From a virus, in IMG/VR virus record IMGVR_UViG_3300045738_002037, positions 62,001 to 126,000 of that record: a stretch of DNA of 64,000 nt, one strand, 5' to 3'. How positions within the stretch are numbered: the stretch's first letter is position 1; each line of letters opens with the position of its first letter. Below the pieces are notes generated by a model. It had not been told where the DNA came from and did no database searches. It was given only the letters and a program-made list of their open reading frames with translations. Shown here in pieces: positions 1-64,000 of the stretch. A program made the translations under genes and the position numbers.

Positions 1-766
1 GTCCATATAAACTATGCGCGCCTGGCCCATAAGCATCTGACGATCCATAATGCCAAAACGCTGTGGTCAAAATCGGCGTATTTTGTCTTGCAAGAAACAA
101 CGCTATTAACCTTTCAAACATATGTGGCGTCCAAAAACCAACATCACTTAATTTTAAATTTTTGGCTATTTTGTGCAAATAATTTCCCAATAAATCAAAT
201 ACTTTTCGACTACACGCAAATTGATGAGAATATAGCATACGTGGCTGTTTTTCTATCGCCCAATTATAAATATCAGGATCATACTTCCTAATATAATCCC
301 ACACAAATATCCCATTGTCAAACGCATGAATATTCATAGGATCAGTTCGTGGAAACAAAGGAAAAGATTCAGGAACCTCCCATTCTTTCCATGCCCTAGA
401 AAATGAAGAATGAACGGCCAAACCAACAGCACGTTCTAAATTATTTTCAAGATGTTTATGAATTTTTTTCCACGTTTCTCCAGCTTTAAAATGCATAACA
501 TTATCCGAGTGCATGATGGCAACATGATTATCACCAATTAGCTGGTCGGCATGCTCCCAAATAGTTAAAATAACCGACGTTTCAAAAAGTGACGAATTCC
601 AAGAAGCATACGTGGGGAAAAAATCATTTGCTTCTGATAAATCAACATCTTCTATTTTAGTAGTTCCGCAAGAAATCGTCTTGCATTCCACCATCTTAGA
701 ATTAAACGCTTTTTTAGTTAACAACCTAGAAGATTGCGGGTGGCATAATTGGAATGCTTTTATCAT
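1..766 (-). CDS. hypothetical protein in glycan cluster, C-terminus cut by window edge
   Basis: An open frame of about 255 codons starts at an ATG at 766 and runs off the left edge without a stop, so the C-terminus is missing. The start overlaps the stop of the upstream glycosyltransferase as ATGA, which fixes the start and suggests translational coupling. The visible part is soluble and rich in Trp, His and Tyr, with no signal peptide or membrane segment. I do not recognise the family. It closes a same-strand run of glycosyltransferase and sulfotransferase genes, so a glycan-related role is possible, but that rests on neighbours only. Confidence 0.75.
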   Translation of the reverse strand, partial: MIKAFQLCHPQSSRLLTKKAFNSKMVECKTISCGTTKIEDVDLSEANDFFPTYASWNSSLFETSVILTIWEHADQLIGDNHVAIMHSDNVMHFKAGETWKKIHKHLENNLERAVGLAVHSSFSRAWKEWEVPESFPLFPRTDPMNIHAFDNGIFVWDYIRKYDPDIYNWAIEKQPRMLYSHQFACSRKVFDLLGNYLHKIAKNLKLSDVGFWTPHMFERLIALFLARQNTPILTTAFWHYGSSDAYGPGAHSLYG

Positions 767-1593
767 GATTTATCCATGGCCAATTTAACATTAGATAAAC
801 CCATAGATTTTAAAATAATCGACGAACCATCGTCGGCATTTAACGTTATTGGAATATAGCTTGTTAATTCATCTTTAGACCAATGCATATGCGTCCCCAA
901 TAATTCCGGAAACCTCATATTCCATTTATGATGTAAAAGTCTCATGTAAGTCCAATATTTTTTATCACCAGAAAAACTTGCAGAATATTTTCCATAATGT
1001 ATTATCGGCAAATGAGAACCCCAAATTGCATACCCAGCAGCACGTGCTTGAAGACACATATCCATTCCGTAAAAATGAAATCCATTAAACATTGGATCAA
1101 ATTTCAAACCCGTTTTTTTATTTAAAACCATTAAACATTCATCTACGCAATGTACTTGCGTAATATTCTTTTCACCATCCCAATATGGGGCGCTGTCTAA
1201 TGATTTATCTGACCCATAAACTGTTCCCACAGCTATTGTGTCTATTTTTAAAGCACCACCCCAATTGCCAATATCATATCGCGTAAATTCCATGGATATG
1301 CCAGCACTCCCCAGCATTCCCCAATTTTCAGGCAATAGGTCTATCGTGCTCGACAATATATTAAACCAATCGTCTAGCAAACTAACATCTTGATGCACAA
1401 ACACCAAAATATCAGACTTAGCCACATCAATGCCAATATTCAAGGCATTACTTGCGGAATACCTATTATCATTATTAATGATTGGGATAATTTCTATATC
1501 ATATCCATTTCGCATTTTATTAATTGATTGTAATAAACATTGGTCATAAATGTCAGCATTAGATATGCATGTTATAATCGAAAAATCTGGCAT
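763..1593 (-). CDS. glycosyltransferase, GT-A fold (Glyco_tranf_2_5-like)
   Basis: Predicted sugar-nucleotide-dependent glycosyltransferase of about 276 residues. The N-terminus (PDFSIITCIS) is the first beta strand of a GT-A fold. A motif VFVHQDVS near residue 64 is typical of the Pfam Glyco_tranf_2_5 group and includes the metal-binding acidic residue. The C-terminal half carries the FYGMDMCLQA segment, where a catalytic Asp is expected. A TTG at 1617 would add eight residues, but I prefer the ATG at 1593 because family members begin right at this strand; a GGGAG lies 15 bases upstream. Its stop overlaps the next gene's start (ATGA). Acceptor and donor cannot be read from sequence. Confidence 0.8.
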   Translation of the reverse strand: MPDFSIITCISNADIYDQCLLQSINKMRNGYDIEIIPIINNDNRYSASNALNIGIDVAKSDILVFVHQDVSLLDDWFNILSSTIDLLPENWGMLGSAGISMEFTRYDIGNWGGALKIDTIAVGTVYGSDKSLDSAPYWDGEKNITQVHCVDECLMVLNKKTGLKFDPMFNGFHFYGMDMCLQARAAGYAIWGSHLPIIHYGKYSASFSGDKKYWTYMRLLHHKWNMRFPELLGTHMHWSKDELTSYIPITLNADDGSSIILKSMGLSNVKLAMDKS

Positions 1594-1656
1594 GATGTAA
1601 TATATAATCTCCCACAAATTTAAATTGGTTATTTAATACAATGTGGAGGTTTAACC

Positions 1657-1890
1657 ATGGCACAAAGAAAAATTACTTGCATTAGCAACGTTTCAAATCA
1701 AATGATCCCAGTGATACTCAGCAAAATCGCACTTGCTAAAAAAGAAACTAGCTCTAATGTAGACTATTATCGTGAAGGTATGTTACAAATCGCTCCCGGA
1801 GCCGCAGTAGACGTTGAATCAACAAGGTTGGATGACGGCCAATTGATCCAATTAAAAAATATGGGGCTTATTTCAACAGTCGTCCGATAA
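1657..1890 (+). CDS. small conserved-looking protein, unknown function
   Basis: A 77-residue protein preceded by a strong Shine-Dalgarno GGAGG nine bases before the ATG. It is soluble and mixed alpha/beta, with no cysteine pairs beyond a single Cys and no membrane segment. It is divergent from the glycosyltransferase at 763-1593; the 63-base gap must hold promoters for both. The strong ribosome site suggests high expression, as for a small structural protein, but I do not recognise the family. A 9-bp hairpin follows the stop. Confidence 0.7.
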   Translation: MAQRKITCISNVSNQMIPVILSKIALAKKETSSNVDYYREGMLQIAPGAAVDVESTRLDDGQLIQLKNMGLISTVVR

Positions 1891-1906
1891 CATATCTACA
1901 AACTTC

Positions 1907-1945
1907 GAGCGCCCGATAATATAACGTAAATATTGCCGGGCGCTC
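1907..1945 (+). terminator. 9-bp perfect hairpin after small gene, terminator-like
   Basis: GAGCGCCCG at 1907-1915 pairs perfectly with CGGGCGCTC at 1937-1945 across a 21-base loop. It sits 16 bases after the stop of the small plus-strand gene and just before the next plus-strand gene. No U-tract follows, so it is either a weak or assisted terminator or an RNA-stability/processing hairpin. Confidence 0.45.
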
Positions 1946-1967
1946 ATGCATATCAATCAATGTTACA

Positions 1968-2756
1968 TTGGTTCATAAAATTTCTGATATTACACCACTG
2001 CTAATGGTAACATATTTCAGGCCAAACAGCCTAAAAACCTGTGTTGATTCTATCTTATCTAACACTAAATTACCGTTTAAATTATATATAATTGATAATT
2101 CACATGGCGGGATAGACAGCACATTAAAACTATACGAAAAAAATAAAAACATTCTTATATACAAAAACTCTACAAACATGGGAAAAGGCGCAGCATTCAT
2201 GCGCTATTACAATAGTATTATTAAAAAATATGACACTACATGTTTTATATCAATAGATCCAGATATTAAAGTGAGTGCCGGATGGTTATCAAAAATGCTC
2301 ACGATAAAAAACAGAATCAGAAGAAAACTTTATCCAAAAATGCACATGTCACATTTAAAAAAACATAACATGGCCAAAAGATCTGATTTTGGGCTATTAG
2401 CACCGATATTGTTAAAAGAAAAAAGCAAATTTGATATTAATAATGTCACAATGCACACAATAAACAATGATACCGAAGAAATTGTAAGTGGCATATATCG
2501 CAATAGATACACCGCTGGCCCGTTGTTGCTAATCAATAAAAATTTTTTTGAAGCTGTAAATGGATATCCGACAGGTCAATTTTACGGTAACGAAGATGGT
2601 TATCTATGCAAAAAGGCAAATCATAGAAATTTATTCACAGGATTCACAACGTCAGTTATTGTAAATCATTTAGACATTGATGATGATGAAGAATATATTA
2701 AATGGAAGAAACAGAACGTCCATGGCAATATAGATCATAAAGGTCGCTGGGACTAA
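1968..2756 (+). CDS. glycosyltransferase family 2
   Basis: Predicted GT2 enzyme of 262 residues. The N-terminal strand (LLMVTYFRPN), the SILSNT helix and the YIIDNS strand are the classic nucleotide-binding start of the GT-A fold. A DPDIK segment near residue 95 is the DXD-type metal site, and GNEDGYLCKKA near 210 fits the catalytic acidic region. No in-frame ATG precedes the fold, so the start is probably the TTG at 1968; no clear Shine-Dalgarno is visible and this start is uncertain. The 3' end overlaps the convergent sulfotransferase gene by 59 bases. Confidence 0.75.
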   Translation: MVHKISDITPLLMVTYFRPNSLKTCVDSILSNTKLPFKLYIIDNSHGGIDSTLKLYEKNKNILIYKNSTNMGKGAAFMRYYNSIIKKYDTTCFISIDPDIKVSAGWLSKMLTIKNRIRRKLYPKMHMSHLKKHNMAKRSDFGLLAPILLKEKSKFDINNVTMHTINNDTEEIVSGIYRNRYTAGPLLLINKNFFEAVNGYPTGQFYGNEDGYLCKKANHRNLFTGFTTSVIVNHLDIDDDEEYIKWKKQNVHGNIDHKGRWD

Positions 2757-3360
2757 AACGACTATAATATTTGTCTATAGCATCAACTTCAACTTCCAAC
2801 ACTTCGTCTATCAACTTTTTAGAATAAATTGCGAACTCTCTAGACGGCATGTCATTAATATTTGAATCATTTACTTTCTCAGTAGATCTGATTATATCTT
2901 CATCAAAATCTTCACCAGCATTACCTAATGCATACAATAAATCATTAACTAACGATTCTTGTTTACCAACAAAATTCACCGTTCCTGGAAGATTTTCAAT
3001 AAAAGATGCATATTCCCAAGATACCCAGCCAGACGGTTTATATCTTATACAATTTCTGACAAATTCATGAAAATCATTAGAAGCACAATTATAGTCTAAT
3101 GGGTGTGACATACGCCATCCATGCTTCATTCTAAATGACCATCTAGACTGATACCACGACAATGGATGACGCACAAAAGTAAAAATATATTTCTTATTAT
3201 AGAATACTTTATCTCTGTACCTAAGCAATTCTGGAAAATGCGAATGTTGCTTGCCGTATTCGAACGTCTCAATTTGCGCTCTAGCTATTGCATTTCTAAC
3301 CCAAACCCCACCTGTTTTAGGAATATGTAAAAATACTGATTTTGGAAGTATTAATGACAT
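2698..3360 (-). CDS. sulfotransferase family protein
   Basis: Predicted PAPS-dependent sulfotransferase of 220 residues that would move sulfate to a carbohydrate hydroxyl. HIPKTGGVW at residues 12-20 is the 5'-phosphosulfate-binding loop with its lysine. FVRHPLSWYQSRW, with Arg-His-Pro at 64-66, is the 3'-phosphate-binding motif. The length is usual for compact bacterial and phage members. It starts directly after the stop of the upstream CgeB-like glycosyltransferase (TAAATG), and its C-terminus overlaps the convergent GT2 gene by 59 bases. Sulfation of a surface glycan is the likely role; the substrate is unknown. Confidence 0.75.
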   Translation of the reverse strand: MSLILPKSVFLHIPKTGGVWVRNAIARAQIETFEYGKQHSHFPELLRYRDKVFYNKKYIFTFVRHPLSWYQSRWSFRMKHGWRMSHPLDYNCASNDFHEFVRNCIRYKPSGWVSWEYASFIENLPGTVNFVGKQESLVNDLLYALGNAGEDFDEDIIRSTEKVNDSNINDMPSREFAIYSKKLIDEVLEVEVDAIDKYYSRFSPSDLYDLYCHGRSVSSI

Positions 3361-4311
3361 TTATTGTAACATTTCTTTTGCTTCTTTATTAAACCCCAAA
3401 TTGTCCAATAAAATTGAAAGCCTATGATGATAAGTATGGTTATTTAAAACTTCTAGTTGTTGCCGCGCGGCCAACGCTAATCTTTCGCTATCATTTTCTG
3501 GGCTATTATAATACTTGCATAAATCTATGTAATGTTCCGCACTATTAGCAATAATTACTGATGCAAACAGATTTTTTAAAGTAGGCACGGGATCATGTAT
3601 AACTAATGTCCCCGACAATGCCACTTTAAACACTCTTTCTGGTATATCAATTCCATACTGATGCGTATGTATTTCTGATATACATGGCCCAATTTTACCA
3701 CTGTTCAAAAAGTCACCGGCAGAATCTTCCGCAAGCACTCCAGAACAAATTCCGTCAGGCCAATCGCCCCATCCATGCACTTTACAATGAAACTCGTTGG
3801 ATTGTAAAATTGGTAATAAAAATTTATCAATAGTTTTAGCTTTGTAATCCCATCTTCCACCAAGATAAACTACGTCATATTGCTTATTATTTAATTCACT
3901 ACGATAAAACAATGTCTTGTCAGCAGCAGTCGGCATTGGAACCCAAGGAATACCATATCGTTCTGGCCAATGACTCCATAAATTTTTATCATTTTCTTGC
4001 CCATATCCAAACACAACATCAGGATTTTTATCAACAACCCAATTAATATTGCTCGACAATTCATTTATCGGACCCAAATCAACAGGGCCACAAGGATTTA
4101 CATGAATTGCAGTTTTTGTTGAATTATCATCTGGCATAGGTTGCTTATGACCCGAACAACCTATATAAAGATCCGGTTCAAACAAAAACCATGAATCTGT
4201 GTTGCCATCCCACCGTTGAATTTCATGGCCTTTAGATCTAAAGGCATTTATGAAGCCATCGGTAATGTACCCCCACGCACCACCGGGCCTATGGCAAATT
4301 AATATTTTCAT
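3361..4311 (-). CDS. CgeB-like glycosyltransferase (GT-B fold)
   Basis: A 316-residue protein with the layout of GT-B glycosyltransferases of the CgeB/Glyco_trans_1_2 type. The N-terminal Rossmann half begins MKILICHRPGGAW. The linker has VVYLGGRWDYKAK (about 148-160), and the C-terminal donor domain carries YGIDIPERVFKVALSGTLVIHD, split here as the ERVFKVALSGT helix and the following strand, plus repeated small helices ending in LEVLNNHTYHHR. It lies between two sulfotransferase genes and overlaps the upstream one as ATGA, so it is probably co-translated with them. The donor sugar is unknown. Confidence 0.7.
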   Translation of the reverse strand: MKILICHRPGGAWGYITDGFINAFRSKGHEIQRWDGNTDSWFLFEPDLYIGCSGHKQPMPDDNSTKTAIHVNPCGPVDLGPINELSSNINWVVDKNPDVVFGYGQENDKNLWSHWPERYGIPWVPMPTAADKTLFYRSELNNKQYDVVYLGGRWDYKAKTIDKFLLPILQSNEFHCKVHGWGDWPDGICSGVLAEDSAGDFLNSGKIGPCISEIHTHQYGIDIPERVFKVALSGTLVIHDPVPTLKNLFASVIIANSAEHYIDLCKYYNSPENDSERLALAARQQLEVLNNHTYHHRLSILLDNLGFNKEAKEMLQ

Positions 4312-4916
4312 TCTTCTTCTTTTATAATCGACATTCCATAATAATCAAAATCTAAACTATATACATGCTTAAAAAAATCGAATTGTTTACGTGTTAATTT
4401 AAAATTACTCTTATTGGATTTATTTATAGCAATGTCAACAATTGCAGTGTTTGATATTTTTTCTATAATGTTTTTAAATTTTGTATTAATAAGACTTATG
4501 TCAAAAATATGGTCATAATAATTAGCATTAACACCTATAAAAGTTACTTGTGTTTGCGAATGTTTTCTTATATCTGGACACGCATGCAAGGGCCAAAAAT
4601 TACGAAAAAAGTATTCAAAAGAAGTATCATCTAAATTTGGTTTATTTCTCCTTTTAATTCTGTCGCCCCATATACTTTTAATTCGTTTAATTGGGTCACG
4701 CACAATTGCAATTTTAATATCAATTGGAAGTTTCTCCTTATTTTTATAAAAATAAGGAGAAGAATGAACAGAATATGGTTCTAATATTTTCCTAGATTTT
4801 GATTTACTTAAAACCTTGTTGCAAAACGGATACGCTAATATTGACGTTACACTTGTAATCCCACATTTCAACGCCACATTAATTTCCACCATTGTGCCGT
4901 TGTAATTTACTATCAT
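4308..4916 (-). CDS. sulfotransferase family protein (second copy in cluster)
   Basis: A 202-residue protein with the two PAPS-binding signatures of carbohydrate sulfotransferases: ALKCGITSV at residues 15-23 as the 5' loop and IVRDPIKRIKS with Arg-Asp-Pro at 73-75 as the 3' motif. It is a distant relative of the 2698-3360 product, not a close duplicate, and is nearer the Sulfotransfer_2 group. The C-terminus ends in an acidic EEE whose codons form a purine-rich sequence directly before the next start, and the stop overlaps that start (ATGA). It is therefore part of a tightly coupled operon. Confidence 0.65.
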   Translation of the reverse strand: MIVNYNGTMVEINVALKCGITSVTSILAYPFCNKVLSKSKSRKILEPYSVHSSPYFYKNKEKLPIDIKIAIVRDPIKRIKSIWGDRIKRRNKPNLDDTSFEYFFRNFWPLHACPDIRKHSQTQVTFIGVNANYYDHIFDISLINTKFKNIIEKISNTAIVDIAINKSNKSNFKLTRKQFDFFKHVYSLDFDYYGMSIIKEEE

Positions 4917-5143
4917 TCTTCTTCTTCTATAATCGGTATTTCATTTGATTTTACAACAAGTTCAACATCTTCCAATTTACAATATATGTCATATTCAAAC
5001 CCCGCAACATTAACCGTAAGCATGTTATTGTCAGATGCAAAGGACACAGTCCCCGTAATATCTTTATTATGGCAAAATATTGCCGCTTCCGCTGTCACCC
5101 CAGATTTAAACCTAATGATGTCTCCGCGCGCGATTTTAATCAT
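4913..5143 (-). CDS. small beta-rich protein, unknown function
   Basis: A 76-residue protein predicted to be mostly beta strand (DIIRF, GTVSFAS, MLTVNVAG), which looks like a small SH3- or KOW-like barrel. I do not recognise it. It ends in IIEEEE, like the next gene's IIKEEE, and overlaps the downstream sulfotransferase gene as ATGA. It sits between the double glycosyltransferase and the sulfotransferase, so it may be a cofactor of that cluster or an unrelated structural protein. Confidence 0.6.
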   Translation of the reverse strand: MIKIARGDIIRFKSGVTAEAAIFCHNKDITGTVSFASDNNMLTVNVAGFEYDIYCKLEDVELVVKSNEIPIIEEEE

Positions 5144-5147
5144 TAAT

Positions 5148-7241
5148 TTATTCCTTCAATGCATTGTCCAAATCATCGCCATAGCCATTACGCCTTAATT
5201 GTTCATGTTGCACGGCAATTCTTTGTTCTATAGTATTACCGGCCAATTGTTTTTCTATTTTCTTATTTGTTTGGTGATGATCGCCCCATCCTTCGGCCCT
5301 AGGGTGCCATAGATGTAAAAGATCTAATGACCTTTCGCCATAAAATCTATCCACACCTTCCGCCAATCTACTATAAAAATCACAGTCTTCACAACCGTAG
5401 CCCCAAAAATCCTCATTAAACCCGCCAATTTTCCAATATGCACTTAAATTACACGCAAGAGAACCGCCTTCATAATAAGTCACAACTCTATCGCAATGCA
5501 ATTGCTCGTCAACTGTTTTATTTATACTTATTTGAGATGTAGTTTCTTTAGACACATAAAGAACTTTACTGCCAACATGACAGGCGTCATGCCCTTTTAA
5601 CAATGAATATATCATTTTCGTATAATGAGCAGGCACAATCATATCAGCATCATGCAATATAACGCTTTTGGTTTGAACATTCGACATCCCCATATTAAAC
5701 GCAATGGCTTTATTAAACAGAGGATTGTCGCCTCCGTCAGCATGAAAATATTTAGATGGCATTAATGACTGAATATCAATATTGTTTTCGGTATCTTGCT
5801 CTACAACGATAATTTCAATTTGCGGAAATCTTTGCGCTCTAATATTATCTAAAACTGTAATAATTTCATCTTTCCTGTGAAAATTCCTAAGCGGAACAAC
5901 ATATGTTATGACAGGAACAGATGAAGAATCCGATGGCTCTATAAAAACGAGCGATTTTTTGGCTTCATGCACTTTTCTAGCTTCATGCAATAATTCTTGC
6001 CTATTTTCCACAGCTGAATTTTCTGGATGTATTACAAAAAATTGGTTTGCGCCTTCTATGTCAAAAAACCCAGCGGGTTGTAAACCAAACTCAAACGACC
6101 TACTGGACCAATCAACATGTTCCATGCCATACAAACCATAAGATTCATCAAAATAACCACACTCAGATATCATCTTATTACTAAAAGCTAATACGGCCCC
6201 TTGAGGTCTTTTGCCAATCCTTAACAAATTATGGCCGTCAACATTAACAGCGTCAAGCGGTTTGGCGTTGTATACGCCAACTTGATTATACATAAAATGA
6301 TGAAACCCCGTGCGCTTCATCGCGTCTATGTAAAAAGTATCCCATCCTTTTTGCACTATTTCAACATCATCATTTAACACAATACCATAATCAAATCTTT
6401 TAAGACATCTGAGCAATCTATTAGTATTGCCAGCAATGCCCAATCTTTTATCATTTCTCAATATTACAAAATTTGGGCTTTTTTCTAAAGCAGATAAATA
6501 ACTAACAATTTCAGAACCATCGCTGGCATCGTCACTTATGAAGACCGTAGTCTGTTGCAAATTAGTGTAGGAAACAATAGATCTTATTAATCTATGAAGA
6601 ACATCTGGTCTATTATATGACAATATCCCAACGCCTATGCCATTGCTAATTGGGTAATTATTGTTTTTAATATTATCTTGAAGTAATTCATTGGCATCTG
6701 CTCTTGATATTCTTCCAACAACCCGTCTGTTTGGATTATCATCGATATAATTTATATGCGGCCTTTTTATTTGCCTATTCATTTTGGCATTTTTCATAAT
6801 TTTTTGCGTACTATTTTGCACGAATTTCATTTTGTTTGAAGATCCTTGCGTTCTTTGCAATTCTATTTCATGTTCTATTCTAGCTTTTTTTATTTGTCGA
6901 TTTTTTGTAGTTCTTGATTTTGCCAATCTATTTAATTTAGCCTCTCTTTCTGTTTGTTGCTTTTTAGCTTGTATGTCAAAAACAGTCTCAATGTTATCAA
7001 GTGCTTTTTGAGATGCTTGGTTTAATATTGTCCTAGTATCAGACACTCTTTTAATCGGCTCATTATCCTCCACAATAATCTGTTCTTGATGCTCATTGAC
7101 AGATTTTATAAAACCCCTAGCTTTATATCTATCAAAATATTCAGACAAAACAATACGCTGTCCTTTATTAACTCGTATAGTCCTCCCGTCAGGACCCACA
7201 AGATACACGGCATACAAATTTGGATTAATATATTCCGGCAT
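5148..7241 (-). CDS. two-domain glycosyltransferase fusion (GT2 plus beta4GalT-like C-domain)
   Basis: A 697-residue protein with three parts. Residues 1-190 are a non-catalytic region with a small beta domain followed by a long basic, Lys/Arg/Gln-rich helix. Residues about 200-430 are a GT2 domain: GVGILSYNRPD, FISDDASDG and LNDDVEI as the DXD-type site. Residues about 450-690 are a second GT-A domain: TYVVPLRNFHR, LHDADMIVP, and GGFNEDFWGYGCEDCDFYSR near 605-625, which matches the catalytic C-terminal signature of beta-1,4-galactosyltransferase-like enzymes (Glyco_transf_7C). Two catalytic domains in one chain suggest sequential addition of two sugars, as in bacterial chondroitin or heparosan-type polymerases. 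Acceptor unknown. Confidence 0.8.
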   Translation of the reverse strand: MPEYINPNLYAVYLVGPDGRTIRVNKGQRIVLSEYFDRYKARGFIKSVNEHQEQIIVEDNEPIKRVSDTRTILNQASQKALDNIETVFDIQAKKQQTEREAKLNRLAKSRTTKNRQIKKARIEHEIELQRTQGSSNKMKFVQNSTQKIMKNAKMNRQIKRPHINYIDDNPNRRVVGRISRADANELLQDNIKNNNYPISNGIGVGILSYNRPDVLHRLIRSIVSYTNLQQTTVFISDDASDGSEIVSYLSALEKSPNFVILRNDKRLGIAGNTNRLLRCLKRFDYGIVLNDDVEIVQKGWDTFYIDAMKRTGFHHFMYNQVGVYNAKPLDAVNVDGHNLLRIGKRPQGAVLAFSNKMISECGYFDESYGLYGMEHVDWSSRSFEFGLQPAGFFDIEGANQFFVIHPENSAVENRQELLHEARKVHEAKKSLVFIEPSDSSSVPVITYVVPLRNFHRKDEIITVLDNIRAQRFPQIEIIVVEQDTENNIDIQSLMPSKYFHADGGDNPLFNKAIAFNMGMSNVQTKSVILHDADMIVPAHYTKMIYSLLKGHDACHVGSKVLYVSKETTSQISINKTVDEQLHCDRVVTYYEGGSLACNLSAYWKIGGFNEDFWGYGCEDCDFYSRLAEGVDRFYGERSLDLLHLWHPRAEGWGDHHQTNKKIEKQLAGNTIEQRIAVQHEQLRRNGYGDDLDNALKE

Positions 7242-7242
7242 A

Positions 7243-7857
7243 TTATCGTTTTACTTCAACATACAATGGGGTATAAACACCAGTTACTTGATTATGATGT
7301 ACTCTAAACCTACTGGGTTTTATTATTAAATCGCCTTCATAAGACCCAGTGCCTTTATTAATAAATTCAATAGCTCTATCATCGATTATTTCTGTTTTAA
7401 TAATTTCTTGAGTTTTCATAATTTTACCGAATATATCTTTTATCATCCCAGGGCCAGCGAATTTATTTAAAGACAATTGCATGTCAACTAATGTCAGCTC
7501 GTCTTTAGTTGCAAAATAAAATTGAGCTTGTTCTATTTTAATCAACTGCATTGTGTGCAAAAAAGACGCAGCATGATTTTCCAAAAAATCAGCCGCAGCA
7601 TCAAAATATGGATGGTCCGAATTTTCCTCTATTATATCTATTTTATTACCGCGCCAATCGCCACACATTATATAAACATCGTCTTCAGAAGGAATTCGAT
7701 ATATTAACACAGACAAGCCATTGTCGCCATAATGTTTTATAATATAACTAAATATATTATTAATAGACTTAGTATTGTCAAAAGACAAAAAATCAGGATA
7801 CATCAATATACTTGGTAAATCAGATGTACCATACTGTTGCGTTGTGTTGTGCGTCAT
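7243..7857 (-). CDS. unknown protein, possibly structural
   Basis: A 204-residue soluble protein of mixed alpha/beta character that I do not recognise. The ATG at 7857 makes a 38-base overlap with the upstream gene. An internal ATG at 7803 would remove the overlap and still leave a complete-looking protein, so the start is uncertain. One base separates its stop from the ATG of the glycosyltransferase fusion. It belongs to a minus-strand run of short genes (7243-10864) that looks like a structural or packaging neighbourhood, but no motif proves that. Confidence 0.65.
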   Translation of the reverse strand: MTHNTTQQYGTSDLPSILMYPDFLSFDNTKSINNIFSYIIKHYGDNGLSVLIYRIPSEDDVYIMCGDWRGNKIDIIEENSDHPYFDAAADFLENHAASFLHTMQLIKIEQAQFYFATKDELTLVDMQLSLNKFAGPGMIKDIFGKIMKTQEIIKTEIIDDRAIEFINKGTGSYEGDLIIKPSRFRVHHNQVTGVYTPLYVEVKR

Positions 7858-8134
7858 GCCTTAAAACAGCCCAACTGCTACGAGTAGAATTTCTAATTTT
7901 ATTTAAATTCTTCTTATAAGTATATTTATCAAACGACGGGTGGTCCAATGTAAACAATAGATACGGAGTGCCTTCAAATATTATGTGAACTTCATTGGTA
8001 TCTACGTCATAATTAGACACAACACCGTGCCAAGTTGAAAACCATTTAGACCACGTTACATAGTCCCCATATTCAGGCGCATAATCTTTAATGCTTTTAT
8101 AAGCGGCCAACGGCGGCAATTCTACATCAGGCAT
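7820..8134 (-). CDS. unknown small protein
   Basis: A 104-residue protein with a central beta-rich, aromatic stretch (YGDYVTWSKWFSTWHG, EVHIIFEG) that could form a small barrel. It is not recognised. It overlaps its upstream neighbour by 8 bases and its downstream neighbour by up to 38, as expected of coupled phage genes. No membrane segment, signal peptide or zinc motif. Confidence 0.65.
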   Translation of the reverse strand: MPDVELPPLAAYKSIKDYAPEYGDYVTWSKWFSTWHGVVSNYDVDTNEVHIIFEGTPYLLFTLDHPSFDKYTYKKNLNKIRNSTRSSWAVLRHDAQHNATVWYI

Positions 8135-8618
8135 TTTTAAGTACTCTGGTTAATTTATGGTTGAATATTCTATACCTATACTCATAATCACCAATATCCC
8201 AACATATCAATAAACCTTTCCTGGTTGCCCCCAACCATTGATTTAATAACGGATCAACCCATGTTATAGAATCTTCTGCATTGCCGATCCAAGCTGGCTC
8301 CATTAACTTCCCGTTTACTTCAATCGGAATCGGCGTATTATCGTTCTTCCGGGATTCCATCCTGTTTTTTATAATTGTCAATCCTTCTAATAATATTTCA
8401 CGCTTACTTCTTGATTTTGTGTCAGCATTTACACTATAAGTATCATCATCAATTAAATTGGCCTTAATGTTTATAGTATCATGTTGCTTTTCTCTAGCTG
8501 GATCAAATTCCGCTATTAACCTTTTTATATCATTTACACTGCGAACTTCAACAGGATCAAGAACACTCTCGTCTAAACGCTGAGCATTTCTCTTTCTAAT
8601 TTTCTCCATATTATCCAT
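8127..8618 (-). CDS. unknown protein
   Basis: A 163-residue protein. The first half is charged and helical (Lys/Arg/Asp-rich), and the second is a compact globular part rich in Trp and Tyr (WIGNAEDSITW, GDYEYRYRIFNH). I do not recognise it. Both ends overlap neighbouring genes by 8 bases. Context suggests a virion or assembly protein, without direct evidence. Confidence 0.65.
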   Translation of the reverse strand: MDNMEKIRKRNAQRLDESVLDPVEVRSVNDIKRLIAEFDPAREKQHDTINIKANLIDDDTYSVNADTKSRSKREILLEGLTIIKNRMESRKNDNTPIPIEVNGKLMEPAWIGNAEDSITWVDPLLNQWLGATRKGLLICWDIGDYEYRYRIFNHKLTRVLKNA

Positions 8619-9009
8619 CGTTATCCACCTTAGTCGTTCTCATATCATGTTTTAATAAAATATCATGTGTATTTACTCTACCTCTTTTTATAAGCTCATA
8701 ACTAACATGGTAAAGATTTGCTAGACCATGTAAAGCAAAACCATTAATAATTAACGTCCAATCTCTAGACAAAAACGCAACTGCAAAAATAAATGCGACC
8801 CAAACACTGGTACAATATCCACAATTTATTAATTTATCAAAATATATAAACAGTTTTCTTATAAATGTAACCGGCGGCTCATCATCTTTATACGCCACAT
8901 TTTTAATACACGTCCTAGCAGGCGCAAATATTTCAGATGTAGTTATTATTTCAGTTACTCTTTCTACAGCAATAACCAATAATACATAATGTAATATAGT
9001 TTCAAACAT
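8611..9009 (-). CDS. DUF1360-family membrane protein
   Basis: A 132-residue integral membrane protein of the DUF1360 family, known from Bacillus sporulation proteins and many large phages; its function is not established. Visible marks are an N-terminal hydrophobic helix (ILHYVLLVIAVERVTEII), the family signature NCGYCTSVWVAFIFAVAF near residues 71-88, and a third hydrophobic segment (LIINGFALHGLANLYH). ERVTE and GYC are the conserved polar marks. A GTGGG precedes the ATG closely. It may act in the host inner membrane. Confidence 0.75.
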   Translation of the reverse strand: MFETILHYVLLVIAVERVTEIITTSEIFAPARTCIKNVAYKDDEPPVTFIRKLFIYFDKLINCGYCTSVWVAFIFAVAFLSRDWTLIINGFALHGLANLYHVSYELIKRGRVNTHDILLKHDMRTTKVDNDG

Positions 9010-9016
9010 CCCACGC

Positions 9017-9304
9017 CTATTTGGGAATAATATAATTGCAATTGGCGTTTGAACATCTTCTCGCCATTGCTTTATTATTATTTACTATCATAATCGGGTA
9101 TCCGCATTTAGAGCATTTATTAGACGGAGATATCTTTTGTCTTACTACCGATAATTTATTAATAGAGCTATTGCCTAATTGTTTAGTAACTGTGTTTTTA
9201 GGCTTTGAAATATGTTGTACCAACACTGTTTTAGGCGCATTATCTTTAACAATACGCTGTGAACGGACAACCTGTGAACGATTACGACCACCACAACAAG
9301 CCAT
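9017..9304 (-). CDS. small basic zinc-ribbon protein
   Basis: A 95-residue protein with an N-terminal CCGG, a basic Ser/Lys/Gln-rich middle, and a C-terminal zinc ribbon: CSKCG and, 18 residues later, CSNANC. The spacing fits one zinc-binding finger. The likely role is nucleic-acid or protein binding; the target is unknown. An AAGAGG lies about 11 bases before the ATG. A TATAAATA at 9354-9347 on the same strand could serve as a T4-like late promoter about 43 bases upstream. Confidence 0.7.
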   Translation of the reverse strand: MACCGGRNRSQVVRSQRIVKDNAPKTVLVQHISKPKNTVTKQLGNSSINKLSVVRQKISPSNKCSKCGYPIMIVNNNKAMARRCSNANCNYIIPK

Positions 9305-9349
9305 TATAATCTATGCCTCTTAGAATCATTAGTAAGTTTATCTTCATAT

Positions 9350-9973
9350 TTATATTTGTGGCATAAAGGTAAAATCTGGATTTACATTTTCTTCAAAATC
9401 ACGCCATCTACACATAAACAATGGATCTAATTCAATTTCAACAATCTTTTTATTCTTGGTATGTGAGACGTCGCCAGGTACGGAACCAACGCGACTATAA
9501 TGATCGAATATTATATGCGGAAACCACAAAGTGTTTGCAGTTAACAATATTTTATCGCATTTTGGTTTTAAAATATTTATAGCTTTAGTTGATACAGCTA
9601 CCCAATCATGAGCAGGATTAGGTTTAAAAAACAACATTGGATAACAGTCTTCGCCACTCGTTTCCGTCCTCAGTCGAGCATCATAATTACACTGATGCCA
9701 CCAACTAGTAAACAAGCATATCTCAGGATTCTTAAATAAAGCATCTAAACTAAATCCAACGCCACATTTTGCTTCTACAGCAAAATAAAAATCTTTTCCA
9801 ACTGGTATAACATCAGAAACGCCTTCGACCATCCTGACGGCCTCATCGCGTCCTTCTACTCTACGTCTTCTAAATTGAGTTCCGGACCATTCAGTTAACA
9901 ATTTGGCGATTCTGCGTTCATGATTTTTGGAACGCCGAACGTTAGACTTGCCAATTTTACTCCAATCCGGCAT
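9350..9973 (-). CDS. PD-(D/E)XK nuclease, Holliday-junction-resolvase-like
   Basis: A 207-residue predicted nuclease. The N-terminal KNHERRIAKLL helix is followed by RRRRVEGRD. The active-site core is GVSDVIPVG (Asp near residue 53) and, ten residues on, VEAKCG (Glu and Lys near 68-70), the D...ExK pattern of restriction-endonuclease-fold enzymes such as archaeal Hjc and phage resolvases. A resolvase would process branched DNA before packaging, which suits a T4-like recombination phage. An alternative is a DNA-repair or host-degrading nuclease. The start lies one base after the upstream stop. Confidence 0.65.
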   Translation of the reverse strand: MPDWSKIGKSNVRRSKNHERRIAKLLTEWSGTQFRRRRVEGRDEAVRMVEGVSDVIPVGKDFYFAVEAKCGVGFSLDALFKNPEICLFTSWWHQCNYDARLRTETSGEDCYPMLFFKPNPAHDWVAVSTKAINILKPKCDKILLTANTLWFPHIIFDHYSRVGSVPGDVSHTKNKKIVEIELDPLFMCRWRDFEENVNPDFTFMPQI

Positions 9974-9974
9974 A

Positions 9975-10571
9975 TTATGACGGGCCTCTTGTGAATTTAT
10001 GCGGAGAGTTTTCGGGCGAACCTGAACTTCCTTCTCCTGAATTTAAGTCACACGGAGAATCATCGCCGAGAGCATCGGAATCGGTAATATATTTAACAGT
10101 CAATGTGTCGCTGTCTGTAATTCCAGTTACTTGATAAGTGTAAGTTGACAGGGTATCATCTGAATCCCCCGCTGTATGATGCACTGCTGTAATCCAGTCC
10201 CCGATTTGTGCATTTACCACTGAAGACCCATAGTTTACCGTATAAGATGGTCCAGATCCTGAACAACTACTTACCGCAACAGCAGCATATATTGTTACCA
10301 AATTCATAGCGCCACGGTCATATGTAACAATACTGTATTGATTAATATGCCCTAAGACATAATCGTCCGCAGCTTCCAATTCTAGATACGATTTAATTGT
10401 AGGATAACTAGCAGAATTGGCTACATCGGCATCTGGTATAACCAAGTGTTGAAGTTCAGCACTTTTCATTTGGTTAATTGTGGTCGTGCCGGATTCTTTG
10501 TCAATACGTATTCCGGTACTGGAATCGACAGAGAACAACCCAAGTTTTACAGCATGTTGAGCCACAGCCAT
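9975..10571 (-). CDS. unknown protein, long paralogue of a tandem pair
   Basis: A 198-residue protein whose first 90 residues are closely similar to the 93-residue product encoded just upstream (10583-10864). Shared segments include GLFSVDSSTGIRIDKESG and ASYPT-KSYLELEA. The unique C-terminal half is Ser/Asp/Gly-rich and beta-prone, with a tail that looks disordered. The composition resembles virion decoration or fibre-associated proteins, but I recognise no family. A 70-base stretch is identical between the two genes, so the duplication is recent or maintained by conversion. Confidence 0.7.
   Translation of the reverse strand: MAVAQHAVKLGLFSVDSSTGIRIDKESGTTTINQMKSAELQHLVIPDADVANSASYPTIKSYLELEAADDYVLGHINQYSIVTYDRGAMNLVTIYAAVAVSSCSGSGPSYTVNYGSSVVNAQIGDWITAVHHTAGDSDDTLSTYTYQVTGITDSDTLTVKYITDSDALGDDSPCDLNSGEGSSGSPENSPHKFTRGPS
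10463..10532. repeat. 70-bp direct repeat, copy 1
   Basis: These 70 bases are identical to 10756-10825 and lie in the 5' parts of two adjacent paralogous genes. The copies start 293 bases apart. Such a repeat can recombine to delete or fuse the two genes. Confidence 0.9.
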
Positions 10572-10582
10572 TTTTTCAACTC

Positions 10583-10864
10583 CTACGAAGCATCGTTCAT
10601 AGCACCGCGATCATATGTGACAATCATATATTGATCAAGGTGACCTAGAACAAAATCGTCCACTGCTTCTAATTCTAAATATGATTTTACCGTTGGATAA
10701 CTGGCCGAATTCGCTATACCGGTATCTGGTATAACCAAATGATCATGATTGATGTTTTTCATTTGGTTAATTGTGGTCGTGCCGGATTCTTTGTCAATAC
10801 GTATTCCGGTACTGGAATCGACAGAAAACAAACCTACTCTTACAACATGTATCCCTATCGCCAT
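10583..10864 (-). CDS. unknown protein, short paralogue of a tandem pair
   Basis: A 93-residue protein equal in layout to the N-terminal half of the downstream 198-residue protein (shared DSSTGIRIDKESG, SASYPTVKSYLELEA and MIVTYDRGAMN). It stops where the longer copy continues into its Ser/Gly-rich tail. It may be a complete one-domain protein or the result of an unequal duplication that lost the tail. Function unknown; virion protein by composition only. Confidence 0.7.
   Translation of the reverse strand: MAIGIHVVRVGLFSVDSSTGIRIDKESGTTTINQMKNINHDHLVIPDTGIANSASYPTVKSYLELEAVDDFVLGHLDQYMIVTYDRGAMNDAS
10756..10825. repeat. 70-bp direct repeat, copy 2
   Basis: Identical to 10463-10532, inside the 5' half of the shorter paralogue. 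The conserved protein segment around the repeat is GLFSVDSSTGIRIDKES. Confidence 0.9.
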
Positions 10865-10867
10865 TAT

Positions 10868-11713
10868 TCACTCCTTTAAATTACTGAATGGCAAGACTAA
10901 ATCAGCAAAATCTGACATTAGGCCATTGACTTTGTACTTTTGAATGAGTTCCATTATTTTATCTTTGGAGTATGAGGTATTTTCAGCTAATCTTTTTCTT
11001 ATATACAATCTGTTAACAAGCAAAGAAGGACATAAAGACAAATCGATAAGCATTAAATTTAGAACAAATCTTTCTCTACCTTGTATATCTAAAAATTCTT
11101 GAAGACCAGAATGAGATTCTAAAAGAGCCTTACTCTTCTTTGGCCCTATTCCCCTATAGCCATCAACAGTATCTGCTTTATCACCCGTCAATGCTTTTTG
11201 CACTGCCGGATTAACATCAGGAACATCCATTTCTGTATCTTTACTAGGATTGTAAACTTTGCAATTGTTAAACACAAATGGTATTTGGATCATATCACTG
11301 TCTGTTGAAACAATCACAATTTTTTGCGGATGCATCACAGCAGCCGCCGCATATATCATATCGTCCGCTTCCATCTTTTTACGACCATATTGCCTAACAT
11401 TCATACATTTAAAAAATTGCTTAGACATTTCTTGGATTTTAAATAAATCTTCTGATACATCTTCAATATATGCATTGTTATCTCTTCCTTCTTTATAAGT
11501 TTTAAGAATATCCCTACGCCATACTTCCTTTCTGGGTGCATCCCAAAACACATGAACCGAAGATGGTCTGTATTTGTTCATCCAATGCGTATATTGTCGA
11601 AGAAGGGCAACAAAATAATGGCTTTTTATTTGTTTTTTAAAATCATTTCTAACTGCATATACAGCTCTATATAACGCATTTTTGCCATCTATAAAAAGCG
11701 CAATATTGTTCAT
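10868..11713 (-). CDS. 5'-3' exonuclease / T4 RNase H-like flap nuclease
   Basis: A 281-residue PIN-fold 5' nuclease that would remove RNA primers and flaps during lagging-strand synthesis. Acidic metal ligands are visible at Asp9 (FIDGKNALYRA), Asp58 (FWDAPRKE), Glu115/Asp117/Asp118 (MEADDM) and Asp138/Asp140 (STDSDM). A helix-three-turn-helix follows at 177-197 (GDKADTV then GIGPKKSKALL). I chose the ATG at 11713 because GGAG lies seven bases upstream; an in-frame ATG at 11725 has none. It is separated from the upstream SSB gene by an intrinsic terminator, so its own expression depends on readthrough or a promoter in the gap. Confidence 0.85.
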   Translation of the reverse strand: MNNIALFIDGKNALYRAVYAVRNDFKKQIKSHYFVALLRQYTHWMNKYRPSSVHVFWDAPRKEVWRRDILKTYKEGRDNNAYIEDVSEDLFKIQEMSKQFFKCMNVRQYGRKKMEADDMIYAAAAVMHPQKIVIVSTDSDMIQIPFVFNNCKVYNPSKDTEMDVPDVNPAVQKALTGDKADTVDGYRGIGPKKSKALLESHSGLQEFLDIQGRERFVLNLMLIDLSLCPSLLVNRLYIRKRLAENTSYSKDKIMELIQKYKVNGLMSDFADLVLPFSNLKE

Positions 11714-11727
11714 ATAAATCTCCATAC

Positions 11728-11760
11728 AAAAACGGCGGGGCCTAAAAAGACCCCGCCGCT
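11728..11760 (-). terminator. intrinsic terminator after the SSB gene
   Basis: Read on the minus strand, CGGCGGGG (11758-11751) pairs perfectly with CCCCGCCG (11740-11733) across a 10-base loop and is followed by TTTTT (11732-11728). This is a strong GC-rich Rho-independent terminator in AT-rich DNA, 20 bases past the SSB stop. It would limit readthrough from the highly expressed SSB gene into the 5' nuclease gene. Confidence 0.85.
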
Positions 11761-11780
11761 CGATGCTTTAATGACCAGTC

Positions 11781-12917
11781 CTACTCGTCGTCATCTAACT
11801 GACCCAGAAGATCTTCGATCTCCTTATTAGCATCGATATCGTCATCAGCATCATCATCATCAGATGATTTTTCTTTCGCATCAGAATCGGCACTAGAATC
11901 AGCACTAGAATCGGCACTAGAATCGGCACTAGAATCGGCACTAGAATCGGCACTAGAATCGGCACTAGAATCGGCACTAGAATCAGCATCAAAAGGTGCT
12001 TCTTCTGAAAGAGAATCACTAGAAGAATCTTCCAATTCATCTTCTAAAGAGTCATCGCCAGCATTAGAGTCAGACTTTGCAACATCAGTTGACGCTGCTG
12101 CAGTTTCATCCTCATCAAATCCAGAATCGTCGTCATCATCGCCATTGATCATGACAGAAGCCAATTTACTTATTTTATCCAAATCAGGCTCTTCTATTTT
12201 AGTAAACAAGTCAATTCTTTTAGCAAGAACGTCTTTGATTGCTTCTTCATTTGGAGAGCCATCCTTATTCTTGATAATAGCCGTGGTTTCGCCGCCATTT
12301 GGCAGAAATTTACTGGTCTTATAGCTATTGTTTCTACCAGATTTTAATACTTCTAATTGATAACAAAATGCTTTGCTCTCATCAAAGAACACACCATATG
12401 CTTCCGGATCATCAGAATCACCAGCGTCATCCCGCAATAAACACGTTGTCCATTGATCAAAACATGTTTTAGAAGCATTAAAAAATCTTACTTTCCCGCG
12501 TAAATCATCCGGATTGGTTTTTACATTCGGGAAGTAGACATTAACCATATAATATGATTGTGGCATCCATTGTTGGACAATCAACCGCCTTTTGTCGGGA
12601 TTCTTTTCATCCCGCAACAAATCAAACCCAAATGTGCAAATTGGGCAATCATCGCCGCCAAAAATCCGAGGGCACGGATGCGGGCGATCATTTATCCAAT
12701 GATTCCCGTGTGTTGCAAAAAACTGGTCCATACTCTTTATCGCAGAACCACTTTTTGTATCATCGCCTTTCATTAAAGGCGGCAAAATAAAAAGCCGATA
12801 TTTAATCGCCGTTGTGCCATCCTGAGCTTTTTCAGGCTTAAACATATCAGGATCATTAAACTTACCCGACATCGATTTTTGTAACTTCTTACGAATTGCT
12901 TCTACATCATACGCCAT
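11781..12917 (-). CDS. single-stranded DNA-binding protein, T4 gp32-like
   Basis: A 378-residue protein with gp32 architecture: a short basic N-terminal arm (AIRKKLQKSM), a core with a zinc-binding region (histidines near 70-80, Cys82, Cys91 and Cys94, the last two as CPIC), and a long acidic C-terminal tail. gp32-type proteins coat ssDNA cooperatively, and the tail docks replication partners. The tail here includes eight DSSA units and Asp/Glu runs, longer than in T4 gp32 (301 residues). I prefer the ATG at 12917 (AGGAG eight bases upstream) over the in-frame ATG at 12923 (spacing of two). A strong terminator follows. Confidence 0.85.
   Translation of the reverse strand: MAYDVEAIRKKLQKSMSGKFNDPDMFKPEKAQDGTTAIKYRLFILPPLMKGDDTKSGSAIKSMDQFFATHGNHWINDRPHPCPRIFGGDDCPICTFGFDLLRDEKNPDKRRLIVQQWMPQSYYMVNVYFPNVKTNPDDLRGKVRFFNASKTCFDQWTTCLLRDDAGDSDDPEAYGVFFDESKAFCYQLEVLKSGRNNSYKTSKFLPNGGETTAIIKNKDGSPNEEAIKDVLAKRIDLFTKIEEPDLDKISKLASVMINGDDDDDSGFDEDETAAASTDVAKSDSNAGDDSLEDELEDSSSDSLSEEAPFDADSSADSSADSSADSSADSSADSSADSSADSSADSDAKEKSSDDDDADDDIDANKEIEDLLGQLDDDE
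11893..11988. repeat. 12-bp tandem repeat encoding DSSA in SSB tail
   Basis: Eight consecutive 12-base units (CTAGAATCGGCA type) differ at only one or two positions and encode Asp-Ser-Ser-Ala on the minus strand. Near-identity at the DNA level suggests recent expansion by slippage. The unit length of 12 keeps the reading frame. Confidence 0.9.
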
Positions 12918-12937
12918 TTTCATTACTCCTAAATTTT

Positions 12938-13441
12938 TTAACTTTCTAATCTTTCTTGTCTTTTAAATCCGGCTAATGATCTTAACACTTCTGCTTTAAG
13001 CTTTAATGCTTCTACCATGTGCCACATTTTACCAACATGCTTTTGAATTAATGCAAGCTTTACATCTAATTTCTGTAACTCCTTGTCTTTTTCGGCAATT
13101 GATTTAACTTGTTCAACAGATGGCGGCCTTAAGCCCTCCTTCTTAAATGATTCTAATACTTCTTCAATACATTCCCCTTTTCTTGCTTTAACCTTTCTTT
13201 CTGCAACAGCCACCATTGATTTCATTTCTGAATACAACGCAGCCCAATAGGTATATTGCGCCGGAATATCTTGAAGTTGTTGTTCAAGAATATCATAATC
13301 CACATCAATATCCGGAAGCATATTAACTTCCGTTGACAAACCATTCGGCAAAGTCACTCTAAACTTAAATAGCGTCGAATCCGCCAGTTCTGGCGGCAGA
13401 TATTCGCTGATCCATTTAGGAACTTCACCTTTACTATTCAT
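12938..13441 (-). CDS. UvsY-like recombination mediator candidate
   Basis: A 167-residue, mostly helical protein. Residues about 60-160 have the pattern of UvsY-type mediators: a YWAALYSEMK helix, a long Lys/Arg-rich amphipathic helix, PPSVEQVKSIAEKDKE, then a helix ending in LKLKAEVLRSL. In T4, UvsY loads the recombinase onto gp32-coated DNA. This gene lies 20 bases upstream of the gp32-like gene and in the same neighbourhood as RecA, which supports the assignment. It has an extra N-terminal domain of about 50 residues not found in T4 UvsY (137 residues). The call rests on pattern and context, not on a diagnostic residue. Confidence 0.45.
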   Translation of the reverse strand: MNSKGEVPKWISEYLPPELADSTLFKFRVTLPNGLSTEVNMLPDIDVDYDILEQQLQDIPAQYTYWAALYSEMKSMVAVAERKVKARKGECIEEVLESFKKEGLRPPSVEQVKSIAEKDKELQKLDVKLALIQKHVGKMWHMVEALKLKAEVLRSLAGFKRQERLES

Positions 13442-13730
13442 TTATCGGAGGACCCCAAGCTGATTTGTCAAACCCTTCTTTCTTTTTTAATACATTCTGA
13501 CTATTTTCGCTAATTATTGGGGCAGAAGACCCAAAAGCATTCCTATCAAATGTGGGTTTTTGCATTTCATTAATCTGACTTACAATTATTTCTTCACGTA
13601 AAGAAGATCTCTTTTTGAATTTATTCCTCACCATTTCTTTTTTACGTTTTTGCTTTCGTCTTACGGATTTAATCGAATCACGTTGCTTTTTTCTATTCCT
13701 CTTTTTATTCTTAAATGTTACTTTTTTCAT
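13434..13730 (-). CDS. small highly basic protein, unknown function
   Basis: A 98-residue protein whose first 50 residues are dominated by Lys and Arg (TFKNKKRNRKKQ, VRRKQKRKKEM), followed by an Asn/Ser/Lys tail. I chose the ATG at 13730 because it overlaps the polymerase stop as ATGA; an ATG at 13763 would create a 37-base overlap. A nucleic-acid-binding or polymerase-associated role is plausible given its charge and coupling to the family A polymerase. No known domain. Confidence 0.6.
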   Translation of the reverse strand: MKKVTFKNKKRNRKKQRDSIKSVRRKQKRKKEMVRNKFKKRSSLREEIIVSQINEMQKPTFDRNAFGSSAPIISENSQNVLKKKEGFDKSAWGPPINE

Positions 13731-14923
13731 TTGTGTTTTCCCAACAACTTCCATTTTTTCCACTTTTTGCCAATACTTATACTTAACGGAAACTTTGGAT
13801 TCTGCTCTAACACACCTTCAAATGGATTTAACATTATTGGAACTACCGTATCTATTATACATCTAATTTTTTTAGGATCATTTTCTGTCACAATTACAAG
13901 AGAGTCATGCACTTCTGCGATCAGTTTATTATCTAAAATTTCCCATATTTTTCTAATGACTAACTGCATAGCATGAACCACAGATCCCTGCATTGCCCCG
14001 TTTAACACAGCCAATTCATTTTTAGCATACTTTCTTTTAAACTTACGTCCTAAAATAGTTTCTAAAGATCCACCGTCTCTTTCGATTCTATCTTTACAAT
14101 TGGATATCCACTCCCCAAGCATGCAATAAACACCGCTAAGAGCCACACTCCTAAAATTCATAGAATTTATTGCCTTTAATAACATCAATTTACACTCGTC
14201 CCTACTTATCTCGCCAGCATGAGTTATTTTATCGCGCATATAAGCATATGGGTCGGATAATTCAAAAGACGATATCAATTCTGAATCATTTGACAATAAA
14301 GAAGCAACCCTAATATCCGCGCTAACCCAATCAAAATGAATAAACACTGAATTTTCACTCGCGCCTACAGCAGCGATGTGGTCTTTACTAGTCGTGCCTT
14401 GAATATTAAAACCAGTAGTCTTGCTTCTCCCAGAATACGTCTTCAATGACCATTTAGGATATCTATGGACAAATCCATGCAATATGCCGTTGTCCTCCAT
14501 ACTTTGATAAACCACAGACGCATTAGCTAATATTTTATGATATTCCTTAACATTAGCCTTTTGCATTTTATCTAAAACAGATCTAACGATAACATTGTCT
14601 TTAGCTTGACTTTTATCAGGCTTTATATCTGGTAAATGAATATCATAAACATTATATTGAGAACGCAATAAAGGCAACTCAAATTGTTTTATATGTGACT
14701 TAAAATCTGATATTACTATCGATTTTTTATTTTTATTGGCTTCTAATATTATTTTCTTTATTTCTTTTCTTGTATCTGCTATTGCACGATAGGTCTTGCC
14801 AGCGCCAGGACGATATAAATCCTTGACAATAGTTTTAGAGCCAGCCCGAATACCGGTACAGCGTGGCCTACCAGATGCAGGATCAAACAAAGTAAAAATA
14901 TATAAATAACGCATGTTAATCAA
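13727..14923 (-). CDS. DNA polymerase family A, polymerase domain only
   Basis: A 398-residue protein with the family A polymerase core. Motif A is FDWVSADIRVASLLS (compare DYSQIELRVLAHLS), with the catalytic Asp near 199. Motif B has RDECK and KAIN in the O-helix region but lacks the usual Phe and Tyr-Gly spacing. Motif C is EVHDSLVI with the second catalytic Asp, where the usual HDE is HDS. The N-terminal 150 residues show no DEDD 3'-5' exonuclease motifs, so proofreading is probably absent. A Pol III alpha is encoded about 9 kb away, so this enzyme may be a repair, gap-filling or specialised polymerase. Confidence 0.75.
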   Translation of the reverse strand: MINMRYLYIFTLFDPASGRPRCTGIRAGSKTIVKDLYRPGAGKTYRAIADTRKEIKKIILEANKNKKSIVISDFKSHIKQFELPLLRSQYNVYDIHLPDIKPDKSQAKDNVIVRSVLDKMQKANVKEYHKILANASVVYQSMEDNGILHGFVHRYPKWSLKTYSGRSKTTGFNIQGTTSKDHIAAVGASENSVFIHFDWVSADIRVASLLSNDSELISSFELSDPYAYMRDKITHAGEISRDECKLMLLKAINSMNFRSVALSGVYCMLGEWISNCKDRIERDGGSLETILGRKFKRKYAKNELAVLNGAMQGSVVHAMQLVIRKIWEILDNKLIAEVHDSLVIVTENDPKKIRCIIDTVVPIMLNPFEGVLEQNPKFPLSISIGKKWKKWKLLGKHK

Positions 14924-14959
14924 CAGTTTTATTAATTAAGATACGTTTGGATATTTTCG

Positions 14960-15406
14960 CTAATTATTAGAAGATTTAGGCAGCGACTTCGATGACTTTT
15001 TAGGTGACATATCATAATGTTTCGTTGGAGTTCCGTCTTTCCTACCAGCTTTTTTAAATTGTGCTATTTTATCGTCAACTTCTCCAGGCTCTCGCATGGA
15101 AGCATATGGATCGTCATCTTGTAATTTACATATGTTCATATCACGCCTGACACCTTCTTTATCTAAATAGCCGTCGCCACGAACATATCCAGTATAATCA
15201 TTATGGTTAAACGCTTGTCTTGCATTATGATTATTACATCTTGGGCATGTCGTAGCTTTTTTCTTTTCTTCTTCACCAGCATTCATTGAATGGTAAGTTT
15301 CAAATATTACTTCCCACTCTTCATCATACGTAAGTTCTTCACCTTTTATTTTGGTGGCTTCAGCTTCACAGTCTTTGCAGAAATAATAATAGCTAGGCAT
15401 TTTCAT
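14960..15406 (-). CDS. FmdB-like zinc-ribbon protein
   Basis: A 148-residue protein beginning PSYYYFCKDCEAEA, the typical start of FmdB-type zinc ribbons, with the second pair as CPRCNN near residue 55. Between the pairs is an acidic insertion. The C-terminal half is charged, ends in Lys/Ser-rich repeats and looks disordered. An in-frame ATG at 15400 is an alternative start. It overlaps the upstream GroES-like gene by up to 14 bases. The partner of the ribbon is unknown; phage FmdB-like proteins are common and mostly uncharacterised. Confidence 0.65.
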   Translation of the reverse strand: MKMPSYYYFCKDCEAEATKIKGEELTYDEEWEVIFETYHSMNAGEEEKKKATTCPRCNNHNARQAFNHNDYTGYVRGDGYLDKEGVRRDMNICKLQDDDPYASMREPGEVDDKIAQFKKAGRKDGTPTKHYDMSPKKSSKSLPKSSNN

Positions 15407-15839
15407 TTACTACTTCATATGGAACAGGCTGAAGTTTGCAAAAAATAGCTCTTTCGGGAATTATTCTAACCGTCTTTCCAGCATAAACACCACTTTGAGA
15501 ATTTATAGTTGTCACAACTTGATTAGGTTGAAATAACACAACATCACCAACTTTTAACTGAGATGGTGTTCTAGCGCCATTTTGAGCTAACCCAGGACCA
15601 ACGCCTACTACCAATCCTTCCGGCTTAAGTTTAGATTCACCCGGAAGTTCAAGACCACCTTCTAAATTAATTTCAAATTGCAAAATTGCAGCAAAATCAT
15701 TATAACATGGAACTTCTCTGATTTTTATTGGCCCATCTGAAAATATTTCAGTTTCCATTATTAATGGGGACGGCGCTTCACGCGGATTTTTTCCTTCTTC
15801 TCTCTGCATCAACGTTTCACTTTTAGCAACATCAGTCAT
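15393..15839 (-). CDS. GroES-like co-chaperonin (T4 gp31-type role)
   Basis: A 148-residue protein with the GroES fold signature. GGLELPGESKLKPEGLVVGVGPG, seen here as LELPGES, then KPEGLVVGVGPG, is the mobile-loop/roof beta-strand pattern. KVGDVVLFQPNQVV and VRIIPERAIFCKL are the conserved barrel strands. An N-terminal extension of about 40 residues is unusual for GroES (97 residues). Phage co-chaperonins such as T4 gp31 replace host GroES so that GroEL can fold the major capsid protein. No GroEL gene is visible here, so host GroEL is the expected partner. The start overlaps the upstream stop as TAATG. Confidence 0.75.
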   Translation of the reverse strand: MTDVAKSETLMQREEGKNPREAPSPLIMETEIFSDGPIKIREVPCYNDFAAILQFEINLEGGLELPGESKLKPEGLVVGVGPGLAQNGARTPSQLKVGDVVLFQPNQVVTTINSQSGVYAGKTVRIIPERAIFCKLQPVPYEVVNENA

Positions 15840-16048
15840 TATTTATCTCCTATTGTCAAACAAGCGCAATCTTTTTCAAAATCGCCAGTTAAAAATTTAA
15901 CTCTAGCCCTTCTGCTGGAATTAGCCGACCTCGGAACTTTAATTTGCATCGATGATCCATCAGGACTAATATTAAAACCCGACCTTTGCATTGTTTCCGC
16001 CTGTGCTTTTGTAATATTTGTGTCTATAACTATTCTAATCTTCATCAA
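15839..16048 (-). CDS. small basic protein, unknown function
   Basis: A 69-residue protein (RIVIDTNITKAQAETMQRSG), mixed alpha/beta, basic in the middle. It overlaps the helicase stop as ATGA and the GroES-like start as TAATG, so it is translated as part of that operon. No recognisable family. A role near replication is a guess from position. Confidence 0.6.
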   Translation of the reverse strand: MMKIRIVIDTNITKAQAETMQRSGFNISPDGSSMQIKVPRSANSSRRARVKFLTGDFEKDCACLTIGDK

Positions 16049-17379
16049 AGTTGCTCCCTAACTTGCATCTTATTATAATCTATAGTACATGTCACTGTTT
16101 CGTGTTTTGGCCCGTTTCTATTCTTTGCTATAAAGAATCTCAAGCGAGGAGGTTCTGCTTGCCGTTCCTGATCGGTTTGATTTAAACTTATAACATAATC
16201 TAAAGGCATATTTTTACCAAAACTTTCAGCAGTCTTGTTTAAATCAATAAGCTGATCCGTGCCGCTGCCGCTCCTATTAGTTTGAGTAGCAGTGAAAACT
16301 AACACCTGTTCATTTTTGGCAAGCCCACGAACTTCAGTGGCAACATGTTTTTGCCGAGTATAATCATCTTTATTATAATCTTTAATTCTACTAACCATCA
16401 ATTCTAAATAATCCAAAATAATAACGTCCGGCTTCCAACCTTTTGATCTTTTCAAATTATCTACTATAGCATATATGTGATCAACACTACACTCATCGGG
16501 AGGCAACTCATAAATACATAACTGCTTTTTATAGGCATTTTTAGTTTGATTTATTACCCTTTTTGCATAATCTTCATGGCTTTTTACATCATTAATATTA
16601 ACACCGGTCAATGCCCCAACACACCTTAGCGCCGTTTTAATTTTATCCAATTCAAATGTAATCAATAAAACATCCTGCCCAGCTTCGCCATCAGCGCCCA
16701 TACCTTTTATAGACGATATGGCGTTGTTAACAAGCAAAATAGACTTTCCAACATTTGTCGCGGCCATCCAGCAAACGACTTCTCCAGATGACGGCCCACC
16801 ATTGTTCAAAAATTTGTCAAGCTTAGGAAATCCAGTAGTTTTGTGTTCTATAGTATCTTCCATAAATAATATATCAGAATCTTCAAAAAACCACAAACCT
16901 TGATCGCCAACATTTGCTATCTTATGCGCAGAATCAATGATATTTTCAAGTTGAGAATAATCACCGCGATAATATGCGTCTTGCACTTCATCGTGGTATA
17001 TCATCCCATAGGCTTTTCTTTTGGCCCATTTGATCAACGTATCCTTAACAAATGGCACTTCACGCGGATCAGATTTTCTATTGACTACCCTTAATACTTC
17101 TTCAAACGGTTCATCTTCAGTTATCGCTTGCTCTATCTGATCACGTAATATTGGCCTAGTAGGTATTGTATTATGTTTTTCAAACTCATTTAGTATATGA
17201 GCTATTACATATTGAGTTTCAACACGGGTAAACATGGAGGGAGTCATAAATCTCCCCACAGAAGTGAAGAACTCAGGAAAATCCAATGCAAGAGAAACTA
17301 TAGCTTCTTCTTGATATTTCCCAAATTCACCAGATTCGTCGACTTCTTGATTTAAATTATTTAATATACCTGTTACCAT
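16045..17379 (-). CDS. replicative DNA helicase, DnaB/T4 gp41-like
   Basis: A 444-residue hexameric 5'-3' helicase. The N-terminal domain (about 1-170) is the helical primase-interaction type. The RecA-like C-terminal domain has Walker A ATNVGKS near residue 210, VLLITFELD (H1a-like Glu), Walker B VIILDYLELM near 315, an H3-like TATQTNRSG and the basic FFIAKNRNG finger near 420. It would unwind DNA ahead of the phage polymerase. Neighbours upstream are a small unknown gene and RecA. No primase gene is visible in the window. Confidence 0.85.
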   Translation of the reverse strand: MVTGILNNLNQEVDESGEFGKYQEEAIVSLALDFPEFFTSVGRFMTPSMFTRVETQYVIAHILNEFEKHNTIPTRPILRDQIEQAITEDEPFEEVLRVVNRKSDPREVPFVKDTLIKWAKRKAYGMIYHDEVQDAYYRGDYSQLENIIDSAHKIANVGDQGLWFFEDSDILFMEDTIEHKTTGFPKLDKFLNNGGPSSGEVVCWMAATNVGKSILLVNNAISSIKGMGADGEAGQDVLLITFELDKIKTALRCVGALTGVNINDVKSHEDYAKRVINQTKNAYKKQLCIYELPPDECSVDHIYAIVDNLKRSKGWKPDVIILDYLELMVSRIKDYNKDDYTRQKHVATEVRGLAKNEQVLVFTATQTNRSGSGTDQLIDLNKTAESFGKNMPLDYVISLNQTDQERQAEPPRLRFFIAKNRNGPKHETVTCTIDYNKMQVREQL

Positions 17380-17400
17380 ATTATGACATGCCGCTAATGC

Positions 17401-17736
17401 CTAGCTGGTCGTATCGCATAGAGAACTTTTCTGCAATTGAATGCTTGCAAGTTGCCTCTTTAAATTCTCTTCAGATAAAGTTAATGCATCACATACTGTA
17501 ATTAATTCGTCTTCAGTAAAATACAAAGTCGATTCTGGCGCTAAACCAATCCTATCGCCAAATTGCGCAGGAACTTGAAGACCAGTGGTTTTAACAGCTA
17601 TACCATATAACCAAGCAGAATCGTCGGAGCTAGATCTAACTTCTCCAATCTTTAAGGCTTCAAGAAACCCTAAAGCTGCAGATTCTCTAAGATAAACTAC
17701 ATCATTAACATTAAATATGGGGTTAGTTGTCGGCAT
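17401..17736 (-). CDS. unknown small protein between RecA and helicase
   Basis: A 111-residue protein with a beta-barrel-like first half (NDVVYLRES, LKIGEVRSS, WLYGIAVK) and a helical C-terminal end (LSEENLKRQLASIQLQ). It overlaps the RecA stop by 14 bases. No family recognised. The position suggests a replication or recombination accessory role. Confidence 0.6.
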   Translation of the reverse strand: MPTTNPIFNVNDVVYLRESAALGFLEALKIGEVRSSSDDSAWLYGIAVKTTGLQVPAQFGDRIGLAPESTLYFTEDELITVCDALTLSEENLKRQLASIQLQKSSLCDTTS

Positions 17737-18823
17737 CTATTTCATCCACATATGAGTCAAGGACATCTTCAATTTCACGTTCAGGCAATGGTGCCGGTTT
17801 TTTATGCATCAATTTATCATATATTTTATCTTTTATTTCTATAGCCATAGCCTCATTATTCTCAAGATACTGTAAAGCATTTACTTTACCATTCCCTAAT
17901 TTTACATCGCCAAACGAATAATGCGATCCTTTTACATCAACAATATTTTCGTCGGCAGCGGCATCTAAAATTGCCGCAAACGTATCAATGCCATAAGTTG
18001 GTCGTTCATCTTTGCCAAAACATATTTCGAATTCTGCTTCTTGAAAAGGAGCGGCAACTTTATTTTTAACAATTTTAACCCTAGTCCTGTTCGCAACAGG
18101 CACAGAGTTGATTTTTAAAGTCCCGATTTTTCTGACATCCATTCGAACAGATGCATAAAATTTGAGCGCTCTGCCACCTGGGGTATCTTCAGGACTACCA
18201 AACATTACACCGATTTTCATTCTTATTTGATTAATGAAAATGACAGTGGTGGCAGTTTTAGCACATTTAGCTTTCAACCTATTCATGGCTTTAGACATTA
18301 ACTGAGCTTGAGCGCCAATGGTAGTGGCTCCCAACTCGCCGTCTAACATCTTTTGCGGAATTAAAGCAGCAACAGAATCCACAACAATCAAATCAATCAA
18401 TCCTGATTCTGCCAACGCTTCAACAATGGTTAACGCCTGCTCGCCGTTATCTGGCTGTGATATTAACAAACGCTCCATGTCAACGCCGATTTTATCGGCC
18501 CACTCAGGGTCCAAGGCATGCTCAGCATCAATAAAAGCGCAAGCGCCAGTTCTTTCTTTATTTTTAAAATAAAACTGCTGACAGCTTGCCACAATTTGTA
18601 ATGAAGTTGTTGTTTTGCCACTACTTTCTGGCCCATATAGTTCAATCAACCGGCCTTGAGGTATCCCGCCAACACCAAGAGCAGCATCAACGGTAATAAT
18701 GCCAGTCGGGAATATATCAACATCAACAATGGCACCTCGGCCAAGCATTATAGCACCAGCTCCATGGTCCTTCTCAATCTGATTCTTCAGATCTTCCAAT
18801 GTCACGTTTTCTTTTTTTGCCAT
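17723..18823 (-). CDS. recA: recombinase RecA, bacterial type
   Basis: A 366-residue RecA. The N-terminal oligomerisation helix is followed by Walker A GPESSGKT at 64-71, the VDSVAALIP Walker B strand, the L1-region IGAQAQLMSKAMNRL, the NQIRMKIGVMFG and DTPGGRALKF segments around the L2 loop, and an acidic C-terminal tail. It forms ATP-dependent filaments on ssDNA for strand exchange. Length and motifs are those of bacterial RecA, not of T4 UvsX, which is notable in a T4-like gene set. AAGGA lies about eight bases before the ATG. The start lies inside the end of the upstream gene (50-base overlap). Confidence 0.95.
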   Translation of the reverse strand: MAKKENVTLEDLKNQIEKDHGAGAIMLGRGAIVDVDIFPTGIITVDAALGVGGIPQGRLIELYGPESSGKTTTSLQIVASCQQFYFKNKERTGACAFIDAEHALDPEWADKIGVDMERLLISQPDNGEQALTIVEALAESGLIDLIVVDSVAALIPQKMLDGELGATTIGAQAQLMSKAMNRLKAKCAKTATTVIFINQIRMKIGVMFGSPEDTPGGRALKFYASVRMDVRKIGTLKINSVPVANRTRVKIVKNKVAAPFQEAEFEICFGKDERPTYGIDTFAAILDAAADENIVDVKGSHYSFGDVKLGNGKVNALQYLENNEAMAIEIKDKIYDKLMHKKPAPLPEREIEDVLDSYVDEIDADN

Positions 18824-19076
18824 GTAACAGTCCTTTCATAGCATCATTAATCTTTGTCAAATCATGTTTAACGACAATTTTTACATCTGTGTGAGGAATT
18901 TTTATCGTCGTTTTGTTTTTAACTAACAATAATTCATTATTTCCAACAACCGCCGTGACAGACCAAACACCTTTCGGAGATAATTCAGTTCCAGGAGGGG
19001 CTGATAAATAACTAACATTTTTAGTAGTAAGTAACATAACTTGGTCGAATCTGCCGATGTTACTTTGATCGTCCAT
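18774..19076 (-). CDS. unknown small protein upstream of recA
   Basis: A 100-residue protein with a beta-rich core (DQVMLLTTKNVSYL, GVWSVTAVVGNNELLLV) and a basic C-terminal tail (GKKRKRDIGR) that could bind nucleic acid. It overlaps recA by 50 bases, so it is probably co-transcribed with it. It is divergent from the gene at 19116; the 39-base gap must hold the ribosome sites of at least one. Family unknown. Confidence 0.6.
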   Translation of the reverse strand: MDDQSNIGRFDQVMLLTTKNVSYLSAPPGTELSPKGVWSVTAVVGNNELLLVKNKTTIKIPHTDVKIVVKHDLTKINDAMKGLLHGKKRKRDIGRSEESD

Positions 19077-19115
19077 TTTATAAGCAAAATTAAAAAAGGA
19101 AAAAGGAGATTATTA

Positions 19116-19598
19116 ATGCTAAATGACGACGAAAAATTGCTTGTCGAAGCCATCAACACCATGTTACAACATGACGCCAAGCTCGGTTTATCCGTTCATG
19201 ACAATAATAGCCCATCTGGATATCAAAATGGTGATGGGTCAGATCGCGATGGTAAAATCGAAAGAGGATTTCAACATTTACACGGTCACATCACAGAAAT
19301 GTTTGCTTTAAAAGCAGCAGAATCTCCATTTCATGATAGTTTATGTCAAGCATTTGGTAAAGTTCATAATTACAAATACATTGACGACCCTACATTTAGA
19401 ATTGCTATGGAAAAAGAATTGCTTGCTCAAGGAATACCACTGGCAGAAAGGAAGAAAGGATTAGACATAGTTCCGACAATTATAGATGAATTAAAATCTG
19501 ACGAAGAAATATGGTCAGAAGAAAATTTTGGGTTTAACACAGAATTAGATCGTGAATCTATTTTTGGCGACACCACCAACGATTTTAATATCGAATAA
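19116..19598 (+). CDS. unknown acidic protein
   Basis: A 160-residue acidic protein. The start is the ATG at 19116, preceded by AAGGAG six bases upstream; an upstream in-frame start at 19041 lies in the divergent gene and is unlikely. The N-terminal helix is followed by a Gly/Asp/Asn loop (DNNSPSGYQNGDGSDRDG) that could bind calcium, then helices with His residues. I do not recognise the family. The stop overlaps the next gene (TAATG). Confidence 0.65.
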   Translation: MLNDDEKLLVEAINTMLQHDAKLGLSVHDNNSPSGYQNGDGSDRDGKIERGFQHLHGHITEMFALKAAESPFHDSLCQAFGKVHNYKYIDDPTFRIAMEKELLAQGIPLAERKKGLDIVPTIIDELKSDEEIWSEENFGFNTELDRESIFGDTTNDFNIE

Positions 19599-19840
19599 TG
19601 AAATTAAGCATGATTAACGAAAATCTCTTAGAAATATCGTTGAAAAACAAATTCGGCAAAAAATATTTTGGCCGTCCGCTTAACCACACACCACAATCGT
19701 ATGGCTCAAATAGCGGCCATGATTCTGGGTCAAGAGCGGCAGGCAGTACATTTCTGCCAAGTGGCGTGCCGCATCACCCAAGACACAGGCAGTTTTTGGG
19801 GATGTCGCCTAGAAAATTCTCTATCACACTTGGCCGTTAA
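19598..19840 (+). CDS. small basic protein, uncertain frame
   Basis: An 80-residue basic protein starting at an ATG that overlaps the previous stop (TAATGA), which favours it as real. The N-terminus is helical (NENLLEISLKNKFGKKYFG); the rest is Ser/Gly/Pro/His/Arg-rich and looks disordered. A second open frame at 19668-19898, with a possible start at 19701, has a more globular-looking composition and overlaps the convergent gene. Either that is the true frame or a shift joins the two. Function unknown. Confidence 0.45.
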   Translation: MKLSMINENLLEISLKNKFGKKYFGRPLNHTPQSYGSNSGHDSGSRAAGSTFLPSGVPHHPRHRQFLGMSPRKFSITLGR

Positions 19841-19859
19841 TATAAAATTGATCTATTTA

Positions 19860-20663
19860 TCAATGAATGATCCCAGTGCCGCCGCACTTTGGACATGAAA
19901 TTTCTTCACCGGCATTCTCTGCAAAACCCGTCCCTTTACATATAGGGCAATCTCTATTTGCAGCCTGATATCCGTGCCGGAAATCAGCATCCTCAGATAT
20001 CGCCGCATTTTTAAATCTCTCTTGCAATGCGCTATCACCGCCAGTATTTATAATATTAATCCTCGTAGTACCGGTGCCATCCACGCGCTTTTTAGGTATA
20101 GCAATGGGTTGACCACCTCTGCCCTCCATCATTTCCATTTTAGCCTTACCATGCCTAACTTCTTCAGGAAGTTTGTCCTCTAACGAACCTAAATCAATGC
20201 TAGAATGACTATCAACCGAATATCCGCCACTCGCGCCGCCAACCGATTGCATACCTTTATTACTGTCGATAACATCCGTCGAAACAACATCGTCGCCCGA
20301 CATATCGTCTATCGGCGTAGTGCCAGGAACAATAACAGTAACTTTCTTTTTAGTATCTTCGGGAATTTGAGATGTCATTTGTTCAGCATAAGCTGGCTGC
20401 ACAGCGTTTGACGCTGCCGTAGGTTTAGACACTACTGGTGGCAATTCTTCTTGCGTGCTAATATGCAAGCCCAATTCTTCGGCCTGTTTTATCAATTCAT
20501 CAATTTTATTTTGTTTATTAATATGAGCATCTTTTACAGCTTGAACAGTAGCATTTACGGCATGGTCGTCACACACATATACTGTTACTTTATCACCGTT
20601 ATCTAACTTAATGGTCATCTCAGTATTTAAATTATCAGATGAACTGCAAAATATACAAGGCAT
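19860..20663 (-). CDS. protein with N-terminal zinc finger and DnaJ-like CxxCxGxG motifs
   Basis: A 267-residue protein. The N-terminus PCIFCSSS with a later VYVCDDHA looks like a zinc-binding treble. The middle (about 60-210) is low-complexity. The C-terminus has CPICKGTG and CPKCGGTG, two units of the DnaJ cysteine-rich repeat that form one zinc site. There is no J-domain, so it is not a full co-chaperone. I chose the ATG at 20663 because a GGAGG lies eight bases upstream; the start at 20687 lies on the wrong side of it. The product may hold protein or RNA partners. It is divergent from 20688 with a shared ribosome-site palindrome. Confidence 0.65.
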   Translation of the reverse strand: MPCIFCSSSDNLNTEMTIKLDNGDKVTVYVCDDHAVNATVQAVKDAHINKQNKIDELIKQAEELGLHISTQEELPPVVSKPTAASNAVQPAYAEQMTSQIPEDTKKKVTVIVPGTTPIDDMSGDDVVSTDVIDSNKGMQSVGGASGGYSVDSHSSIDLGSLEDKLPEEVRHGKAKMEMMEGRGGQPIAIPKKRVDGTGTTRINIINTGGDSALQERFKNAAISEDADFRHGYQAANRDCPICKGTGFAENAGEEISCPKCGGTGIIH

Positions 20664-20671
20664 GATTATTC

Positions 20672-20681
20672 CCTCCGGAGG
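20672..20681. promoter_or_regulatory. palindromic Shine-Dalgarno shared by two divergent genes
   Basis: CCTCCGGAGG is a perfect 10-base palindrome. On the plus strand its GGAGG ends six bases before the ATG at 20688; on the minus strand its GGAGG ends eight bases before the ATG at 20663. Only 24 bases separate the two start codons, so both leaders and promoters must overlap the opposite gene, and the two mRNAs would be complementary at their 5' ends. Confidence 0.8.
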
Positions 20682-20687
20682 CCACAA

Positions 20688-21104
20688 ATGCCAACTAAAG
20701 TATCTATCATAGAAGTAGATTTAGGCGAAGATATAGACAAAATCATATCGGAAGACATTGCTAAATTAACACAAGAAGCTAAACAAGAATTAGATAATGT
20801 CATTGAAATTGCCAAAAAAACCCAAGAACTAAAACAACGAAAAGAACGCGAAAAGAAAGAATCCGCAGACCAGATGGGATCACTCCTTGATTCTATATAC
20901 AATAAATTAATTGAATCTGATAAATCCGGAATTCCCGCAAGTGAAATTGTTGAAGAAGTTAAACCACAAATTAAAACCGCCTCTGCGTTCACTTTAAGAA
21001 TGAAAACTTATCTTAGAAACCGTGGCAATGACTATATTATTAAAAGGAAAAACATTAAGAAAATTCCTCATTATATTCTCGAACCATATAATGTTGAAGA
21101 TTAA
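20688..21104 (+). CDS. coiled-coil protein with C-terminal helix-turn-helix-like part
   Basis: A 138-residue protein. Residues 15-75 form a long charged helix, probably a coiled coil (KQELDNVIEIAKKTQELKQR). The C-terminal part (SGIPASEIVEEVKPQIK, FTLRMKTYLRNRGNDYIIK) could be a winged-helix-like fold with basic surface. It may be a DNA-binding or structural protein; no family recognised. The start has an ideal Shine-Dalgarno in a shared palindrome. Confidence 0.65.
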   Translation: MPTKVSIIEVDLGEDIDKIISEDIAKLTQEAKQELDNVIEIAKKTQELKQRKEREKKESADQMGSLLDSIYNKLIESDKSGIPASEIVEEVKPQIKTASAFTLRMKTYLRNRGNDYIIKRKNIKKIPHYILEPYNVED

Positions 21105-21155
21105 TTTTACGAATTTTTAATATTCTTCCATAGTGCCGATCTCTATCGCAATTAC

Positions 21156-22100
21156 TCACAATGATTTAAATTTATAGTTTGGTTTAAGATGCCTTTGCGC
21201 ATGTCCCAACAATCTAATAATACAAGTTCCTATGTCAATACACCAGTCCCATTCAGCATAACTTCCAACGCAAAATATTCCCTTTTCATGAATATGGCTT
21301 ATATCAGGGATTCGACCAAGAGTTATTGCGTTTTTTATTGATGTTCCGTCGATAATATCAAATTTTGGTATAAAAGCCATAAAATATGCGCCAGGTTGTG
21401 GTATATCTTCATGAGAATAAATTAAATAACGGTTTGGCGCAACATTTGTAACCTTATAAAAACTGAAAAGCGAATCAGAAACTAATACTTGATTGGCCCC
21501 CTCAAAATCTAAATCGTCAGTTTCAATGTGCAAATAATGCACTGGTTTAGATTGTAAATCATGTTGCACTTCCATAAAATCACAAAGAGAATCTAATGGT
21601 ATAGTGCTAATTGCATTGTCAAAATCTACCTTCTCTCCATTTCTTATAAAATAATGGTCGCCAATACTTGTAACTTCTCCTTTAGCTGTCTCTTCTTTCA
21701 ATTCATCCATATGACTATTTAATAATGATTTATATAATTGATTCAATCGCACATCATAAACAGAAAACTGCATTCTAGAAGAATAATAAAGTTCTGCATG
21801 CGGAGGAACCATTGTGCCGAATATTTTATTTAACCAATCTTCGCAAATATCTTTATGATAATCCTTGACTAAATGCCCATTTATTGAAAAAGACTTAAAA
21901 TAAGGATATATATTGGGTTTTTTACCTAATAAGTCTTTAATAAAAGGATCTATTCTGTTATCCGTAATTATAAAATTGTCGTCTAACGCAGGATTAAAAT
22001 TAAAAAATCTTGATTTATAGAATGGGATTATTTTCCATGTCGGAAATATGGTTTTGGCAAGTAATCCTACTAATCCAGACCCGAATACAACATTCATCAA
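21156..22100 (-). CDS. FAD-dependent oxidoreductase, UDP-galactopyranose-mutase-like
   Basis: A 314-residue protein with an N-terminal Rossmann nucleotide-binding motif (VVFGSGLVGLLA, GxGxxG) and the C-terminal FAD-closing segment GIFCVGSYAEWDWCIDIGTC, which fits UGM and amine-oxidase-type flavoproteins. A mid-segment FDNAISTIPLDSL is the usual TIP(L) strand of this superfamily. It is shorter than bacterial UGM (about 370-390). If it is a mutase it would supply UDP-galactofuranose to the glycan genes; another sugar-nucleotide or redox role is equally possible. The start overlaps the upstream stop (ATGA). Confidence 0.55.
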   Translation of the reverse strand: MMNVVFGSGLVGLLAKTIFPTWKIIPFYKSRFFNFNPALDDNFIITDNRIDPFIKDLLGKKPNIYPYFKSFSINGHLVKDYHKDICEDWLNKIFGTMVPPHAELYYSSRMQFSVYDVRLNQLYKSLLNSHMDELKEETAKGEVTSIGDHYFIRNGEKVDFDNAISTIPLDSLCDFMEVQHDLQSKPVHYLHIETDDLDFEGANQVLVSDSLFSFYKVTNVAPNRYLIYSHEDIPQPGAYFMAFIPKFDIIDGTSIKNAITLGRIPDISHIHEKGIFCVGSYAEWDWCIDIGTCIIRLLGHAQRHLKPNYKFKSL

Positions 22101-22768
22101 TCCACCAAGTCATCGTCATCAAATTCTTCTTCTTGACCAATTCCTTCAGCAGGCTCCAATGGGATTATTCGACCAGTTTCGGCTACAAAATCAACATCCA
22201 TGGTAGCGGCTATAAAACCAGTGACATCCTCCGATATATCTTCCTGGCTTTCCTTTAGTTTCTCTTGAGTTTTAACAGCATTATTAGGCTCAGACGTCGT
22301 TTTAGAAGAAGAACTTTTCTTTGGCTTTGTAGAGGCTTTCTTTTTAATCGTTTTCTTTTTAGCCACTGCCTTCTTTTTAATCCTACTGGCCACAGTCGAT
22401 TCTTCAGACAATTTTTCAACTTTATCCACAGGAATTACGTCCGGATCTAAATCAGCATTTGTGATAATCCCCTTTTCTAAAGGATTTATGAATGGATCTT
22501 CAAATTGTTTAGGTTCTGGATTGCATTCTACACACACAAGCTGAAGAACGCCAAAAGGAGGATCAGACAATTTTACTTCTTCATTTATTAATGCGCCACA
22601 ATCAGGACATGTGGTTTCTATAATTGTAGGAATAACATAATTCCCATCAGAATTCAATAAGGTTAATGGGTCGTCAATTTCGGAATCAAAAGCTACCGCC
22701 CTGGCATACAATTCTTTATTATTGTTAATAATTACCGGAATTAATTCATGTGGATTGTATTCTTCCAT
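22097..22768 (-). CDS. zinc-ribbon protein with Lys-rich linker
   Basis: A 223-residue protein: a compact N-terminal part with a zinc ribbon (CPDCG and CVECN), then a Lys/Ala/Ser-rich disordered stretch like histone tails (KKKAVAKKKTIKKKAS), and an acidic C-terminal tail ending EEFDDDDLVD. I chose the ATG at 22768 because AAGGTG lies five bases upstream; an upstream start at 22795 would overlap the previous gene. The ribbon plus basic linker suggests nucleic-acid binding, for example a transcription or replication accessory factor. Family not recognised. Confidence 0.65.
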   Translation of the reverse strand: MEEYNPHELIPVIINNNKELYARAVAFDSEIDDPLTLLNSDGNYVIPTIIETTCPDCGALINEEVKLSDPPFGVLQLVCVECNPEPKQFEDPFINPLEKGIITNADLDPDVIPVDKVEKLSEESTVASRIKKKAVAKKKTIKKKASTKPKKSSSSKTTSEPNNAVKTQEKLKESQEDISEDVTGFIAATMDVDFVAETGRIIPLEPAEGIGQEEEFDDDDLVD

Positions 22769-22776
22769 ATTGCACC

Positions 22777-23313
22777 TTAAGTAACAGTCGACCATTGACC
22801 AGCGATTTTTCTAACATTCATTGCTTTATCTACAAATTCATTATATGCTTCTTCACACATATAAATATCAAGATATCTATCATCAACAACTGTGTCAGCG
22901 GGTTTTATAAATTCCTTGTTTCCACAATCCTTACATGGTTCACCCACTACCGCAGCATGCGCCCCGCAATCAACGCAAATATTTGGCTGGCCAGTCATTC
23001 TAACATCGGCCCGCACCACTTGACAAAAGTAAAATTCAAAAGTTCCAGTTAATACTTTTCCAGTTAAATCGCAGCAAACAGAATTTCTAATAGCTTTATA
23101 GTTCTTTTTAACATCTTCTGCCACATTCCCCATACATTTTTCACACACATCTAGCGAAAATATCACATTACTAGACAATATACTGTCAATTGGCGGTCTA
23201 AGATTATCATTTACAGTAACATTTCTTATATCAAAAGAATAATACCTAAAATCAGTTCTATAAGAAGTACCGCATACGTCACACGCAATACCATCACGAT
23301 CTTTAAGTTGCAT
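22777..23313 (-). CDS. multi-zinc-finger protein
   Basis: A 178-residue protein with several cysteine pairs: CDVCG (11-15), CEKCMG (57-62), CC near 79, CVDCG (113-117) and CKDCG (127-131). Two or three structural zinc sites are likely. It immediately follows the Pol III alpha gene (one-base overlap), so a replication-linked role is plausible, but no family is recognised and no catalytic motif is seen. Confidence 0.65.
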   Translation of the reverse strand: MQLKDRDGIACDVCGTSYRTDFRYYSFDIRNVTVNDNLRPPIDSILSSNVIFSLDVCEKCMGNVAEDVKKNYKAIRNSVCCDLTGKVLTGTFEFYFCQVVRADVRMTGQPNICVDCGAHAAVVGEPCKDCGNKEFIKPADTVVDDRYLDIYMCEEAYNEFVDKAMNVRKIAGQWSTVT

Positions 23314-25964
23314 TATAGTTCTCTTTTTATTAACCTTAATATAACTTCGCCTCTGGCAAGAGAAAAACTCCTACGCTGCTCATCGTATTCTATTGGAGCA
23401 GATATCCCAACACCTTCTGATAATATATTTTTATCAAAAGTCCGTAAAGCCCGTTCCCACACAATTAACAAAATGTTCTGAACACCATCAGTTATTGTTA
23501 ATTTACACATAGTAGTATCATTTTTAGTTTTGGCATATTCTACATTAGTTATTACCGCTTCAACTATTGAATCTTCTCCCCTTAAATATGCTTTTTTAGT
23601 ACCTTCAATGTTTCTACCTTTAATTGTTTGATATAACTCTAATGGAGAATTAATGTAATAACCAAGAAATTCTTGCTCGAATTCTAATATCTCTGATATG
23701 TGAAAATTATCTTTATATAACGCCATGACCCTGTCTCTAATATCATCAGGAGTCGGTCTAAAATTTAATATCTTATTCGGAATTTTGTTTCTTTTTGGAT
23801 ATATTCTTTTGTATTCTATGATTTGCCGTTTAATTTCATTTTTAACCCATTGCTCTCCTTTTCCATCTGTGTCCAACAATTTTTGTTTTATCTCTTTGCG
23901 CAATTGAGTTATAACAACACCGCTGCAATATTTATATTGATACCACATCCACACTGCTTTATTATTGCCATGCCCCTTCATATCTTTAAACGCACCGAGT
24001 TTTATAAGGCGCTCCATAACTATTTTATTCTTGCCCATTGATTCGACAAATTCATCGACATTTTTAAAATCATGATCGCCAGCAAATTTTCCAGCTGCTT
24101 TCTCACCTATTTTCTTAATACCAATTAAACCTTGCAATACTATATCGCCACTAACAGAAAAGTTAACCGTTAAATTATTGGCGTCTAATGTTCCAAATTC
24201 AGTGCCTTCTGATCTTGCCACCCCCATATAACGTATTAACTTATCGGGATGGCAATCACTCATTACAGCAGCCCACCATTCAGGAGCAAAATGAGCTTTT
24301 AACCACAAACACCTATACGCAACTAAACAATATGCAACAGAGTGTGATTTATTGAAAGCATATCGCCCAAAAGTTTCCATCTTTTCCCACCATTCTTCGG
24401 CGGCATTATTCCCAATCTTTTTAGAGGCCCCCTCCATCCACTTTTGCTGTATGGGTCTTAACTTATGAACCCATTTTTTAGCAACCGCTTTGCGTGCCTC
24501 TTGAGCCTCAGGCGCAGTAAATCCACCTACTTTTTGCCATATTGCTTGCAATTGTTCTTGATAAACAATAACACCATATGTGTCTTCTAATATTGGCAAA
24601 ATATCTTCGTGTAACCTGTTCTTCCATGTGCCTTTTTTATCATCGCGGTTCTTTACAGCTTCTGGTATAGAGGCCATTGGCCCAGGATGACCCATTGCAT
24701 TTAACAACATTAAATCGTGAAAATTCTTAACGCCATTACCAAGAATTCTTTTCGCCAAATCCGTGTCAAACTGAAATATAGCGTCAGTTTTTGCTTCATT
24801 AGCCAATTTCAATGCGCCATGGTCATTAAGCGAAATATAGCGTTTTTTACCATTTTTAAAATAATGGCCAGCTCTATCACTGATAGGATCAATGTCATCC
24901 CATCCACTCATATTTTTACCAAATGATATTCCTCTATTTTGCTCTATTAATTTACAACAAGTAAAAATATATTTCAAATTCTTTAGTCCAAGTATATCCC
25001 ATTTATTATAGCCGAATTTAGATAATTGCGTGTTTCGCCCCTCTGTCCACATGCTAACCCAATAACCATGCCTCGCACTTTTGGCCATAGGAATATTGCC
25101 ATATAATGGCCGATCGGCTATTATAAGTGCCCCAGCGTGCATTCCCATTGTTCTAATTCGACCAACTAACCTAACAGCATAGGCTATAACATCGGGATAT
25201 TTAGTTTCAAATGCTGATAAATCATCAAATTCTGCAAGCAACTTGCCTATGGTTGGGCCTTCAGTTTCTTCACCGCCACATTCCGGACACACAGCACATG
25301 CATGTATATGGCCACATTCGTTTTCTTCATTGGTTTGTGAATCTATGATAATATGTTTACAAGTCGAAGCACCGCCATCTTTAAGATCATCAACATCATC
25401 CGGTAAATTGGTGGTTAAATCATATGCTTCTGATTTATCAACTATATTAGTCGCCCTAGCTACATCTATGATAGCAGACCGTAATTTATACGTTTGCCAC
25501 GTGCCAACACTACAAACAGAACCGTATTCATCATTACAATCTGAACCATAAACTTTAGCCGCATGGCTCTTGATCGGGTCTCTAGCTTCAGGAATGCAAT
25601 CTAAATCAATATCCGGCATATCTTGATCTTTAATTATATAGCTAGGTATTGACCCAATTTTATCAGAATATTCTTTAATTTTATCGAATTTAGCTGTGCA
25701 TAATATATCATTCTGCCCATCTAAAGGATCATCATCAACTACGCCAAGCAACCATGGCAGAACTAATTTGTTGGGGTTTTCTTTAAATTTCTTTTCTTCA
25801 TTTAAAATATTTTCCCAATACCCAAATGCACCTTGTTTATCAATTTCAGATAATTCAAATTCTAATCTATCCTTATAAACTCCAGGTAGTTCTGGTTTCA
25901 AATCAAGAGCTTGACGGGCCGCTTGAATAATGCTCTCTCTGGTATAAACAGTAACAATGGACAT
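23313..25964 (-). CDS. DNA polymerase III alpha subunit (family C), PHP domain absent
   Basis: An 883-residue family C replicative polymerase. The palm has the catalytic PDIDLD at 117-122 and the third Asp in KWDILGL at 321-327. Family marks GMHAGALII and AFNKSHSVAY are present. The C-terminus has an OB-fold segment (VEAVITNVEYAKTKNDTTMCKLTI). The N-terminal PHP domain of bacterial DnaE (about 270 residues) is absent. A four-Cys/His insertion lies at 202-229 (CKHII to CPECGG), a likely zinc site. I prefer the ATG at 25964; a TTG at 26006 would add 14 residues. This is presumably the main phage replicase; no clamp or loader gene is visible here. Confidence 0.9.
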   Translation of the reverse strand: MSIVTVYTRESIIQAARQALDLKPELPGVYKDRLEFELSEIDKQGAFGYWENILNEEKKFKENPNKLVLPWLLGVVDDDPLDGQNDILCTAKFDKIKEYSDKIGSIPSYIIKDQDMPDIDLDCIPEARDPIKSHAAKVYGSDCNDEYGSVCSVGTWQTYKLRSAIIDVARATNIVDKSEAYDLTTNLPDDVDDLKDGGASTCKHIIIDSQTNEENECGHIHACAVCPECGGEETEGPTIGKLLAEFDDLSAFETKYPDVIAYAVRLVGRIRTMGMHAGALIIADRPLYGNIPMAKSARHGYWVSMWTEGRNTQLSKFGYNKWDILGLKNLKYIFTCCKLIEQNRGISFGKNMSGWDDIDPISDRAGHYFKNGKKRYISLNDHGALKLANEAKTDAIFQFDTDLAKRILGNGVKNFHDLMLLNAMGHPGPMASIPEAVKNRDDKKGTWKNRLHEDILPILEDTYGVIVYQEQLQAIWQKVGGFTAPEAQEARKAVAKKWVHKLRPIQQKWMEGASKKIGNNAAEEWWEKMETFGRYAFNKSHSVAYCLVAYRCLWLKAHFAPEWWAAVMSDCHPDKLIRYMGVARSEGTEFGTLDANNLTVNFSVSGDIVLQGLIGIKKIGEKAAGKFAGDHDFKNVDEFVESMGKNKIVMERLIKLGAFKDMKGHGNNKAVWMWYQYKYCSGVVITQLRKEIKQKLLDTDGKGEQWVKNEIKRQIIEYKRIYPKRNKIPNKILNFRPTPDDIRDRVMALYKDNFHISEILEFEQEFLGYYINSPLELYQTIKGRNIEGTKKAYLRGEDSIVEAVITNVEYAKTKNDTTMCKLTITDGVQNILLIVWERALRTFDKNILSEGVGISAPIEYDEQRRSFSLARGEVILRLIKREL

Positions 25965-26009
25965 ATTTGTCAATCTTCTAACAAATTGGATACTCAACCG
26001 ATACAATAA

Positions 26010-26531
26010 TCAAATACTGTTTACAACATTTGTGCCTGTGTCAGTATTTTTTTGATCATCGGCAGCTGACTTAGCCAAAACGCTGGCAGAAGCCATCAAT
26101 TCGTGGCTATTGGATATTTTATGGATAAGTAAACTAGCAAAAAACCCATCCCACCGTCGAAGTTCAGCAGCATGCGAAGCATATTTTATAGGTGGATTAT
26201 TGGCATAATCTGGCCCCCCAAGTTTAAACTTGGGCTTAGGCTTTTTATCTAGCATGTCAATAACAGCATCTTCAGCAATATAAAAATTAACAACATCAGC
26301 ATTAGCAGCAGATACGGCCATCAATGCTAATTTAGCAGACTGTAATTCTGCCATATATCCATCAGAATTTCCTAAGCCATAACTAAGGCGTCTTTCCCAA
26401 GACATACTTTTATTTGAATAAATTCCTTCAACTATATGTTTAGCAATAAGAATAATGCCACAGCCAGCCATTTGAGTAGGGCCGTCAGGGTCATTACAAT
26501 GAGTAGCAGAATACATATTTAGTTCCATCAT
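26010..26531 (-). CDS. RNase H-fold protein, catalytic residues apparently lost
   Basis: A 173-residue protein whose strand-helix pattern follows RNase HI: an NDPDGPTQMAGCGIILI first hairpin, YMAELQSAKLALMAV helix (the Glu of RNase HI is present), VNFYIAEDAVIDML strand and a last helix ELMASASVLAKSA. At the positions of the first, third and fourth catalytic aspartates I read Ala or other residues, so it may be a non-catalytic homologue. It lies directly upstream of the Pol III alpha gene. A proofreading or primer-handling accessory is possible. The start overlaps the upstream stop (ATGA). Confidence 0.5.
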   Translation of the reverse strand: MMELNMYSATHCNDPDGPTQMAGCGIILIAKHIVEGIYSNKSMSWERRLSYGLGNSDGYMAELQSAKLALMAVSAANADVVNFYIAEDAVIDMLDKKPKPKFKLGGPDYANNPPIKYASHAAELRRWDGFFASLLIHKISNSHELMASASVLAKSAADDQKNTDTGTNVVNSI

Positions 26532-27001
26532 AATTTATTACCATCGCTATCAGTTATTGAAGGATATTTTATATCAGTATGATCACTTAAATTTTGAAGT
26601 GCAACGCTAATTTGTGATAATAAAAGATTTTTATAATCAATTTGCCGAGCGGGTAACATATCAAAATCCTGCTTAATTGATTCTGACAAAACTAAACCAG
26701 CCTTAATAATTTCTTCCGACAATTGGTTTTCAGACGCGTATTTATCAATAGTATCTGTTACATTTTCGGCAATCGATTTAACGATTTCACTAGCAATTAA
26801 CATCATTTCTTCATCTGCTTTACTAATTGCATTATCGGCCATGTTGTCTATAATATCAACACTTTTTAACATATACATACATAAACCGGCAGATGGGCCA
26901 CCCGCCATGGCTAAATGAAACTTAACAGAATGCTTTAATTCTTTAATAGATTGCCGCAATGAACTAATGTTAAAATCACTCGTTGATGATCTATTCGCCA
27001 T
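26528..27001 (-). CDS. helical protein, unknown function
   Basis: A 157-residue protein, nearly all alpha-helical with heptad-like spacing (SSLRQSIKELKHSVKFHL; SEEIIKAGLVLSESIKQDF). I use the ATG at 27001, an 11-base overlap with the upstream stop; an ATG at 27019 is possible. No family recognised. It lies between csrA and the Pol III operon. Confidence 0.6.
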   Translation of the reverse strand: MANRSSTSDFNISSLRQSIKELKHSVKFHLAMAGGPSAGLCMYMLKSVDIIDNMADNAISKADEEMMLIASEIVKSIAENVTDTIDKYASENQLSEEIIKAGLVLSESIKQDFDMLPARQIDYKNLLLSQISVALQNLSDHTDIKYPSITDSDGNKL

Positions 27002-27341
27002 CGCTGTCGTCCATTTCATTTAATTGCTGTTTATATTTATCTCTCTCTTGTTTTGTAGCATGCAAATCAAAATCCATATAAGACATGTCAAGCTGTAAAT
27101 CTCTTAATTCTTTCAAAATATTATCACGTAACCCCAAACGTTCATTTTCCAAAGCTTGCATGGTTTTATTAAATTGTTCTAATATAGGGACCGACATTTT
27201 GTCTGGTAAAGCCATTATCATGCTATATAATATTTTAAGTTCTTCTTTAGATTTCATATTTATAAACCAATCGCCCTGTTTCTTTTGAAACAAGGCGATC
27301 ATTACAAATGCGTTGTTGTTAAAAACAACACTATAGTCCAT
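26991..27341 (-). CDS. coiled-coil protein directly downstream of csrA
   Basis: A 116-residue protein with a C-terminal coiled coil (LENERLGLRDNILKELRDL; TKQERDKYKQQLNEMD). The ATG at 27341 is two bases after the csrA stop. An internal ATG at 27257 would give 88 residues and place a 13-bp hairpin (27270-27299) in its leader instead of in coding sequence. The start is therefore undecided. Family unknown; tight linkage to csrA suggests joint expression. Confidence 0.6.
   Translation of the reverse strand: MDYSVVFNNNAFVMIALFQKKQGDWFINMKSKEELKILYSMIMALPDKMSVPILEQFNKTMQALENERLGLRDNILKELRDLQLDMSYMDFDLHATKQERDKYKQQLNEMDDSDGE
27270..27299 (-). promoter_or_regulatory. 13-bp RNA hairpin downstream of csrA
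   Basis: On the minus-strand RNA the arms 27299-27287 and 27282-27270 pair over 13 bp with one G-U wobble around an AAAA loop. On the plus strand the same position would be a C-A mismatch, so the structure fits minus-strand transcription only. It lies 12 bases before the alternative ATG at 27257 and could hide a weak CAGGG ribosome site in its 3' arm. There is no U-tract, so simple termination is unlikely. Confidence 0.5.
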
Positions 27342-27343
27342 TC

Positions 27344-27550
27344 TTACACGGAATCATTTTTATCTTCAATAATTCCAAGGGAGGAAGGGACGTCGCACGT
27401 TGGTTGTAGCGACGGCAAACGTTTAATATTAACTTTTTTAGGGGCGTCAATTCCAATCTTAACCCTGTCATTGTTGATACTACAAACAACGATTGTTATA
27501 TCTTCACCTATTTGTATTGCTTCTTTTCTTTTCCTGCTTAACACTAACAT
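27344..27550 (-). CDS. csrA: carbon storage regulator CsrA (RNA-binding)
   Basis: A 68-residue CsrA/RsmA homologue, a dimeric protein that binds GGA motifs in mRNA leaders and alters translation or stability. The N-terminus [10 protein letters not shown], the strand pair [23 protein letters not shown] (seen as two shorter segments) and the key RNA-contact residues Leu4, Arg6 and Arg44 are present. A 20-residue C-terminal extension replaces the usual short helix. AAGGAGG lies 10 bases before the ATG and contains a GGA, as in self-regulated csrA genes. CsrA in a phage could redirect host metabolism or time phage translation. Confidence 0.9.
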
Positions 27551-27573
27551 GAATAAGGTACCTCCTTGACCTA

Positions 27574-28497
27574 TTAAACACGTTCATATCCATCTTTAGA
27601 AAGCTTCTGACGTTGTTTATCCACATTCTTAACATGGAACCATAACCTCTTGCCTTCAGGCATTTCATCGTTTTGAAATGCTTCTATCGGCAAGCTATTG
27701 CCTCTTTTGCCAAGTGTCCCATTGTATGTGTTAAAACATAACTTTCTTGGATTACCATCAACAATTAATAAAACATGCGCTTTAACATCCATATCAGGAT
27801 GATTGAATCTTAACTGCTTTCTTGTATAAAGCTCGCCCAACGATTTCAAATGATCAACATCAACTATTGCGGCGACGTCAGGTAAACTGGGCGCAGCCTC
27901 TTGTTCGTCAGCCTCTTGTTCGTCAGCCTCTTGTTCGCCAACCTCTTGTTCGTCAGCCTCTTGTTCGTCAGCCTCTTGTTCGCCAACCTCTTGTTCGCCA
28001 ACCTCTTGTTCGTCAGCCTCTTGTTCGTCAGCCTCTTGCGTTTCTTCTGTCGATTCTTGCACAACATTTTCTTGTGCTTCTTGCGCTTCTTGTGCTTCTT
28101 GATTTTCCTGATCTATTGTGTTTTCATTATCATTCATGTTTTGTACCTTATTAATTGCTTCGATCACTGGCTTAGCGCTCAACCAATGAAGATCAAATAC
28201 ATTATCGCATTCCTGACAGGCAAAACTGTCTATATTATTTACAATGCCAATCGCAGTGCATGTCGGACACACTACTTTGTATTTATCTCCAGATTCAATC
28301 ACCACTGCCTTACCGCCAATCGCAATGGGCAAGACACGTCGTTGAGTGACCCACCCAACACTTTTATTAGAACCTTTCAAAAGTAACTTATATTGTCCTT
28401 TGCGATTGTCCTGTTCTTCTACAATATATACTTCTTTTGAAATTTTGCCGTCAAAATCAAGAATTCGAGTCTCCGTACCTTCTTTTATGTTGTTCAT
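27574..28497 (-). CDS. zinc-ribbon protein with acidic pentapeptide repeats
   Basis: A 307-residue protein in three parts. Residues 1-115 are a beta-rich domain with a zinc ribbon (CPTC and CQEC). Residues about 120-205 are a Gln/Glu-rich low-complexity region with nine five-residue units of the [10 protein letters not shown] type. Residues 206-307 are a second globular domain ([20 protein letters not shown]). AGGAG lies seven bases before the ATG. It is the gene directly upstream of csrA. Function unknown; the acidic linker suggests a flexible tether or a DNA mimic. Confidence 0.65.
27896..28030. repeat. 15-bp tandem repeat encoding [10 protein letters not shown]
   Basis: Nine consecutive 15-base units alternate between two near-identical versions (ending TCA or CCA and starting G or A) and keep the reading frame of the minus-strand gene. 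The DNA-level identity points to slippage-driven expansion, and the alternation to block duplication. Confidence 0.9.
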
Positions 28498-28599
28498 TCC
28501 ATTGCTCCTGTGTTATCCTTATATATCAACTCCTAAATGTGTGGCGCAACAAACGTGCTCGTTAACTTTAAATACTTTTCATATAAAAAAGAACAATTA

Positions 28600-28857
28600 T
28601 TATGATAACCGCAGGCCATCTTTAAGTAATTTATCAAACCTATCCGGAGTCACCACTTCGGCTCTTTCAATATCACGCATATTTTTAGATATAGTAGACA
28701 CAGAAGCTTCAATTTGTTCTTGAATCATAGCCAATTGAGTAGGGCTAAGACTATTAAGACTTAAAATATCTATAATAAAACAGGACCTGTAAAATCCGCC
28801 CAATTTATCAACATGACGATAATTAGGGGCATATCCTGGATATGGTCTTTTACTCAT
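28600..28857 (-). CDS. unknown small protein
   Basis: An 85-residue protein with an N-terminal Tyr/Pro/Arg segment and a C-terminal pair of helices (PTQLAMIQEQIEASVSTISKNM). It overlaps the upstream HNH gene by 8 bases. Family unknown. The 102 bases after it (28498-28599) hold no clear gene, only an AT-rich spacer that should contain the promoter for the 28497 gene. Confidence 0.6.
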   Translation of the reverse strand: MSKRPYPGYAPNYRHVDKLGGFYRSCFIIDILSLNSLSPTQLAMIQEQIEASVSTISKNMRDIERAEVVTPDRFDKLLKDGLRLS

Positions 28858-29257
28858 CTAAATTATCTGGTGTTTCTATAATTCCAGTTGCCATTCTAAT
28901 ATGATCTTTCATCAAATTCCCATCTTTTCTATTGAGAATCTCTTTTACCATTTTTATATACTTCTTCTTGCCAATGTATTTACGCGAAAACATCCATACT
29001 AAATCATTATTTTTCTTTTTATTCTTACAATCTCTACAGCACGGCAATACATTGGCCGGAACATTAGCAGCGCCATCCTTTAACGGAAAAGCATGGTCTA
29101 ACATTTCTATCAACGATTCGCTGCAATATGCACAATTGCCTTCAAGTTCCTCAATGATTTCAATGATGTCTTCAATTTCTAATTGACTGTATATAGAGTA
29201 CTTCTTGGCTCTGTAACGAGCTTGTCGCACCCAACTGCTAATTGATTTATTATCCAT
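28850..29257 (-). CDS. HNH endonuclease
   Basis: A 135-residue free-standing HNH nuclease. The zinc pairs are CAYC (42-45) and CRDC (74-77). The catalytic part is LDHAFPL (Asp54-His55), followed by NVLPCCRDCKNKKKNND with the Asn of the HNH triad. It could be a homing-type nuclease or a packaging/repair nuclease. It sits at the edge of the block, divergent from the sialidase-like gene, which is where mobile HNH genes often lie. Confidence 0.8.
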   Translation of the reverse strand: MDNKSISSWVRQARYRAKKYSIYSQLEIEDIIEIIEELEGNCAYCSESLIEMLDHAFPLKDGAANVPANVLPCCRDCKNKKKNNDLVWMFSRKYIGKKKYIKMVKEILNRKDGNLMKDHIRMATGIIETPDNLDE

Positions 29258-29285
29258 TTAAAACCCCTAGCACTGGAAGTAAAAA

Positions 29286-30353
29286 ATGTTCCAGCCCAGG
29301 ACGCTAAGCAATTCTTTAGGATTGTGTTTATCACGTGATGTGTCTGCTGCCCCATTTAATCACTGTTCTTCAGTCTGTGCTGTCAGCAACGGAGCGATGA
29401 TCGCCTGGTATGCTGGTTCGGGTGAATGTAAAAATGATCAAAGTGTCTATTTTATTTTTATTGACAAATATGGTTTGTCAGATATAATTAGATTGGGAGA
29501 TAAGACAGGTAATCCTATATTATGGAAACACGGTAATACAATTATTGCTCTTTGGTCATATTTTGAAAACGATGACGATATAGTTAATTTAGTAGATCGT
29601 TGGAAATATTGTAGCTTATGGATGCAAGAATGTTCAATAGGAGTGAACAACAAAGGCAATAAAACAATATTGTTTCACGGTAAACCGCAATTGTTGGCCG
29701 ATAAAAATGAACACTTATTAGCCAGATGCAATCCATTATTTTTAGATAATGGAAACACATTATTGCCGTTATATGACGAATTAAATAGGCAAGGAATAAT
29801 TTATGGCGGTAAAGGAATGGATTTAGAAGAAATCAGCAAAATTGGAGATAAAGATAATATTATACAACCAACATTATGGTTAGAAAGACAAGATGATTTA
29901 TCAACTAAAATATGTGCATTGTTTCGAAATATGAATAGAAGCGAAAATAAAGCAAAATATTCAGAATCTTTGGATTTTGGAAATACGTGGAACGATGTCA
30001 CACCCACCAGCATATTCAATAAAAATAATTCTGCGCATGTCGTACGCCACATGAATGATAATATAATAATATGGAACAATTCAGCATATGGAAGGGACAA
30101 TTTAACACTTGGAACATTACAACATAATACCCACGCAACACCGATTCAAGTGTTAGATCATTTACACGGATCTTATCCGTCAATATCAACTAGCATTGAC
30201 AAAATTCACTTCACTTACACAACAAATAAAAGGACAATATCATATAATGTGTGGGACAGACAATACTTCGAATCCACAACAAGAAGAAGAAATCCCATTA
30301 GACAATTTAGAAGAAAAACCAATAAAGGAGAAAACTCCGCCAATATATTATGA
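29286..30353 (+). CDS. sialidase/BNR-repeat-like beta-propeller protein
   Basis: A 355-residue protein with the layout of the BNR_2 (sialidase-like) superfamily: FNHCSSVCAVSNGAMIAWYAGSGE near 24-47 (quoted in parts: HCSSVCAVSNGA, AWYAGSGE), GNPILWKHGNTIIALWSYF near 75-93, and an Asp-box SLDFGNTW near residue 226. There is no signal peptide. The family includes exo-sialidases and other glycoside hydrolases or lyases; substrate here unknown. GGAAG lies six bases before the ATG. The last 25 residues turn abruptly Arg-rich while another frame (to 30390) turns into a natural-looking acidic tail, so a frameshift near 30280 is suspected. Confidence 0.65.
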   Translation: MFQPRTLSNSLGLCLSRDVSAAPFNHCSSVCAVSNGAMIAWYAGSGECKNDQSVYFIFIDKYGLSDIIRLGDKTGNPILWKHGNTIIALWSYFENDDDIVNLVDRWKYCSLWMQECSIGVNNKGNKTILFHGKPQLLADKNEHLLARCNPLFLDNGNTLLPLYDELNRQGIIYGGKGMDLEEISKIGDKDNIIQPTLWLERQDDLSTKICALFRNMNRSENKAKYSESLDFGNTWNDVTPTSIFNKNNSAHVVRHMNDNIIIWNNSAYGRDNLTLGTLQHNTHATPIQVLDHLHGSYPSISTSIDKIHFTYTTNKRTISYNVWDRQYFESTTRRRNPIRQFRRKTNKGENSANIL

Positions 30354-30390
30354 AAACGACGACAACTATAAATCTTTTGACACCGCATAA
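30247..30390 (+). CDS. overlapping small acidic ORF or shifted C-terminus of the sialidase-like gene
   Basis: In the +1 frame relative to the sialidase-like gene, an open frame (to the stop at 30390) encodes an acidic, Pro/Glu/Tyr-rich tail (EEEIPLDNLEEKPIKEK). The ATG at 30247 could start a 47-residue protein, but no ribosome site is visible. More likely it is the original end of the propeller gene, separated by an indel or reached by frameshifting. Confidence 0.35.
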   Translation: MCGTDNTSNPQQEEEIPLDNLEEKPIKEKTPPIYYENDDNYKSFDTA

Positions 30391-30466
30391 AACATTTTAC
30401 ATTGGGTAAATGTGTGGCGGTTGATAATCGTCATCTTCATTATTGCTAAATAACCCACGCAACCAG

Positions 30467-31360
30467 CTAAAAGGAATAGATAGCAGCATTATAATTCTTA
30501 TTATTGGATACTTCCACCATTTCATAATTATCATCCAATTGATTGATCGCCGTTTTCAATAAATAAGCAGTAGCTCTATGCCTCTCAATTCTGGGATGGC
30601 CAGTGTTATCTTCGGTTAATTCGCTAAACTTTGTAACCACTAACTTACTTTTCCCAATATATTCACATCTAGATTTAACAAATTCTATATCATACCCCGC
30701 ATGCGCATACCATGAATACGGATAACGTTGATTATTGATCATATAAATAAATTTACATTTTAATCCATCATACAACATTTTTATATAAGCCCAATCAGAA
30801 TCAATTATTTTCCTTATAACTGCTTTAGGGGCGTCCCATGTCTTTCTATGATTTTCAAACCATATTGGGATATATGGAGGAGGCGGAGCATTACTATGCC
30901 ACGCAAATTCATTTTCATCATTGCCACAAGATTGGCGGAATATTTCTTCTGGCAAAAACACAGAAGGAGTCCTGTTTGGCTCCATTATTTGCAATATTAC
31001 AATATCGGGTTTAGCTTTTATATAATCAGATAATCTATACTTATAGTGAACATATGTTCCCCCGCCGCAAAGCCCACAATTCCATACATCATCATTCGGC
31101 AATAAAGATCCCAAAATAGATGGATACGCATGTTGCGGCCTTGCTATCTCAGGATTATCAGTTGATGCGGCGCGGCCCACGTCGGCAGTTGTAAATGAAC
31201 AACCAATGCATAATATTCTTCTTTCTTTTCTATTTGGAGGCTTTGGATTTTTTATTAATTTAACAAACAAGTCCCCGGATTTTACGTGGGACGGGCCAGA
31301 GAATTTAGAGCCAGGGTTAAAGTCTGGCATTATCAACGGATAATAGCAAGAATCATTCAT
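30467..31360 (-). CDS. SGNH/GDSL-like hydrolase
   Basis: A 297-residue protein with SGNH-hydrolase blocks: RRILCIGCSFTTADVG near 47-62 (the nucleophile Ser in GCSF, variant of GDSF), WNCGLCGGGTYVHY near 94-107 (block II Gly), KPDIVILQIMEPNR (block III region), and a C-terminal TGHPRIERHR supplying the catalytic His. Such enzymes remove or add acyl groups on carbohydrates or lipids. With glycan genes at both ends of the window, a polysaccharide O-acetyl esterase or transferase role is likely. No signal peptide. Confidence 0.65.
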   Translation of the reverse strand: MNDSCYYPLIMPDFNPGSKFSGPSHVKSGDLFVKLIKNPKPPNRKERRILCIGCSFTTADVGRAASTDNPEIARPQHAYPSILGSLLPNDDVWNCGLCGGGTYVHYKYRLSDYIKAKPDIVILQIMEPNRTPSVFLPEEIFRQSCGNDENEFAWHSNAPPPPYIPIWFENHRKTWDAPKAVIRKIIDSDWAYIKMLYDGLKCKFIYMINNQRYPYSWYAHAGYDIEFVKSRCEYIGKSKLVVTKFSELTEDNTGHPRIERHRATAYLLKTAINQLDDNYEMVEVSNNKNYNAAIYSF

Positions 31361-31718
31361 CCTCTTCGCACAGCCCTTTTATAATATCGTTTATATCAGC
31401 ATATTCTATATCATCATCATTCATAACTTCGCTGGGCAACGCCGGGTCTATTAAAACGTCTGTAACACCGCCCAATAAACTAATTGCTTCCAACACTTCA
31501 ACCGCTTTACTGGCCTCCGCACAAACTAATAAACTTAGCGTTCTAGATTCACCAAAATTTTCTCTCAAAAGGACATTCATCTGAGTTTGCCATAACCCAG
31601 CTTTTTCGGCATTTGTAAATATCGGCAATATAGCAACGCCATCTTTTTCATACGAAAACAATTTCTGATTCTTCACGAAATTGCCGTATCCAAAGACAAT
31701 CATCGGCATATTTAACAT
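31353..31718 (-). CDS. unknown protein, SseB-like pattern
   Basis: A 121-residue protein with a central VAILPIFTNAEKAGLWQTQM segment that resembles SseB-type domains, and an acidic C-terminus. AAGGTG precedes the ATG. The stop overlaps the SGNH hydrolase start by eight bases. I would not assign a function; the resemblance is short. Confidence 0.55.
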   Translation of the reverse strand: MLNMPMIVFGYGNFVKNQKLFSYEKDGVAILPIFTNAEKAGLWQTQMNVLLRENFGESRTLSLLVCAEASKAVEVLEAISLLGGVTDVLIDPALPSEVMNDDDIEYADINDIIKGLCEEDE

Positions 31719-31758
31719 GATGCACCTTAATTAATGCCAAATAACAAAATTGCATAAT

Positions 31759-32184
31759 TTATCTACAATCATCCTGCAAAGCAATAATGCTTACAGAATA
31801 ATCTGATACTAACAATACGCCCTGTTGAGTCACCAAAGTCAATTGGCCTTGCACGCCGTTTCTCTTTGTGAATATTAACGGAATACCATAGCGTTCCAGA
31901 TCACATTCATGGACTATCTTCCCAGGACCATAAGACACAGCGCCGGTTAACGTAATTCTCTTAAACGGTATGCATCCCGGAACATTTACAGGATATCTCT
32001 TATGAATAACGATTTTAACATTATAGATATTTGTTATTATTAATTTGTTTCTATGTATAAATGCAAAAGTAAAATCTTCTAAAATATTAGGAACTCCATG
32101 CTTCTCATATTCTTCTGGAGTAATAATTTTAACATCACTAAACGACTGCCCGTCTGTCAACGAAATTAATGCGGCTTTATACAT
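31759..32184 (-). CDS. unknown beta-rich protein
   Basis: A 141-residue protein, mostly beta strand (RNKLIITNIYNVKIVIHKRY; GQLTLVTQQGVLLVSDYSVSII), with no membrane segment or zinc site. Not recognised. The 89 bases upstream (32185-32273) are AT-rich and contain no gene, so they likely hold its promoter. Confidence 0.6.
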   Translation of the reverse strand: MYKAALISLTDGQSFSDVKIITPEEYEKHGVPNILEDFTFAFIHRNKLIITNIYNVKIVIHKRYPVNVPGCIPFKRITLTGAVSYGPGKIVHECDLERYGIPLIFTKRNGVQGQLTLVTQQGVLLVSDYSVSIIALQDDCR

Positions 32185-32273
32185 ATTATATCTCGAAAAT
32201 TGATTTTAATAACTTTATATTATTTTTATAACAGTAGTTGAAGGCGATTTAGCCAACAAATAAAACGGCAACA

Positions 32274-32954
32274 TTACTCATTAAGCCCTTCTTGAGCTTT
32301 TTCTTCCACATAATCCTTAAAATATTTATGCAATATTGTGTTTAATTCATCAAAATCAACAGCAACAATATCAAATATGCTATGTTTTTCGGCGATACCG
32401 GCGGGAATCGTCCCGTCCCGCACGGGGCGATTTGTGCCATCTCGCGGAAGACCTGCCAGAGGACCATTTTTCGCATATAATGGTTCATAATTTATGGCTG
32501 TTACTTTACAGTCAGTTAATTCATTATAATCAGGCGATCCTGGGTAATCATAAGTCGAAGGTTCGCCAGGCTGATGATCCCAGTCCAATTCATACTCTAG
32601 ATGATAAATAGCATCGCTAGCGTATTCATCTTCTATATTATCTAACGGGTTAGTCTTATCTTGCTGTGTCTTATCTTGCTGTGTTTTTCTTTTTAAAGGC
32701 ACAGGCACAGCAGGATACTCCGGCACATATCCAATTTCTTCAATATCAATAGTATTAGAAGGACGCGTCCAGCCACTTTGTTCGTCTCGACCAGCATCTT
32801 CGTCTCGATCACCATATTCGTCTCGATCAGACCTCGAAACCGCGAACTCGTCAGCGTCTTCAAGATCTTTATATTCAGAATTAAACTTATCCGGATCTTC
32901 CGTAATGAACATAGCAAGTTGATCGATAGTCTTCTTATCTATTTTCTTATTCAT
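32274..32954 (-). CDS. tagged protein with shared N-terminal ITEDPDxxN motif
   Basis: A 226-residue, highly charged protein. Its N-terminus (KTIDQLAMFITEDPDKFN) matches those of the products at 32985, 63315 and 63670, although the rest differs. Residues 30-75 are Asp/Arg repeats (DRDEYGDRDEDAGRDE); the middle has two KTQQD units. The C-terminus is a small globular part. A shared N-terminal segment on otherwise unrelated proteins suggests a targeting or packaging tag, as known for capsid-core proteins of T4-like phages. That is inference. Confidence 0.6.
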   Translation of the reverse strand: MNKKIDKKTIDQLAMFITEDPDKFNSEYKDLEDADEFAVSRSDRDEYGDRDEDAGRDEQSGWTRPSNTIDIEEIGYVPEYPAVPVPLKRKTQQDKTQQDKTNPLDNIEDEYASDAIYHLEYELDWDHQPGEPSTYDYPGSPDYNELTDCKVTAINYEPLYAKNGPLAGLPRDGTNRPVRDGTIPAGIAEKHSIFDIVAVDFDELNTILHKYFKDYVEEKAQEGLNE

Positions 32955-32984
32955 TTTATGAAAGCCTCAATAAACACAGCTTCA

Positions 32985-33668
32985 TTAAATTTCCTGAGCT
33001 ATAATGTCCCCTTCATATCCCCTATTAATACTTCTACCGGGACGTCCTTCTTTACCTGGCCTCTTAGCACCCTTCGAATAATATGTAGGCTTTAAGCCTT
33101 TTGATCTATGATAAAGTTCATTAGACAAAGCTCTTAAAAGTTTTGCGTAGTCATTGTCCTCGCCATACATCCATGAAGGTTTGTTTCCTAAAGCCTTTTT
33201 TTCTGGGTCCGACAATCTTTTAAGAAGGGCAACTGTCCAATCGTAAACAACTTCGTATTTCTCTTCCCAGTCTCGTTGTTTATCTGTAGTTTCGGGGTGA
33301 TGACCCCATTTACCTTGCGTATCAGCAGCAGACATCGTAGCGGGCACATCGTCTTGCGCATCAGCAGCAGACATCGCATCAGCTACTTCTTCAGAATCGC
33401 CGCTCGGTTCTGCCTCTGCCTCTTTATCCTTTTTACCCCAACCTAACTTTTTCTTTGCCCAGTCTAACGGCCCTTCATTGATCAATGCGTCAGTGTCTTC
33501 AGATAAAACACGAACCACACCTACCATATTATGCCATGCGACGGCCTCAGCAAGCTCGTCAATAGAATCAGAATATTTTACAAGAGTGCACTGAAGATGA
33601 TTAAACTTTGCGGGTTCATCGCTAATCATAGACGCGATAAGACTAGGATCAATCTTTCTGTTTTGCAT
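32985..33668 (-). CDS. tagged protein with shared N-terminal motif, second member
   Basis: A 227-residue protein starting KIDPSLIASMISDEPAKFN, the same tag as its downstream neighbour. It has a helical N-terminal half, a linker with two MSAADAQ/MSAADTQ units, and a basic C-terminus (KGAKRPGKEGRPGRS). It overlaps the upstream small gene by 20 bases. Function unknown; a virion-internal protein would fit the tag hypothesis. Confidence 0.6.
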   Translation of the reverse strand: MQNRKIDPSLIASMISDEPAKFNHLQCTLVKYSDSIDELAEAVAWHNMVGVVRVLSEDTDALINEGPLDWAKKKLGWGKKDKEAEAEPSGDSEEVADAMSAADAQDDVPATMSAADTQGKWGHHPETTDKQRDWEEKYEVVYDWTVALLKRLSDPEKKALGNKPSWMYGEDNDYAKLLRALSNELYHRSKGLKPTYYSKGAKRPGKEGRPGRSINRGYEGDIIAQEI

Positions 33669-33837
33669 TTTTCTTTTCCTTTTTATTGCTTAAACCCATC
33701 TTTTTAATGTATTCGTCCCTTTGTTTAGGGTCCACCAAAAAAGATAAGCGTTCATCATCTCCTTCATCACCAACAATGCTGTTGGGATAATTAGCTATTA
33801 CTTTCCAATGACCTTCCAAAATACGATTTAATTTCAT
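33649..33837 (-). CDS. small charged protein
   Basis: A 62-residue protein with a Lys-rich C-terminus (SNKKEKKNAKQKD). It starts at a TAATG junction with the upstream gene and overlaps the next gene by 20 bases, which supports its being translated. No family recognised. Confidence 0.5.
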   Translation of the reverse strand: MKLNRILEGHWKVIANYPNSIVGDEGDDERLSFLVDPKQRDEYIKKMGLSNKKEKKNAKQKD

Positions 33838-34154
33838 TACGATGTAGACAAAGAAACAACTGGGTCAACAGCATGATTGGCGTACCCCGCAGAGCCAACC
33901 TGTAACAGCCCTGGCAATCGTAACCATTCTTGTTGACCATGATTCCAACCAGTTTGCTGGCCGGAACCACTTTCGAGTCGAGTTACAGACTCACCGGTTA
34001 AAGCTGCCTGAGCTTCTGCCGTTGTAACCCTGGCTTTATCATCTTTAACTACAGTAATGTTCGATGGATATGCTATTTTGCCTTCTTTGTTTGGCGGCAC
34101 TTGCACAAAACCATTAATAATTGGAAAATCCCTGTATATGTAAATATTAGCCAT
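33837..34154 (-). CDS. unknown protein downstream of the giant gene
   Basis: A 105-residue protein. The ATG at 34154 is chosen because AGGGA lies seven bases upstream; a start at 34220 would lie within the giant gene. The first half is beta-rich (IYIYRDFPIINGFVQVPP); the second is Gly/Ser/Gln-rich. A small partner or chaperone of the giant adhesin-like protein is possible from position only. Confidence 0.6.
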   Translation of the reverse strand: MANIYIYRDFPIINGFVQVPPNKEGKIAYPSNITVVKDDKARVTTAEAQAALTGESVTRLESGSGQQTGWNHGQQEWLRLPGLLQVGSAGYANHAVDPVVSLSTS

Positions 34155-34201
34155 ATTATTTTTCCCTATGTGTTTAAACATCTCCCCATGTGATTCATAA
34201 T

Positions 34202-37200
34202 TTATGTTTGGTCGGGCCAACGCATACGATCTGGAAGTATTTCTCTAGATGTTATACGGTCCAAAATTAAGCCCTCTCTTCTACTAACATCCATAGACTT
34301 ATCGACCAAAATAATGCTCATGCCCGTGGCCACTACAGTATCATATGATGTAGCCCGTAACCTATTACCTACCCTTAAATAAGGAGCATACTTATTCACG
34401 TCATATCCTTTAGCCCTGGTTAATAATTTAACTGTTGCAAGTGACCCTTCATATGTTCTATTTGGATCAAACAAATCCCTTTCTAACTCCAACCGTACGC
34501 TTTTATTGGCGGTTAGAACTAACGCACAGGGTTCTACAATAACTTCTTCAAAATCTTTAGGATCAGGCACATATTTCTCGGGATAATCATAAGGCGGAGG
34601 CGGAACAAAATCCAAGCAAATTTCCGTCTGCAATGCCTCTGGTAAACAAGAACTCCCAAACCCAGACCCAGAAATATTACCTAATATAACACCTCCATCA
34701 GAAGCATTAGTGGATATATCTGGCTCTTCGGTAGTCGTGGATGAAGTAGTTGTCGTATGAGGAACAATCTCATCGCATATTTCTAATTCTAATTCTAAAG
34801 ACATAGACAACAATTTCGTGCCATTATATCTAGGCGCTGAGTCTTGCGCCTCCGGATTATCTTCACAATCCGGATAATTAGGACAAACAATACCGCCTAA
34901 AAGTAATGGACGAGCATTGCCATTATTGAAATCAATGGGCACAATCCCACCGTAAAAAACTGTTGAAATTTTATCACAAAGTCTTATTGACCTACCGGCA
35001 AGATCATTCGCATCATATGGGTCAATACCGTCAATAATTGGATGGCCACTTATGGGTCTAGCTTGCCACGTGCCAGCATTTGTAACTCTGTCTTGCGGGT
35101 CTGGCCGCATCTTGGTACCCAATGCTTCCAATATAGCACGTGCGCGGCTAGTGTCAGCAACCTCGTATTCATATACCACAACCACTCTGCGACCTTCACC
35201 TAACAGCATCCAATTTTTAATATTCTGAACATCATCTGGGCTAAGCACTGTAAGTGGATCTATCATGACAAGTTTGGCAAAAGCCAAATCTCTGCCATTC
35301 GAATCAGTGCCAGATATCGGGCCAACATGCCCGCCTTTAACATACAAACCTTGAGCAGCTGGAAATAAATTCCGTGACCCAAAAACCCGCAGCATATTAA
35401 TCGGATAATTTCTGTCATTTTCAGCAAATGATTTATACCCCACAACATTAACAACACTGGCGCTTGCTCCTACTGTTGGATTGCATTCCGGATAGAGATT
35501 GACCATAAATTGTTGGTTTTCTCGATTATTTGCAAGTCCCGAAAGCCCCGTTTGGCCGCCGCGACTAAAAGATTCATACATCAAAAAGGTAGTATCCGCT
35601 ATAAGAACCACTTCGCCTAAAATATCACCGCCGTCAGACAGCGGTATTGTTTCTACTGCCGCAATAATATTATTGGCCCCGCCAACAGATGCCCTACTCC
35701 AAGATAGCCTTCTAATTCCAACAAATAAACCATTCAACCTATCGCAGCTACCATCAAAAACTTCCGGGCAGACATCTATTTTGTTGTCGTGCGTCACGCG
35801 GACATCGCGATCTTCCGCCCATGTCGACGGCAATTGTCGCGGGTTAATATCAGAACTTCTTGATATAGTTCTTCTAAAATGTTCAGCCGCAAAGAAGCTG
35901 TGATTTGGGTTTCTACATGGCGATGGATACACTTTGCTAATTTCAAACTGATCTATTGCACACGGCTCCCCATATGGGCTATAATTATGTATATCCTTAT
36001 ACAATGTTATTTCTGTGCCTATGCCATCGGACGGCAACAAATCAAATTGTTGTTGTTGAATATTGTCAAATTTCAATGTTAATGTTGCTTTGTTAATAGC
36101 AATAACTTCATTCCAATTCACATCAACATGTGGTCCGGAATTATCTCCAGGATTCATGTCAACACCATTGAAACCAATTATCAATTCACGTTCTGCAAAA
36201 ATTTGGCCCCAACTTTGCACAAATTTACCATCATCAGGGTCAATAATATTTGGATAAAACGGACCGATGCCATTATTAACCACTGTGCCATTAGACAGTG
36301 TATTATATCCACTAAGCCCAGACCAGACTAATCCCGGAACTGTCATTCTTTCATCATTATTATGATCAGCAGCACTTCCAGTCGTGACAATTGGATTTAT
36401 TAAACAACTACCAGCGGGGCTGCATGTTTCAGTGGGCGAATCCCTAAAGAAATCAGCATGCGGTTTAAGAATTACATTGACTACCTCACACACGAAAGGT
36501 AAATAATCACCTTGTCCGCTAAACTCCGCAACTGGCGTTTCTAATACACCAATGCCGTTTCGTGAATTAGAATCAGGAGGCATTGTGGTAGTGGTAGTAG
36601 TAGTACCATCAACCGGGCCAACTAATTGAGCTTCAACCAAATCAATAAGTAAATGGTATCCGGGAACATACGGGCCATAAGGAGCATTTACGTGTGTCCC
36701 GCCTTCTCCGGTCCATGTAGAATTATAAACTAATTTAGTTCCATCTGACGAAACAATTAAATTCGGCTTAGCATAAAACGGATCCGCAAAACTATCGGTA
36801 GAAGGATCATATCCGTCCTTACCAACTATATGATTCCCATTAGGCCCAATCGGTACTGGATCTAATGTACTGGGATCATATATTCTGCTGACCAAATCAT
36901 AAGTTGGGTATCCGCCAACAGCATCTTCCCAGCCTGCTTTTGTTTCACTTCCTTGCTCGAGACCCAACAGTATTCCGCCAGTTAGGTTTAATAATTCATT
37001 TTTAATTCTATCATCAATGCTGTCGCCGCCACTATAAGCTACGCCATTAAATGATGACCTAGAAGTATTGGCACCAACATCATTTAGCAAAATAGAATAG
37101 TTATCAACTTTAAGCACCGCTGATGTTATTAAATCTAAATCCGTATCTTTATTTAACCAATCATTTAACCCGGTCGCCGCATAACTGTTTACAAAAGATG

Positions 37201-40200
37201 TTACCGGCGTTCCCGAAATTCCGTTCCAAGGAGGATCACTCCTACGAGCATCAATTGACACATCATAATCAAACCCACCATCTCCTGTCAGATGTGCATT
37301 TTTAATCAACTCATTATCATTTAAATAGATAGCAATCGTTTCAGCCGACTGGCTTCTTACATACAATAAACCTGTAAAATCTGTACCGTCATGGCTATAC
37401 TCGTTGCCGCCTTCTAAATTAGATAATCTATTTTTCCTATAAGCCTTCGTGAAAAGACCAGGAACAACTATATTTCCAAGCATGGCAAGTTGTGGTCCAG
37501 ACAAGCCTGCGCCAGAAACCGATGCCGCATGGAACTGCGGATTATAAATAATAGAATTAACACATATTGCGCTATTGGCCATTTGACCCTGCGCACGGGC
37601 TGACGTATTATCGAATGGCCCAGCGACTCCAATGTGGGCATACAAACACCTTTTAACCAATATATGATTTGACCCAGTTTCCGCGTCCGCTGCTGACATT
37701 AATAAACCCGGTGCCCCGGTCGGGGAACTCAATCCTTCAGAAATTATGCAATTCTGGAACGTTATATAACGACATGTTGAACCCGCAACGGTCGAAGGCT
37801 GTATTTTAGCACAAGCTTGAAGGCCCCATGACAGTGAACAATGGTCAATCAAAATATTTTCTATAGTAGGGTCTGGGCCATGAGCAATAACCCCCAACGC
37901 TACGCCTTGGCCGGTGGCTTCAATCCCAGTAGATGCTTTATCATGGTCCCCGTGCCTAATATAAATATTTCTAATTAAAACATTAGATGCTCTAACAAGC
38001 AGCGCAGTTCCAATTATCGTAATGCCGGGGTCTGGAGCAGTTTCACCGGCGACAACACAATTTGGAATGTCAATATTGATCGGCAGGATTACGTCCCTGC
38101 CCGCACTTTCTCCTTGTAATTCATCGGCATTCCTAAAATCAATGACGCCGCCAACTTCAAACACAATTATTCTTGGCCCTTGAGTCGTTAATGCTTCATA
38201 TAGCGATCCCGGCCCTGTTGGCGATAAGGTAGTCACTTTCAGAACATTAACATCGCTGACATCAGAAAATTCAGTTGAAATATTACCTTCGGGTTCAGGC
38301 AATACCACTGCTGGTTTACCACCTGACCCAGGAACCCCCTTGGTCCACGCATTCGTTCTAGTGTGCGTTAACCGCACCATGCCGACATTCGGATCTTCTA
38401 CATTGTAAGCAACAATTTCATCTCTATATAAACCACCAGTTATGTTAATAGTGTTGTCGGCATTATATTCTCTATCCGGGCCATAGGCTACAAACGCATA
38501 CGCGGCGTGAAGTGTGCTAAAATCTCTCCTACCGCCAGACCGCAGTCTAATCGGATTTTGCAAACCGGTTATATCGTAAATTTTAGCTTCGTATTGTTGA
38601 GACTCAAATTTAACACTCGTTGGATTAGACAATGCCGCCCAATTGTCGGGACAACTCCAAAAACCTTTCCTTGGATTTATTTCATAGCTAACGCGATCTT
38701 CAAATTCACTACTTTTAGTACAATTAAGAACAACTATACGACCAATTCTACCATTAGGATAAATATCATCTTTGCTATCATATAATGGTATAACACCGCC
38801 AGCAATATGGCGTAAAAGATCAGCATCTTGCAATTGGACATCAAAAGCTGGCATCACAACTTTAGCTAATGCCACACCCGTGGCTGTGGCCGGTGGGCAT
38901 ACTTGTAACGATAAGATCACGCTGCCATCGCCGCCAAAACCAAATCGCTGGATATGATCCCCTTTGGCTATATCGGCAGTCCTTTCATAGGCCATGTGGT
39001 TAGCAACATAAACATACTGATTGTCTAAATCTAAAATAATATCATTGGGTGATTGTGGGCCAAGGCTATAATGATAATTAAATAGAACCCCGCGAGGAAG
39101 ACGAGAACCTACCGTAGAGACATCAGACCCATCAAAGTCTAATTTTAATATTTTCGCAGTTCCATGTTCAGGGTACCGATTGTCGTTGGTTCGCGGCGGA
39201 ATTGTCTCTACGGTACTAAGATAAATATGTTGATTTTTAACATCCAGATCAATGCCTCTTACATTATCGATCCCAGTTAAACCATCACGCAATATGACCT
39301 TGCTGCTTCCACTAAGATTAGCACGGCGCAATCGGCCAGGATAAGGACCATCGGCATCAGCTGTGGCGTATTCAGTCCAATACATATGCCCATTTTCAAG
39401 ATCCAGAGCAAGCCTCGATGGGCGATATAGTCCCAAATGCTCAAGCCGACTGGCACCACCATCAACTAACGGATGACCACTAGATCGCTTTGCCCGCCAG
39501 TTGCTGCTCGCTCCTACGTGGACATTTTTCACCGTTATACCAACATCTAATTGTTGAACTAAATCATGGTATGCGCTTCCAGTCTTATGGTTGGCAAAGT
39601 CAGAGTGATGGCCGCCAAGTATTACCAATCTTTTATGGCCCAGTGCCAGCCAATCCTTAAGACCACTTATATGATCTGAAGATAACGGAGTATTACCCCA
39701 TGGGTCTATGAACAACAAATCAATGCTGGCCGGAATTGGCCAAGAGAACACTTTTGTTTGACTGCCCGTCATATTCGGGGCAAATGAGTGAGATTTTCTA
39801 TATGCCTCGTACCCAGGGTCACCATAAGAATAATCGAATACCCCAGGACCGTCTTTTACAGGGTCACGTGCAACAGGTGCACCAAAATATCTTAATATGG
39901 TTCCTTCATAAACATCATGCTTCCTAGTTTCTCCAGAAGCTGTATCGGCGGACGTGTAAGGAGGGTAGGGGACCCGGTCAACGACGCCTATGCTGTCATA
40001 TGCCGGAGCATCATGGGGACGACGCTCACAAACAGGATGTAAATTACGTAAGAATTTTTGGTTGTCAATGTCAAAACCAAAATATCCAGAATCTGCGATA
40101 TATTTATCAAGAGCATGATTATTATTAAAACTGCAAGGTGATTGTGACGGATAATAATATTGCCCATTCCGGATGCACCGGTTTTGGCAATCTCGCTTAT

Positions 40201-43200
40201 AAGTGCGGAAAGCGGCGGCGGTCATCTGCCTTTTGGCGATCGCGAGTGCCGCATCACTGCAGTAGCCTTTATATATGTGATAACGTAAGCGCGTATTGTA
40301 TTGACCGATCACTGGACTTCGGGGAGGGCGATATATGTCTTGAACCAACCATTGCCTATCAAGCATCACCACTACTTCAGACACTTTATTAACGGGCATC
40401 CAAGATTGTTTACCAACTAGTTGTGACCCAGTAGAATCCTGTATTCCATAAAACAATGATTCAACGGCAGCAAAATGGTAATTGGGTTCAGGCTTGAATG
40501 GAAAAAAGGTAGTTTTTGTCGCAGTATATGTGTATCCCAACGGAGAAAGTTGAGTACCCGTAGAAAATAGCGCCTTAGGACCGGACTGCACATTTTCAAC
40601 TAAAATATTAGTAAGATCGACAGAAGCTGGGAAAGTTAATTTTGCAGAACCCCGCGATCCCGTTATCAATCGCAATGCACCGCTATAAACAATGCTTTCT
40701 ATTGATGAGCCAAGATTATAAGTTTTAATATCTGATATGATGTTATCAGTTGGGGCCGACTTAGAAGTAAAATAATTCGGAACCTCTTCAAGCGTCAACG
40801 ACTTTGATGATTGTAAAGGAGGATCAGTAGTAGTTAAAAGCTGCTCGCCGGAACCATCTAAATTGGCTCTTCTCACTTCCCCGCGTGCAGCGGAGTCATC
40901 CACATGATCTTCAAGCCAATACATCTTACCACGGACAACATCTAATGCTATGCCGTGAGGATTTATGCTTCTTCCTCCCGGCGGCGTTATATCTTCCACA
41001 TTTGTGCCGTCCAAGTCAGCACGCATTATCTTGCCAACAGACGGAACAGCACCTGCGGGATTAGGAATTGAAGAATTCTGAACCGACGTAGCAATTGTCC
41101 AATACATCTTTTGATTGATGTTGTCAATTGCTATATCCGTGGCACCATCTTGATCGCTCACTAATATTTCATCGTTTGGAGCATCAAGCCACTTATTCTT
41201 GCCCAATTCTAATCGTTCCGGGGGCCAACGACGTATAGTGTTGGGTAATCCGTTATTATCCGAGTTAGAAACATAGTAAAGTTTCTGAACTGTAATGTCC
41301 GGAACAGCAGTGGTAGTGGTAGTGGTAGTAGTCCGAACCAATCCCGTACAATCATAAGAATCCGCTATTGTAACATCGGCCCAACTGTCAGAAGCTATCG
41401 CTAAAAATTGATCTGGAGCAGCAGTCGTTATGTCTAAAAATTTCTGGCCATATGCAAATGATAAAGCACTAATCTGATTTAACGGTATAACACCTCTGGT
41501 AGCACCTCTGTCTGTTAACAAATGCCCGCCTTGATCAGTGCCTCTGCCATCCAACAGCCCAGTGTCTAAATAAGAAAAATTATGGGGTCTAATTCCATAA
41601 TCTTTATAATCTGCCACAGCATTTCCGCTAGTGCCGGGTCTATAAATAGGACCCACAAGGTTATCAACTACAGTTACTCCAGCGACAACAGCAGCAACGA
41701 GCGGTATGAGTGTACGGCGAGGTTGACCCGGCTCGCAGTTGTAACCAAAGGCTTTACTCTCAGCGCGATTTAACCATATGTGGGGATTGCAGTATGTCCC
41801 TTCTTGAATAATTTCAACTCTCCCCGTGGGTTCCATGTAGCGTGCGGGACGCGAACCGAAAACTGTTCGCAATCTATCATATGCTGCCAAATAATGAATA
41901 ATTTGATTTGTACCAGCAGGCGGTGTATTACCCTTTGTGCCGCTCCACTCAACATCGAAAACTACAGTATACACATCTGGACGACCAGGCCATCCACGCT
42001 CAACGATCTTGCTGCCAACCGACCGGCGGTAGGTTTCTGGCTTTCCCCGCGCTTTCACGTTGCTAACAAATCGAACCACGCATGCGTCCGGGTTCTCTGC
42101 CCACACACGATTACCATCAGTTGTGCTCCTATGGTAATTCAGCCCAGCTGGCGAGTAATTGTTAAACTGGCGCTCCATGTATTTTTCAAACTTGCTACTG
42201 GAATAATTATTTTGCCTGTCGTTGCCAGTCAAACCGCCAGCGCTACGAAACACGCTAGCTGGTATTATAGCAGTGCGGTCTGGATGATTTTTGTAACGTT
42301 TAAAAATCCTAAATGACGCATTCGAAGTATTCGACCAGCTAACTGTAAATCGCTGTATCTCATTTTGACCTACTAGAACGTTCGGTTTGCGGTCAACGCT
42401 CGGTTTGCGGCTATCATCCGCAAATGGCCGGGACCAAGAAGGATTCGTTGCTTTATAAGCAAAATCACCAACATCAAACATCCGCCATATGTCTCTACTT
42501 TTACCCTGAACATCAACGCCAGCATATTTTACAAGAACGTGCCTGCCATCTTGTGAAAATTGTAAAGATTCTTCATCCGGGCCGACGAAATAATTTGTTC
42601 CATCAACAGTGACAATATCCTGTCTGACATGAATCGTGCCGGGGTCTGATACTGACGCAAAAAGCTCAGTAGGCCAAAGCCCAGTATCTTGGCCGCCAAT
42701 TCCTGTAATGAATGATGTAGCGAAAGCAGGATGGTTATAATAGCTCTCGTATATTTCTCTTTCATTTACTCCTGACAAATTAAACGCAGCAATAACTTCT
42801 TCACCATAATCACTTGTTGTAGATTCTAGAATTGAATTAAGATTAATAATATAAAGCCATAGATCGCCGTTATATGCGCCATGTGCTGTAACAGGACGAT
42901 TTGTAACATTGTCCGTCCATGTGTCATTGCTGCCAGTGCTGCCCCCAGCAGCATCGCATCGAAGCCCACCGACAGTATCGCACGACCCATATGGCGTTCC
43001 TATAACCGCCATATATGATCTTTCTACACTCTCGCCATTGTCAAGAACCACAGTTTTGTGAACAGGAACACTGCTCGCGCAATTTAAAATATAAAAAGGA
43101 AATCTTTTTCTCTTTTTAACTGGCGTTTCACCATCAGTGTCAAGTTTAATAACTTTTAATATTCTTCTGTCATTTGCATCTATCCCAACAGTAAGATTCT

Positions 43201-46200
43201 GACCATCAATATAGTCTTCTGAAATTCCCTGTATCCGTGAATGCCCATAATTATCAATAACACAGAAATCACTTGGCATCCATTTAATAGATTTAGGATC
43301 TAAATCATGGCCAGTCAGAAATCCATCTGAACCATCAACATCGTGCTGAAATGCAGCTTCAAGTGCTAAAAGCGGTTCATAATCAAACACTGTGCCGTCA
43401 ATGTCGCCGGAATACGCTCCCGGCGGAAGGTTATCTTCAAGAGATCTAACCAATAAACCTTTGGTGTTAGTGTTATCCTTGCCAGGTCCAGAGCCTTCTT
43501 CTATCTTTTTAACTGCTTTTTGCGGGCCAGCGCCATCATAAACAATAACCCCGCCCTCAGCAGTATCATCGGCAAGATAAGCTCGGAATTTTAAATCGTA
43601 TGGAAATATGCCGTCTTGCGTCGACGTTGATTCTTCTTTAAAGCTAATTTTTAATTCTGGGGACCATGGGCTATTTCCCATAGTGTTATAAACTATACTA
43701 GCTAAATCGCTAATATATTCATTGTCTGGATCATCAGCAAGATTAAACGGCGAAGTACCGTCAAAATGCTGATGTAACGACGGAGGCACGCCGTTAACGC
43801 TACCCCATTCCGTATCCGTCCGACTGGGTTGCCGTTTCCTTGCATCAGGGTTAGTATAATGGTCTTTGCCCCATCCCATACTATGGAACGATTTTGAATT
43901 ATAAAAACCTGGAGTAAGCAGAGCCTGGTTTCCTGCCGCTTGATCGATCCAAAATAAATTAAAATAATGTAAATTATTCGAATATTTTGATGCCAATTCT
44001 TTTATCAACGAAGTAACATTAACTTTCACACGTTTTAGGGCATACAGATGGCTCCCCTCGTATTCTTCTCCATCATAGCCATGATGATCTTCATCACTTT
44101 TTCCAATAACAAATTCAGTAGTACGTTCTCTTTTAGAAATTAATTTGCTGTCATCGCCGGGTTCAACTATAATTCTAAGCCTGGGCGCAAAATCTTCACC
44201 TTTAAGCGAGTGTCGAGAGCCTACAATTGTCCTAAACGCAGCATCTCCATTTAATGTTTCTTCATCTGGCACCCACATATATGACAGAATGGATTTGCCA
44301 TCGTCAAGTATTTCTTGAGTGACTTCAGTGACATCGCATTCAAAATTTCGAAATGCTCTTTCAGACCCTGTAAAATTAAAAGTCTTGTAAGCAGTTGTTC
44401 TATTTCTACTGAGAACCGAAACCTCATCGCTCAACGAAGATTCATAAGTGTCAACAAACGGATACGCTTTCACATTAGACCCACTACTCAATTCGCCATA
44501 TAATTTGCCATATACATTTTGGTCGCCGCCCTCTATGAATGTTTCATGGTCAGGATCGTAGTCATCTGCGCCATTTAATATTAAAACAGCACTTTTAATC
44601 TTTTTGCCGACCAAATCATCAGAGATTTCTGAACCATGAAACATAAAACCAACTGCTCGCGTTACTAACTGGCCAGAGAAAGCCGTTGGAATTGGGATCC
44701 CGGAAGCACTAGCGCCTCCATGGGAAGTTACATCAGGATATTTTCCAAATCGCAGTTGCCCATTATCGCCTGGAAAATCCCCAACTTCAATCAACCCATT
44801 GCCAACGCCGTCCATGCGCTGCTCGGCGTCCTGTTTACCAGTGGCTGACTGGTCCAATATTGGATCGACAAAACGAACTTTAAACTCATAGAGATAAGCG
44901 TTCTCTTCCGACCATTCATCAGGTTCATTTGAATCTTCTGCGTACCATTTGCCGTCAAAATCAACCTGCCCAGCATTATTAAGATGAGTATCAATTGAAC
45001 CTTGCGTACTATTTTCGGCCAATCGATCAGGCGGCATATACATTATTAATTCTGCAGATTCAATCTCCCTACCGCCGATATCAAATTCGCTATGGAATCT
45101 AAGACCGACATGTCTGTGTCCACCCATTACACGGGCAACTGAGCCTGATAGCTGTGGGTCCCTAGCCAAAGCATGTTCGTCGTAACCTTTATTGCCATGC
45201 CCAAATTCTATTGCATCGTTTCTTACAGTAACGATTCCTCGCTGCTGGAAGCCCATGGCAATGGGGATATCGTGCTCGTTCGCTTGCCAATAATTTTGTG
45301 TATAGTAAATAATTTCTTCGGCTGCGTCCTCGGCACGATTCACTTTACATCTAGAGATTGTGTTATTATAACCCTTGCCGGGCAGATGCTCAAAACCATG
45401 ATCGTCAAATGACGCATCTTTAGGAAGCAACACTTCAATATCAGCAACAATTTCTGCCGCGTTAGGATAATACGTATTAACTGTTCGCCAAATTCTATCG
45501 CCATGGTTTATGATCGCAGAATAACGACGGCCCGAAAGTATGTCGGTCGGATCATATTTGCCTAAAATTTCTGGCCATTCCGATGTACCATTGCCGACAT
45601 TTCCATATGGCGAATTAGCGGTGGCAATACAAAACGGCGATATGGTATTTGTTTGTTCCTGAGTGCGAGCAAGCAAAGAAGTTTTTAAGGTATTCGCGTC
45701 TGGAAATAAAAAATTTCTCGTCGAATGTAAAATAACTGAAACTGTTTGCCCCGCAGCAACAGGAACACCCTTGGGATATAAAGTATTGATTAGATCTAAT
45801 GAAACCCATTGGCCATCGCCGGTCACATTCACGTCGATATGGAAAGAAGCTAAACTCGCCCCAGCCGCAGATAGATCATCGCCGTCGATTATCTCCACAG
45901 ACATTGTGCCCGACAGCGATTGCTCGCACGTGGGATCCCATCCAGCGGACCTCGACGTCCCACGCTGCCATAACGAACCTACGTCGGACGCGTGATCAGT
46001 AGAAATACGTATTGCGTCTGCAAAAACCGGAACTCTCATCTCCGTTTCAGGAAAGACCACCAATCCTTCATGCTGGTACATTATTACTTCAATTGACTGA
46101 CCTTCTTCTACAGTAAGGATACCGTCCGGATTTGGGGTAGAAGCTAAAATTTCCCATGTAGCACTTGTTATCAAAACAAGACCAGGTGGTGGCACACTCC

Positions 46201-49200
46201 ACGGATTGGCGGTTTCATTTAGAGCGGGGTCGTACTCGGATACGGTCTTACCAGATGGCGCTCGAGCTTTAAATGAATTGGGACTGACACTTTGATCGAC
46301 GTATGCATCATAACGACTGCCCACCGGAACATCGTCAGCACTTAGCAATTGATAAGTGAATTTCACGTTGTCATGGCCAGGGACGCTGCCAAGCTGGTTT
46401 CCGTAGCCGCTGCCGCCTCCAGGCATCACAATCGACGGCCATGTGGCAGATATTTGATAATCACCAGCTGGCAGATCACGAAATTTCCAAGTCGCTGTTA
46501 ATAGGTCTGGCCCATGTATCGATGGCATATCCTCTGAAGAAAAAGCAATCTCATAGGACCCACCCCAGACTGAGTTTGGATTGCCGCCTTTTCTCCAATC
46601 GACGTCGTCATGCATAATATAGCTCTGATAGCCCCCGCCGTGGGGCATCCTGAGAAATTCTGTCTTCTTTCCTGCGATCCGGGAAGTATAATTCTCGTCG
46701 TAATTGTCAATTATATATGTGTTAACTGTAGGAAGGCGACGCGGGTCAGGGCTTTTTCCATACAAATAAACTTCAAACTTTGAAAAATATCCACTATTGT
46801 CAAATCTTATTGTCTGACCTATTCTATCCGCGAACCGGCCCGGTAGTGTCGGTTGTGCTACGGAGCTAAAAATAGGAGAATCATTTTGAAGATATGGAGG
46901 ATATATTGTCGCTAATGTAGTGTCAGTGTTAAGTTCACTATTCCAAATAATTTGCGGGCTGGACATAGCCCCATAAGGATGCGTTTGTTCCTCAATAAGC
47001 TGCTTTTGATCTATCACAGAAGTTGAAATATTATCTAATAAGGTTAATTCAAGCGGTATGTGCTCACATAATAACAATGTGCCGTTCGAATTAAATGAAC
47101 TATAAACCGACGTCTTGTGGGTATTATATTGTTTAAACGCTAATTTAGCTTTTGGTATATCGTTATCATCATGAACTCTTACTCCAGTCCCAGAATTCTT
47201 GCTGATTCTTTTAACTGGAACTTTAGTAACAGGGTCTAAACCGGATTCTAAAAAATCACCTGAATATTTGACATCCGGCAGATCCATACTAGGAATCGTA
47301 CCAACATAGTCATATACTGCGCTTTTTAATTGTTTTGGAACAGTCCACTTAGAAGCAGGGCCACCACTAGGAGGGTCATCTGAATCTCCAGACAACTGAC
47401 CGATAAATAGATCACCGCTTGGCCCAAGTGGAATTGGCAACAATGTTTCAGAATCATACGTTCTTGACGTTCCACTATATGACGGATAAGTCACAAGCAC
47501 GTCAGACGTCGCTGACAAAGTTTGACCATTTTGATCACGTCTATATCCAACTTCAAATCGTTTTACATATCCTGTTCCATTTACTATATCATTTTTAATG
47601 CGGTCATCATCCGTATCGCCACTAGAATAAGTTTTAGACGATGTATTAAACGACGATCTGGACGAATTCATTCCGACATTATCTAAAATGGTTCTATAAT
47701 CATTAGACTTCATCGCCGTAGAACTGATTAAATCTAAATCACTTTTAACAACCCAATTTGCCGCATCATCATAAGATGTTACAAACGATGCGCCAGTTAT
47801 ATTAAATGGTCCAGACCCATTGCCGTCATCCCAAATATGAGCATCAAAACTTACATCTGCGTCATATCCGCCACTAGAATCCGGTACAGGAGAACCGGGG
47901 CGCGGAACAAGATAATCATTTGAAATTAATTCATTGTCTTCTAAATAAACCGCCACTCCATCTTTAGCGCCAGCCCCATCTTTCTTATACACAAAAAATA
48001 GCCCAGTAAAATTCGTGTATGGCGGTTGTCCTTGTGTGGAACCAGTAAGAGCAGTCGGCGGTTCATTTTTAGCCCATGGTCTGGTGTTTCGACCAGGGAC
48101 AACAATATTGCCTAACACAGAAACCTTGGGGCCTTCCGTGCCAGCGCCAATCACTTGGAATACTTGTTGCTGAGGATTATAAATGATGGAATTAGTACAT
48201 ATAGCACTATTTTCTTTACCAACATAACCATTGGCAATATTAAAAGGATCTCTTTTATTAAAATGGGCAAATACACATTTTTTAATTTGAACTTTGTTTA
48301 CACCAGAACCCATCGATAAACCAGCAGATTGACCTTGCGCGCCCTCTAAACCTTCCGCAATTATAGAATTTTGAATTGTTACATAGCTAACTTGCCCTTC
48401 TATATTGGCACTATAGTCCTTTGGTTCTATATCAACTATTTCATCAACACCCCACGACAACGAACAATGATCAATCAAAATATTTTTAAGAACATTGCCC
48501 CAAGGCTTATTGTGCCTATACTTAATTTGCAAAGCATCAGAAGATTCACCATTGGTCTTAGTTGACCGATGCCAGCCGGATCTTATAGCAATATGTCTTA
48601 ATAAAACATGGGGCGCTTCAATTGCTATAGACGCGCCGATTACAGTTATTCCAGGTTCAGGTGCAGTCTCGCCAGCAACAACGCAATTTGGTTCCGTAAC
48701 GACCATGTTTAACATACGCTTATAAACGTTAGGCTGAGGATTAATCCTAGTGCTTTTTCTAAGATCAATAATACCGCCTACTTCAAACACAATAATTCTT
48801 TCACCAGGAGTCGATAAGGCATGGTGAAGAGTTATGTCGCCTTCTACATAATCCGGATCAGTATCATCTGCCGCTAGAGAATTAACTTTTATGACTTTAA
48901 CACTATCAGAATCTGAATTATCTGGCGAAAATTCACCGCTAATAACTAGTTCTGCGTCTGAAAAGCGGATTTCATTATCACTAATATTGCCGCCACTGTA
49001 TCCAAATAATAATATATGATGGTCTATTGTGTCCGGCGCACTACCGCTAAATATTACTTTCCCAGGAGCAATAGCAGTCATCAATACGTTAAAAAATTCA
49101 AATTCACTAGGCCCAACTGGCGATAAACCATCCACACCGCCAGCGTGCTCAATGCTTCCTTCTTTAAGATTGCCCGCTTGACCAAAGCCGTCATACGGAC

Positions 49201-50059
49201 TTACATGCCCAATGGTGCCTTTATCTTCTGTTAAATCCTTATTATAAGTGATATTTAAATAGGCAGCGAATATCCCAGATGAATAAGCAGGATTTTGGTC
49301 TTCTCGTAAATCTTGAACAAACGCGCGAATATAATATTCTTCGCCCACGTTTATATTAGATATAGGATTACCACTTGCGTCAGTAGCGGCAATCCTAATC
49401 TGCACTAATTCATGGCCAGACAACGGCGACACCACATTGCCAACAATAGGTACAATGTCTGGCATTGACATTGAAGACGGCACTTCAGGAACAGCGACTG
49501 CTTCAACAACACCAGGGACCAATGGCTGATCCTCTGGAACAAGCTGCACCAACCTCTTTACATTATTATAATATTCTGTGCCAATAATAGAAACTAAATT
49601 GCCGGATAACACAGTCCCAAATGTACCGCCACTACTGTGATCCCATGCAAACAATTCCCCGCCGGGAGTTATATAATAATATTGCCTACCTATATTTCGA
49701 CTATCATAGAACGGCGCTCCAGTAGAATTATATTCTACGAACCAATTGCCGGTTATCCATTTTTCATTTTCGCCACCAAAATTAAGATAATGATTAGCAC
49801 TACCACTTAAAGCAAATTCGAATACAGAAGCATCAAAATCACCCAACACTAATACAGAATTCGCTTGCTTTCCTTGCGGCGAATCAGCTGGAAAAGCTTC
49901 GATCTCTTTTTGCGTAACACTGATTAATTCGACAAACGTGGACTGGCCTATTTCATCATTAAAACCAACATTGTCCCACACAGAATTGTCGGAACTTGGT
50001 TGCGCATTATTGCCGCTCTGACCAACGGCTTTCCGCACTGCATCAAATCCATCAGACAT
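34202..50059 (-). CDS. giant mosaic adhesin/fibre-like protein with pectate-lyase and YWTD modules
   Basis: About 5,285 residues. In order: a unique N-terminus (1-200); a cohesin-like beta module with SGIFAAYLNITYNK (about 210-375); a pectate-lyase-type beta-helix with NILIDHCSLSWGVDE (395-900); beta modules including a golvesin/CBM-like part (1120-1250) and DNRLRE-like parts ending in APRLRI; a Thr8 linker (2910); YWTD-type propeller repeats (2925-3095 and 3555-3730, KMYWT, HMYWTEY); a Rossmann-like module (3430-3545); a second pectate-lyase-type helix (3945-4425, DHCSLSWGLQ); Thr linkers near 4485 and 5105; a second Rossmann-like module (4925-5020); and a unique C-terminus. I use the ATG at 50059; a TTG at 50077 is the alternative. 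No signal peptide, so it is probably a virion fibre or depolymerase. Confidence 0.85.
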   Translation of the reverse strand: MSDGFDAVRKAVGQSGNNAQPSSDNSVWDNVGFNDEIGQSTFVELISVTQKEIEAFPADSPQGKQANSVLVLGDFDASVFEFALSGSANHYLNFGGENEKWITGNWFVEYNSTGAPFYDSRNIGRQYYYITPGGELFAWDHSSGGTFGTVLSGNLVSIIGTEYYNNVKRLVQLVPEDQPLVPGVVEAVAVPEVPSSMSMPDIVPIVGNVVSPLSGHELVQIRIAATDASGNPISNINVGEEYYIRAFVQDLREDQNPAYSSGIFAAYLNITYNKDLTEDKGTIGHVSPYDGFGQAGNLKEGSIEHAGGVDGLSPVGPSEFEFFNVLMTAIAPGKVIFSGSAPDTIDHHILLFGYSGGNISDNEIRFSDAELVISGEFSPDNSDSDSVKVIKVNSLAADDTDPDYVEGDITLHHALSTPGERIIVFEVGGIIDLRKSTRINPQPNVYKRMLNMVVTEPNCVVAGETAPEPGITVIGASIAIEAPHVLLRHIAIRSGWHRSTKTNGESSDALQIKYRHNKPWGNVLKNILIDHCSLSWGVDEIVDIEPKDYSANIEGQVSYVTIQNSIIAEGLEGAQGQSAGLSMGSGVNKVQIKKCVFAHFNKRDPFNIANGYVGKENSAICTNSIIYNPQQQVFQVIGAGTEGPKVSVLGNIVVPGRNTRPWAKNEPPTALTGSTQGQPPYTNFTGLFFVYKKDGAGAKDGVAVYLEDNELISNDYLVPRPGSPVPDSSGGYDADVSFDAHIWDDGNGSGPFNITGASFVTSYDDAANWVVKSDLDLISSTAMKSNDYRTILDNVGMNSSRSSFNTSSKTYSSGDTDDDRIKNDIVNGTGYVKRFEVGYRRDQNGQTLSATSDVLVTYPSYSGTSRTYDSETLLPIPLGPSGDLFIGQLSGDSDDPPSGGPASKWTVPKQLKSAVYDYVGTIPSMDLPDVKYSGDFLESGLDPVTKVPVKRISKNSGTGVRVHDDNDIPKAKLAFKQYNTHKTSVYSSFNSNGTLLLCEHIPLELTLLDNISTSVIDQKQLIEEQTHPYGAMSSPQIIWNSELNTDTTLATIYPPYLQNDSPIFSSVAQPTLPGRFADRIGQTIRFDNSGYFSKFEVYLYGKSPDPRRLPTVNTYIIDNYDENYTSRIAGKKTEFLRMPHGGGYQSYIMHDDVDWRKGGNPNSVWGGSYEIAFSSEDMPSIHGPDLLTATWKFRDLPAGDYQISATWPSIVMPGGGSGYGNQLGSVPGHDNVKFTYQLLSADDVPVGSRYDAYVDQSVSPNSFKARAPSGKTVSEYDPALNETANPWSVPPPGLVLITSATWEILASTPNPDGILTVEEGQSIEVIMYQHEGLVVFPETEMRVPVFADAIRISTDHASDVGSLWQRGTSRSAGWDPTCEQSLSGTMSVEIIDGDDLSAAGASLASFHIDVNVTGDGQWVSLDLINTLYPKGVPVAAGQTVSVILHSTRNFLFPDANTLKTSLLARTQEQTNTISPFCIATANSPYGNVGNGTSEWPEILGKYDPTDILSGRRYSAIINHGDRIWRTVNTYYPNAAEIVADIEVLLPKDASFDDHGFEHLPGKGYNNTISRCKVNRAEDAAEEIIYYTQNYWQANEHDIPIAMGFQQRGIVTVRNDAIEFGHGNKGYDEHALARDPQLSGSVARVMGGHRHVGLRFHSEFDIGGREIESAELIMYMPPDRLAENSTQGSIDTHLNNAGQVDFDGKWYAEDSNEPDEWSEENAYLYEFKVRFVDPILDQSATGKQDAEQRMDGVGNGLIEVGDFPGDNGQLRFGKYPDVTSHGGASASGIPIPTAFSGQLVTRAVGFMFHGSEISDDLVGKKIKSAVLILNGADDYDPDHETFIEGGDQNVYGKLYGELSSGSNVKAYPFVDTYESSLSDEVSVLSRNRTTAYKTFNFTGSERAFRNFECDVTEVTQEILDDGKSILSYMWVPDEETLNGDAAFRTIVGSRHSLKGEDFAPRLRIIVEPGDDSKLISKRERTTEFVIGKSDEDHHGYDGEEYEGSHLYALKRVKVNVTSLIKELASKYSNNLHYFNLFWIDQAAGNQALLTPGFYNSKSFHSMGWGKDHYTNPDARKRQPSRTDTEWGSVNGVPPSLHQHFDGTSPFNLADDPDNEYISDLASIVYNTMGNSPWSPELKISFKEESTSTQDGIFPYDLKFRAYLADDTAEGGVIVYDGAGPQKAVKKIEEGSGPGKDNTNTKGLLVRSLEDNLPPGAYSGDIDGTVFDYEPLLALEAAFQHDVDGSDGFLTGHDLDPKSIKWMPSDFCVIDNYGHSRIQGISEDYIDGQNLTVGIDANDRRILKVIKLDTDGETPVKKRKRFPFYILNCASSVPVHKTVVLDNGESVERSYMAVIGTPYGSCDTVGGLRCDAAGGSTGSNDTWTDNVTNRPVTAHGAYNGDLWLYIINLNSILESTTSDYGEEVIAAFNLSGVNEREIYESYYNHPAFATSFITGIGGQDTGLWPTELFASVSDPGTIHVRQDIVTVDGTNYFVGPDEESLQFSQDGRHVLVKYAGVDVQGKSRDIWRMFDVGDFAYKATNPSWSRPFADDSRKPSVDRKPNVLVGQNEIQRFTVSWSNTSNASFRIFKRYKNHPDRTAIIPASVFRSAGGLTGNDRQNNYSSSKFEKYMERQFNNYSPAGLNYHRSTTDGNRVWAENPDACVVRFVSNVKARGKPETYRRSVGSKIVERGWPGRPDVYTVVFDVEWSGTKGNTPPAGTNQIIHYLAAYDRLRTVFGSRPARYMEPTGRVEIIQEGTYCNPHIWLNRAESKAFGYNCEPGQPRRTLIPLVAAVVAGVTVVDNLVGPIYRPGTSGNAVADYKDYGIRPHNFSYLDTGLLDGRGTDQGGHLLTDRGATRGVIPLNQISALSFAYGQKFLDITTAAPDQFLAIASDSWADVTIADSYDCTGLVRTTTTTTTTAVPDITVQKLYYVSNSDNNGLPNTIRRWPPERLELGKNKWLDAPNDEILVSDQDGATDIAIDNINQKMYWTIATSVQNSSIPNPAGAVPSVGKIMRADLDGTNVEDITPPGGRSINPHGIALDVVRGKMYWLEDHVDDSAARGEVRRANLDGSGEQLLTTTDPPLQSSKSLTLEEVPNYFTSKSAPTDNIISDIKTYNLGSSIESIVYSGALRLITGSRGSAKLTFPASVDLTNILVENVQSGPKALFSTGTQLSPLGYTYTATKTTFFPFKPEPNYHFAAVESLFYGIQDSTGSQLVGKQSWMPVNKVSEVVVMLDRQWLVQDIYRPPRSPVIGQYNTRLRYHIYKGYCSDAALAIAKRQMTAAAFRTYKRDCQNRCIRNGQYYYPSQSPCSFNNNHALDKYIADSGYFGFDIDNQKFLRNLHPVCERRPHDAPAYDSIGVVDRVPYPPYTSADTASGETRKHDVYEGTILRYFGAPVARDPVKDGPGVFDYSYGDPGYEAYRKSHSFAPNMTGSQTKVFSWPIPASIDLLFIDPWGNTPLSSDHISGLKDWLALGHKRLVILGGHHSDFANHKTGSAYHDLVQQLDVGITVKNVHVGASSNWRAKRSSGHPLVDGGASRLEHLGLYRPSRLALDLENGHMYWTEYATADADGPYPGRLRRANLSGSSKVILRDGLTGIDNVRGIDLDVKNQHIYLSTVETIPPRTNDNRYPEHGTAKILKLDFDGSDVSTVGSRLPRGVLFNYHYSLGPQSPNDIILDLDNQYVYVANHMAYERTADIAKGDHIQRFGFGGDGSVILSLQVCPPATATGVALAKVVMPAFDVQLQDADLLRHIAGGVIPLYDSKDDIYPNGRIGRIVVLNCTKSSEFEDRVSYEINPRKGFWSCPDNWAALSNPTSVKFESQQYEAKIYDITGLQNPIRLRSGGRRDFSTLHAAYAFVAYGPDREYNADNTINITGGLYRDEIVAYNVEDPNVGMVRLTHTRTNAWTKGVPGSGGKPAVVLPEPEGNISTEFSDVSDVNVLKVTTLSPTGPGSLYEALTTQGPRIIVFEVGGVIDFRNADELQGESAGRDVILPINIDIPNCVVAGETAPDPGITIIGTALLVRASNVLIRNIYIRHGDHDKASTGIEATGQGVALGVIAHGPDPTIENILIDHCSLSWGLQACAKIQPSTVAGSTCRYITFQNCIISEGLSSPTGAPGLLMSAADAETGSNHILVKRCLYAHIGVAGPFDNTSARAQGQMANSAICVNSIIYNPQFHAASVSGAGLSGPQLAMLGNIVVPGLFTKAYRKNRLSNLEGGNEYSHDGTDFTGLLYVRSQSAETIAIYLNDNELIKNAHLTGDGGFDYDVSIDARRSDPPWNGISGTPVTSFVNSYAATGLNDWLNKDTDLDLITSAVLKVDNYSILLNDVGANTSRSSFNGVAYSGGDSIDDRIKNELLNLTGGILLGLEQGSETKAGWEDAVGGYPTYDLVSRIYDPSTLDPVPIGPNGNHIVGKDGYDPSTDSFADPFYAKPNLIVSSDGTKLVYNSTWTGEGGTHVNAPYGPYVPGYHLLIDLVEAQLVGPVDGTTTTTTTMPPDSNSRNGIGVLETPVAEFSGQGDYLPFVCEVVNVILKPHADFFRDSPTETCSPAGSCLINPIVTTGSAADHNNDERMTVPGLVWSGLSGYNTLSNGTVVNNGIGPFYPNIIDPDDGKFVQSWGQIFAERELIIGFNGVDMNPGDNSGPHVDVNWNEVIAINKATLTLKFDNIQQQQFDLLPSDGIGTEITLYKDIHNYSPYGEPCAIDQFEISKVYPSPCRNPNHSFFAAEHFRRTISRSSDINPRQLPSTWAEDRDVRVTHDNKIDVCPEVFDGSCDRLNGLFVGIRRLSWSRASVGGANNIIAAVETIPLSDGGDILGEVVLIADTTFLMYESFSRGGQTGLSGLANNRENQQFMVNLYPECNPTVGASASVVNVVGYKSFAENDRNYPINMLRVFGSRNLFPAAQGLYVKGGHVGPISGTDSNGRDLAFAKLVMIDPLTVLSPDDVQNIKNWMLLGEGRRVVVVYEYEVADTSRARAILEALGTKMRPDPQDRVTNAGTWQARPISGHPIIDGIDPYDANDLAGRSIRLCDKISTVFYGGIVPIDFNNGNARPLLLGGIVCPNYPDCEDNPEAQDSAPRYNGTKLLSMSLELELEICDEIVPHTTTTSSTTTEEPDISTNASDGGVILGNISGSGFGSSCLPEALQTEICLDFVPPPPYDYPEKYVPDPKDFEEVIVEPCALVLTANKSVRLELERDLFDPNRTYEGSLATVKLLTRAKGYDVNKYAPYLRVGNRLRATSYDTVVATGMSIILVDKSMDVSRREGLILDRITSREILPDRMRWPDQT

Positions 50060-50112
50060 AAATATACCGTCTTTCAATAGTTTAAAATATAATGCTACTA
50101 ATAGATTTGAAT

Positions 50113-50517
50113 TTAGAGATCAGACACTTCTGATCTCTTGGAATTTTTAAGGTCCTTGATAACATTCTTAACAAGTTCATTCATACTGTCAGCGCCATCT
50201 TTCATTTTAACCGTGTAAATCTTTTTAAGTTTTTTTTCATTGACACTACTGGCCAATATTGGATCTAATTTCTTCATTGCTGACACTGATTCGGCCAGCC
50301 CAACAATAAATTGGTCGTCATCGTCATCCCATTTTTCACCCAGAAGCGGCATCCCAGTCCTTTTCAAACATTTAAGAAACACTTTATAGGAAATTGTTTC
50401 ATTTATAATTTGTTCCCATTCATTGTCAGACAGTTGACATTGTAGTCCCATAATACTACCTTCAAATTCTCTAATACTGCCTTCAAACACAAAATAAACA
50501 GTGTCAGTGCCTTCCAT
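50113..50517 (-). CDS. unknown protein upstream of the giant gene
   Basis: A 134-residue acidic/basic mixed protein with a helical C-terminal half (MNELVKNVIKDLKNSKR). The start is strong: GGAGGG six bases before the ATG. A TATAAATA box lies 34 bases further upstream, and the giant gene follows 53 bases after the stop, so the two may form one late unit. Family not recognised; a fibre-assembly helper is a context guess. Confidence 0.65.
   Translation of the reverse strand: MEGTDTVYFVFEGSIREFEGSIMGLQCQLSDNEWEQIINETISYKVFLKCLKRTGMPLLGEKWDDDDDQFIVGLAESVSAMKKLDPILASSVNEKKLKKIYTVKMKDGADSMNELVKNVIKDLKNSKRSEVSDL
50115..50138 (-). terminator. 9-bp hairpin overlapping the stop codon
   Basis: AGAGATCAG (50115-50123) and CTGATCTCT (50130-50138) form a perfect 9-bp stem with a 6-base loop at the very end of the 50113-50517 gene. 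No U-tract follows on the minus strand, so it may attenuate or stabilise the mRNA between this gene and the giant gene instead of stopping transcription. Confidence 0.4.
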
Positions 50518-50550
50518 ACTTAACCCTCCAAATTGGTAAGTAATTTAAAC

Positions 50551-50558
50551 TATTTATA
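50551..50558 (-). promoter_or_regulatory. putative T4-like late promoter (TATAAATA)
   Basis: The minus strand reads TATAAATA in the divergent gap, 34 bases before the ATG of the 50113-50517 gene and upstream of the giant gene. TATAAATA is the T4 late-promoter -10 consensus read by gp55, and a gp55-like sigma factor is encoded at 57771-58526. In AT-rich DNA the match can occur by chance. Confidence 0.4.
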
Positions 50559-50572
50559 GTTAGGAAACCATC

Positions 50573-51403
50573 ATGCTTACATTAAAAATTTCCGACTCAA
50601 TAACTATCGGCAATAATGAATTAGCAATAATAACCGGGCCGTGTGTCATCGAATCTAGAGACATGGTGCTGACAATAGCTGAAAAAATAAAAGAAATCAG
50701 CGAAGAATTGTCTATTCCAATAATATTTAAAGCATCATTTGACAAGGCCAATAGAAGCTCTATAAAATCCTATAGAGGGCCAGGAATAGATGATGGACTA
50801 AAAATATTAGACGAAGTTAAAAGCCAATTCGGTCTATCTGTAACAACTGATATCCACGAGCCATCGCAAGCTGCTAAAACAGCAGAAGTATGTGATATTT
50901 TACAAATACCAGCCTTTTTATGCAGACAAACAGACCTGTTAGCAGCTGCCGCTAGCACTGGCAAAACAATAAATGTTAAAAAAGGTCAATTTATGGCACC
51001 ATGGGATATGAGCAACGTTATTAACAAATTATTAGAATGTAACAATCCTAAAATTATGCTTACAGAAAGAGGCACGACATTCGGATACGGTAGACTAGTA
51101 AATGATATGCGGTCAATACCGTTAATGCGCAAATTTGGATACCCAGTAGTGTTTGACGCAACACATAGCGTACAGCTTCCAGGTACTGGCGGCGATAAAA
51201 CTGAAGGCGAAAGGCATATGGTTCCGACACTTGCTAAAGCAGCTATCGCATGTGGAATTGATGCTTTGTTTCTTGAAACCCACCCAGACCCAGATAATGC
51301 TAAAAGCGATGGACCAAACATGATCGAATTGCACAAACTACGCAATTTACTCACCGATTGCCTAAAAATACATAAAGTAATCAGGGAATGCCGCGAAAGA
51401 TAA
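50573..51403 (+). CDS. kdsA: 3-deoxy-D-manno-octulosonate-8-phosphate synthase, metal-dependent type
   Basis: A 276-residue KdsA that condenses phosphoenolpyruvate with arabinose-5-phosphate to Kdo-8-phosphate, the precursor of the inner LPS core sugar. The TIM barrel is complete: ITGPCVIES (Cys24), FKASFDKANRSS, YRGPG, TDIHEP, IPAFLCRQTDLL, NVKKGQFMAPWD, DATHSVQ (His198), ETHPDPDNAKSDGPNM (Glu235, Asp246). The Cys/His/Glu/Asp set marks the metal-dependent class; the E. coli enzyme has Asn at the Cys position. AGGA lies seven bases before the ATG. This is a monocistronic island in opposite orientation to its neighbours, likely a host-derived gene. Confidence 0.95.
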   Translation: MLTLKISDSITIGNNELAIITGPCVIESRDMVLTIAEKIKEISEELSIPIIFKASFDKANRSSIKSYRGPGIDDGLKILDEVKSQFGLSVTTDIHEPSQAAKTAEVCDILQIPAFLCRQTDLLAAAASTGKTINVKKGQFMAPWDMSNVINKLLECNNPKIMLTERGTTFGYGRLVNDMRSIPLMRKFGYPVVFDATHSVQLPGTGGDKTEGERHMVPTLAKAAIACGIDALFLETHPDPDNAKSDGPNMIELHKLRNLLTDCLKIHKVIRECRER

Positions 51404-51433
51404 ATTAGTGATGACAAATGCGAAGCCGAAATC

Positions 51434-51940
51434 TCAGAATAACAATTTCTTTATTTCCGCCATTCTACTATCCATCCACGCTAATGGATTAGAATATTTA
51501 ACTAGACCAACATTGCTAAGATCAGCAATGTTTATAGATTTAGACCAATCTTCATCATCCATCAACATTGATGCTTCATCACTTTTTATAGAATAATAAA
51601 CAACTCTTGAAATATGATTCGCAGCAATATTTAACATGCATGACGAGCATGGCCTACCAGTAACGTATATCGTGGACCTGCTCAGATCACCATAAGAATG
51701 CCTAATCGCATTGGCTTCGGCATGAACAATATATTTATATTTTGCGGGCCGCGACCAATCTATTTTATCATCTGGTATTTGTTCAGGCGGGCCATTATAA
51801 CCCCACCCTCTGGGCCTATTGTCTCTGTCTATTATAATAGAGCCACATTGTGTATGCGGGTCTTTGCTTTTAGATGCTACCCAAAAAGCAAGCCCCATAT
51901 AAAATGAATCCCTGTCGGGAACCAACCTAAATTCAACCAT
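51434..51940 (-). CDS. dCMP deaminase
   Basis: A 168-residue zinc deaminase converting dCMP to dUMP to feed dTMP synthesis. The active site is HAEANAI (His73, catalytic Glu75) with PCSSCM (Cys98, Cys101), all zinc ligands in standard spacing. The N-terminal MGLAFWVASKSKDPHTQCG is family-typical. It is slightly shorter than T4 Cd (193). It ends the minus-strand nucleotide-metabolism run that includes the PurZ-like, DeoC-like and deoxyribosyltransferase-like genes. A related function such as riboflavin-type or general deoxycytidylate deaminase is less likely. Confidence 0.85.
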   Translation of the reverse strand: MVEFRLVPDRDSFYMGLAFWVASKSKDPHTQCGSIIIDRDNRPRGWGYNGPPEQIPDDKIDWSRPAKYKYIVHAEANAIRHSYGDLSRSTIYVTGRPCSSCMLNIAANHISRVVYYSIKSDEASMLMDDEDWSKSINIADLSNVGLVKYSNPLAWMDSRMAEIKKLLF

Positions 51941-51943
51941 TGC

Positions 51944-52372
51944 TTATTTATCTGCCCACTTTTTAACCATGCGCAATATACGGCCTTGTTCTTTTTTTGC
52001 CGCTGTAGATGAATCGAACAAATAAGATTCCGGCATCCATTCCTCTTCATTGCTAATATAAAAGAATTCACCTGTGTCTTCGCTCCTAGCAACATCGCAA
52101 ATCTCGAACTGTTCTACTTCAAGCTTGGAAGTTAAAAACATAACTATTGCTTGAAAATCTATGTGATTTAATTTAGGCAAATGTGCCCTTGAATTCCATA
52201 CATTTTTAGCTATTCTTCTGTCATAGAAAACTTTAGGATGATGCTCAAGCATCCACTCATCGCCAACAGGCACCATCACATTAGTAGCACCAACCGGTCT
52301 TAATGTTACCCACCAAACCGATTCGCCTACTTTATATCTTGATAATTCTAGTACTGATCTTATCGGGGGCAT
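51944..52372 (-). CDS. unknown protein
   Basis: A 142-residue protein with a beta-rich N-terminal half containing several Trp (ESVWWVTLRP, DEWMLEHHPK) and a basic helical C-terminus (KEQGRILRMVKKWADK). AAGGA lies close to the ATG. Not recognised. It lies between a small gene and dCMP deaminase. Confidence 0.6.
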   Translation of the reverse strand: MPPIRSVLELSRYKVGESVWWVTLRPVGATNVMVPVGDEWMLEHHPKVFYDRRIAKNVWNSRAHLPKLNHIDFQAIVMFLTSKLEVEQFEICDVARSEDTGEFFYISNEEEWMPESYLFDSSTAAKKEQGRILRMVKKWADK

Positions 52373-52384
52373 AATCCTTTGCCC

Positions 52385-52600
52385 TTAGCCGCATATCACC
52401 CTGTTAATAGCTTGATTAATAATGTTTTCAGCTATAGTTTTGGTGACGCCAACAGCTACTGGGATCCATTCTTCGTTTTCTTGAACTTCAATTTGATATT
52501 GACCAGTGTGAATGTTTTGTCCTTCCATCGGCACGGCACGAACCTTACCGGGGCCAGCTTTCTTTATTCTCACAATAGCTTCATTGATATTTACCGCCAT
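52385..52600 (-). CDS. small unknown protein
   Basis: A 71-residue protein of beta-then-alpha pattern (KVRAVPMEG, YQIEVQENEEWIPVAVG, IAENIINQAINRVI). GGAG lies seven bases before the ATG, giving good translation. Family unknown. Confidence 0.6.
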   Translation of the reverse strand: MAVNINEAIVRIKKAGPGKVRAVPMEGQNIHTGQYQIEVQENEEWIPVAVGVTKTIAENIINQAINRVICG

Positions 52601-52649
52601 AATCGCGCTCCATGATGATGATTTGTATTAATTTTGACCCATTACCTAA

Positions 52650-53435
52650 TCATTCTGCTATTTTTAAAAATTGTTCATAACTTTCTTTAAAAATATCCTG
52701 TTTATTCAGTCCATCAGAAATTCTTTTTCCAAGACCAAACTCCATAAAGTACCAACCATTATAGCCAATTCCTTTAGAATCATCAATGGTTTGTTTTATC
52801 ATAGAGTCGCCAACGCCAACAACTTTAAACCCATATCCTATTTTATAGTCCCTAACATCAATCGCTGCGACGAATTTTCTAATATTTTTCCAATATTTAT
52901 CAAAGGGATTTATGTTTCTTTTAGTAATTAATTGCACTGGGTCATATAATAGCCGCCAGTGCCTATTATTGCCCAACAATTCTAATATAATTGGAATATC
53001 ATGGCTATATGGAAAATCATCGGTTATTTCAAACAATGGAATAATACCAGCTTTAGCGCATTCGGAGGCAATCAACGCCATCCAATCATTTATAATGTCT
53101 TTATTTCTACTGGCGTTTTTTATTCCACCGAATATTCTAACATAATTAGCTTTGAAATATCTTGTAATAGATAAAGTTCTATCAATTGTTTCTGAAGATA
53201 TATTTCCTAAATCATTACAATCAATAAGACCGAGGTTAGACGCAACCATCGGGACAGATAAGGAATACTTATCAATTATTCCTTTAAGCTTTTGACACGT
53301 AGAATCGCTAAGATCGCAAATATTGCCGGTCCAAACTTGGCGAATTACAACATGTTTAATATCACATTCCTGCAAAGTTTGACATGCTACATCTGGGGTA
53401 TCGCCTGCGTCATTTAAATAGGCTGCTATTTTCAT
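52650..53435 (-). CDS. sugar phosphate isomerase/epimerase-like TIM barrel (AP_endonuc_2 family)
   Basis: A 261-residue protein with the xylose-isomerase-like barrel pattern: MKIAAYLND first strand, VRIFGGI, IPLFEITDDF (metal-binding Glu), LLYDPVQL (Asp), AAIDVRDYK and YFMEFGLG (last Glu). The conserved Glu/Asp/His set is consistent with a metal-dependent isomerase or epimerase of sugars; the substrate is unknown. Its start overlaps the stop of the PurZ-like gene as ATGA, so the two are translationally coupled, although it could equally serve the Kdo/glycan side. Confidence 0.7.
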   Translation of the reverse strand: MKIAAYLNDAGDTPDVACQTLQECDIKHVVIRQVWTGNICDLSDSTCQKLKGIIDKYSLSVPMVASNLGLIDCNDLGNISSETIDRTLSITRYFKANYVRIFGGIKNASRNKDIINDWMALIASECAKAGIIPLFEITDDFPYSHDIPIILELLGNNRHWRLLYDPVQLITKRNINPFDKYWKNIRKFVAAIDVRDYKIGYGFKVVGVGDSMIKQTIDDSKGIGYNGWYFMEFGLGKRISDGLNKQDIFKESYEQFLKIAE

Positions 53436-54547
53436 AAATACGCCACATGGTCAATTTGTGGCCCAGTGCCCACAATAGTCACTGGCAACAACACCAAATC
53501 TTCGATCATTTCGATGAATTCTTGAACTTTTGCCGGTAATTTTCCGTAATCGTTGGTCCCATAACATGACCAATCAATATAATTAGCAAAATTTAACGCG
53601 ATCTTTGTCGCACCATTTACTACAACAGCTTCTTGTAATTGAATTTTAGAAAGCGAAAACACTCGGCGTAACCTTTTGGTCACTGTGGTAAGTTCACCTT
53701 TCATTACTTCTGGAGGCGCGCCTGCGGTTTCAGCAACTTCGGCCCATGTGATCTCTTGATGGTCATCATAACAATCACCCGAATACCCAACAGTTTCTCC
53801 ATTTTCCACCACATTGCCGACCCTAATGGGATATGGCCTAATTACTAAATATACGTCTCCAACTTTATAAGGCGAAACGCCCATATCGGCTAAATTGTAA
53901 ACAGCAGTTGTGCCTCTGCTAGTACAATGGGGATAGTGGGATCCGTGATTTATATCTAACGAAAACCCCTGCGCGCCTTCATGCAATATCGTGTTGCCAT
54001 CATTCATTAGCTTATTTAAATGTGTTGGCATGTAATAATCTTTAACGTTTGGAACATATGGCAATAATTCTTTATAGTCTCTAGCAAGCTTCAGTCCCGG
54101 TTTTCTCATTGCTTTATCTGCTAAAAAGGCACCACAGCCTTGCATCGTGCTAGCAACACTTTTCGTTCCAGTTTTTAAATTCTCCTCTGCTTCTTTATGC
54201 TCATGCGTGATCACACCGGCTCTGGGGTGTATCACAGTATTTTCAGCCACATCGCATTCATCTATTTCTTTTAGCATCTGGTCAATGGTGAACGCGGCTG
54301 AAGGCCCAACTAGTATAGATGGGCTATATTCTCCATCGGTCCATTTTTTTAAAATGGCAGCGGAGGGCAGCGCTTTAGCCACAAACGCATCGCCGTTGAT
54401 ATTGATCGCCGTATGGCCAGCATTGGCCATGTTCGTGGTAGAAAGGACTTCTGGTTTATACCGGTCAGCCAACGCAGAAGTAATTAAGCCCTTCCCACAG
54501 CTTCCCCATTGCCCATCTGTTATAATATTAAATTTCCCTGCTTGCAT
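53432..54547 (-). CDS. purZ: adenylosuccinate synthetase homologue with PurZ-type active site
   Basis: A 371-residue PurA-superfamily ligase. The P-loop reads QWGSCGKGL: the catalytic Asp of PurA (GDEGKGK) is Ser16 here. This Asp-to-Ser change is the hallmark of phage PurZ (N6-succino-2-amino-dAMP synthase), which uses dGMP to begin 2-aminoadenine (Z) synthesis. The other sites remain: NAGHT (His45), STMQGCG, HEGAQG with DINHGSHYPHCTS (189-209), and TTVTKRLRR (287-295). The TKLD guanine-recognition motif is replaced near 318-325 (LNFANYID). Length matches short archaeal/PurZ forms, not the 430-residue bacterial PurA. GGAG lies eight bases before the ATG. PurZ versus an unusual PurA is not settled by sequence alone. 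Confidence 0.75.
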   Translation of the reverse strand: MQAGKFNIITDGQWGSCGKGLITSALADRYKPEVLSTTNMANAGHTAININGDAFVAKALPSAAILKKWTDGEYSPSILVGPSAAFTIDQMLKEIDECDVAENTVIHPRAGVITHEHKEAEENLKTGTKSVASTMQGCGAFLADKAMRKPGLKLARDYKELLPYVPNVKDYYMPTHLNKLMNDGNTILHEGAQGFSLDINHGSHYPHCTSRGTTAVYNLADMGVSPYKVGDVYLVIRPYPIRVGNVVENGETVGYSGDCYDDHQEITWAEVAETAGAPPEVMKGELTTVTKRLRRVFSLSKIQLQEAVVVNGATKIALNFANYIDWSCYGTNDYGKLPAKVQEFIEMIEDLVLLPVTIVGTGPQIDHVAYL

Positions 54548-54608
54548 TATATAGTCTCCATAAATAAATCAGCATAAATTAAATACGCACTAAATATTAT
54601 AAATAGCG

Positions 54609-54977
54609 TTATCTAAGAGAAGAAGAAACTTGGACATCATATCCATCGTCTTCCCAATTTTTATGTTGCGCTTCTTTATTTAATTTGCCAACTGAAGACG
54701 TAGATTTGTCCAATTGACTAATAGCGTCGGGCAAAGGCATAACTTTGACCACTGCGTCAATTACATCATCTTCTTCCATTTCAATAATAGCCACAAGATT
54801 TTTCTCTTGTAACTTAATTTTATATTTTTGGGCTATTAATATAGCACCTAATTCATCAGCTAATTTAGACATTTGTACTGAGATATAGCGACGTTGCGAA
54901 TCAAGCCATTCATCAGATCTGGTTAAAAGATCGGCATCTTCGCCTATTTCATGAATCATGCTTAATATGTTCATCAA
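54609..54977 (-). CDS. unknown helical protein upstream of the PurZ-like gene
   Basis: A 122-residue protein, helical (DEWLDSQRRYISVQMSKLADELGAILIAQKYKIKL), with an acidic middle and Ser/Asp-rich end. It overlaps the upstream zinc-ribbon gene by 29 bases. It does not show the HD motifs of DatZ or the MazG-type acidic motifs of MazZ, so it is not an obvious Z-pathway partner. Family unknown. Confidence 0.6.
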   Translation of the reverse strand: MMNILSMIHEIGEDADLLTRSDEWLDSQRRYISVQMSKLADELGAILIAQKYKIKLQEKNLVAIIEMEEDDVIDAVVKVMPLPDAISQLDKSTSSVGKLNKEAQHKNWEDDGYDVQVSSSLR

Positions 54978-55275
54978 TTTTTACCCAAGTGTCAGGAACC
55001 CAAGTCATCATCCCATGAAGTTCAATTCTAACTAGTTTGTGCTTCCTATCACGAACTATCGCAATTTCATCATGCCAAGGATGTTCTTTATTATTTATTT
55101 TTACAATTGTGCCCTCTTCTATTTCTGGAATTTCTACTTTTAAATGTTTTGAACCACCTATTTCCACATGTTCAATAATTATATTTACTAATTCTCCACA
55201 AATTTTGCATCTATTGGCATCATCTTTATTTATTATGTTACTTGTTCCACATTTCTGGCAAGTTATAGTATTCAA
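54949..55275 (-). CDS. zinc-ribbon plus SH3-like small protein
   Basis: A 108-residue protein: CQKCGTS and CKICGEL at the N-terminus form a four-cysteine ribbon of the kind seen in DUF-zinc-ribbon proteins, followed by a beta-rich part (GTIVKINNKEHPWHDEIAIVR, quoted in pieces) that looks SH3/KOW-like. The start overlaps the DeoC-like stop by 4 bases. Likely binds protein or nucleic acid; target unknown. Confidence 0.6.
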   Translation of the reverse strand: MNTITCQKCGTSNIINKDDANRCKICGELVNIIIEHVEIGGSKHLKVEIPEIEEGTIVKINNKEHPWHDEIAIVRDRKHKLVRIELHGMMTWVPDTWVKIDEHIKHDS

Positions 55276-55961
55276 CTTAAAATCTCTTTTAATTGATCAG
55301 GCTGTCTTTGCACTTCTTTAATTATGTTTTTAATCTGAGCTAAACTAACAGCATATTTATAAGCATCTTTACATAACATTATAGATTTTACATCTTTTAT
55401 ATTACCACTAACTTTTATCGGCACACTTATAATTTCTTTTATTTTGCTAATCATCTCATTGTGTATATCTGGATTAGCTTTACTAACTTGCAATTTTAAT
55501 TGATGATTTGTTCGTAAACAACTTGGAGACGGCACAAATTTCATTGCTTCGCAGATATCTGTAATATTTTCATCAGAATGGTGCATGCCAAGAACAAATC
55601 TTATCTCAACAGTTGGCGAAATATGGTTTCTAACAAAATCAGTTAAAACAGACATTTCGTTTTGACAATCCGCTTGAGACCTGCCCCCGGATAATAAAAA
55701 CTCAAATCCATCACAACTTAAAGAATCTATGGTCAATCCTCGTAATTTAGTATCACCATAGCATTCCCCTTTAGGCCAGTCAACCGGAGTCAATATTTTA
55801 AATTTACCCTGCCATTTGATCCTTTGCAACAAAGCATCAGCAGATATTTCTGGGTGAACAATTATAGACGGAATCGCATATTTCACGGCTAACTCTGCAA
55901 CATCCGCTAATTCATTAGACTGCATAACATCTATTTCAATATTATTGAACAAAGCATTCAT
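55272..55961 (-). CDS. DeoC-like deoxyribose-phosphate aldolase family TIM barrel
   Basis: A 229-residue barrel resembling deoxyribose-5-phosphate aldolase. PVDWPKGECYGDTKLRGL matches the strand-2 V-(F/D)-(P/W)-P-x-G pattern. GFEFLLSGG, IRFVLGMHHSDENI and HQLKLQVSK (candidate second Lys) follow, and VPIKVSGNIK near residue 185 corresponds to the conserved KxSGGI lysine region. DERA splits deoxyribose-5-phosphate to acetaldehyde and glyceraldehyde-3-phosphate, joining nucleotide salvage to glycolysis. The assignment is moderate because several consensus residues differ. It lies in the same run as the deoxyribosyltransferase-like gene, which would provide its substrate. Confidence 0.55.
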   Translation of the reverse strand: MNALFNNIEIDVMQSNELADVAELAVKYAIPSIIVHPEISADALLQRIKWQGKFKILTPVDWPKGECYGDTKLRGLTIDSLSCDGFEFLLSGGRSQADCQNEMSVLTDFVRNHISPTVEIRFVLGMHHSDENITDICEAMKFVPSPSCLRTNHQLKLQVSKANPDIHNEMISKIKEIISVPIKVSGNIKDVKSIMLCKDAYKYAVSLAQIKNIIKEVQRQPDQLKEILS

Positions 55962-55975
55962 GTTACACCTTTATA

Positions 55976-56371
55976 TCACTTAGAAGATAATTCTATAACT
56001 TTTTTGATAGCTTCGGAACTATCACAAGTTTTAAATACTATAGGATTATTTTCATCAGTCAAATAATGAAATGATGTGGGTACATAGTCCTCTTCTTCCA
56101 TTAAAATAACTATTGGTATATTTTTAGCATATGCATAGCCAAATTCAAAGTGTGATCCTTTTCTTGCTGGCGTAACCATTAAGATACAGTCAGAATCATC
56201 CACCCCCCTAACCTCTGCCAAAGCGATATTCATCAATTCACTTTCGTCATCACAAAAACCGTGGAGCGTCCAATCATAAGTTATAGTAACGCCATGTTCT
56301 ATTAACTGATCTCTCAGTTGGCGAACTCTATCTTTATTATTAAGGCTAGACGCTATATAAACGTTTTTCAT
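55976..56371 (-). CDS. nucleoside 2-deoxyribosyltransferase-like protein
   Basis: A 131-residue protein of the nucleoside 2-deoxyribosyltransferase/DNPH1 superfamily. YIASSLNNKDRVRQLRDQL is the first strand and helix, AEVRGVDDSDCILMVTP carries the Asp pair, and GSHFEFGYA contains the nucleophile Glu of the family (GxxxELGYA). Members move 2-deoxyribose between bases or hydrolyse deoxynucleoside monophosphates. In a possible Z-genome phage such an enzyme could remove dAMP or salvage bases; that link is inference. It lies just upstream of the DeoC-like gene. Confidence 0.65.
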   Translation of the reverse strand: MKNVYIASSLNNKDRVRQLRDQLIEHGVTITYDWTLHGFCDDESELMNIALAEVRGVDDSDCILMVTPARKGSHFEFGYAYAKNIPIVILMEEEDYVPTSFHYLTDENNPIVFKTCDSSEAIKKVIELSSK

Positions 56372-56391
56372 ATTACGTGAAATACGTATCG

Positions 56392-56616
56392 TCAGTTTTT
56401 CTTGCGTACAGCCGGAACTTCAATATTGATTTGCTGGGTATGACCCTGAATCGGTTTTACAATATTAAAAGACCCATTTATGCCATTGTCAATACCAGAA
56501 TTATACTGTAATTGATGGTGTTGATTATTCCCACCATGCGGTCCATCAAAGGTATTGGCACTTTTCGCGCCTTTCATTACATGCGGCTTTTGATTTCCGT
56601 AAGCATTATCGGCCAT
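56392..56616 (-). CDS. small low-complexity protein
   Basis: A 74-residue Asn/Gly/His/Gln-rich protein (GPHGGNNQHHQLQYN), probably disordered, ending in VRKKN. Not recognised. It lies in the same-strand run between the DUF115-like and deoxyribosyltransferase-like genes. Confidence 0.5.
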   Translation of the reverse strand: MADNAYGNQKPHVMKGAKSANTFDGPHGGNNQHHQLQYNSGIDNGINGSFNIVKPIQGHTQQINIEVPAVRKKN

Positions 56617-56643
56617 TTTAATTCTCCTGTAATTTTACCCAAT

Positions 56644-57624
56644 TCATTTTTGAACACGATCTATTATCATTGAAATAGCATCTTTATGGCCAACTTTATT
56701 AAATTGACCCACAAAATCCCAATTGTTATAGTCAGAACAGAATGTAAATTTGTTTTTTTCCTCGTCAGTTAAAATTGTTGCGGCATAATCATAATATTCC
56801 GCTTCATTTTTGAATCTTATTTTTCTAATGTCTGGATTCACATCTGGGTTTGTCCCATAAAAATGCAGCCGACCATTTAAACCATCTGGGTCCATATCAC
56901 ACCCAAATATATAAGTGTGCTGATATCCGATCCACATAGCAATTTGCATGCTCGCAAAAACCGTGGATCTGCCAATATGAAATCCTTGTGTTAAGTCTCT
57001 ACTAAAACCCTTGCCGGGTATATTCTTTATCTGAAACGAATTTGATTTATTATGCCTTATCGCAGTGCTGTTTATTATTATGCCATCATATTCTTTCCAA
57101 AGATCTTCATGTCGAGCATATTGTGATGAATCACAAAATGTCCAATAAGTAGTCGGCCATAAACGAGGATCTGGTTTATTTATAGACATAATGTCAATAT
57201 GTTCAACGCCAACTAATTTCTCTAGAGAAACTTCCGTAATAGACGGCCCATTGCCAATAACAACTAATATCCTATTAATGCCGATACCACGAATTTCTAC
57301 TATCTTATTTCGAGATTTTTGCGTTATTTCCGGATCATCAACGTAGTTTACTCTAACTTTCTTCTTAACCTTCTGTGGATGTTTTACAACAACATATTGC
57401 GCGGCTAAATCTTTAGCAGGATTCTCAGAAATAACAGGTGCAGACGGCAATTGTTGAATTTCTCTCACGCCTATTTTATTCAAATTCTGCCGGTTTATTT
57501 CATCTAATTTTACAACTTTTGCTTTTGATGGTTGAATAATTACTTTAGCAGTACTCGGTACTCGAATAGCCTTTGGAAAATTAACAATTTTATGTTGGCG
57601 TATTATTGGATGCTTTTCTGGCAT
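56644..57624 (-). CDS. DUF115/MptE-like or sialyltransferase-like protein
   Basis: A 326-residue protein. Residues 1-105 are a variable Pro/Lys/Ile-rich tail; residues about 108-320 form a Rossmann-like domain beginning ILVVIGNGPSITEVSLEKL (in parts: VVIGNGPSI), the signature of DUF115/MptE-type enzymes and GT42-type sialyltransferases. Later marks are YWTFCDSSQYARH, FHIGRSTVFASMQIA and YIFGCDMDPDGLNG. These families act on nucleotide-linked sugars or pterins. Here a glycosyltransferase role, for example with nonulosonic acids, is the most likely, with the substrate unknown. Confidence 0.6.
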   Translation of the reverse strand: MPEKHPIIRQHKIVNFPKAIRVPSTAKVIIQPSKAKVVKLDEINRQNLNKIGVREIQQLPSAPVISENPAKDLAAQYVVVKHPQKVKKKVRVNYVDDPEITQKSRNKIVEIRGIGINRILVVIGNGPSITEVSLEKLVGVEHIDIMSINKPDPRLWPTTYWTFCDSSQYARHEDLWKEYDGIIINSTAIRHNKSNSFQIKNIPGKGFSRDLTQGFHIGRSTVFASMQIAMWIGYQHTYIFGCDMDPDGLNGRLHFYGTNPDVNPDIRKIRFKNEAEYYDYAATILTDEEKNKFTFCSDYNNWDFVGQFNKVGHKDAISMIIDRVQK

Positions 57625-57666
57625 AATATAACTTTAACTTTACAATAGCAAGAATGTATTTTTATC

Positions 57667-57716
57667 TTCGATTAGATAAGGTAAGAAATTTATCTTACTC
57701 TTACTTACAAATCGAA
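57667..57716. other. imperfect hairpin in the intergenic region
   Basis: In a 146-base gap (57625-57770), TTCGATT (57667-57673) pairs with AATCGAA (57710-57716), and inside it GTAAGA (57681-57686) pairs with TCTTAC (57693-57698). The element lies between the gp55-like gene and the DUF115-like gene, both minus strand. It may be a transcript-end or 5'-leader structure. A run of nine G (57744-57752) lies nearby on the plus strand. I see nothing else in this gap. Confidence 0.35.
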
Positions 57717-57770
57717 AATACTAAAGCCAAGGGCAGAAAATAAGGGGGGGGGATTGACAAAGAAATCTTT

Positions 57771-58526
57771 TTATGTTCTAATAGTTTTCTTGCCGCCGAG
57801 TACCCTAAGGCTTCTCATTGATTTAGGCAATATACCAGATTGTAAATCAGAAGCCAATTTAAAAATATTTTGCTTCTGTTTATTACGTTTGTTCATAATC
57901 GAGTACATGCACCTATGGATAGTGGTAGTCAATAAATTGAATACCGGTGCCCGACCTGGAGTATAAACCAATTTTCTAGCTATGAGTTTGTTAACAACCT
58001 GCAATAAAGCATCTTCGGCTAAATCTATCTGTTCCTCTTCTGACGGAAGGTTAAATTTAGTAGAAATACCGCGACATATTTTACTGACATCCTCTAACAT
58101 AGCGTGCCAAGTCTTTTCACTAGGCAATTCTTTAATATATCCATTGCTTTCAAGATCAGGAATTATCTTGTCTTGTTGTATAAAAAGATCGCTCAAATCA
58201 TATACTTTAGTGTTAGACTTTAAATCTAATGATTTTCGTATTTTTCCCAGTGACCACTTAACTTTTTTGCCGCCGACAGTGGCACTTAATGTAGCGGCCA
58301 CTTTCCCATTGTAACTGTTGAAATAAAAAGGATTTGGCAAAGCTATACAATGTACTCGAACAGGATGTAACGGGTCGAGATATTTCGGATTATCGTCTAC
58401 TCTACCAATCACTTTGGTCCACAATAATCCACGTTCCCGAAAATCTTCAAGTTCTAGAACAGAAGTAGAAATCAACCAAAGGAACCAATTCCGTTCGAGA
58501 ACTTTACTATCGCAATATTGAGGCAT
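57771..58526 (-). CDS. late sigma factor, T4 gp55-like candidate
   Basis: A 251-residue protein. The C-terminal part (about 165-240) has a sigma-70 region 2-like pattern: EEEQIDLAEDALLQVVNKL, then GRAPVFNLLTTTIHRCMYSIMNKRNKQKQN, quoted here in shorter pieces such as FNLLTTTIHRC, which matches the core-binding and -10-recognition helices of gp55-type sigmas. The N-terminal 150 residues are unlike T4 gp55. AAGGA lies six bases before the ATG. gp55 directs host RNA polymerase to TATAAATA late promoters. It is divergent from a zinc-finger/HTH protein. Confidence 0.55.
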   Translation of the reverse strand: MPQYCDSKVLERNWFLWLISTSVLELEDFRERGLLWTKVIGRVDDNPKYLDPLHPVRVHCIALPNPFYFNSYNGKVAATLSATVGGKKVKWSLGKIRKSLDLKSNTKVYDLSDLFIQQDKIIPDLESNGYIKELPSEKTWHAMLEDVSKICRGISTKFNLPSEEEQIDLAEDALLQVVNKLIARKLVYTPGRAPVFNLLTTTIHRCMYSIMNKRNKQKQNIFKLASDLQSGILPKSMRSLRVLGGKKTIRT

Positions 58527-58644
58527 ATTATTTCCTTTGCCACAAAATTTTTTTTAGTATTTGATAAAGAGAGGTTAACTCCCTTTCCCCCTTGAAAGTA
58601 AAATACAGCCTGTAAAGTTTGAAAAGCATGAAGGAGCATGAAAA

Positions 58645-60006
58645 ATGACAATTCTTAGACAAATGCCTAGTTTGCACTTAAGGGGATCATTAGTTAACCA
58701 AACAATGAAAAACCTCACGTCAGAAGAAAAAAAGACCGTAGAAAAACTTTTAGAAAAAATCACAAGGCACCCGGAGCTAGCCCCTCATCGAACAGAATTC
58801 GCAAACACGCTATCACATACGATACGTGGGGATTATTATGACGATTCAAAGGCTGCCGACCAGGAATTCCAAATTTCCATTTTCCGCGCAATAGTAGAAT
58901 TATTATATCACAGAAAATATAGCTATAAATGCAATTCGTGCCAAAGCAGCACATATATTACTCAACGCGGTAAACCAACTCCAATTAATCGGCAAACTGA
59001 TCATTGCCCTAATTGTAATAAAATCGAAGTAGAGAATCCCGGCGACACTGATTGGAAAATTGGCGAATTTGTAGATCAAGATGAATTTCAAGCATCATAT
59101 GCTAATTTCACAGATTTAGATAAGTCACCAAAAGCCAAATCACCAATCTTGGTAATCCCCGGAGAAAAGAAATACTCAGACCCTCAAAAAATTTTAAATG
59201 ATGACAAGCAACTACAAAGATTCTTCAAAGAATTCATCTGGAACTACCATAGACAAATCCTGAATGAAAACAAACGAAAAAAACACAAACAAAAACCAAC
59301 AGAAATCAAAGGACCAGCTGATCTTATTATCATTGAAGAAATACTGTCTGCGATTGAAAAATTAAAAATCGAATGTCTATTTGATAGCAATGAAAAACCT
59401 ACAAACGGCTGGTATATCATAAGAGCGTTATTGTTAAAGACGCCACCAGAATTCAGTATTTCACTTCAAGAAATAGTAAACAAATCCGAAAATTATGGAG
59501 TCCACGCTAAGATAACTCACAATGAGATTTGGATCCAAGCAACTTCAGACGCACCAATCATAAAGGCTACTATTTCAAAACCAGAATACGTGAAATTTCA
59601 GGATGGTAAATCTGATGATGACAGCACAGATGTTGTCAGTCAGATTAGTAAAACACTCACAGGAGGAGTAATCATGTATCCGGAACACCATGTAACCGTC
59701 ATTGATGGACAAGACCAATTCGATGCCGTTAGACAACGATTACCAGAAGGCGATTGTAAAAAGGTATTCGATATTTATGCCGGGCGCGGTAAAATCTACT
59801 ATGAATTTAGCCAGCCAAAAGTCCCAAAAGACGGCATGAATGAAAATGAAAATTATGGATTTGGCGATGGAGACCCTAAAATATCACACATCGCAAGATT
59901 TTTAAAAATTCAACCAAGAGCAGTTAAGAAATATCGAGAAACTATTAAAATCGTAATGATGGCGCTCGGGATGACACCAATCGCGGTCGAATCCGAGTAC
60001 CATTAA
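58645..60006 (+). CDS. zinc-finger protein with C-terminal sigma-4-like helix-turn-helix
   Basis: A 453-residue protein. An N-terminal helical part (1-90) is followed by a zinc finger (CNSC near 96 and CPNC near 121). A helical middle with a basic Lys stretch (NENKRKKHKQKPTE) resembles sigma region 2 spacing. The C-terminus (about 412-440), HIARFLKIQPRAVKKYRE, is a typical helix-turn-helix like sigma region 4. AAGGAG lies eight bases before the ATG. It may be a second sigma-like or anti-sigma/activator protein that acts with the divergent gp55-like factor. Family not recognised. Confidence 0.6.
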   Translation: MTILRQMPSLHLRGSLVNQTMKNLTSEEKKTVEKLLEKITRHPELAPHRTEFANTLSHTIRGDYYDDSKAADQEFQISIFRAIVELLYHRKYSYKCNSCQSSTYITQRGKPTPINRQTDHCPNCNKIEVENPGDTDWKIGEFVDQDEFQASYANFTDLDKSPKAKSPILVIPGEKKYSDPQKILNDDKQLQRFFKEFIWNYHRQILNENKRKKHKQKPTEIKGPADLIIIEEILSAIEKLKIECLFDSNEKPTNGWYIIRALLLKTPPEFSISLQEIVNKSENYGVHAKITHNEIWIQATSDAPIIKATISKPEYVKFQDGKSDDDSTDVVSQISKTLTGGVIMYPEHHVTVIDGQDQFDAVRQRLPEGDCKKVFDIYAGRGKIYYEFSQPKVPKDGMNENENYGFGDGDPKISHIARFLKIQPRAVKKYRETIKIVMMALGMTPIAVESEYH

Positions 60007-60011
60007 CTTGA

Positions 60012-60428
60012 TCACACTTGGTCTAAATTGAATTTCCCGTATATATCCCGCTTAGCATTAAAATCTTCAACATCATGGTATAACTGCGGGTTTTCTTGTT
60101 TTAATTTTTTTAAAACATCTAATCTAAGACCAGCGCCTATCTTGCTTATTTCTATAGCCTTTTCTTCTATAATAATAGGCGTAATAATGTCTGAATATTT
60201 TTCAACTTGAGGCATTGTCTCTTCAAAATTTTCTGTTTCAAAAGGAGTATAATCTTTCCCAATAACAGTTTCTATAACCGGATATCTTCTTTTGTCATTG
60301 CCAACGCCAGCTCTACTTTTTTTTATTTTCGGCGTATTTTCTGAATATAATTCTCGAAGTTTCTCAACTCTATCTTTCATATATCCGGCAATATCAACTT
60401 TATTGTTTTTGCGCAACATCGTTATCAT
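60012..60428 (-). CDS. unknown charged protein
   Basis: A 138-residue Lys/Glu-rich protein with a helical N-terminus (MKDRVEKLRELYSENT) and Ile-rich middle. Not recognised. It overlaps the upstream gene's stop as ATGA. Position after 60425-60967 and near sigma-like genes gives no firm function. Confidence 0.6.
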   Translation of the reverse strand: MITMLRKNNKVDIAGYMKDRVEKLRELYSENTPKIKKSRAGVGNDKRRYPVIETVIGKDYTPFETENFEETMPQVEKYSDIITPIIIEEKAIEISKIGAGLRLDVLKKLKQENPQLYHDVEDFNAKRDIYGKFNLDQV

Positions 60429-60967
60429 GTGCCATAGCCGGATTTAGTAAAGAATTGATTAGCTTGGCCCATCATTAATCCTTTTGCTCTATGCGGGTAT
60501 TCTATATTATTTCCCGTAGAACCAGTTAAATTAACATAGCCATTAATATGGTTAGACAAAACTCTAATTATAAACGCTACAACTCTTCTAGGAGTAGATT
60601 GTCTTCTAGCGCCACCATAACCATGCTGAGGCGATTCTATTATACCATTATTGATTTGCCTAGACAAATCAATTAAATCATCATGATGTGACTCACCAAG
60701 ATACATTCGATGGTTGCTGAGAGCAAATAAATTCCAACCAAGAATTGCCTTGCCAACAGCGGGGTCAAGCTCTACAACATGCGGTTTAATCTCTATTTTA
60801 TTTGCCAATTGAGGAATCATCATTGGCAAATCTTGCATTAAAGAAGGATGTAACATGCGATCGAAACTCTCGCTAAAGCCCTTCTCCATAAAATAATGTA
60901 TTAATAGCCTACGAACAACCTCTGAATTCGTAGCGTGCTTAATATTGTCAACCGTGCGCGAGTCCAT
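60425..60967 (-). CDS. unknown protein
   Basis: A 180-residue protein with mixed helices, PMMIPQLANKIEIK, WNLFALSNHRMYLGESHHDDL and a basic RRQSTPRRVVAFIIRVLSNH segment. Not recognised. Located directly downstream of the gp46-like gene with a 34-base gap. Possibly a virion or packaging protein; no evidence beyond context. Confidence 0.6.
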   Translation of the reverse strand: MDSRTVDNIKHATNSEVVRRLLIHYFMEKGFSESFDRMLHPSLMQDLPMMIPQLANKIEIKPHVVELDPAVGKAILGWNLFALSNHRMYLGESHHDDLIDLSRQINNGIIESPQHGYGGARRQSTPRRVVAFIIRVLSNHINGYVNLTGSTGNNIEYPHRAKGLMMGQANQFFTKSGYGT

Positions 60968-61001
60968 AATTTCTCCTACACTATTTACAATATTTTTGAA
61001 C

Positions 61002-62819
61002 TTATATAGATTCTACCACTGAAAATCTGTTAGATCGTTTTACCAACAATTCTTTCGGAAAGACATCTTGCATCATATTACGATGAGATATAATCAATAT
61101 TGATTCAATCCTACTAGATAAATCATTCTTAATGATATTGATTAATGATTCAATGCCATCATCATCCATCCTACCGTCAACTTCATCTAAAACAAGAACA
61201 TTACACTGACGACCATACATTTGTTCATGAAGGTCAAACATCGCAAGCATAAAAGCTACATCGGTCCTTTTTCTCTCTCCCCCCGATTGAAATTCATAAC
61301 CCCACATGTTACTAGACACACTTAATGATTTAGTCAAACTAATTTGGATGTCCAGCCCAAAAACACCTAAATAATGTTTCAGCCTATCATTAATATAAGG
61401 AATATGCTCTTCAAACACATGGCTTTTAATTTTGTTTCTGTCATTATAAACTCTATAGATGTAATTATAATGAGAATACAATATAGCATTGCGCCCCATG
61501 TCTTTTTTAATTTCCTTTTTTTCTTCCTTTAAATTGTTGATTTGTTCCTGCATCGAATTTATCGTGCTAGTATGGGGATTATCCTCAGATTGAATATCTT
61601 CAAGTTGCTTTTTAAGCCTATTAATCTCTTTATCATGTCGCTCATATTGATCATGTAAAGATTTGGCCTCTATCATATTAGTATCTGGTTTTTTATTTTC
61701 CAACAATTCTTGCGCATTAGATATTGTCTTCTTAAATTTATCGATCTCCACATTAACAGACTTAATGTTCAAATTATAGTCATTTAATTGTTGTCGTAAT
61801 ACAACAATTTTATCATTAGTGTGAGAATGCGGGATTTCTTGTTCACATTCCATACACACATTTCCAGACTTTTCTTCCCATAATTCGATCTTACTATTGA
61901 TAACACCGGCTTCAGCAGCAATGGCCGATAATTCTGCGATTTTAGAATTAACTTGCTCTTGCAATATATTGATCTTATCACTAATCTTAGCGATAAGATC
62001 CCATCTTTTTTGTAACTTATCTAAGTCTAATAAATTGATAGAATCTCTACTTAATATTTCCTGTTTAATTAAATCATTGCAACTATCGATTCGCTGTTTC
62101 CTTTTATCCTCATAGCTTTCTGTTGATTCTTTAATCTTCAAAATTTCTAATTCAAAGCTTTGTATATTATTGTTTATTATTTCCAATTTTTTATTATTAA
62201 CAATAGAATCATTGTCAATAACGGCACATTTATCCTTAGCGATAGCAGCATAGTAGCTAAAACGATCAACATGCAATGTCCGCTCTATAGCCTTTTTCCT
62301 AGTATTATCCGCCATTTCCAACCATGGTCGACCATACTGTGTGAAAAATACTGAACCACAAAATAGCTCCCAATCTAAATTAAACGCCCTCTCTAATTCA
62401 GACTGTTGATTTCTGGCAGTTGATAATGTTGCGCCAATGGTCTGGTTCTCATCGCCATCCTTAACATAAATAAGTTCATTTTTGCCATCTGTATTGCGTG
62501 TGCGAGTGACACTATCACCATTCTTAAATTTCACAGTGACAGCACAATCTTTCCCAGAATAATAATTAACAACCTTATCGCCTGGACTGGCGGAATGCAT
62601 GGTCTTACCGAACAAGCACCATAATATCGCATTGGGTATACATGATTTTCCAGCGCCGTTGGATCTATTCTTGTTAATATCTTCAGCGTATGGAGACTCT
62701 AATTCTTCTTGAATCTCCCCTACTATTAAGCACTGGCCAAGATTAGATAATTCTATGGTGGTCTGGTAATCACCATATGACATAAAATTCTTAAAAGTAA
62801 CTGAGTCTAATTCTATCAT
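61002..62819 (-). CDS. SbcC/Rad50/T4 gp46-like recombination ATPase
   Basis: A 605-residue ATPase of the Rad50/SbcC family. Walker A SNGAGKS lies at 53-59, followed by the long coiled-coil arms (about 170-480) with a zinc-hook motif CMEC near residue 322. The ABC signature QSGGERKRTD is near 515 and Walker B VLVLDEVDG near 543. With its SbcD/gp47 nuclease partner (not in the window) it would resect DNA ends for recombination-dependent replication. It reads toward smaller coordinates from a divergent region with the 62918 gene. Confidence 0.9.
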   Translation of the reverse strand: MIELDSVTFKNFMSYGDYQTTIELSNLGQCLIVGEIQEELESPYAEDINKNRSNGAGKSCIPNAILWCLFGKTMHSASPGDKVVNYYSGKDCAVTVKFKNGDSVTRTRNTDGKNELIYVKDGDENQTIGATLSTARNQQSELERAFNLDWELFCGSVFFTQYGRPWLEMADNTRKKAIERTLHVDRFSYYAAIAKDKCAVIDNDSIVNNKKLEIINNNIQSFELEILKIKESTESYEDKRKQRIDSCNDLIKQEILSRDSINLLDLDKLQKRWDLIAKISDKINILQEQVNSKIAELSAIAAEAGVINSKIELWEEKSGNVCMECEQEIPHSHTNDKIVVLRQQLNDYNLNIKSVNVEIDKFKKTISNAQELLENKKPDTNMIEAKSLHDQYERHDKEINRLKKQLEDIQSEDNPHTSTINSMQEQINNLKEEKKEIKKDMGRNAILYSHYNYIYRVYNDRNKIKSHVFEEHIPYINDRLKHYLGVFGLDIQISLTKSLSVSSNMWGYEFQSGGERKRTDVAFMLAMFDLHEQMYGRQCNVLVLDEVDGRMDDDGIESLINIIKNDLSSRIESILIISHRNMMQDVFPKELLVKRSNRFSVVESI

Positions 62820-62917
62820 TATTATTCATACATGAATGTGCTAGCTAATATTTTATAAAATACAACCAACTATTGAAATTAAAGATATTATAAAAGAATA
62901 CTCTATGGGACAACATA

Positions 62918-63325
62918 ATGCCATATATAAAAAACGAAGATAGAAAAGAATTAAACGATAAAATTTACGCATTAGTCGATTCTATAAATGATACCTCTGA
63001 AGACAATATTGAAGGTGTTCTCAATTACGTAATAACAACCTTACTGACAAGCTCTGTACGGCCAAATGATAAAAAATGGAGATATAAAATCTTTAACAGG
63101 GCTATCGGGATCCTCGAATGCGCAAAACTAGAATTTTATCGTCGATTAATTAGTCAATATGAAGAAAAATGCATCGATGACAATGGTGATGTCAAAGCAT
63201 ACAAAGAATGCTTGAAAGATATTAAATCACAAAAAAGAGAAACAAATGTGCCAGAAGAAGGCGGGATATGGGTAGCATACGGCGAATTTGGATACCCAAA
63301 ATTCCAAAATAACCATGAAAATTGA
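62918..63325 (+). CDS. conserved phage protein of the MPYI...LECAKLEFYRR type (DUF6899-like)
   Basis: A 135-residue protein with the marks of a widespread phage family: start MPYIKNEDRKELN, LNYVITTLL near 41-49 and GILECAKLEFYRRLISQYEEKC near 89-110 (quoted in part). Its function is not established. The C-terminus overlaps the next gene by 11 bases. No strong Shine-Dalgarno is visible. The gap before it (62820-62917) contains an imperfect TTCATACATGAA-like palindrome and AT-rich promoter-like DNA. Confidence 0.7.
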   Translation: MPYIKNEDRKELNDKIYALVDSINDTSEDNIEGVLNYVITTLLTSSVRPNDKKWRYKIFNRAIGILECAKLEFYRRLISQYEEKCIDDNGDVKAYKECLKDIKSQKRETNVPEEGGIWVAYGEFGYPKFQNNHEN

Positions 63326-63695
63326 CCCTAAACAAATCGCTAAGATGATAACGGAAGACCCGGATGAGGTTAATCCGTTAGACAATATAATAGACACATT
63401 TGAAAAAGGTCTAGGCGAGCACGACAGGGACGTTGGCTCTGATGAAATGCATGCTTTCGGTGAAATTATAACAGATCATCTTAATTATAATCATCATTCT
63501 CCAGCAGACTTCAGAGATTTTGAATTTATGACAATACGCGGAGGCCCAGATGACGCAATGTGGAGTGTCGGCAATCAAAATTTTAGCTATGGCCACCCCG
63601 AGGAAACATTTGCAGAATTTATGGGAGTTGTTTATTACGACGATGACCGCATATGGAAATATGAATGGCATGATCGATCCCAAACAAATCGCTAG
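63315..63695 (+). CDS. tagged protein of a tandem pair, first copy
   Basis: A 126-residue acidic protein starting KIDPKQIAKMITEDPDEVNP, the same N-terminal tag as the proteins at 32274 and 32985. The ATG at 63315 overlaps the previous stop. The rest (DEMHAFGEIITDHLNY, PEETFAEFMGVVYYDD) is closely repeated in the next gene, which overlaps it by 26 bases. Function unknown; tandem duplication is clear from the DNA. Confidence 0.75.
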   Translation: MKIDPKQIAKMITEDPDEVNPLDNIIDTFEKGLGEHDRDVGSDEMHAFGEIITDHLNYNHHSPADFRDFEFMTIRGGPDDAMWSVGNQNFSYGHPEETFAEFMGVVYYDDDRIWKYEWHDRSQTNR

Positions 63696-64000
63696 AATGA
63701 TAACGGAAGATCCGGATGAGATCAATCCGTTAGATGATATAGAAGATACGTACTTTCCCTCCCAAGATAATCCAGACGAACATGCCCCGATGAATGTTGC
63801 CTTTGATGAAATGCACGCCTTTGGTGAAATTATAGCAGATTATCTTAATTATAACCATCATTCTCCAGCAGACTTCACAGATTTTGAAGATATGACAATA
63901 CACGGAGGCCCAGATGACGCAATGTGGAGTGTTGATAATCAAAATTTTAGCTATGGCCACCCCGTGTATCAAGAATTTATGGGAGCTGTTTATTACGACG
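63670..64000 (+). CDS. tagged protein of a tandem pair, second copy (cut by window edge)
   Basis: The frame starts at an ATG at 63670, inside the end of the first copy, with IDPKQIARMITEDPDEINP. It then repeats the core of the first copy (DEMHAFGEIIADYLNY, YQEFMGAVYYD) with small differences and an insertion after the tag, and runs off the right edge. The missing C-terminus would show whether further copies follow. Confidence 0.7.
   Translation, partial: MIDPKQIARMITEDPDEINPLDDIEDTYFPSQDNPDEHAPMNVAFDEMHAFGEIIADYLNYNHHSPADFTDFEDMTIHGGPDDAMWSVDNQNFSYGHPVYQEFMGAVYYD

Follow-up and report, generated by a model that had tools for sequence, protein, structure and literature searches.

A PurZ-type synthetase of a T4-like myovirus, from a branch sister to known PurZ, with candidate partners other than DatZ and MazZ

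Introduction

Known Z-DNA, in which 2-aminoadenine (Z) replaces adenine, relies for its replication on DpoZ or, in the case of S-2L, on a PrimPol acting together with DatZ. The phages described with such DNA are sipho- and podoviruses, the only two groups that a 2021 paper names as Z-phages (PMC8599892). Among the PurZ papers that we found, a set that takes in few subscription articles, there is no report of purZ in myoviruses or jumbo phages. According to one account, the PrimPol of S-2L is non-selective and replacement is nonetheless full, though with DatZ present (PMC8065100); the PurZ of this phage itself uses dATP and thereby drains the dATP pool (PMC8342488). Phages that carry PurZ0 clear dAMP with DmtZ, an enzyme of the NDT family (PMC12884076).

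Here we describe a purZ-type gene in a 64,000-nucleotide stretch of viral DNA (hereafter the window), which corresponds to bases 62001-126000 of IMGVR_UViG_3300045738_002037, a record of 156,696 bp in full.

A purZ-type gene of the adenylosuccinate synthetase superfamily

The gene lies at window positions 53432-54547 on the minus strand, where an ATG-initiated reading frame runs from 54547 to 53432 with no internal stop; the plus strand is full of stops in the same region. Its product is a 371-residue homologue of succino-amino-deoxyadenylate synthetase. A first-pass annotation had proposed a PurZ enzyme of a possible Z-genome phage on the basis of several motifs, all of which are present: a GSCGKG P-loop (GQWGSCGKG) in which Ser16 stands in place of the Asp of PurA, His45 (NAGH), the EGAQG loop (HEGAQGF), TKRLRR, and the length of 371 residues. 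The protein also has the segments TTVTK (287-291) and NFANY (319-323). Pfam Adenylsucc_synt (E 8e-40) and PHROG 1211, “2-aminooxy adenylosuccinate synthetase” (E 5e-63), both match the protein, which on its sequence is a true member of the adenylosuccinate synthetase superfamily.

Among PDB entries, the short archaeal PurA scores 159 bits against the protein, followed by the PurZ of phiVC8 (6FM1; 144 bits, E 5e-41), the PurZ of S-2L (139 bits) and E. coli PurA (74 bits). The NCBIfam PurZ model NF038379 yields 220 bits, which is below its cut-off of 300 and slightly less than the 228 bits obtained with an archaeal PurA model; the characterized PurZ and PurZ0 proteins that were tested score 320-422 bits with NF038379, all above the cut-off. 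Because the clade to which the window protein belongs falls below this cut-off, we class it as a sister clade of PurZ and not as a member of NF038379.

Relatives are found in the viral collection, where the window protein alone recovers 12 and an alignment query recovers 44 loci. Queried with the family alignment, prokaryote genomes returned only three matches, each an ordinary, distant PurA, and thus no cellular or prophage copy of purZ was found.

Phylogenetic placement

A quick tree and a careful tree agree on the placement of the environmental PurZ-type proteins. In the careful tree, from which the long MaF61 branch was left out, these proteins form a clade (support 96/96) that is sister to the PurZ of S-2L, phiVC8, SH-Ab 15497 and Bm1 (97/89), with PurZ0 branching further out and PurA standing apart (100/99). 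Constraining the environmental clade to group with PurA is rejected (p-AU 0.022), although some branches are long and the rejection is therefore moderate rather than overwhelming. The trees include one archaeal PurA, which was pieced together from a PDB alignment and is missing ~19 residues, and no archaeal PurZ of the Ser/Gly type. Thus, the check suggested in the first-pass annotation, a phylogeny with PurA, PurZ and PurZ0, groups the window protein with PurZ and not with PurA, and the PurZ reading is backed both by this placement and by pocket residues beyond the Ser. An identity as PurA was rejected on the strength of the tree, the AU test and these residues. The enzyme appears to come from a branch of the PurZ family for which we found no published description.

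Two observations among the relatives are placed here under signs of selection on purZ. In L168, the order of the surrounding genes is kept and purZ is divergent: its product shares 33% identity with the window protein, contains the motifs GSSGKG, TSVTK and NFMNF, and is nearest to a protein of Bacillus phage vB_BpsS-140. Judged from the sequences, this is an exchange in place of one Ser-type purZ for another. The second observation is that purZ carries LAGLIDADG-bearing insertions in four relatives (L058 4869-8507, at both sites and on the same record as L013; L057 6852-9083; L061 8001-10256; L063 6579-9002). The insertions occur at two active-site positions, between NAGH and T and between YPx and CTSR, and by their domains are putative inteins, elements that are as a rule retained at conserved sites within genes important to their carrier.

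A Ser-type (GSSGKG) PurZ homologue is also carried by a cultured phage, Flavobacterium phage MaF61 (L073 7983-9326), which is 167.8 kb long and has a gp23-type capsid. This homologue sits on a very long branch and is annotated as a putative adenosuccinate synthetase.

Substrate-pocket residues

In all 36 rows of the clade in the alignment, those of the window protein and of 35 environmental relatives, the position of the catalytic Asp is occupied by Ser, and the substitution is therefore neither a lone change nor a sequencing error in the window gene. Every relative with a readable P-loop retains this Ser, which is likewise present in 5/5 PurZ and 5/5 PurZ0 sequences; the residue is Asp in 6/6 PurA sequences.

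In S-2L PurZ, residues S23, T273 and Q308 are unique to PurZ and touch the substrate (PMC8342488). Their equivalents in the window protein, Ser16, Thr287 and Asn322, are PurZ-type at all three positions, at which PurA has Asp, Gly and Asp; Asn is also found at the Q308 position in phiVC8. The window protein accordingly shows both the TTVT loop tip (Thr287-Thr290) and the Asn322 donor pocket that mark PurZ. Residues N305 and F306, which hold the donor adenine in S-2L PurZ (PMC8342488), correspond to N319 and F320, and are kept here, while PurZ0 and PurA differ at these positions. Since the NFANY donor pocket is as in PurZ, ATP or dATP is predicted to be the donor. One departure is Ala132, at a position that is Gly in S-2L, phiVC8, SH-Ab, Wayne and PurA.

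The phage and its replication genes

The first-pass annotation had assigned the gene to a jumbo-type phage that uses Pol III alpha. The size label was not borne out and is not applied to this record, whose length is 157 kb and whose structural genes are T4-like; only its relatives reach 408 kb. Specifically, the record encodes a T4-like gp23 capsid protein, a gp20 portal, a prohead protease, gp25, gp53 and a gp15-type tail protein, and therefore has the capsid, portal and T4-type baseplate genes by which a T4-like myovirus was recognized. Strong gp23 matches were obtained in nine further purZ-bearing records, which belong to the T4-like part of the clade and extend to 408 kb.

The polymerase assignment was correct. 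DNA polymerase III alpha is split over two genes, with a C-terminal part at 23313-25964 (minus strand) and an N-terminal PHP part outside the window at record bases 143805-145274. Beside it, the record encodes a short, ~400-residue family-A-like polymerase (395 aa; 13727-14914, minus strand), which matches PF00476 with E 1e-5 in the record scan and E 3e-8 as a protein, and gave no PDB match. Neither a full-size family-A polymerase nor a recognizable DpoZ was found in the 156,696-base record. Other replication genes of the record encode RecA, a DnaB-like helicase, a Toprim protein and a B12-dependent ribonucleotide reductase.

Several further features of the genome were recorded. A giant ORF of ~5,290 aa (34202-50077, minus strand) has a higher G+C content than its surroundings, and at its place relatives carry proteins of 1,300-1,940 aa with partial similarity to it; the product is possibly a tail fibre or adhesin. 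A complete gene for KdsA (KDO-8-phosphate synthase), scoring above the curated cut-off, adjoins the purZ block on the plus strand (50573-51403), and a distant copy occupies a similar place in L004. Together with sugar-nucleotide and glycosyltransferase genes elsewhere, KdsA suggests a Gram-negative host and the making of surface sugars. A family of short proteins with differing C-termini and a shared N-terminal motif like 'IDPKQIAKMITEDPDEINPLD' is repeated through the genome, with members at window 31000-33700 and at 125300-134000 and 154600-155100 of record G000.

DatZ, MazZ and dUTPase

The absence of DatZ and MazZ from the window had been pointed out in the first-pass annotation, and extending the search to the rest of the 156,696-base record likewise revealed neither gene. 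There is no match in this record to datZ (YfbR-like HD), to the MazG/MazZ families PF03819, PF04447 and PF18909, or to DUF550 and DUF5664, although the absence of PF04447 is weakly shown because that search matched no record or control. No PF00692 match indicative of dUTPase or DutZ occurs in the record either, whereas such genes are present in many relatives. Because the records are linear contigs of uncertain completeness, these absences are provisional. With no MazZ equivalent found, no source of dGMP was identified in the record.

YfbR-like (DatZ-type) genes that exceed the family cut-off are present in 7/47 purZ records, all in the other subclade of these enzymes, and are weak homologues of known DatZ. 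Six of the seven carriers measure 257-427 kb, and in these phages ~10 kb separates the HD gene from a full-size PolA; the seventh is a 48-kb contig in which the HD gene lies ~3 kb from purZ. The large records of this second PurZ subclade (L044, L046, L050, L054, L060 and L062; 257-427 kb) are without gp23, and in each the HD gene and PolA are both far from purZ.

A conserved block around purZ

While the PurZ reading of the first-pass annotation stood, that annotation had missed the conserved block around the gene, in which genes for NDT/DNPH1-fold and DERA-fold proteins are found instead of those for DatZ and MazZ. The genes of this operon-like block are all on the minus strand and overlap or nearly touch. 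The start of the following gene and the stop of purZ share 4 bases, and the same gene follows purZ in relatives; it encodes a 261-aa TIM-barrel protein that resembles xylose isomerase and AP endonuclease 2 (52650-53435; PF01261 at 26.3 bits, below the cut-off of 31.1). The downstream part of the block continues with a conserved protein of 142 aa (51944-52372) and a dCMP-deaminase-like protein of 168 aa (51434-51940; PHROG 174 with E 4e-31, and Pfam), whose gene is also found near purZ in three relatives (L038, L039 and L061). Upstream of purZ are genes for two small proteins, of 121 aa (54609-54974) and, with a zinc-ribbon-like character, 108 aa (54949-55275), then those for the DERA-fold and NDT-fold proteins, and finally two further conserved genes (326 and 251 aa; 56644-58526) that are not nucleotide-related as far as seen.

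The NDT/DNPH1-fold protein (131 aa; 55976-56371) is a candidate dNMP N-glycosidase or deoxyribosyl(phosphate) transferase. PF05014 matches it with 38.1 bits (cut-off 28.8), and Foldseek matches its predicted model (pLDDT 87.4) to NDT, to DNPH1/Rcl and to the nucleotide N-glycosidases MilB and BcmB; no good match was found among cultured phages. Residues Tyr5, Glu53 and Glu76 are invariant in an alignment of 11 homologues. Tyr5 and Glu76 correspond to the active-site Tyr and nucleophile Glu of DmtZ, but at the third catalytic position, where DmtZ has Asn, a manual alignment places the invariant Glu53, and the protein was consequently not filed as DmtZ.

The predicted structure of the 229-aa protein encoded at 55272-55961 (pLDDT 86.6) has the fold of DERA/DeoC (2-deoxyribose-5-phosphate aldolase). 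Its best PDB matches are DERA-type aldolases (TM 0.7-0.75), and sequence similarity to DeoC was not detectable. In a manual motif alignment, Arg150, invariant among 16 homologues, takes the place expected of the Schiff-base lysine, and the protein thus seems to lack this lysine; a second lysine, Lys183, is kept in most homologues.

In the window's lineage, 16 relatives, of which some are near-identical, have an NDT-family gene at most ~2.3 kb upstream of purZ; the DERA-fold gene is upstream of purZ in 22 relatives. By analogy with DmtZ, the NDT-fold protein might remove dAMP in a Z pathway with the DERA-fold protein as its partner, a proposal that we make with reserve. The co-occurrence of NDT and purZ may reflect descent and not function. 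Against such helper roles, the NDT-fold protein is no orthologue of DmtZ, with Glu53 at the catalytic Asp/Asn position in the manual alignment, and the DERA-fold protein seems to be without the lysine that would form the Schiff base. The neighbours could instead be unrelated to Z and recover nucleosides or deoxyribose released by breakdown of the host chromosome, in a region that is common to purZ by descent, and we regard this as a serious if uncertain alternative. The whole block is syntenic in the lineage, including the genes at its upstream end without a nucleotide link; moreover, some purZ-bearing relatives are without NDT, and other phages encode similar NDT proteins without a purZ in the vicinity. 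Harder to reconcile with unrelated salvage functions is the direct adjoining of the NDT and DERA-fold genes. It is also the case that no record with a strong DatZ-like match has an NDT match, but this mutual exclusion, which we considered as evidence that one gene replaces the other, tracks the two subclades and may be descent; it was rejected as not independent.

A possible route to Z-DNA

We consider it probable that the PurZ-type enzyme lets this T4-like myovirus place 2-aminoadenine in its DNA, with dATP lowered by other means than in known PurZ phages; the second part follows from the failure to find DatZ or MazZ, which makes a different way of lowering dATP competition likely. Both the reaction and the presence of Z in virion DNA we infer from the enzyme families. 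The enzyme would combine dGMP and Asp, with ATP or dATP, to give succino-amino-deoxyadenylate, from which host PurB would produce dZMP and kinases dZTP. Insertion of Z would then fall to the Pol III-type replicase or to the short PolA-like enzyme. Both PurZ itself and the NDT-fold enzyme, which would remove dAMP and perhaps also recycle the Z base, would hold dATP down, and the DERA-fold partner might act on or bind deoxyribose 5-phosphate. Points that weigh against a PurZ-type Z-genome are the score below the NCBIfam cut-off, Ala132, and the lack of a dGMP source or recognizable DpoZ in the record.

A fuller version of this proposal, which we offer tentatively, is that a further PurZ lineage makes Z-DNA both in T4-like myoviruses (relatives to 408 kb) and, as a second branch, in large phages to 427 kb. 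The T4-like branch would do so with a Pol III-type replicase and with an independently assembled NDT/DNPH1-fold dAMP glycosidase and DERA-fold partner that replace DatZ and MazZ.

It is also conceivable, though we think it unlikely, that dZ nucleotides are made but that Z replaces A only partly or mainly unbalances host pools. Lacking both DatZ and a Z-selective polymerase, the phage would then have a genome of mixed A and Z, as might be expected from a record in which no DatZ, MazZ or DpoZ was found and whose replicase is Pol III-like. However, S-2L achieves full replacement with its non-selective PrimPol, though with DatZ, and its PurZ itself uses and drains dATP; the window's phage, for its part, keeps an NDT-fold gene beside purZ. 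Least credible by far is the reading of the enzyme as an auxiliary PurA that would raise the output of ordinary adenine nucleotides from IMP, since the better scores with the short archaeal PurA structure (159 versus 144 bits for phiVC8 PurZ) and, slightly, with a model of archaeal PurA (228 against 220 bits for the PurZ model) are set against a clade-wide Ser where PurA chemistry needs Asp, PurZ-type residues at all three diagnostic positions, and the rejected placement with PurA.

With PurZ enzymes of this kind in T4-like myoviruses and in large phages of at most 427 kb, very few of which are cultured, the range of possible Z-genomes would become much wider, and whether a Pol III-type replicase works with Z would become testable. 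The different neighbours of purZ would represent another case of convergence like that reported for PurZ0 phages, and would point to new enzymes for Z-DNA synthesis.

Comparison with known systems

The window protein is 34-36% identical to the PurZ enzymes of S-2L, phiVC8 and SH-Ab 15497, with which it shares the Ser that replaces the catalytic Asp, the TTVT loop tip, the Asn/Gln donor pocket and a PIRV loop with an SG insertion. It differs from them in belonging to a separate sister clade that scores below the NCBIfam cut-off and in having Ala132 for Gly, and its phage is T4-like, with no datZ, mazZ or DpoZ found. The PurZ0 enzymes of Arthrobacter phage Wayne, Gordonia phages and others, which occur with DutZ and DmtZ, are also Ser-type, and an NDT-family gene instead of DatZ lies near the synthetase gene in these phages as well (PMC12884076). 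Where the window protein has Asn322, PurZ0 has Asp, and its branch lies outside PurZ and the environmental clade; the NDT proteins belong to different branches, and the window's record has no dUTPase match.

The short PurA of archaea (Pyrococcus horikoshii, 5K7X and 2D7U) resembles the window protein in its short form and gives the highest PDB score (159 bits), but has Asp in the P-loop, Gly at Thr287 and Asp at Asn322, and groups with PurA. The best match from a cultured phage (37%) is the “purA” product of Bacillus phage vB_BpsS-140, which is likewise Ser-type (GSEGKG) and comes from a phage with Pol III alpha. This protein and the L168 enzyme fall together outside PurZ and the environmental clade; the Bacillus phage protein also differs in having Ala and Gly at two loop positions.

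As for the neighbouring proteins, that encoded at 55976-56371 has the same fold as DNPH1/Rcl, MilB/BcmB and bacterial nucleoside 2'-deoxyribosyltransferases (TM ~0.6-0.75) and a Tyr and Glu active site like theirs, but with a shorter loop and, by manual alignment, Glu53 for the catalytic Asp. The protein encoded at 55272-55961 differs from DeoC/DERA in showing no sequence similarity and, again by manual alignment, in having Arg150 for the Schiff-base lysine, but it is alike in fold (TM ~0.75), and nearly all of its top PDB matches belong to this family.
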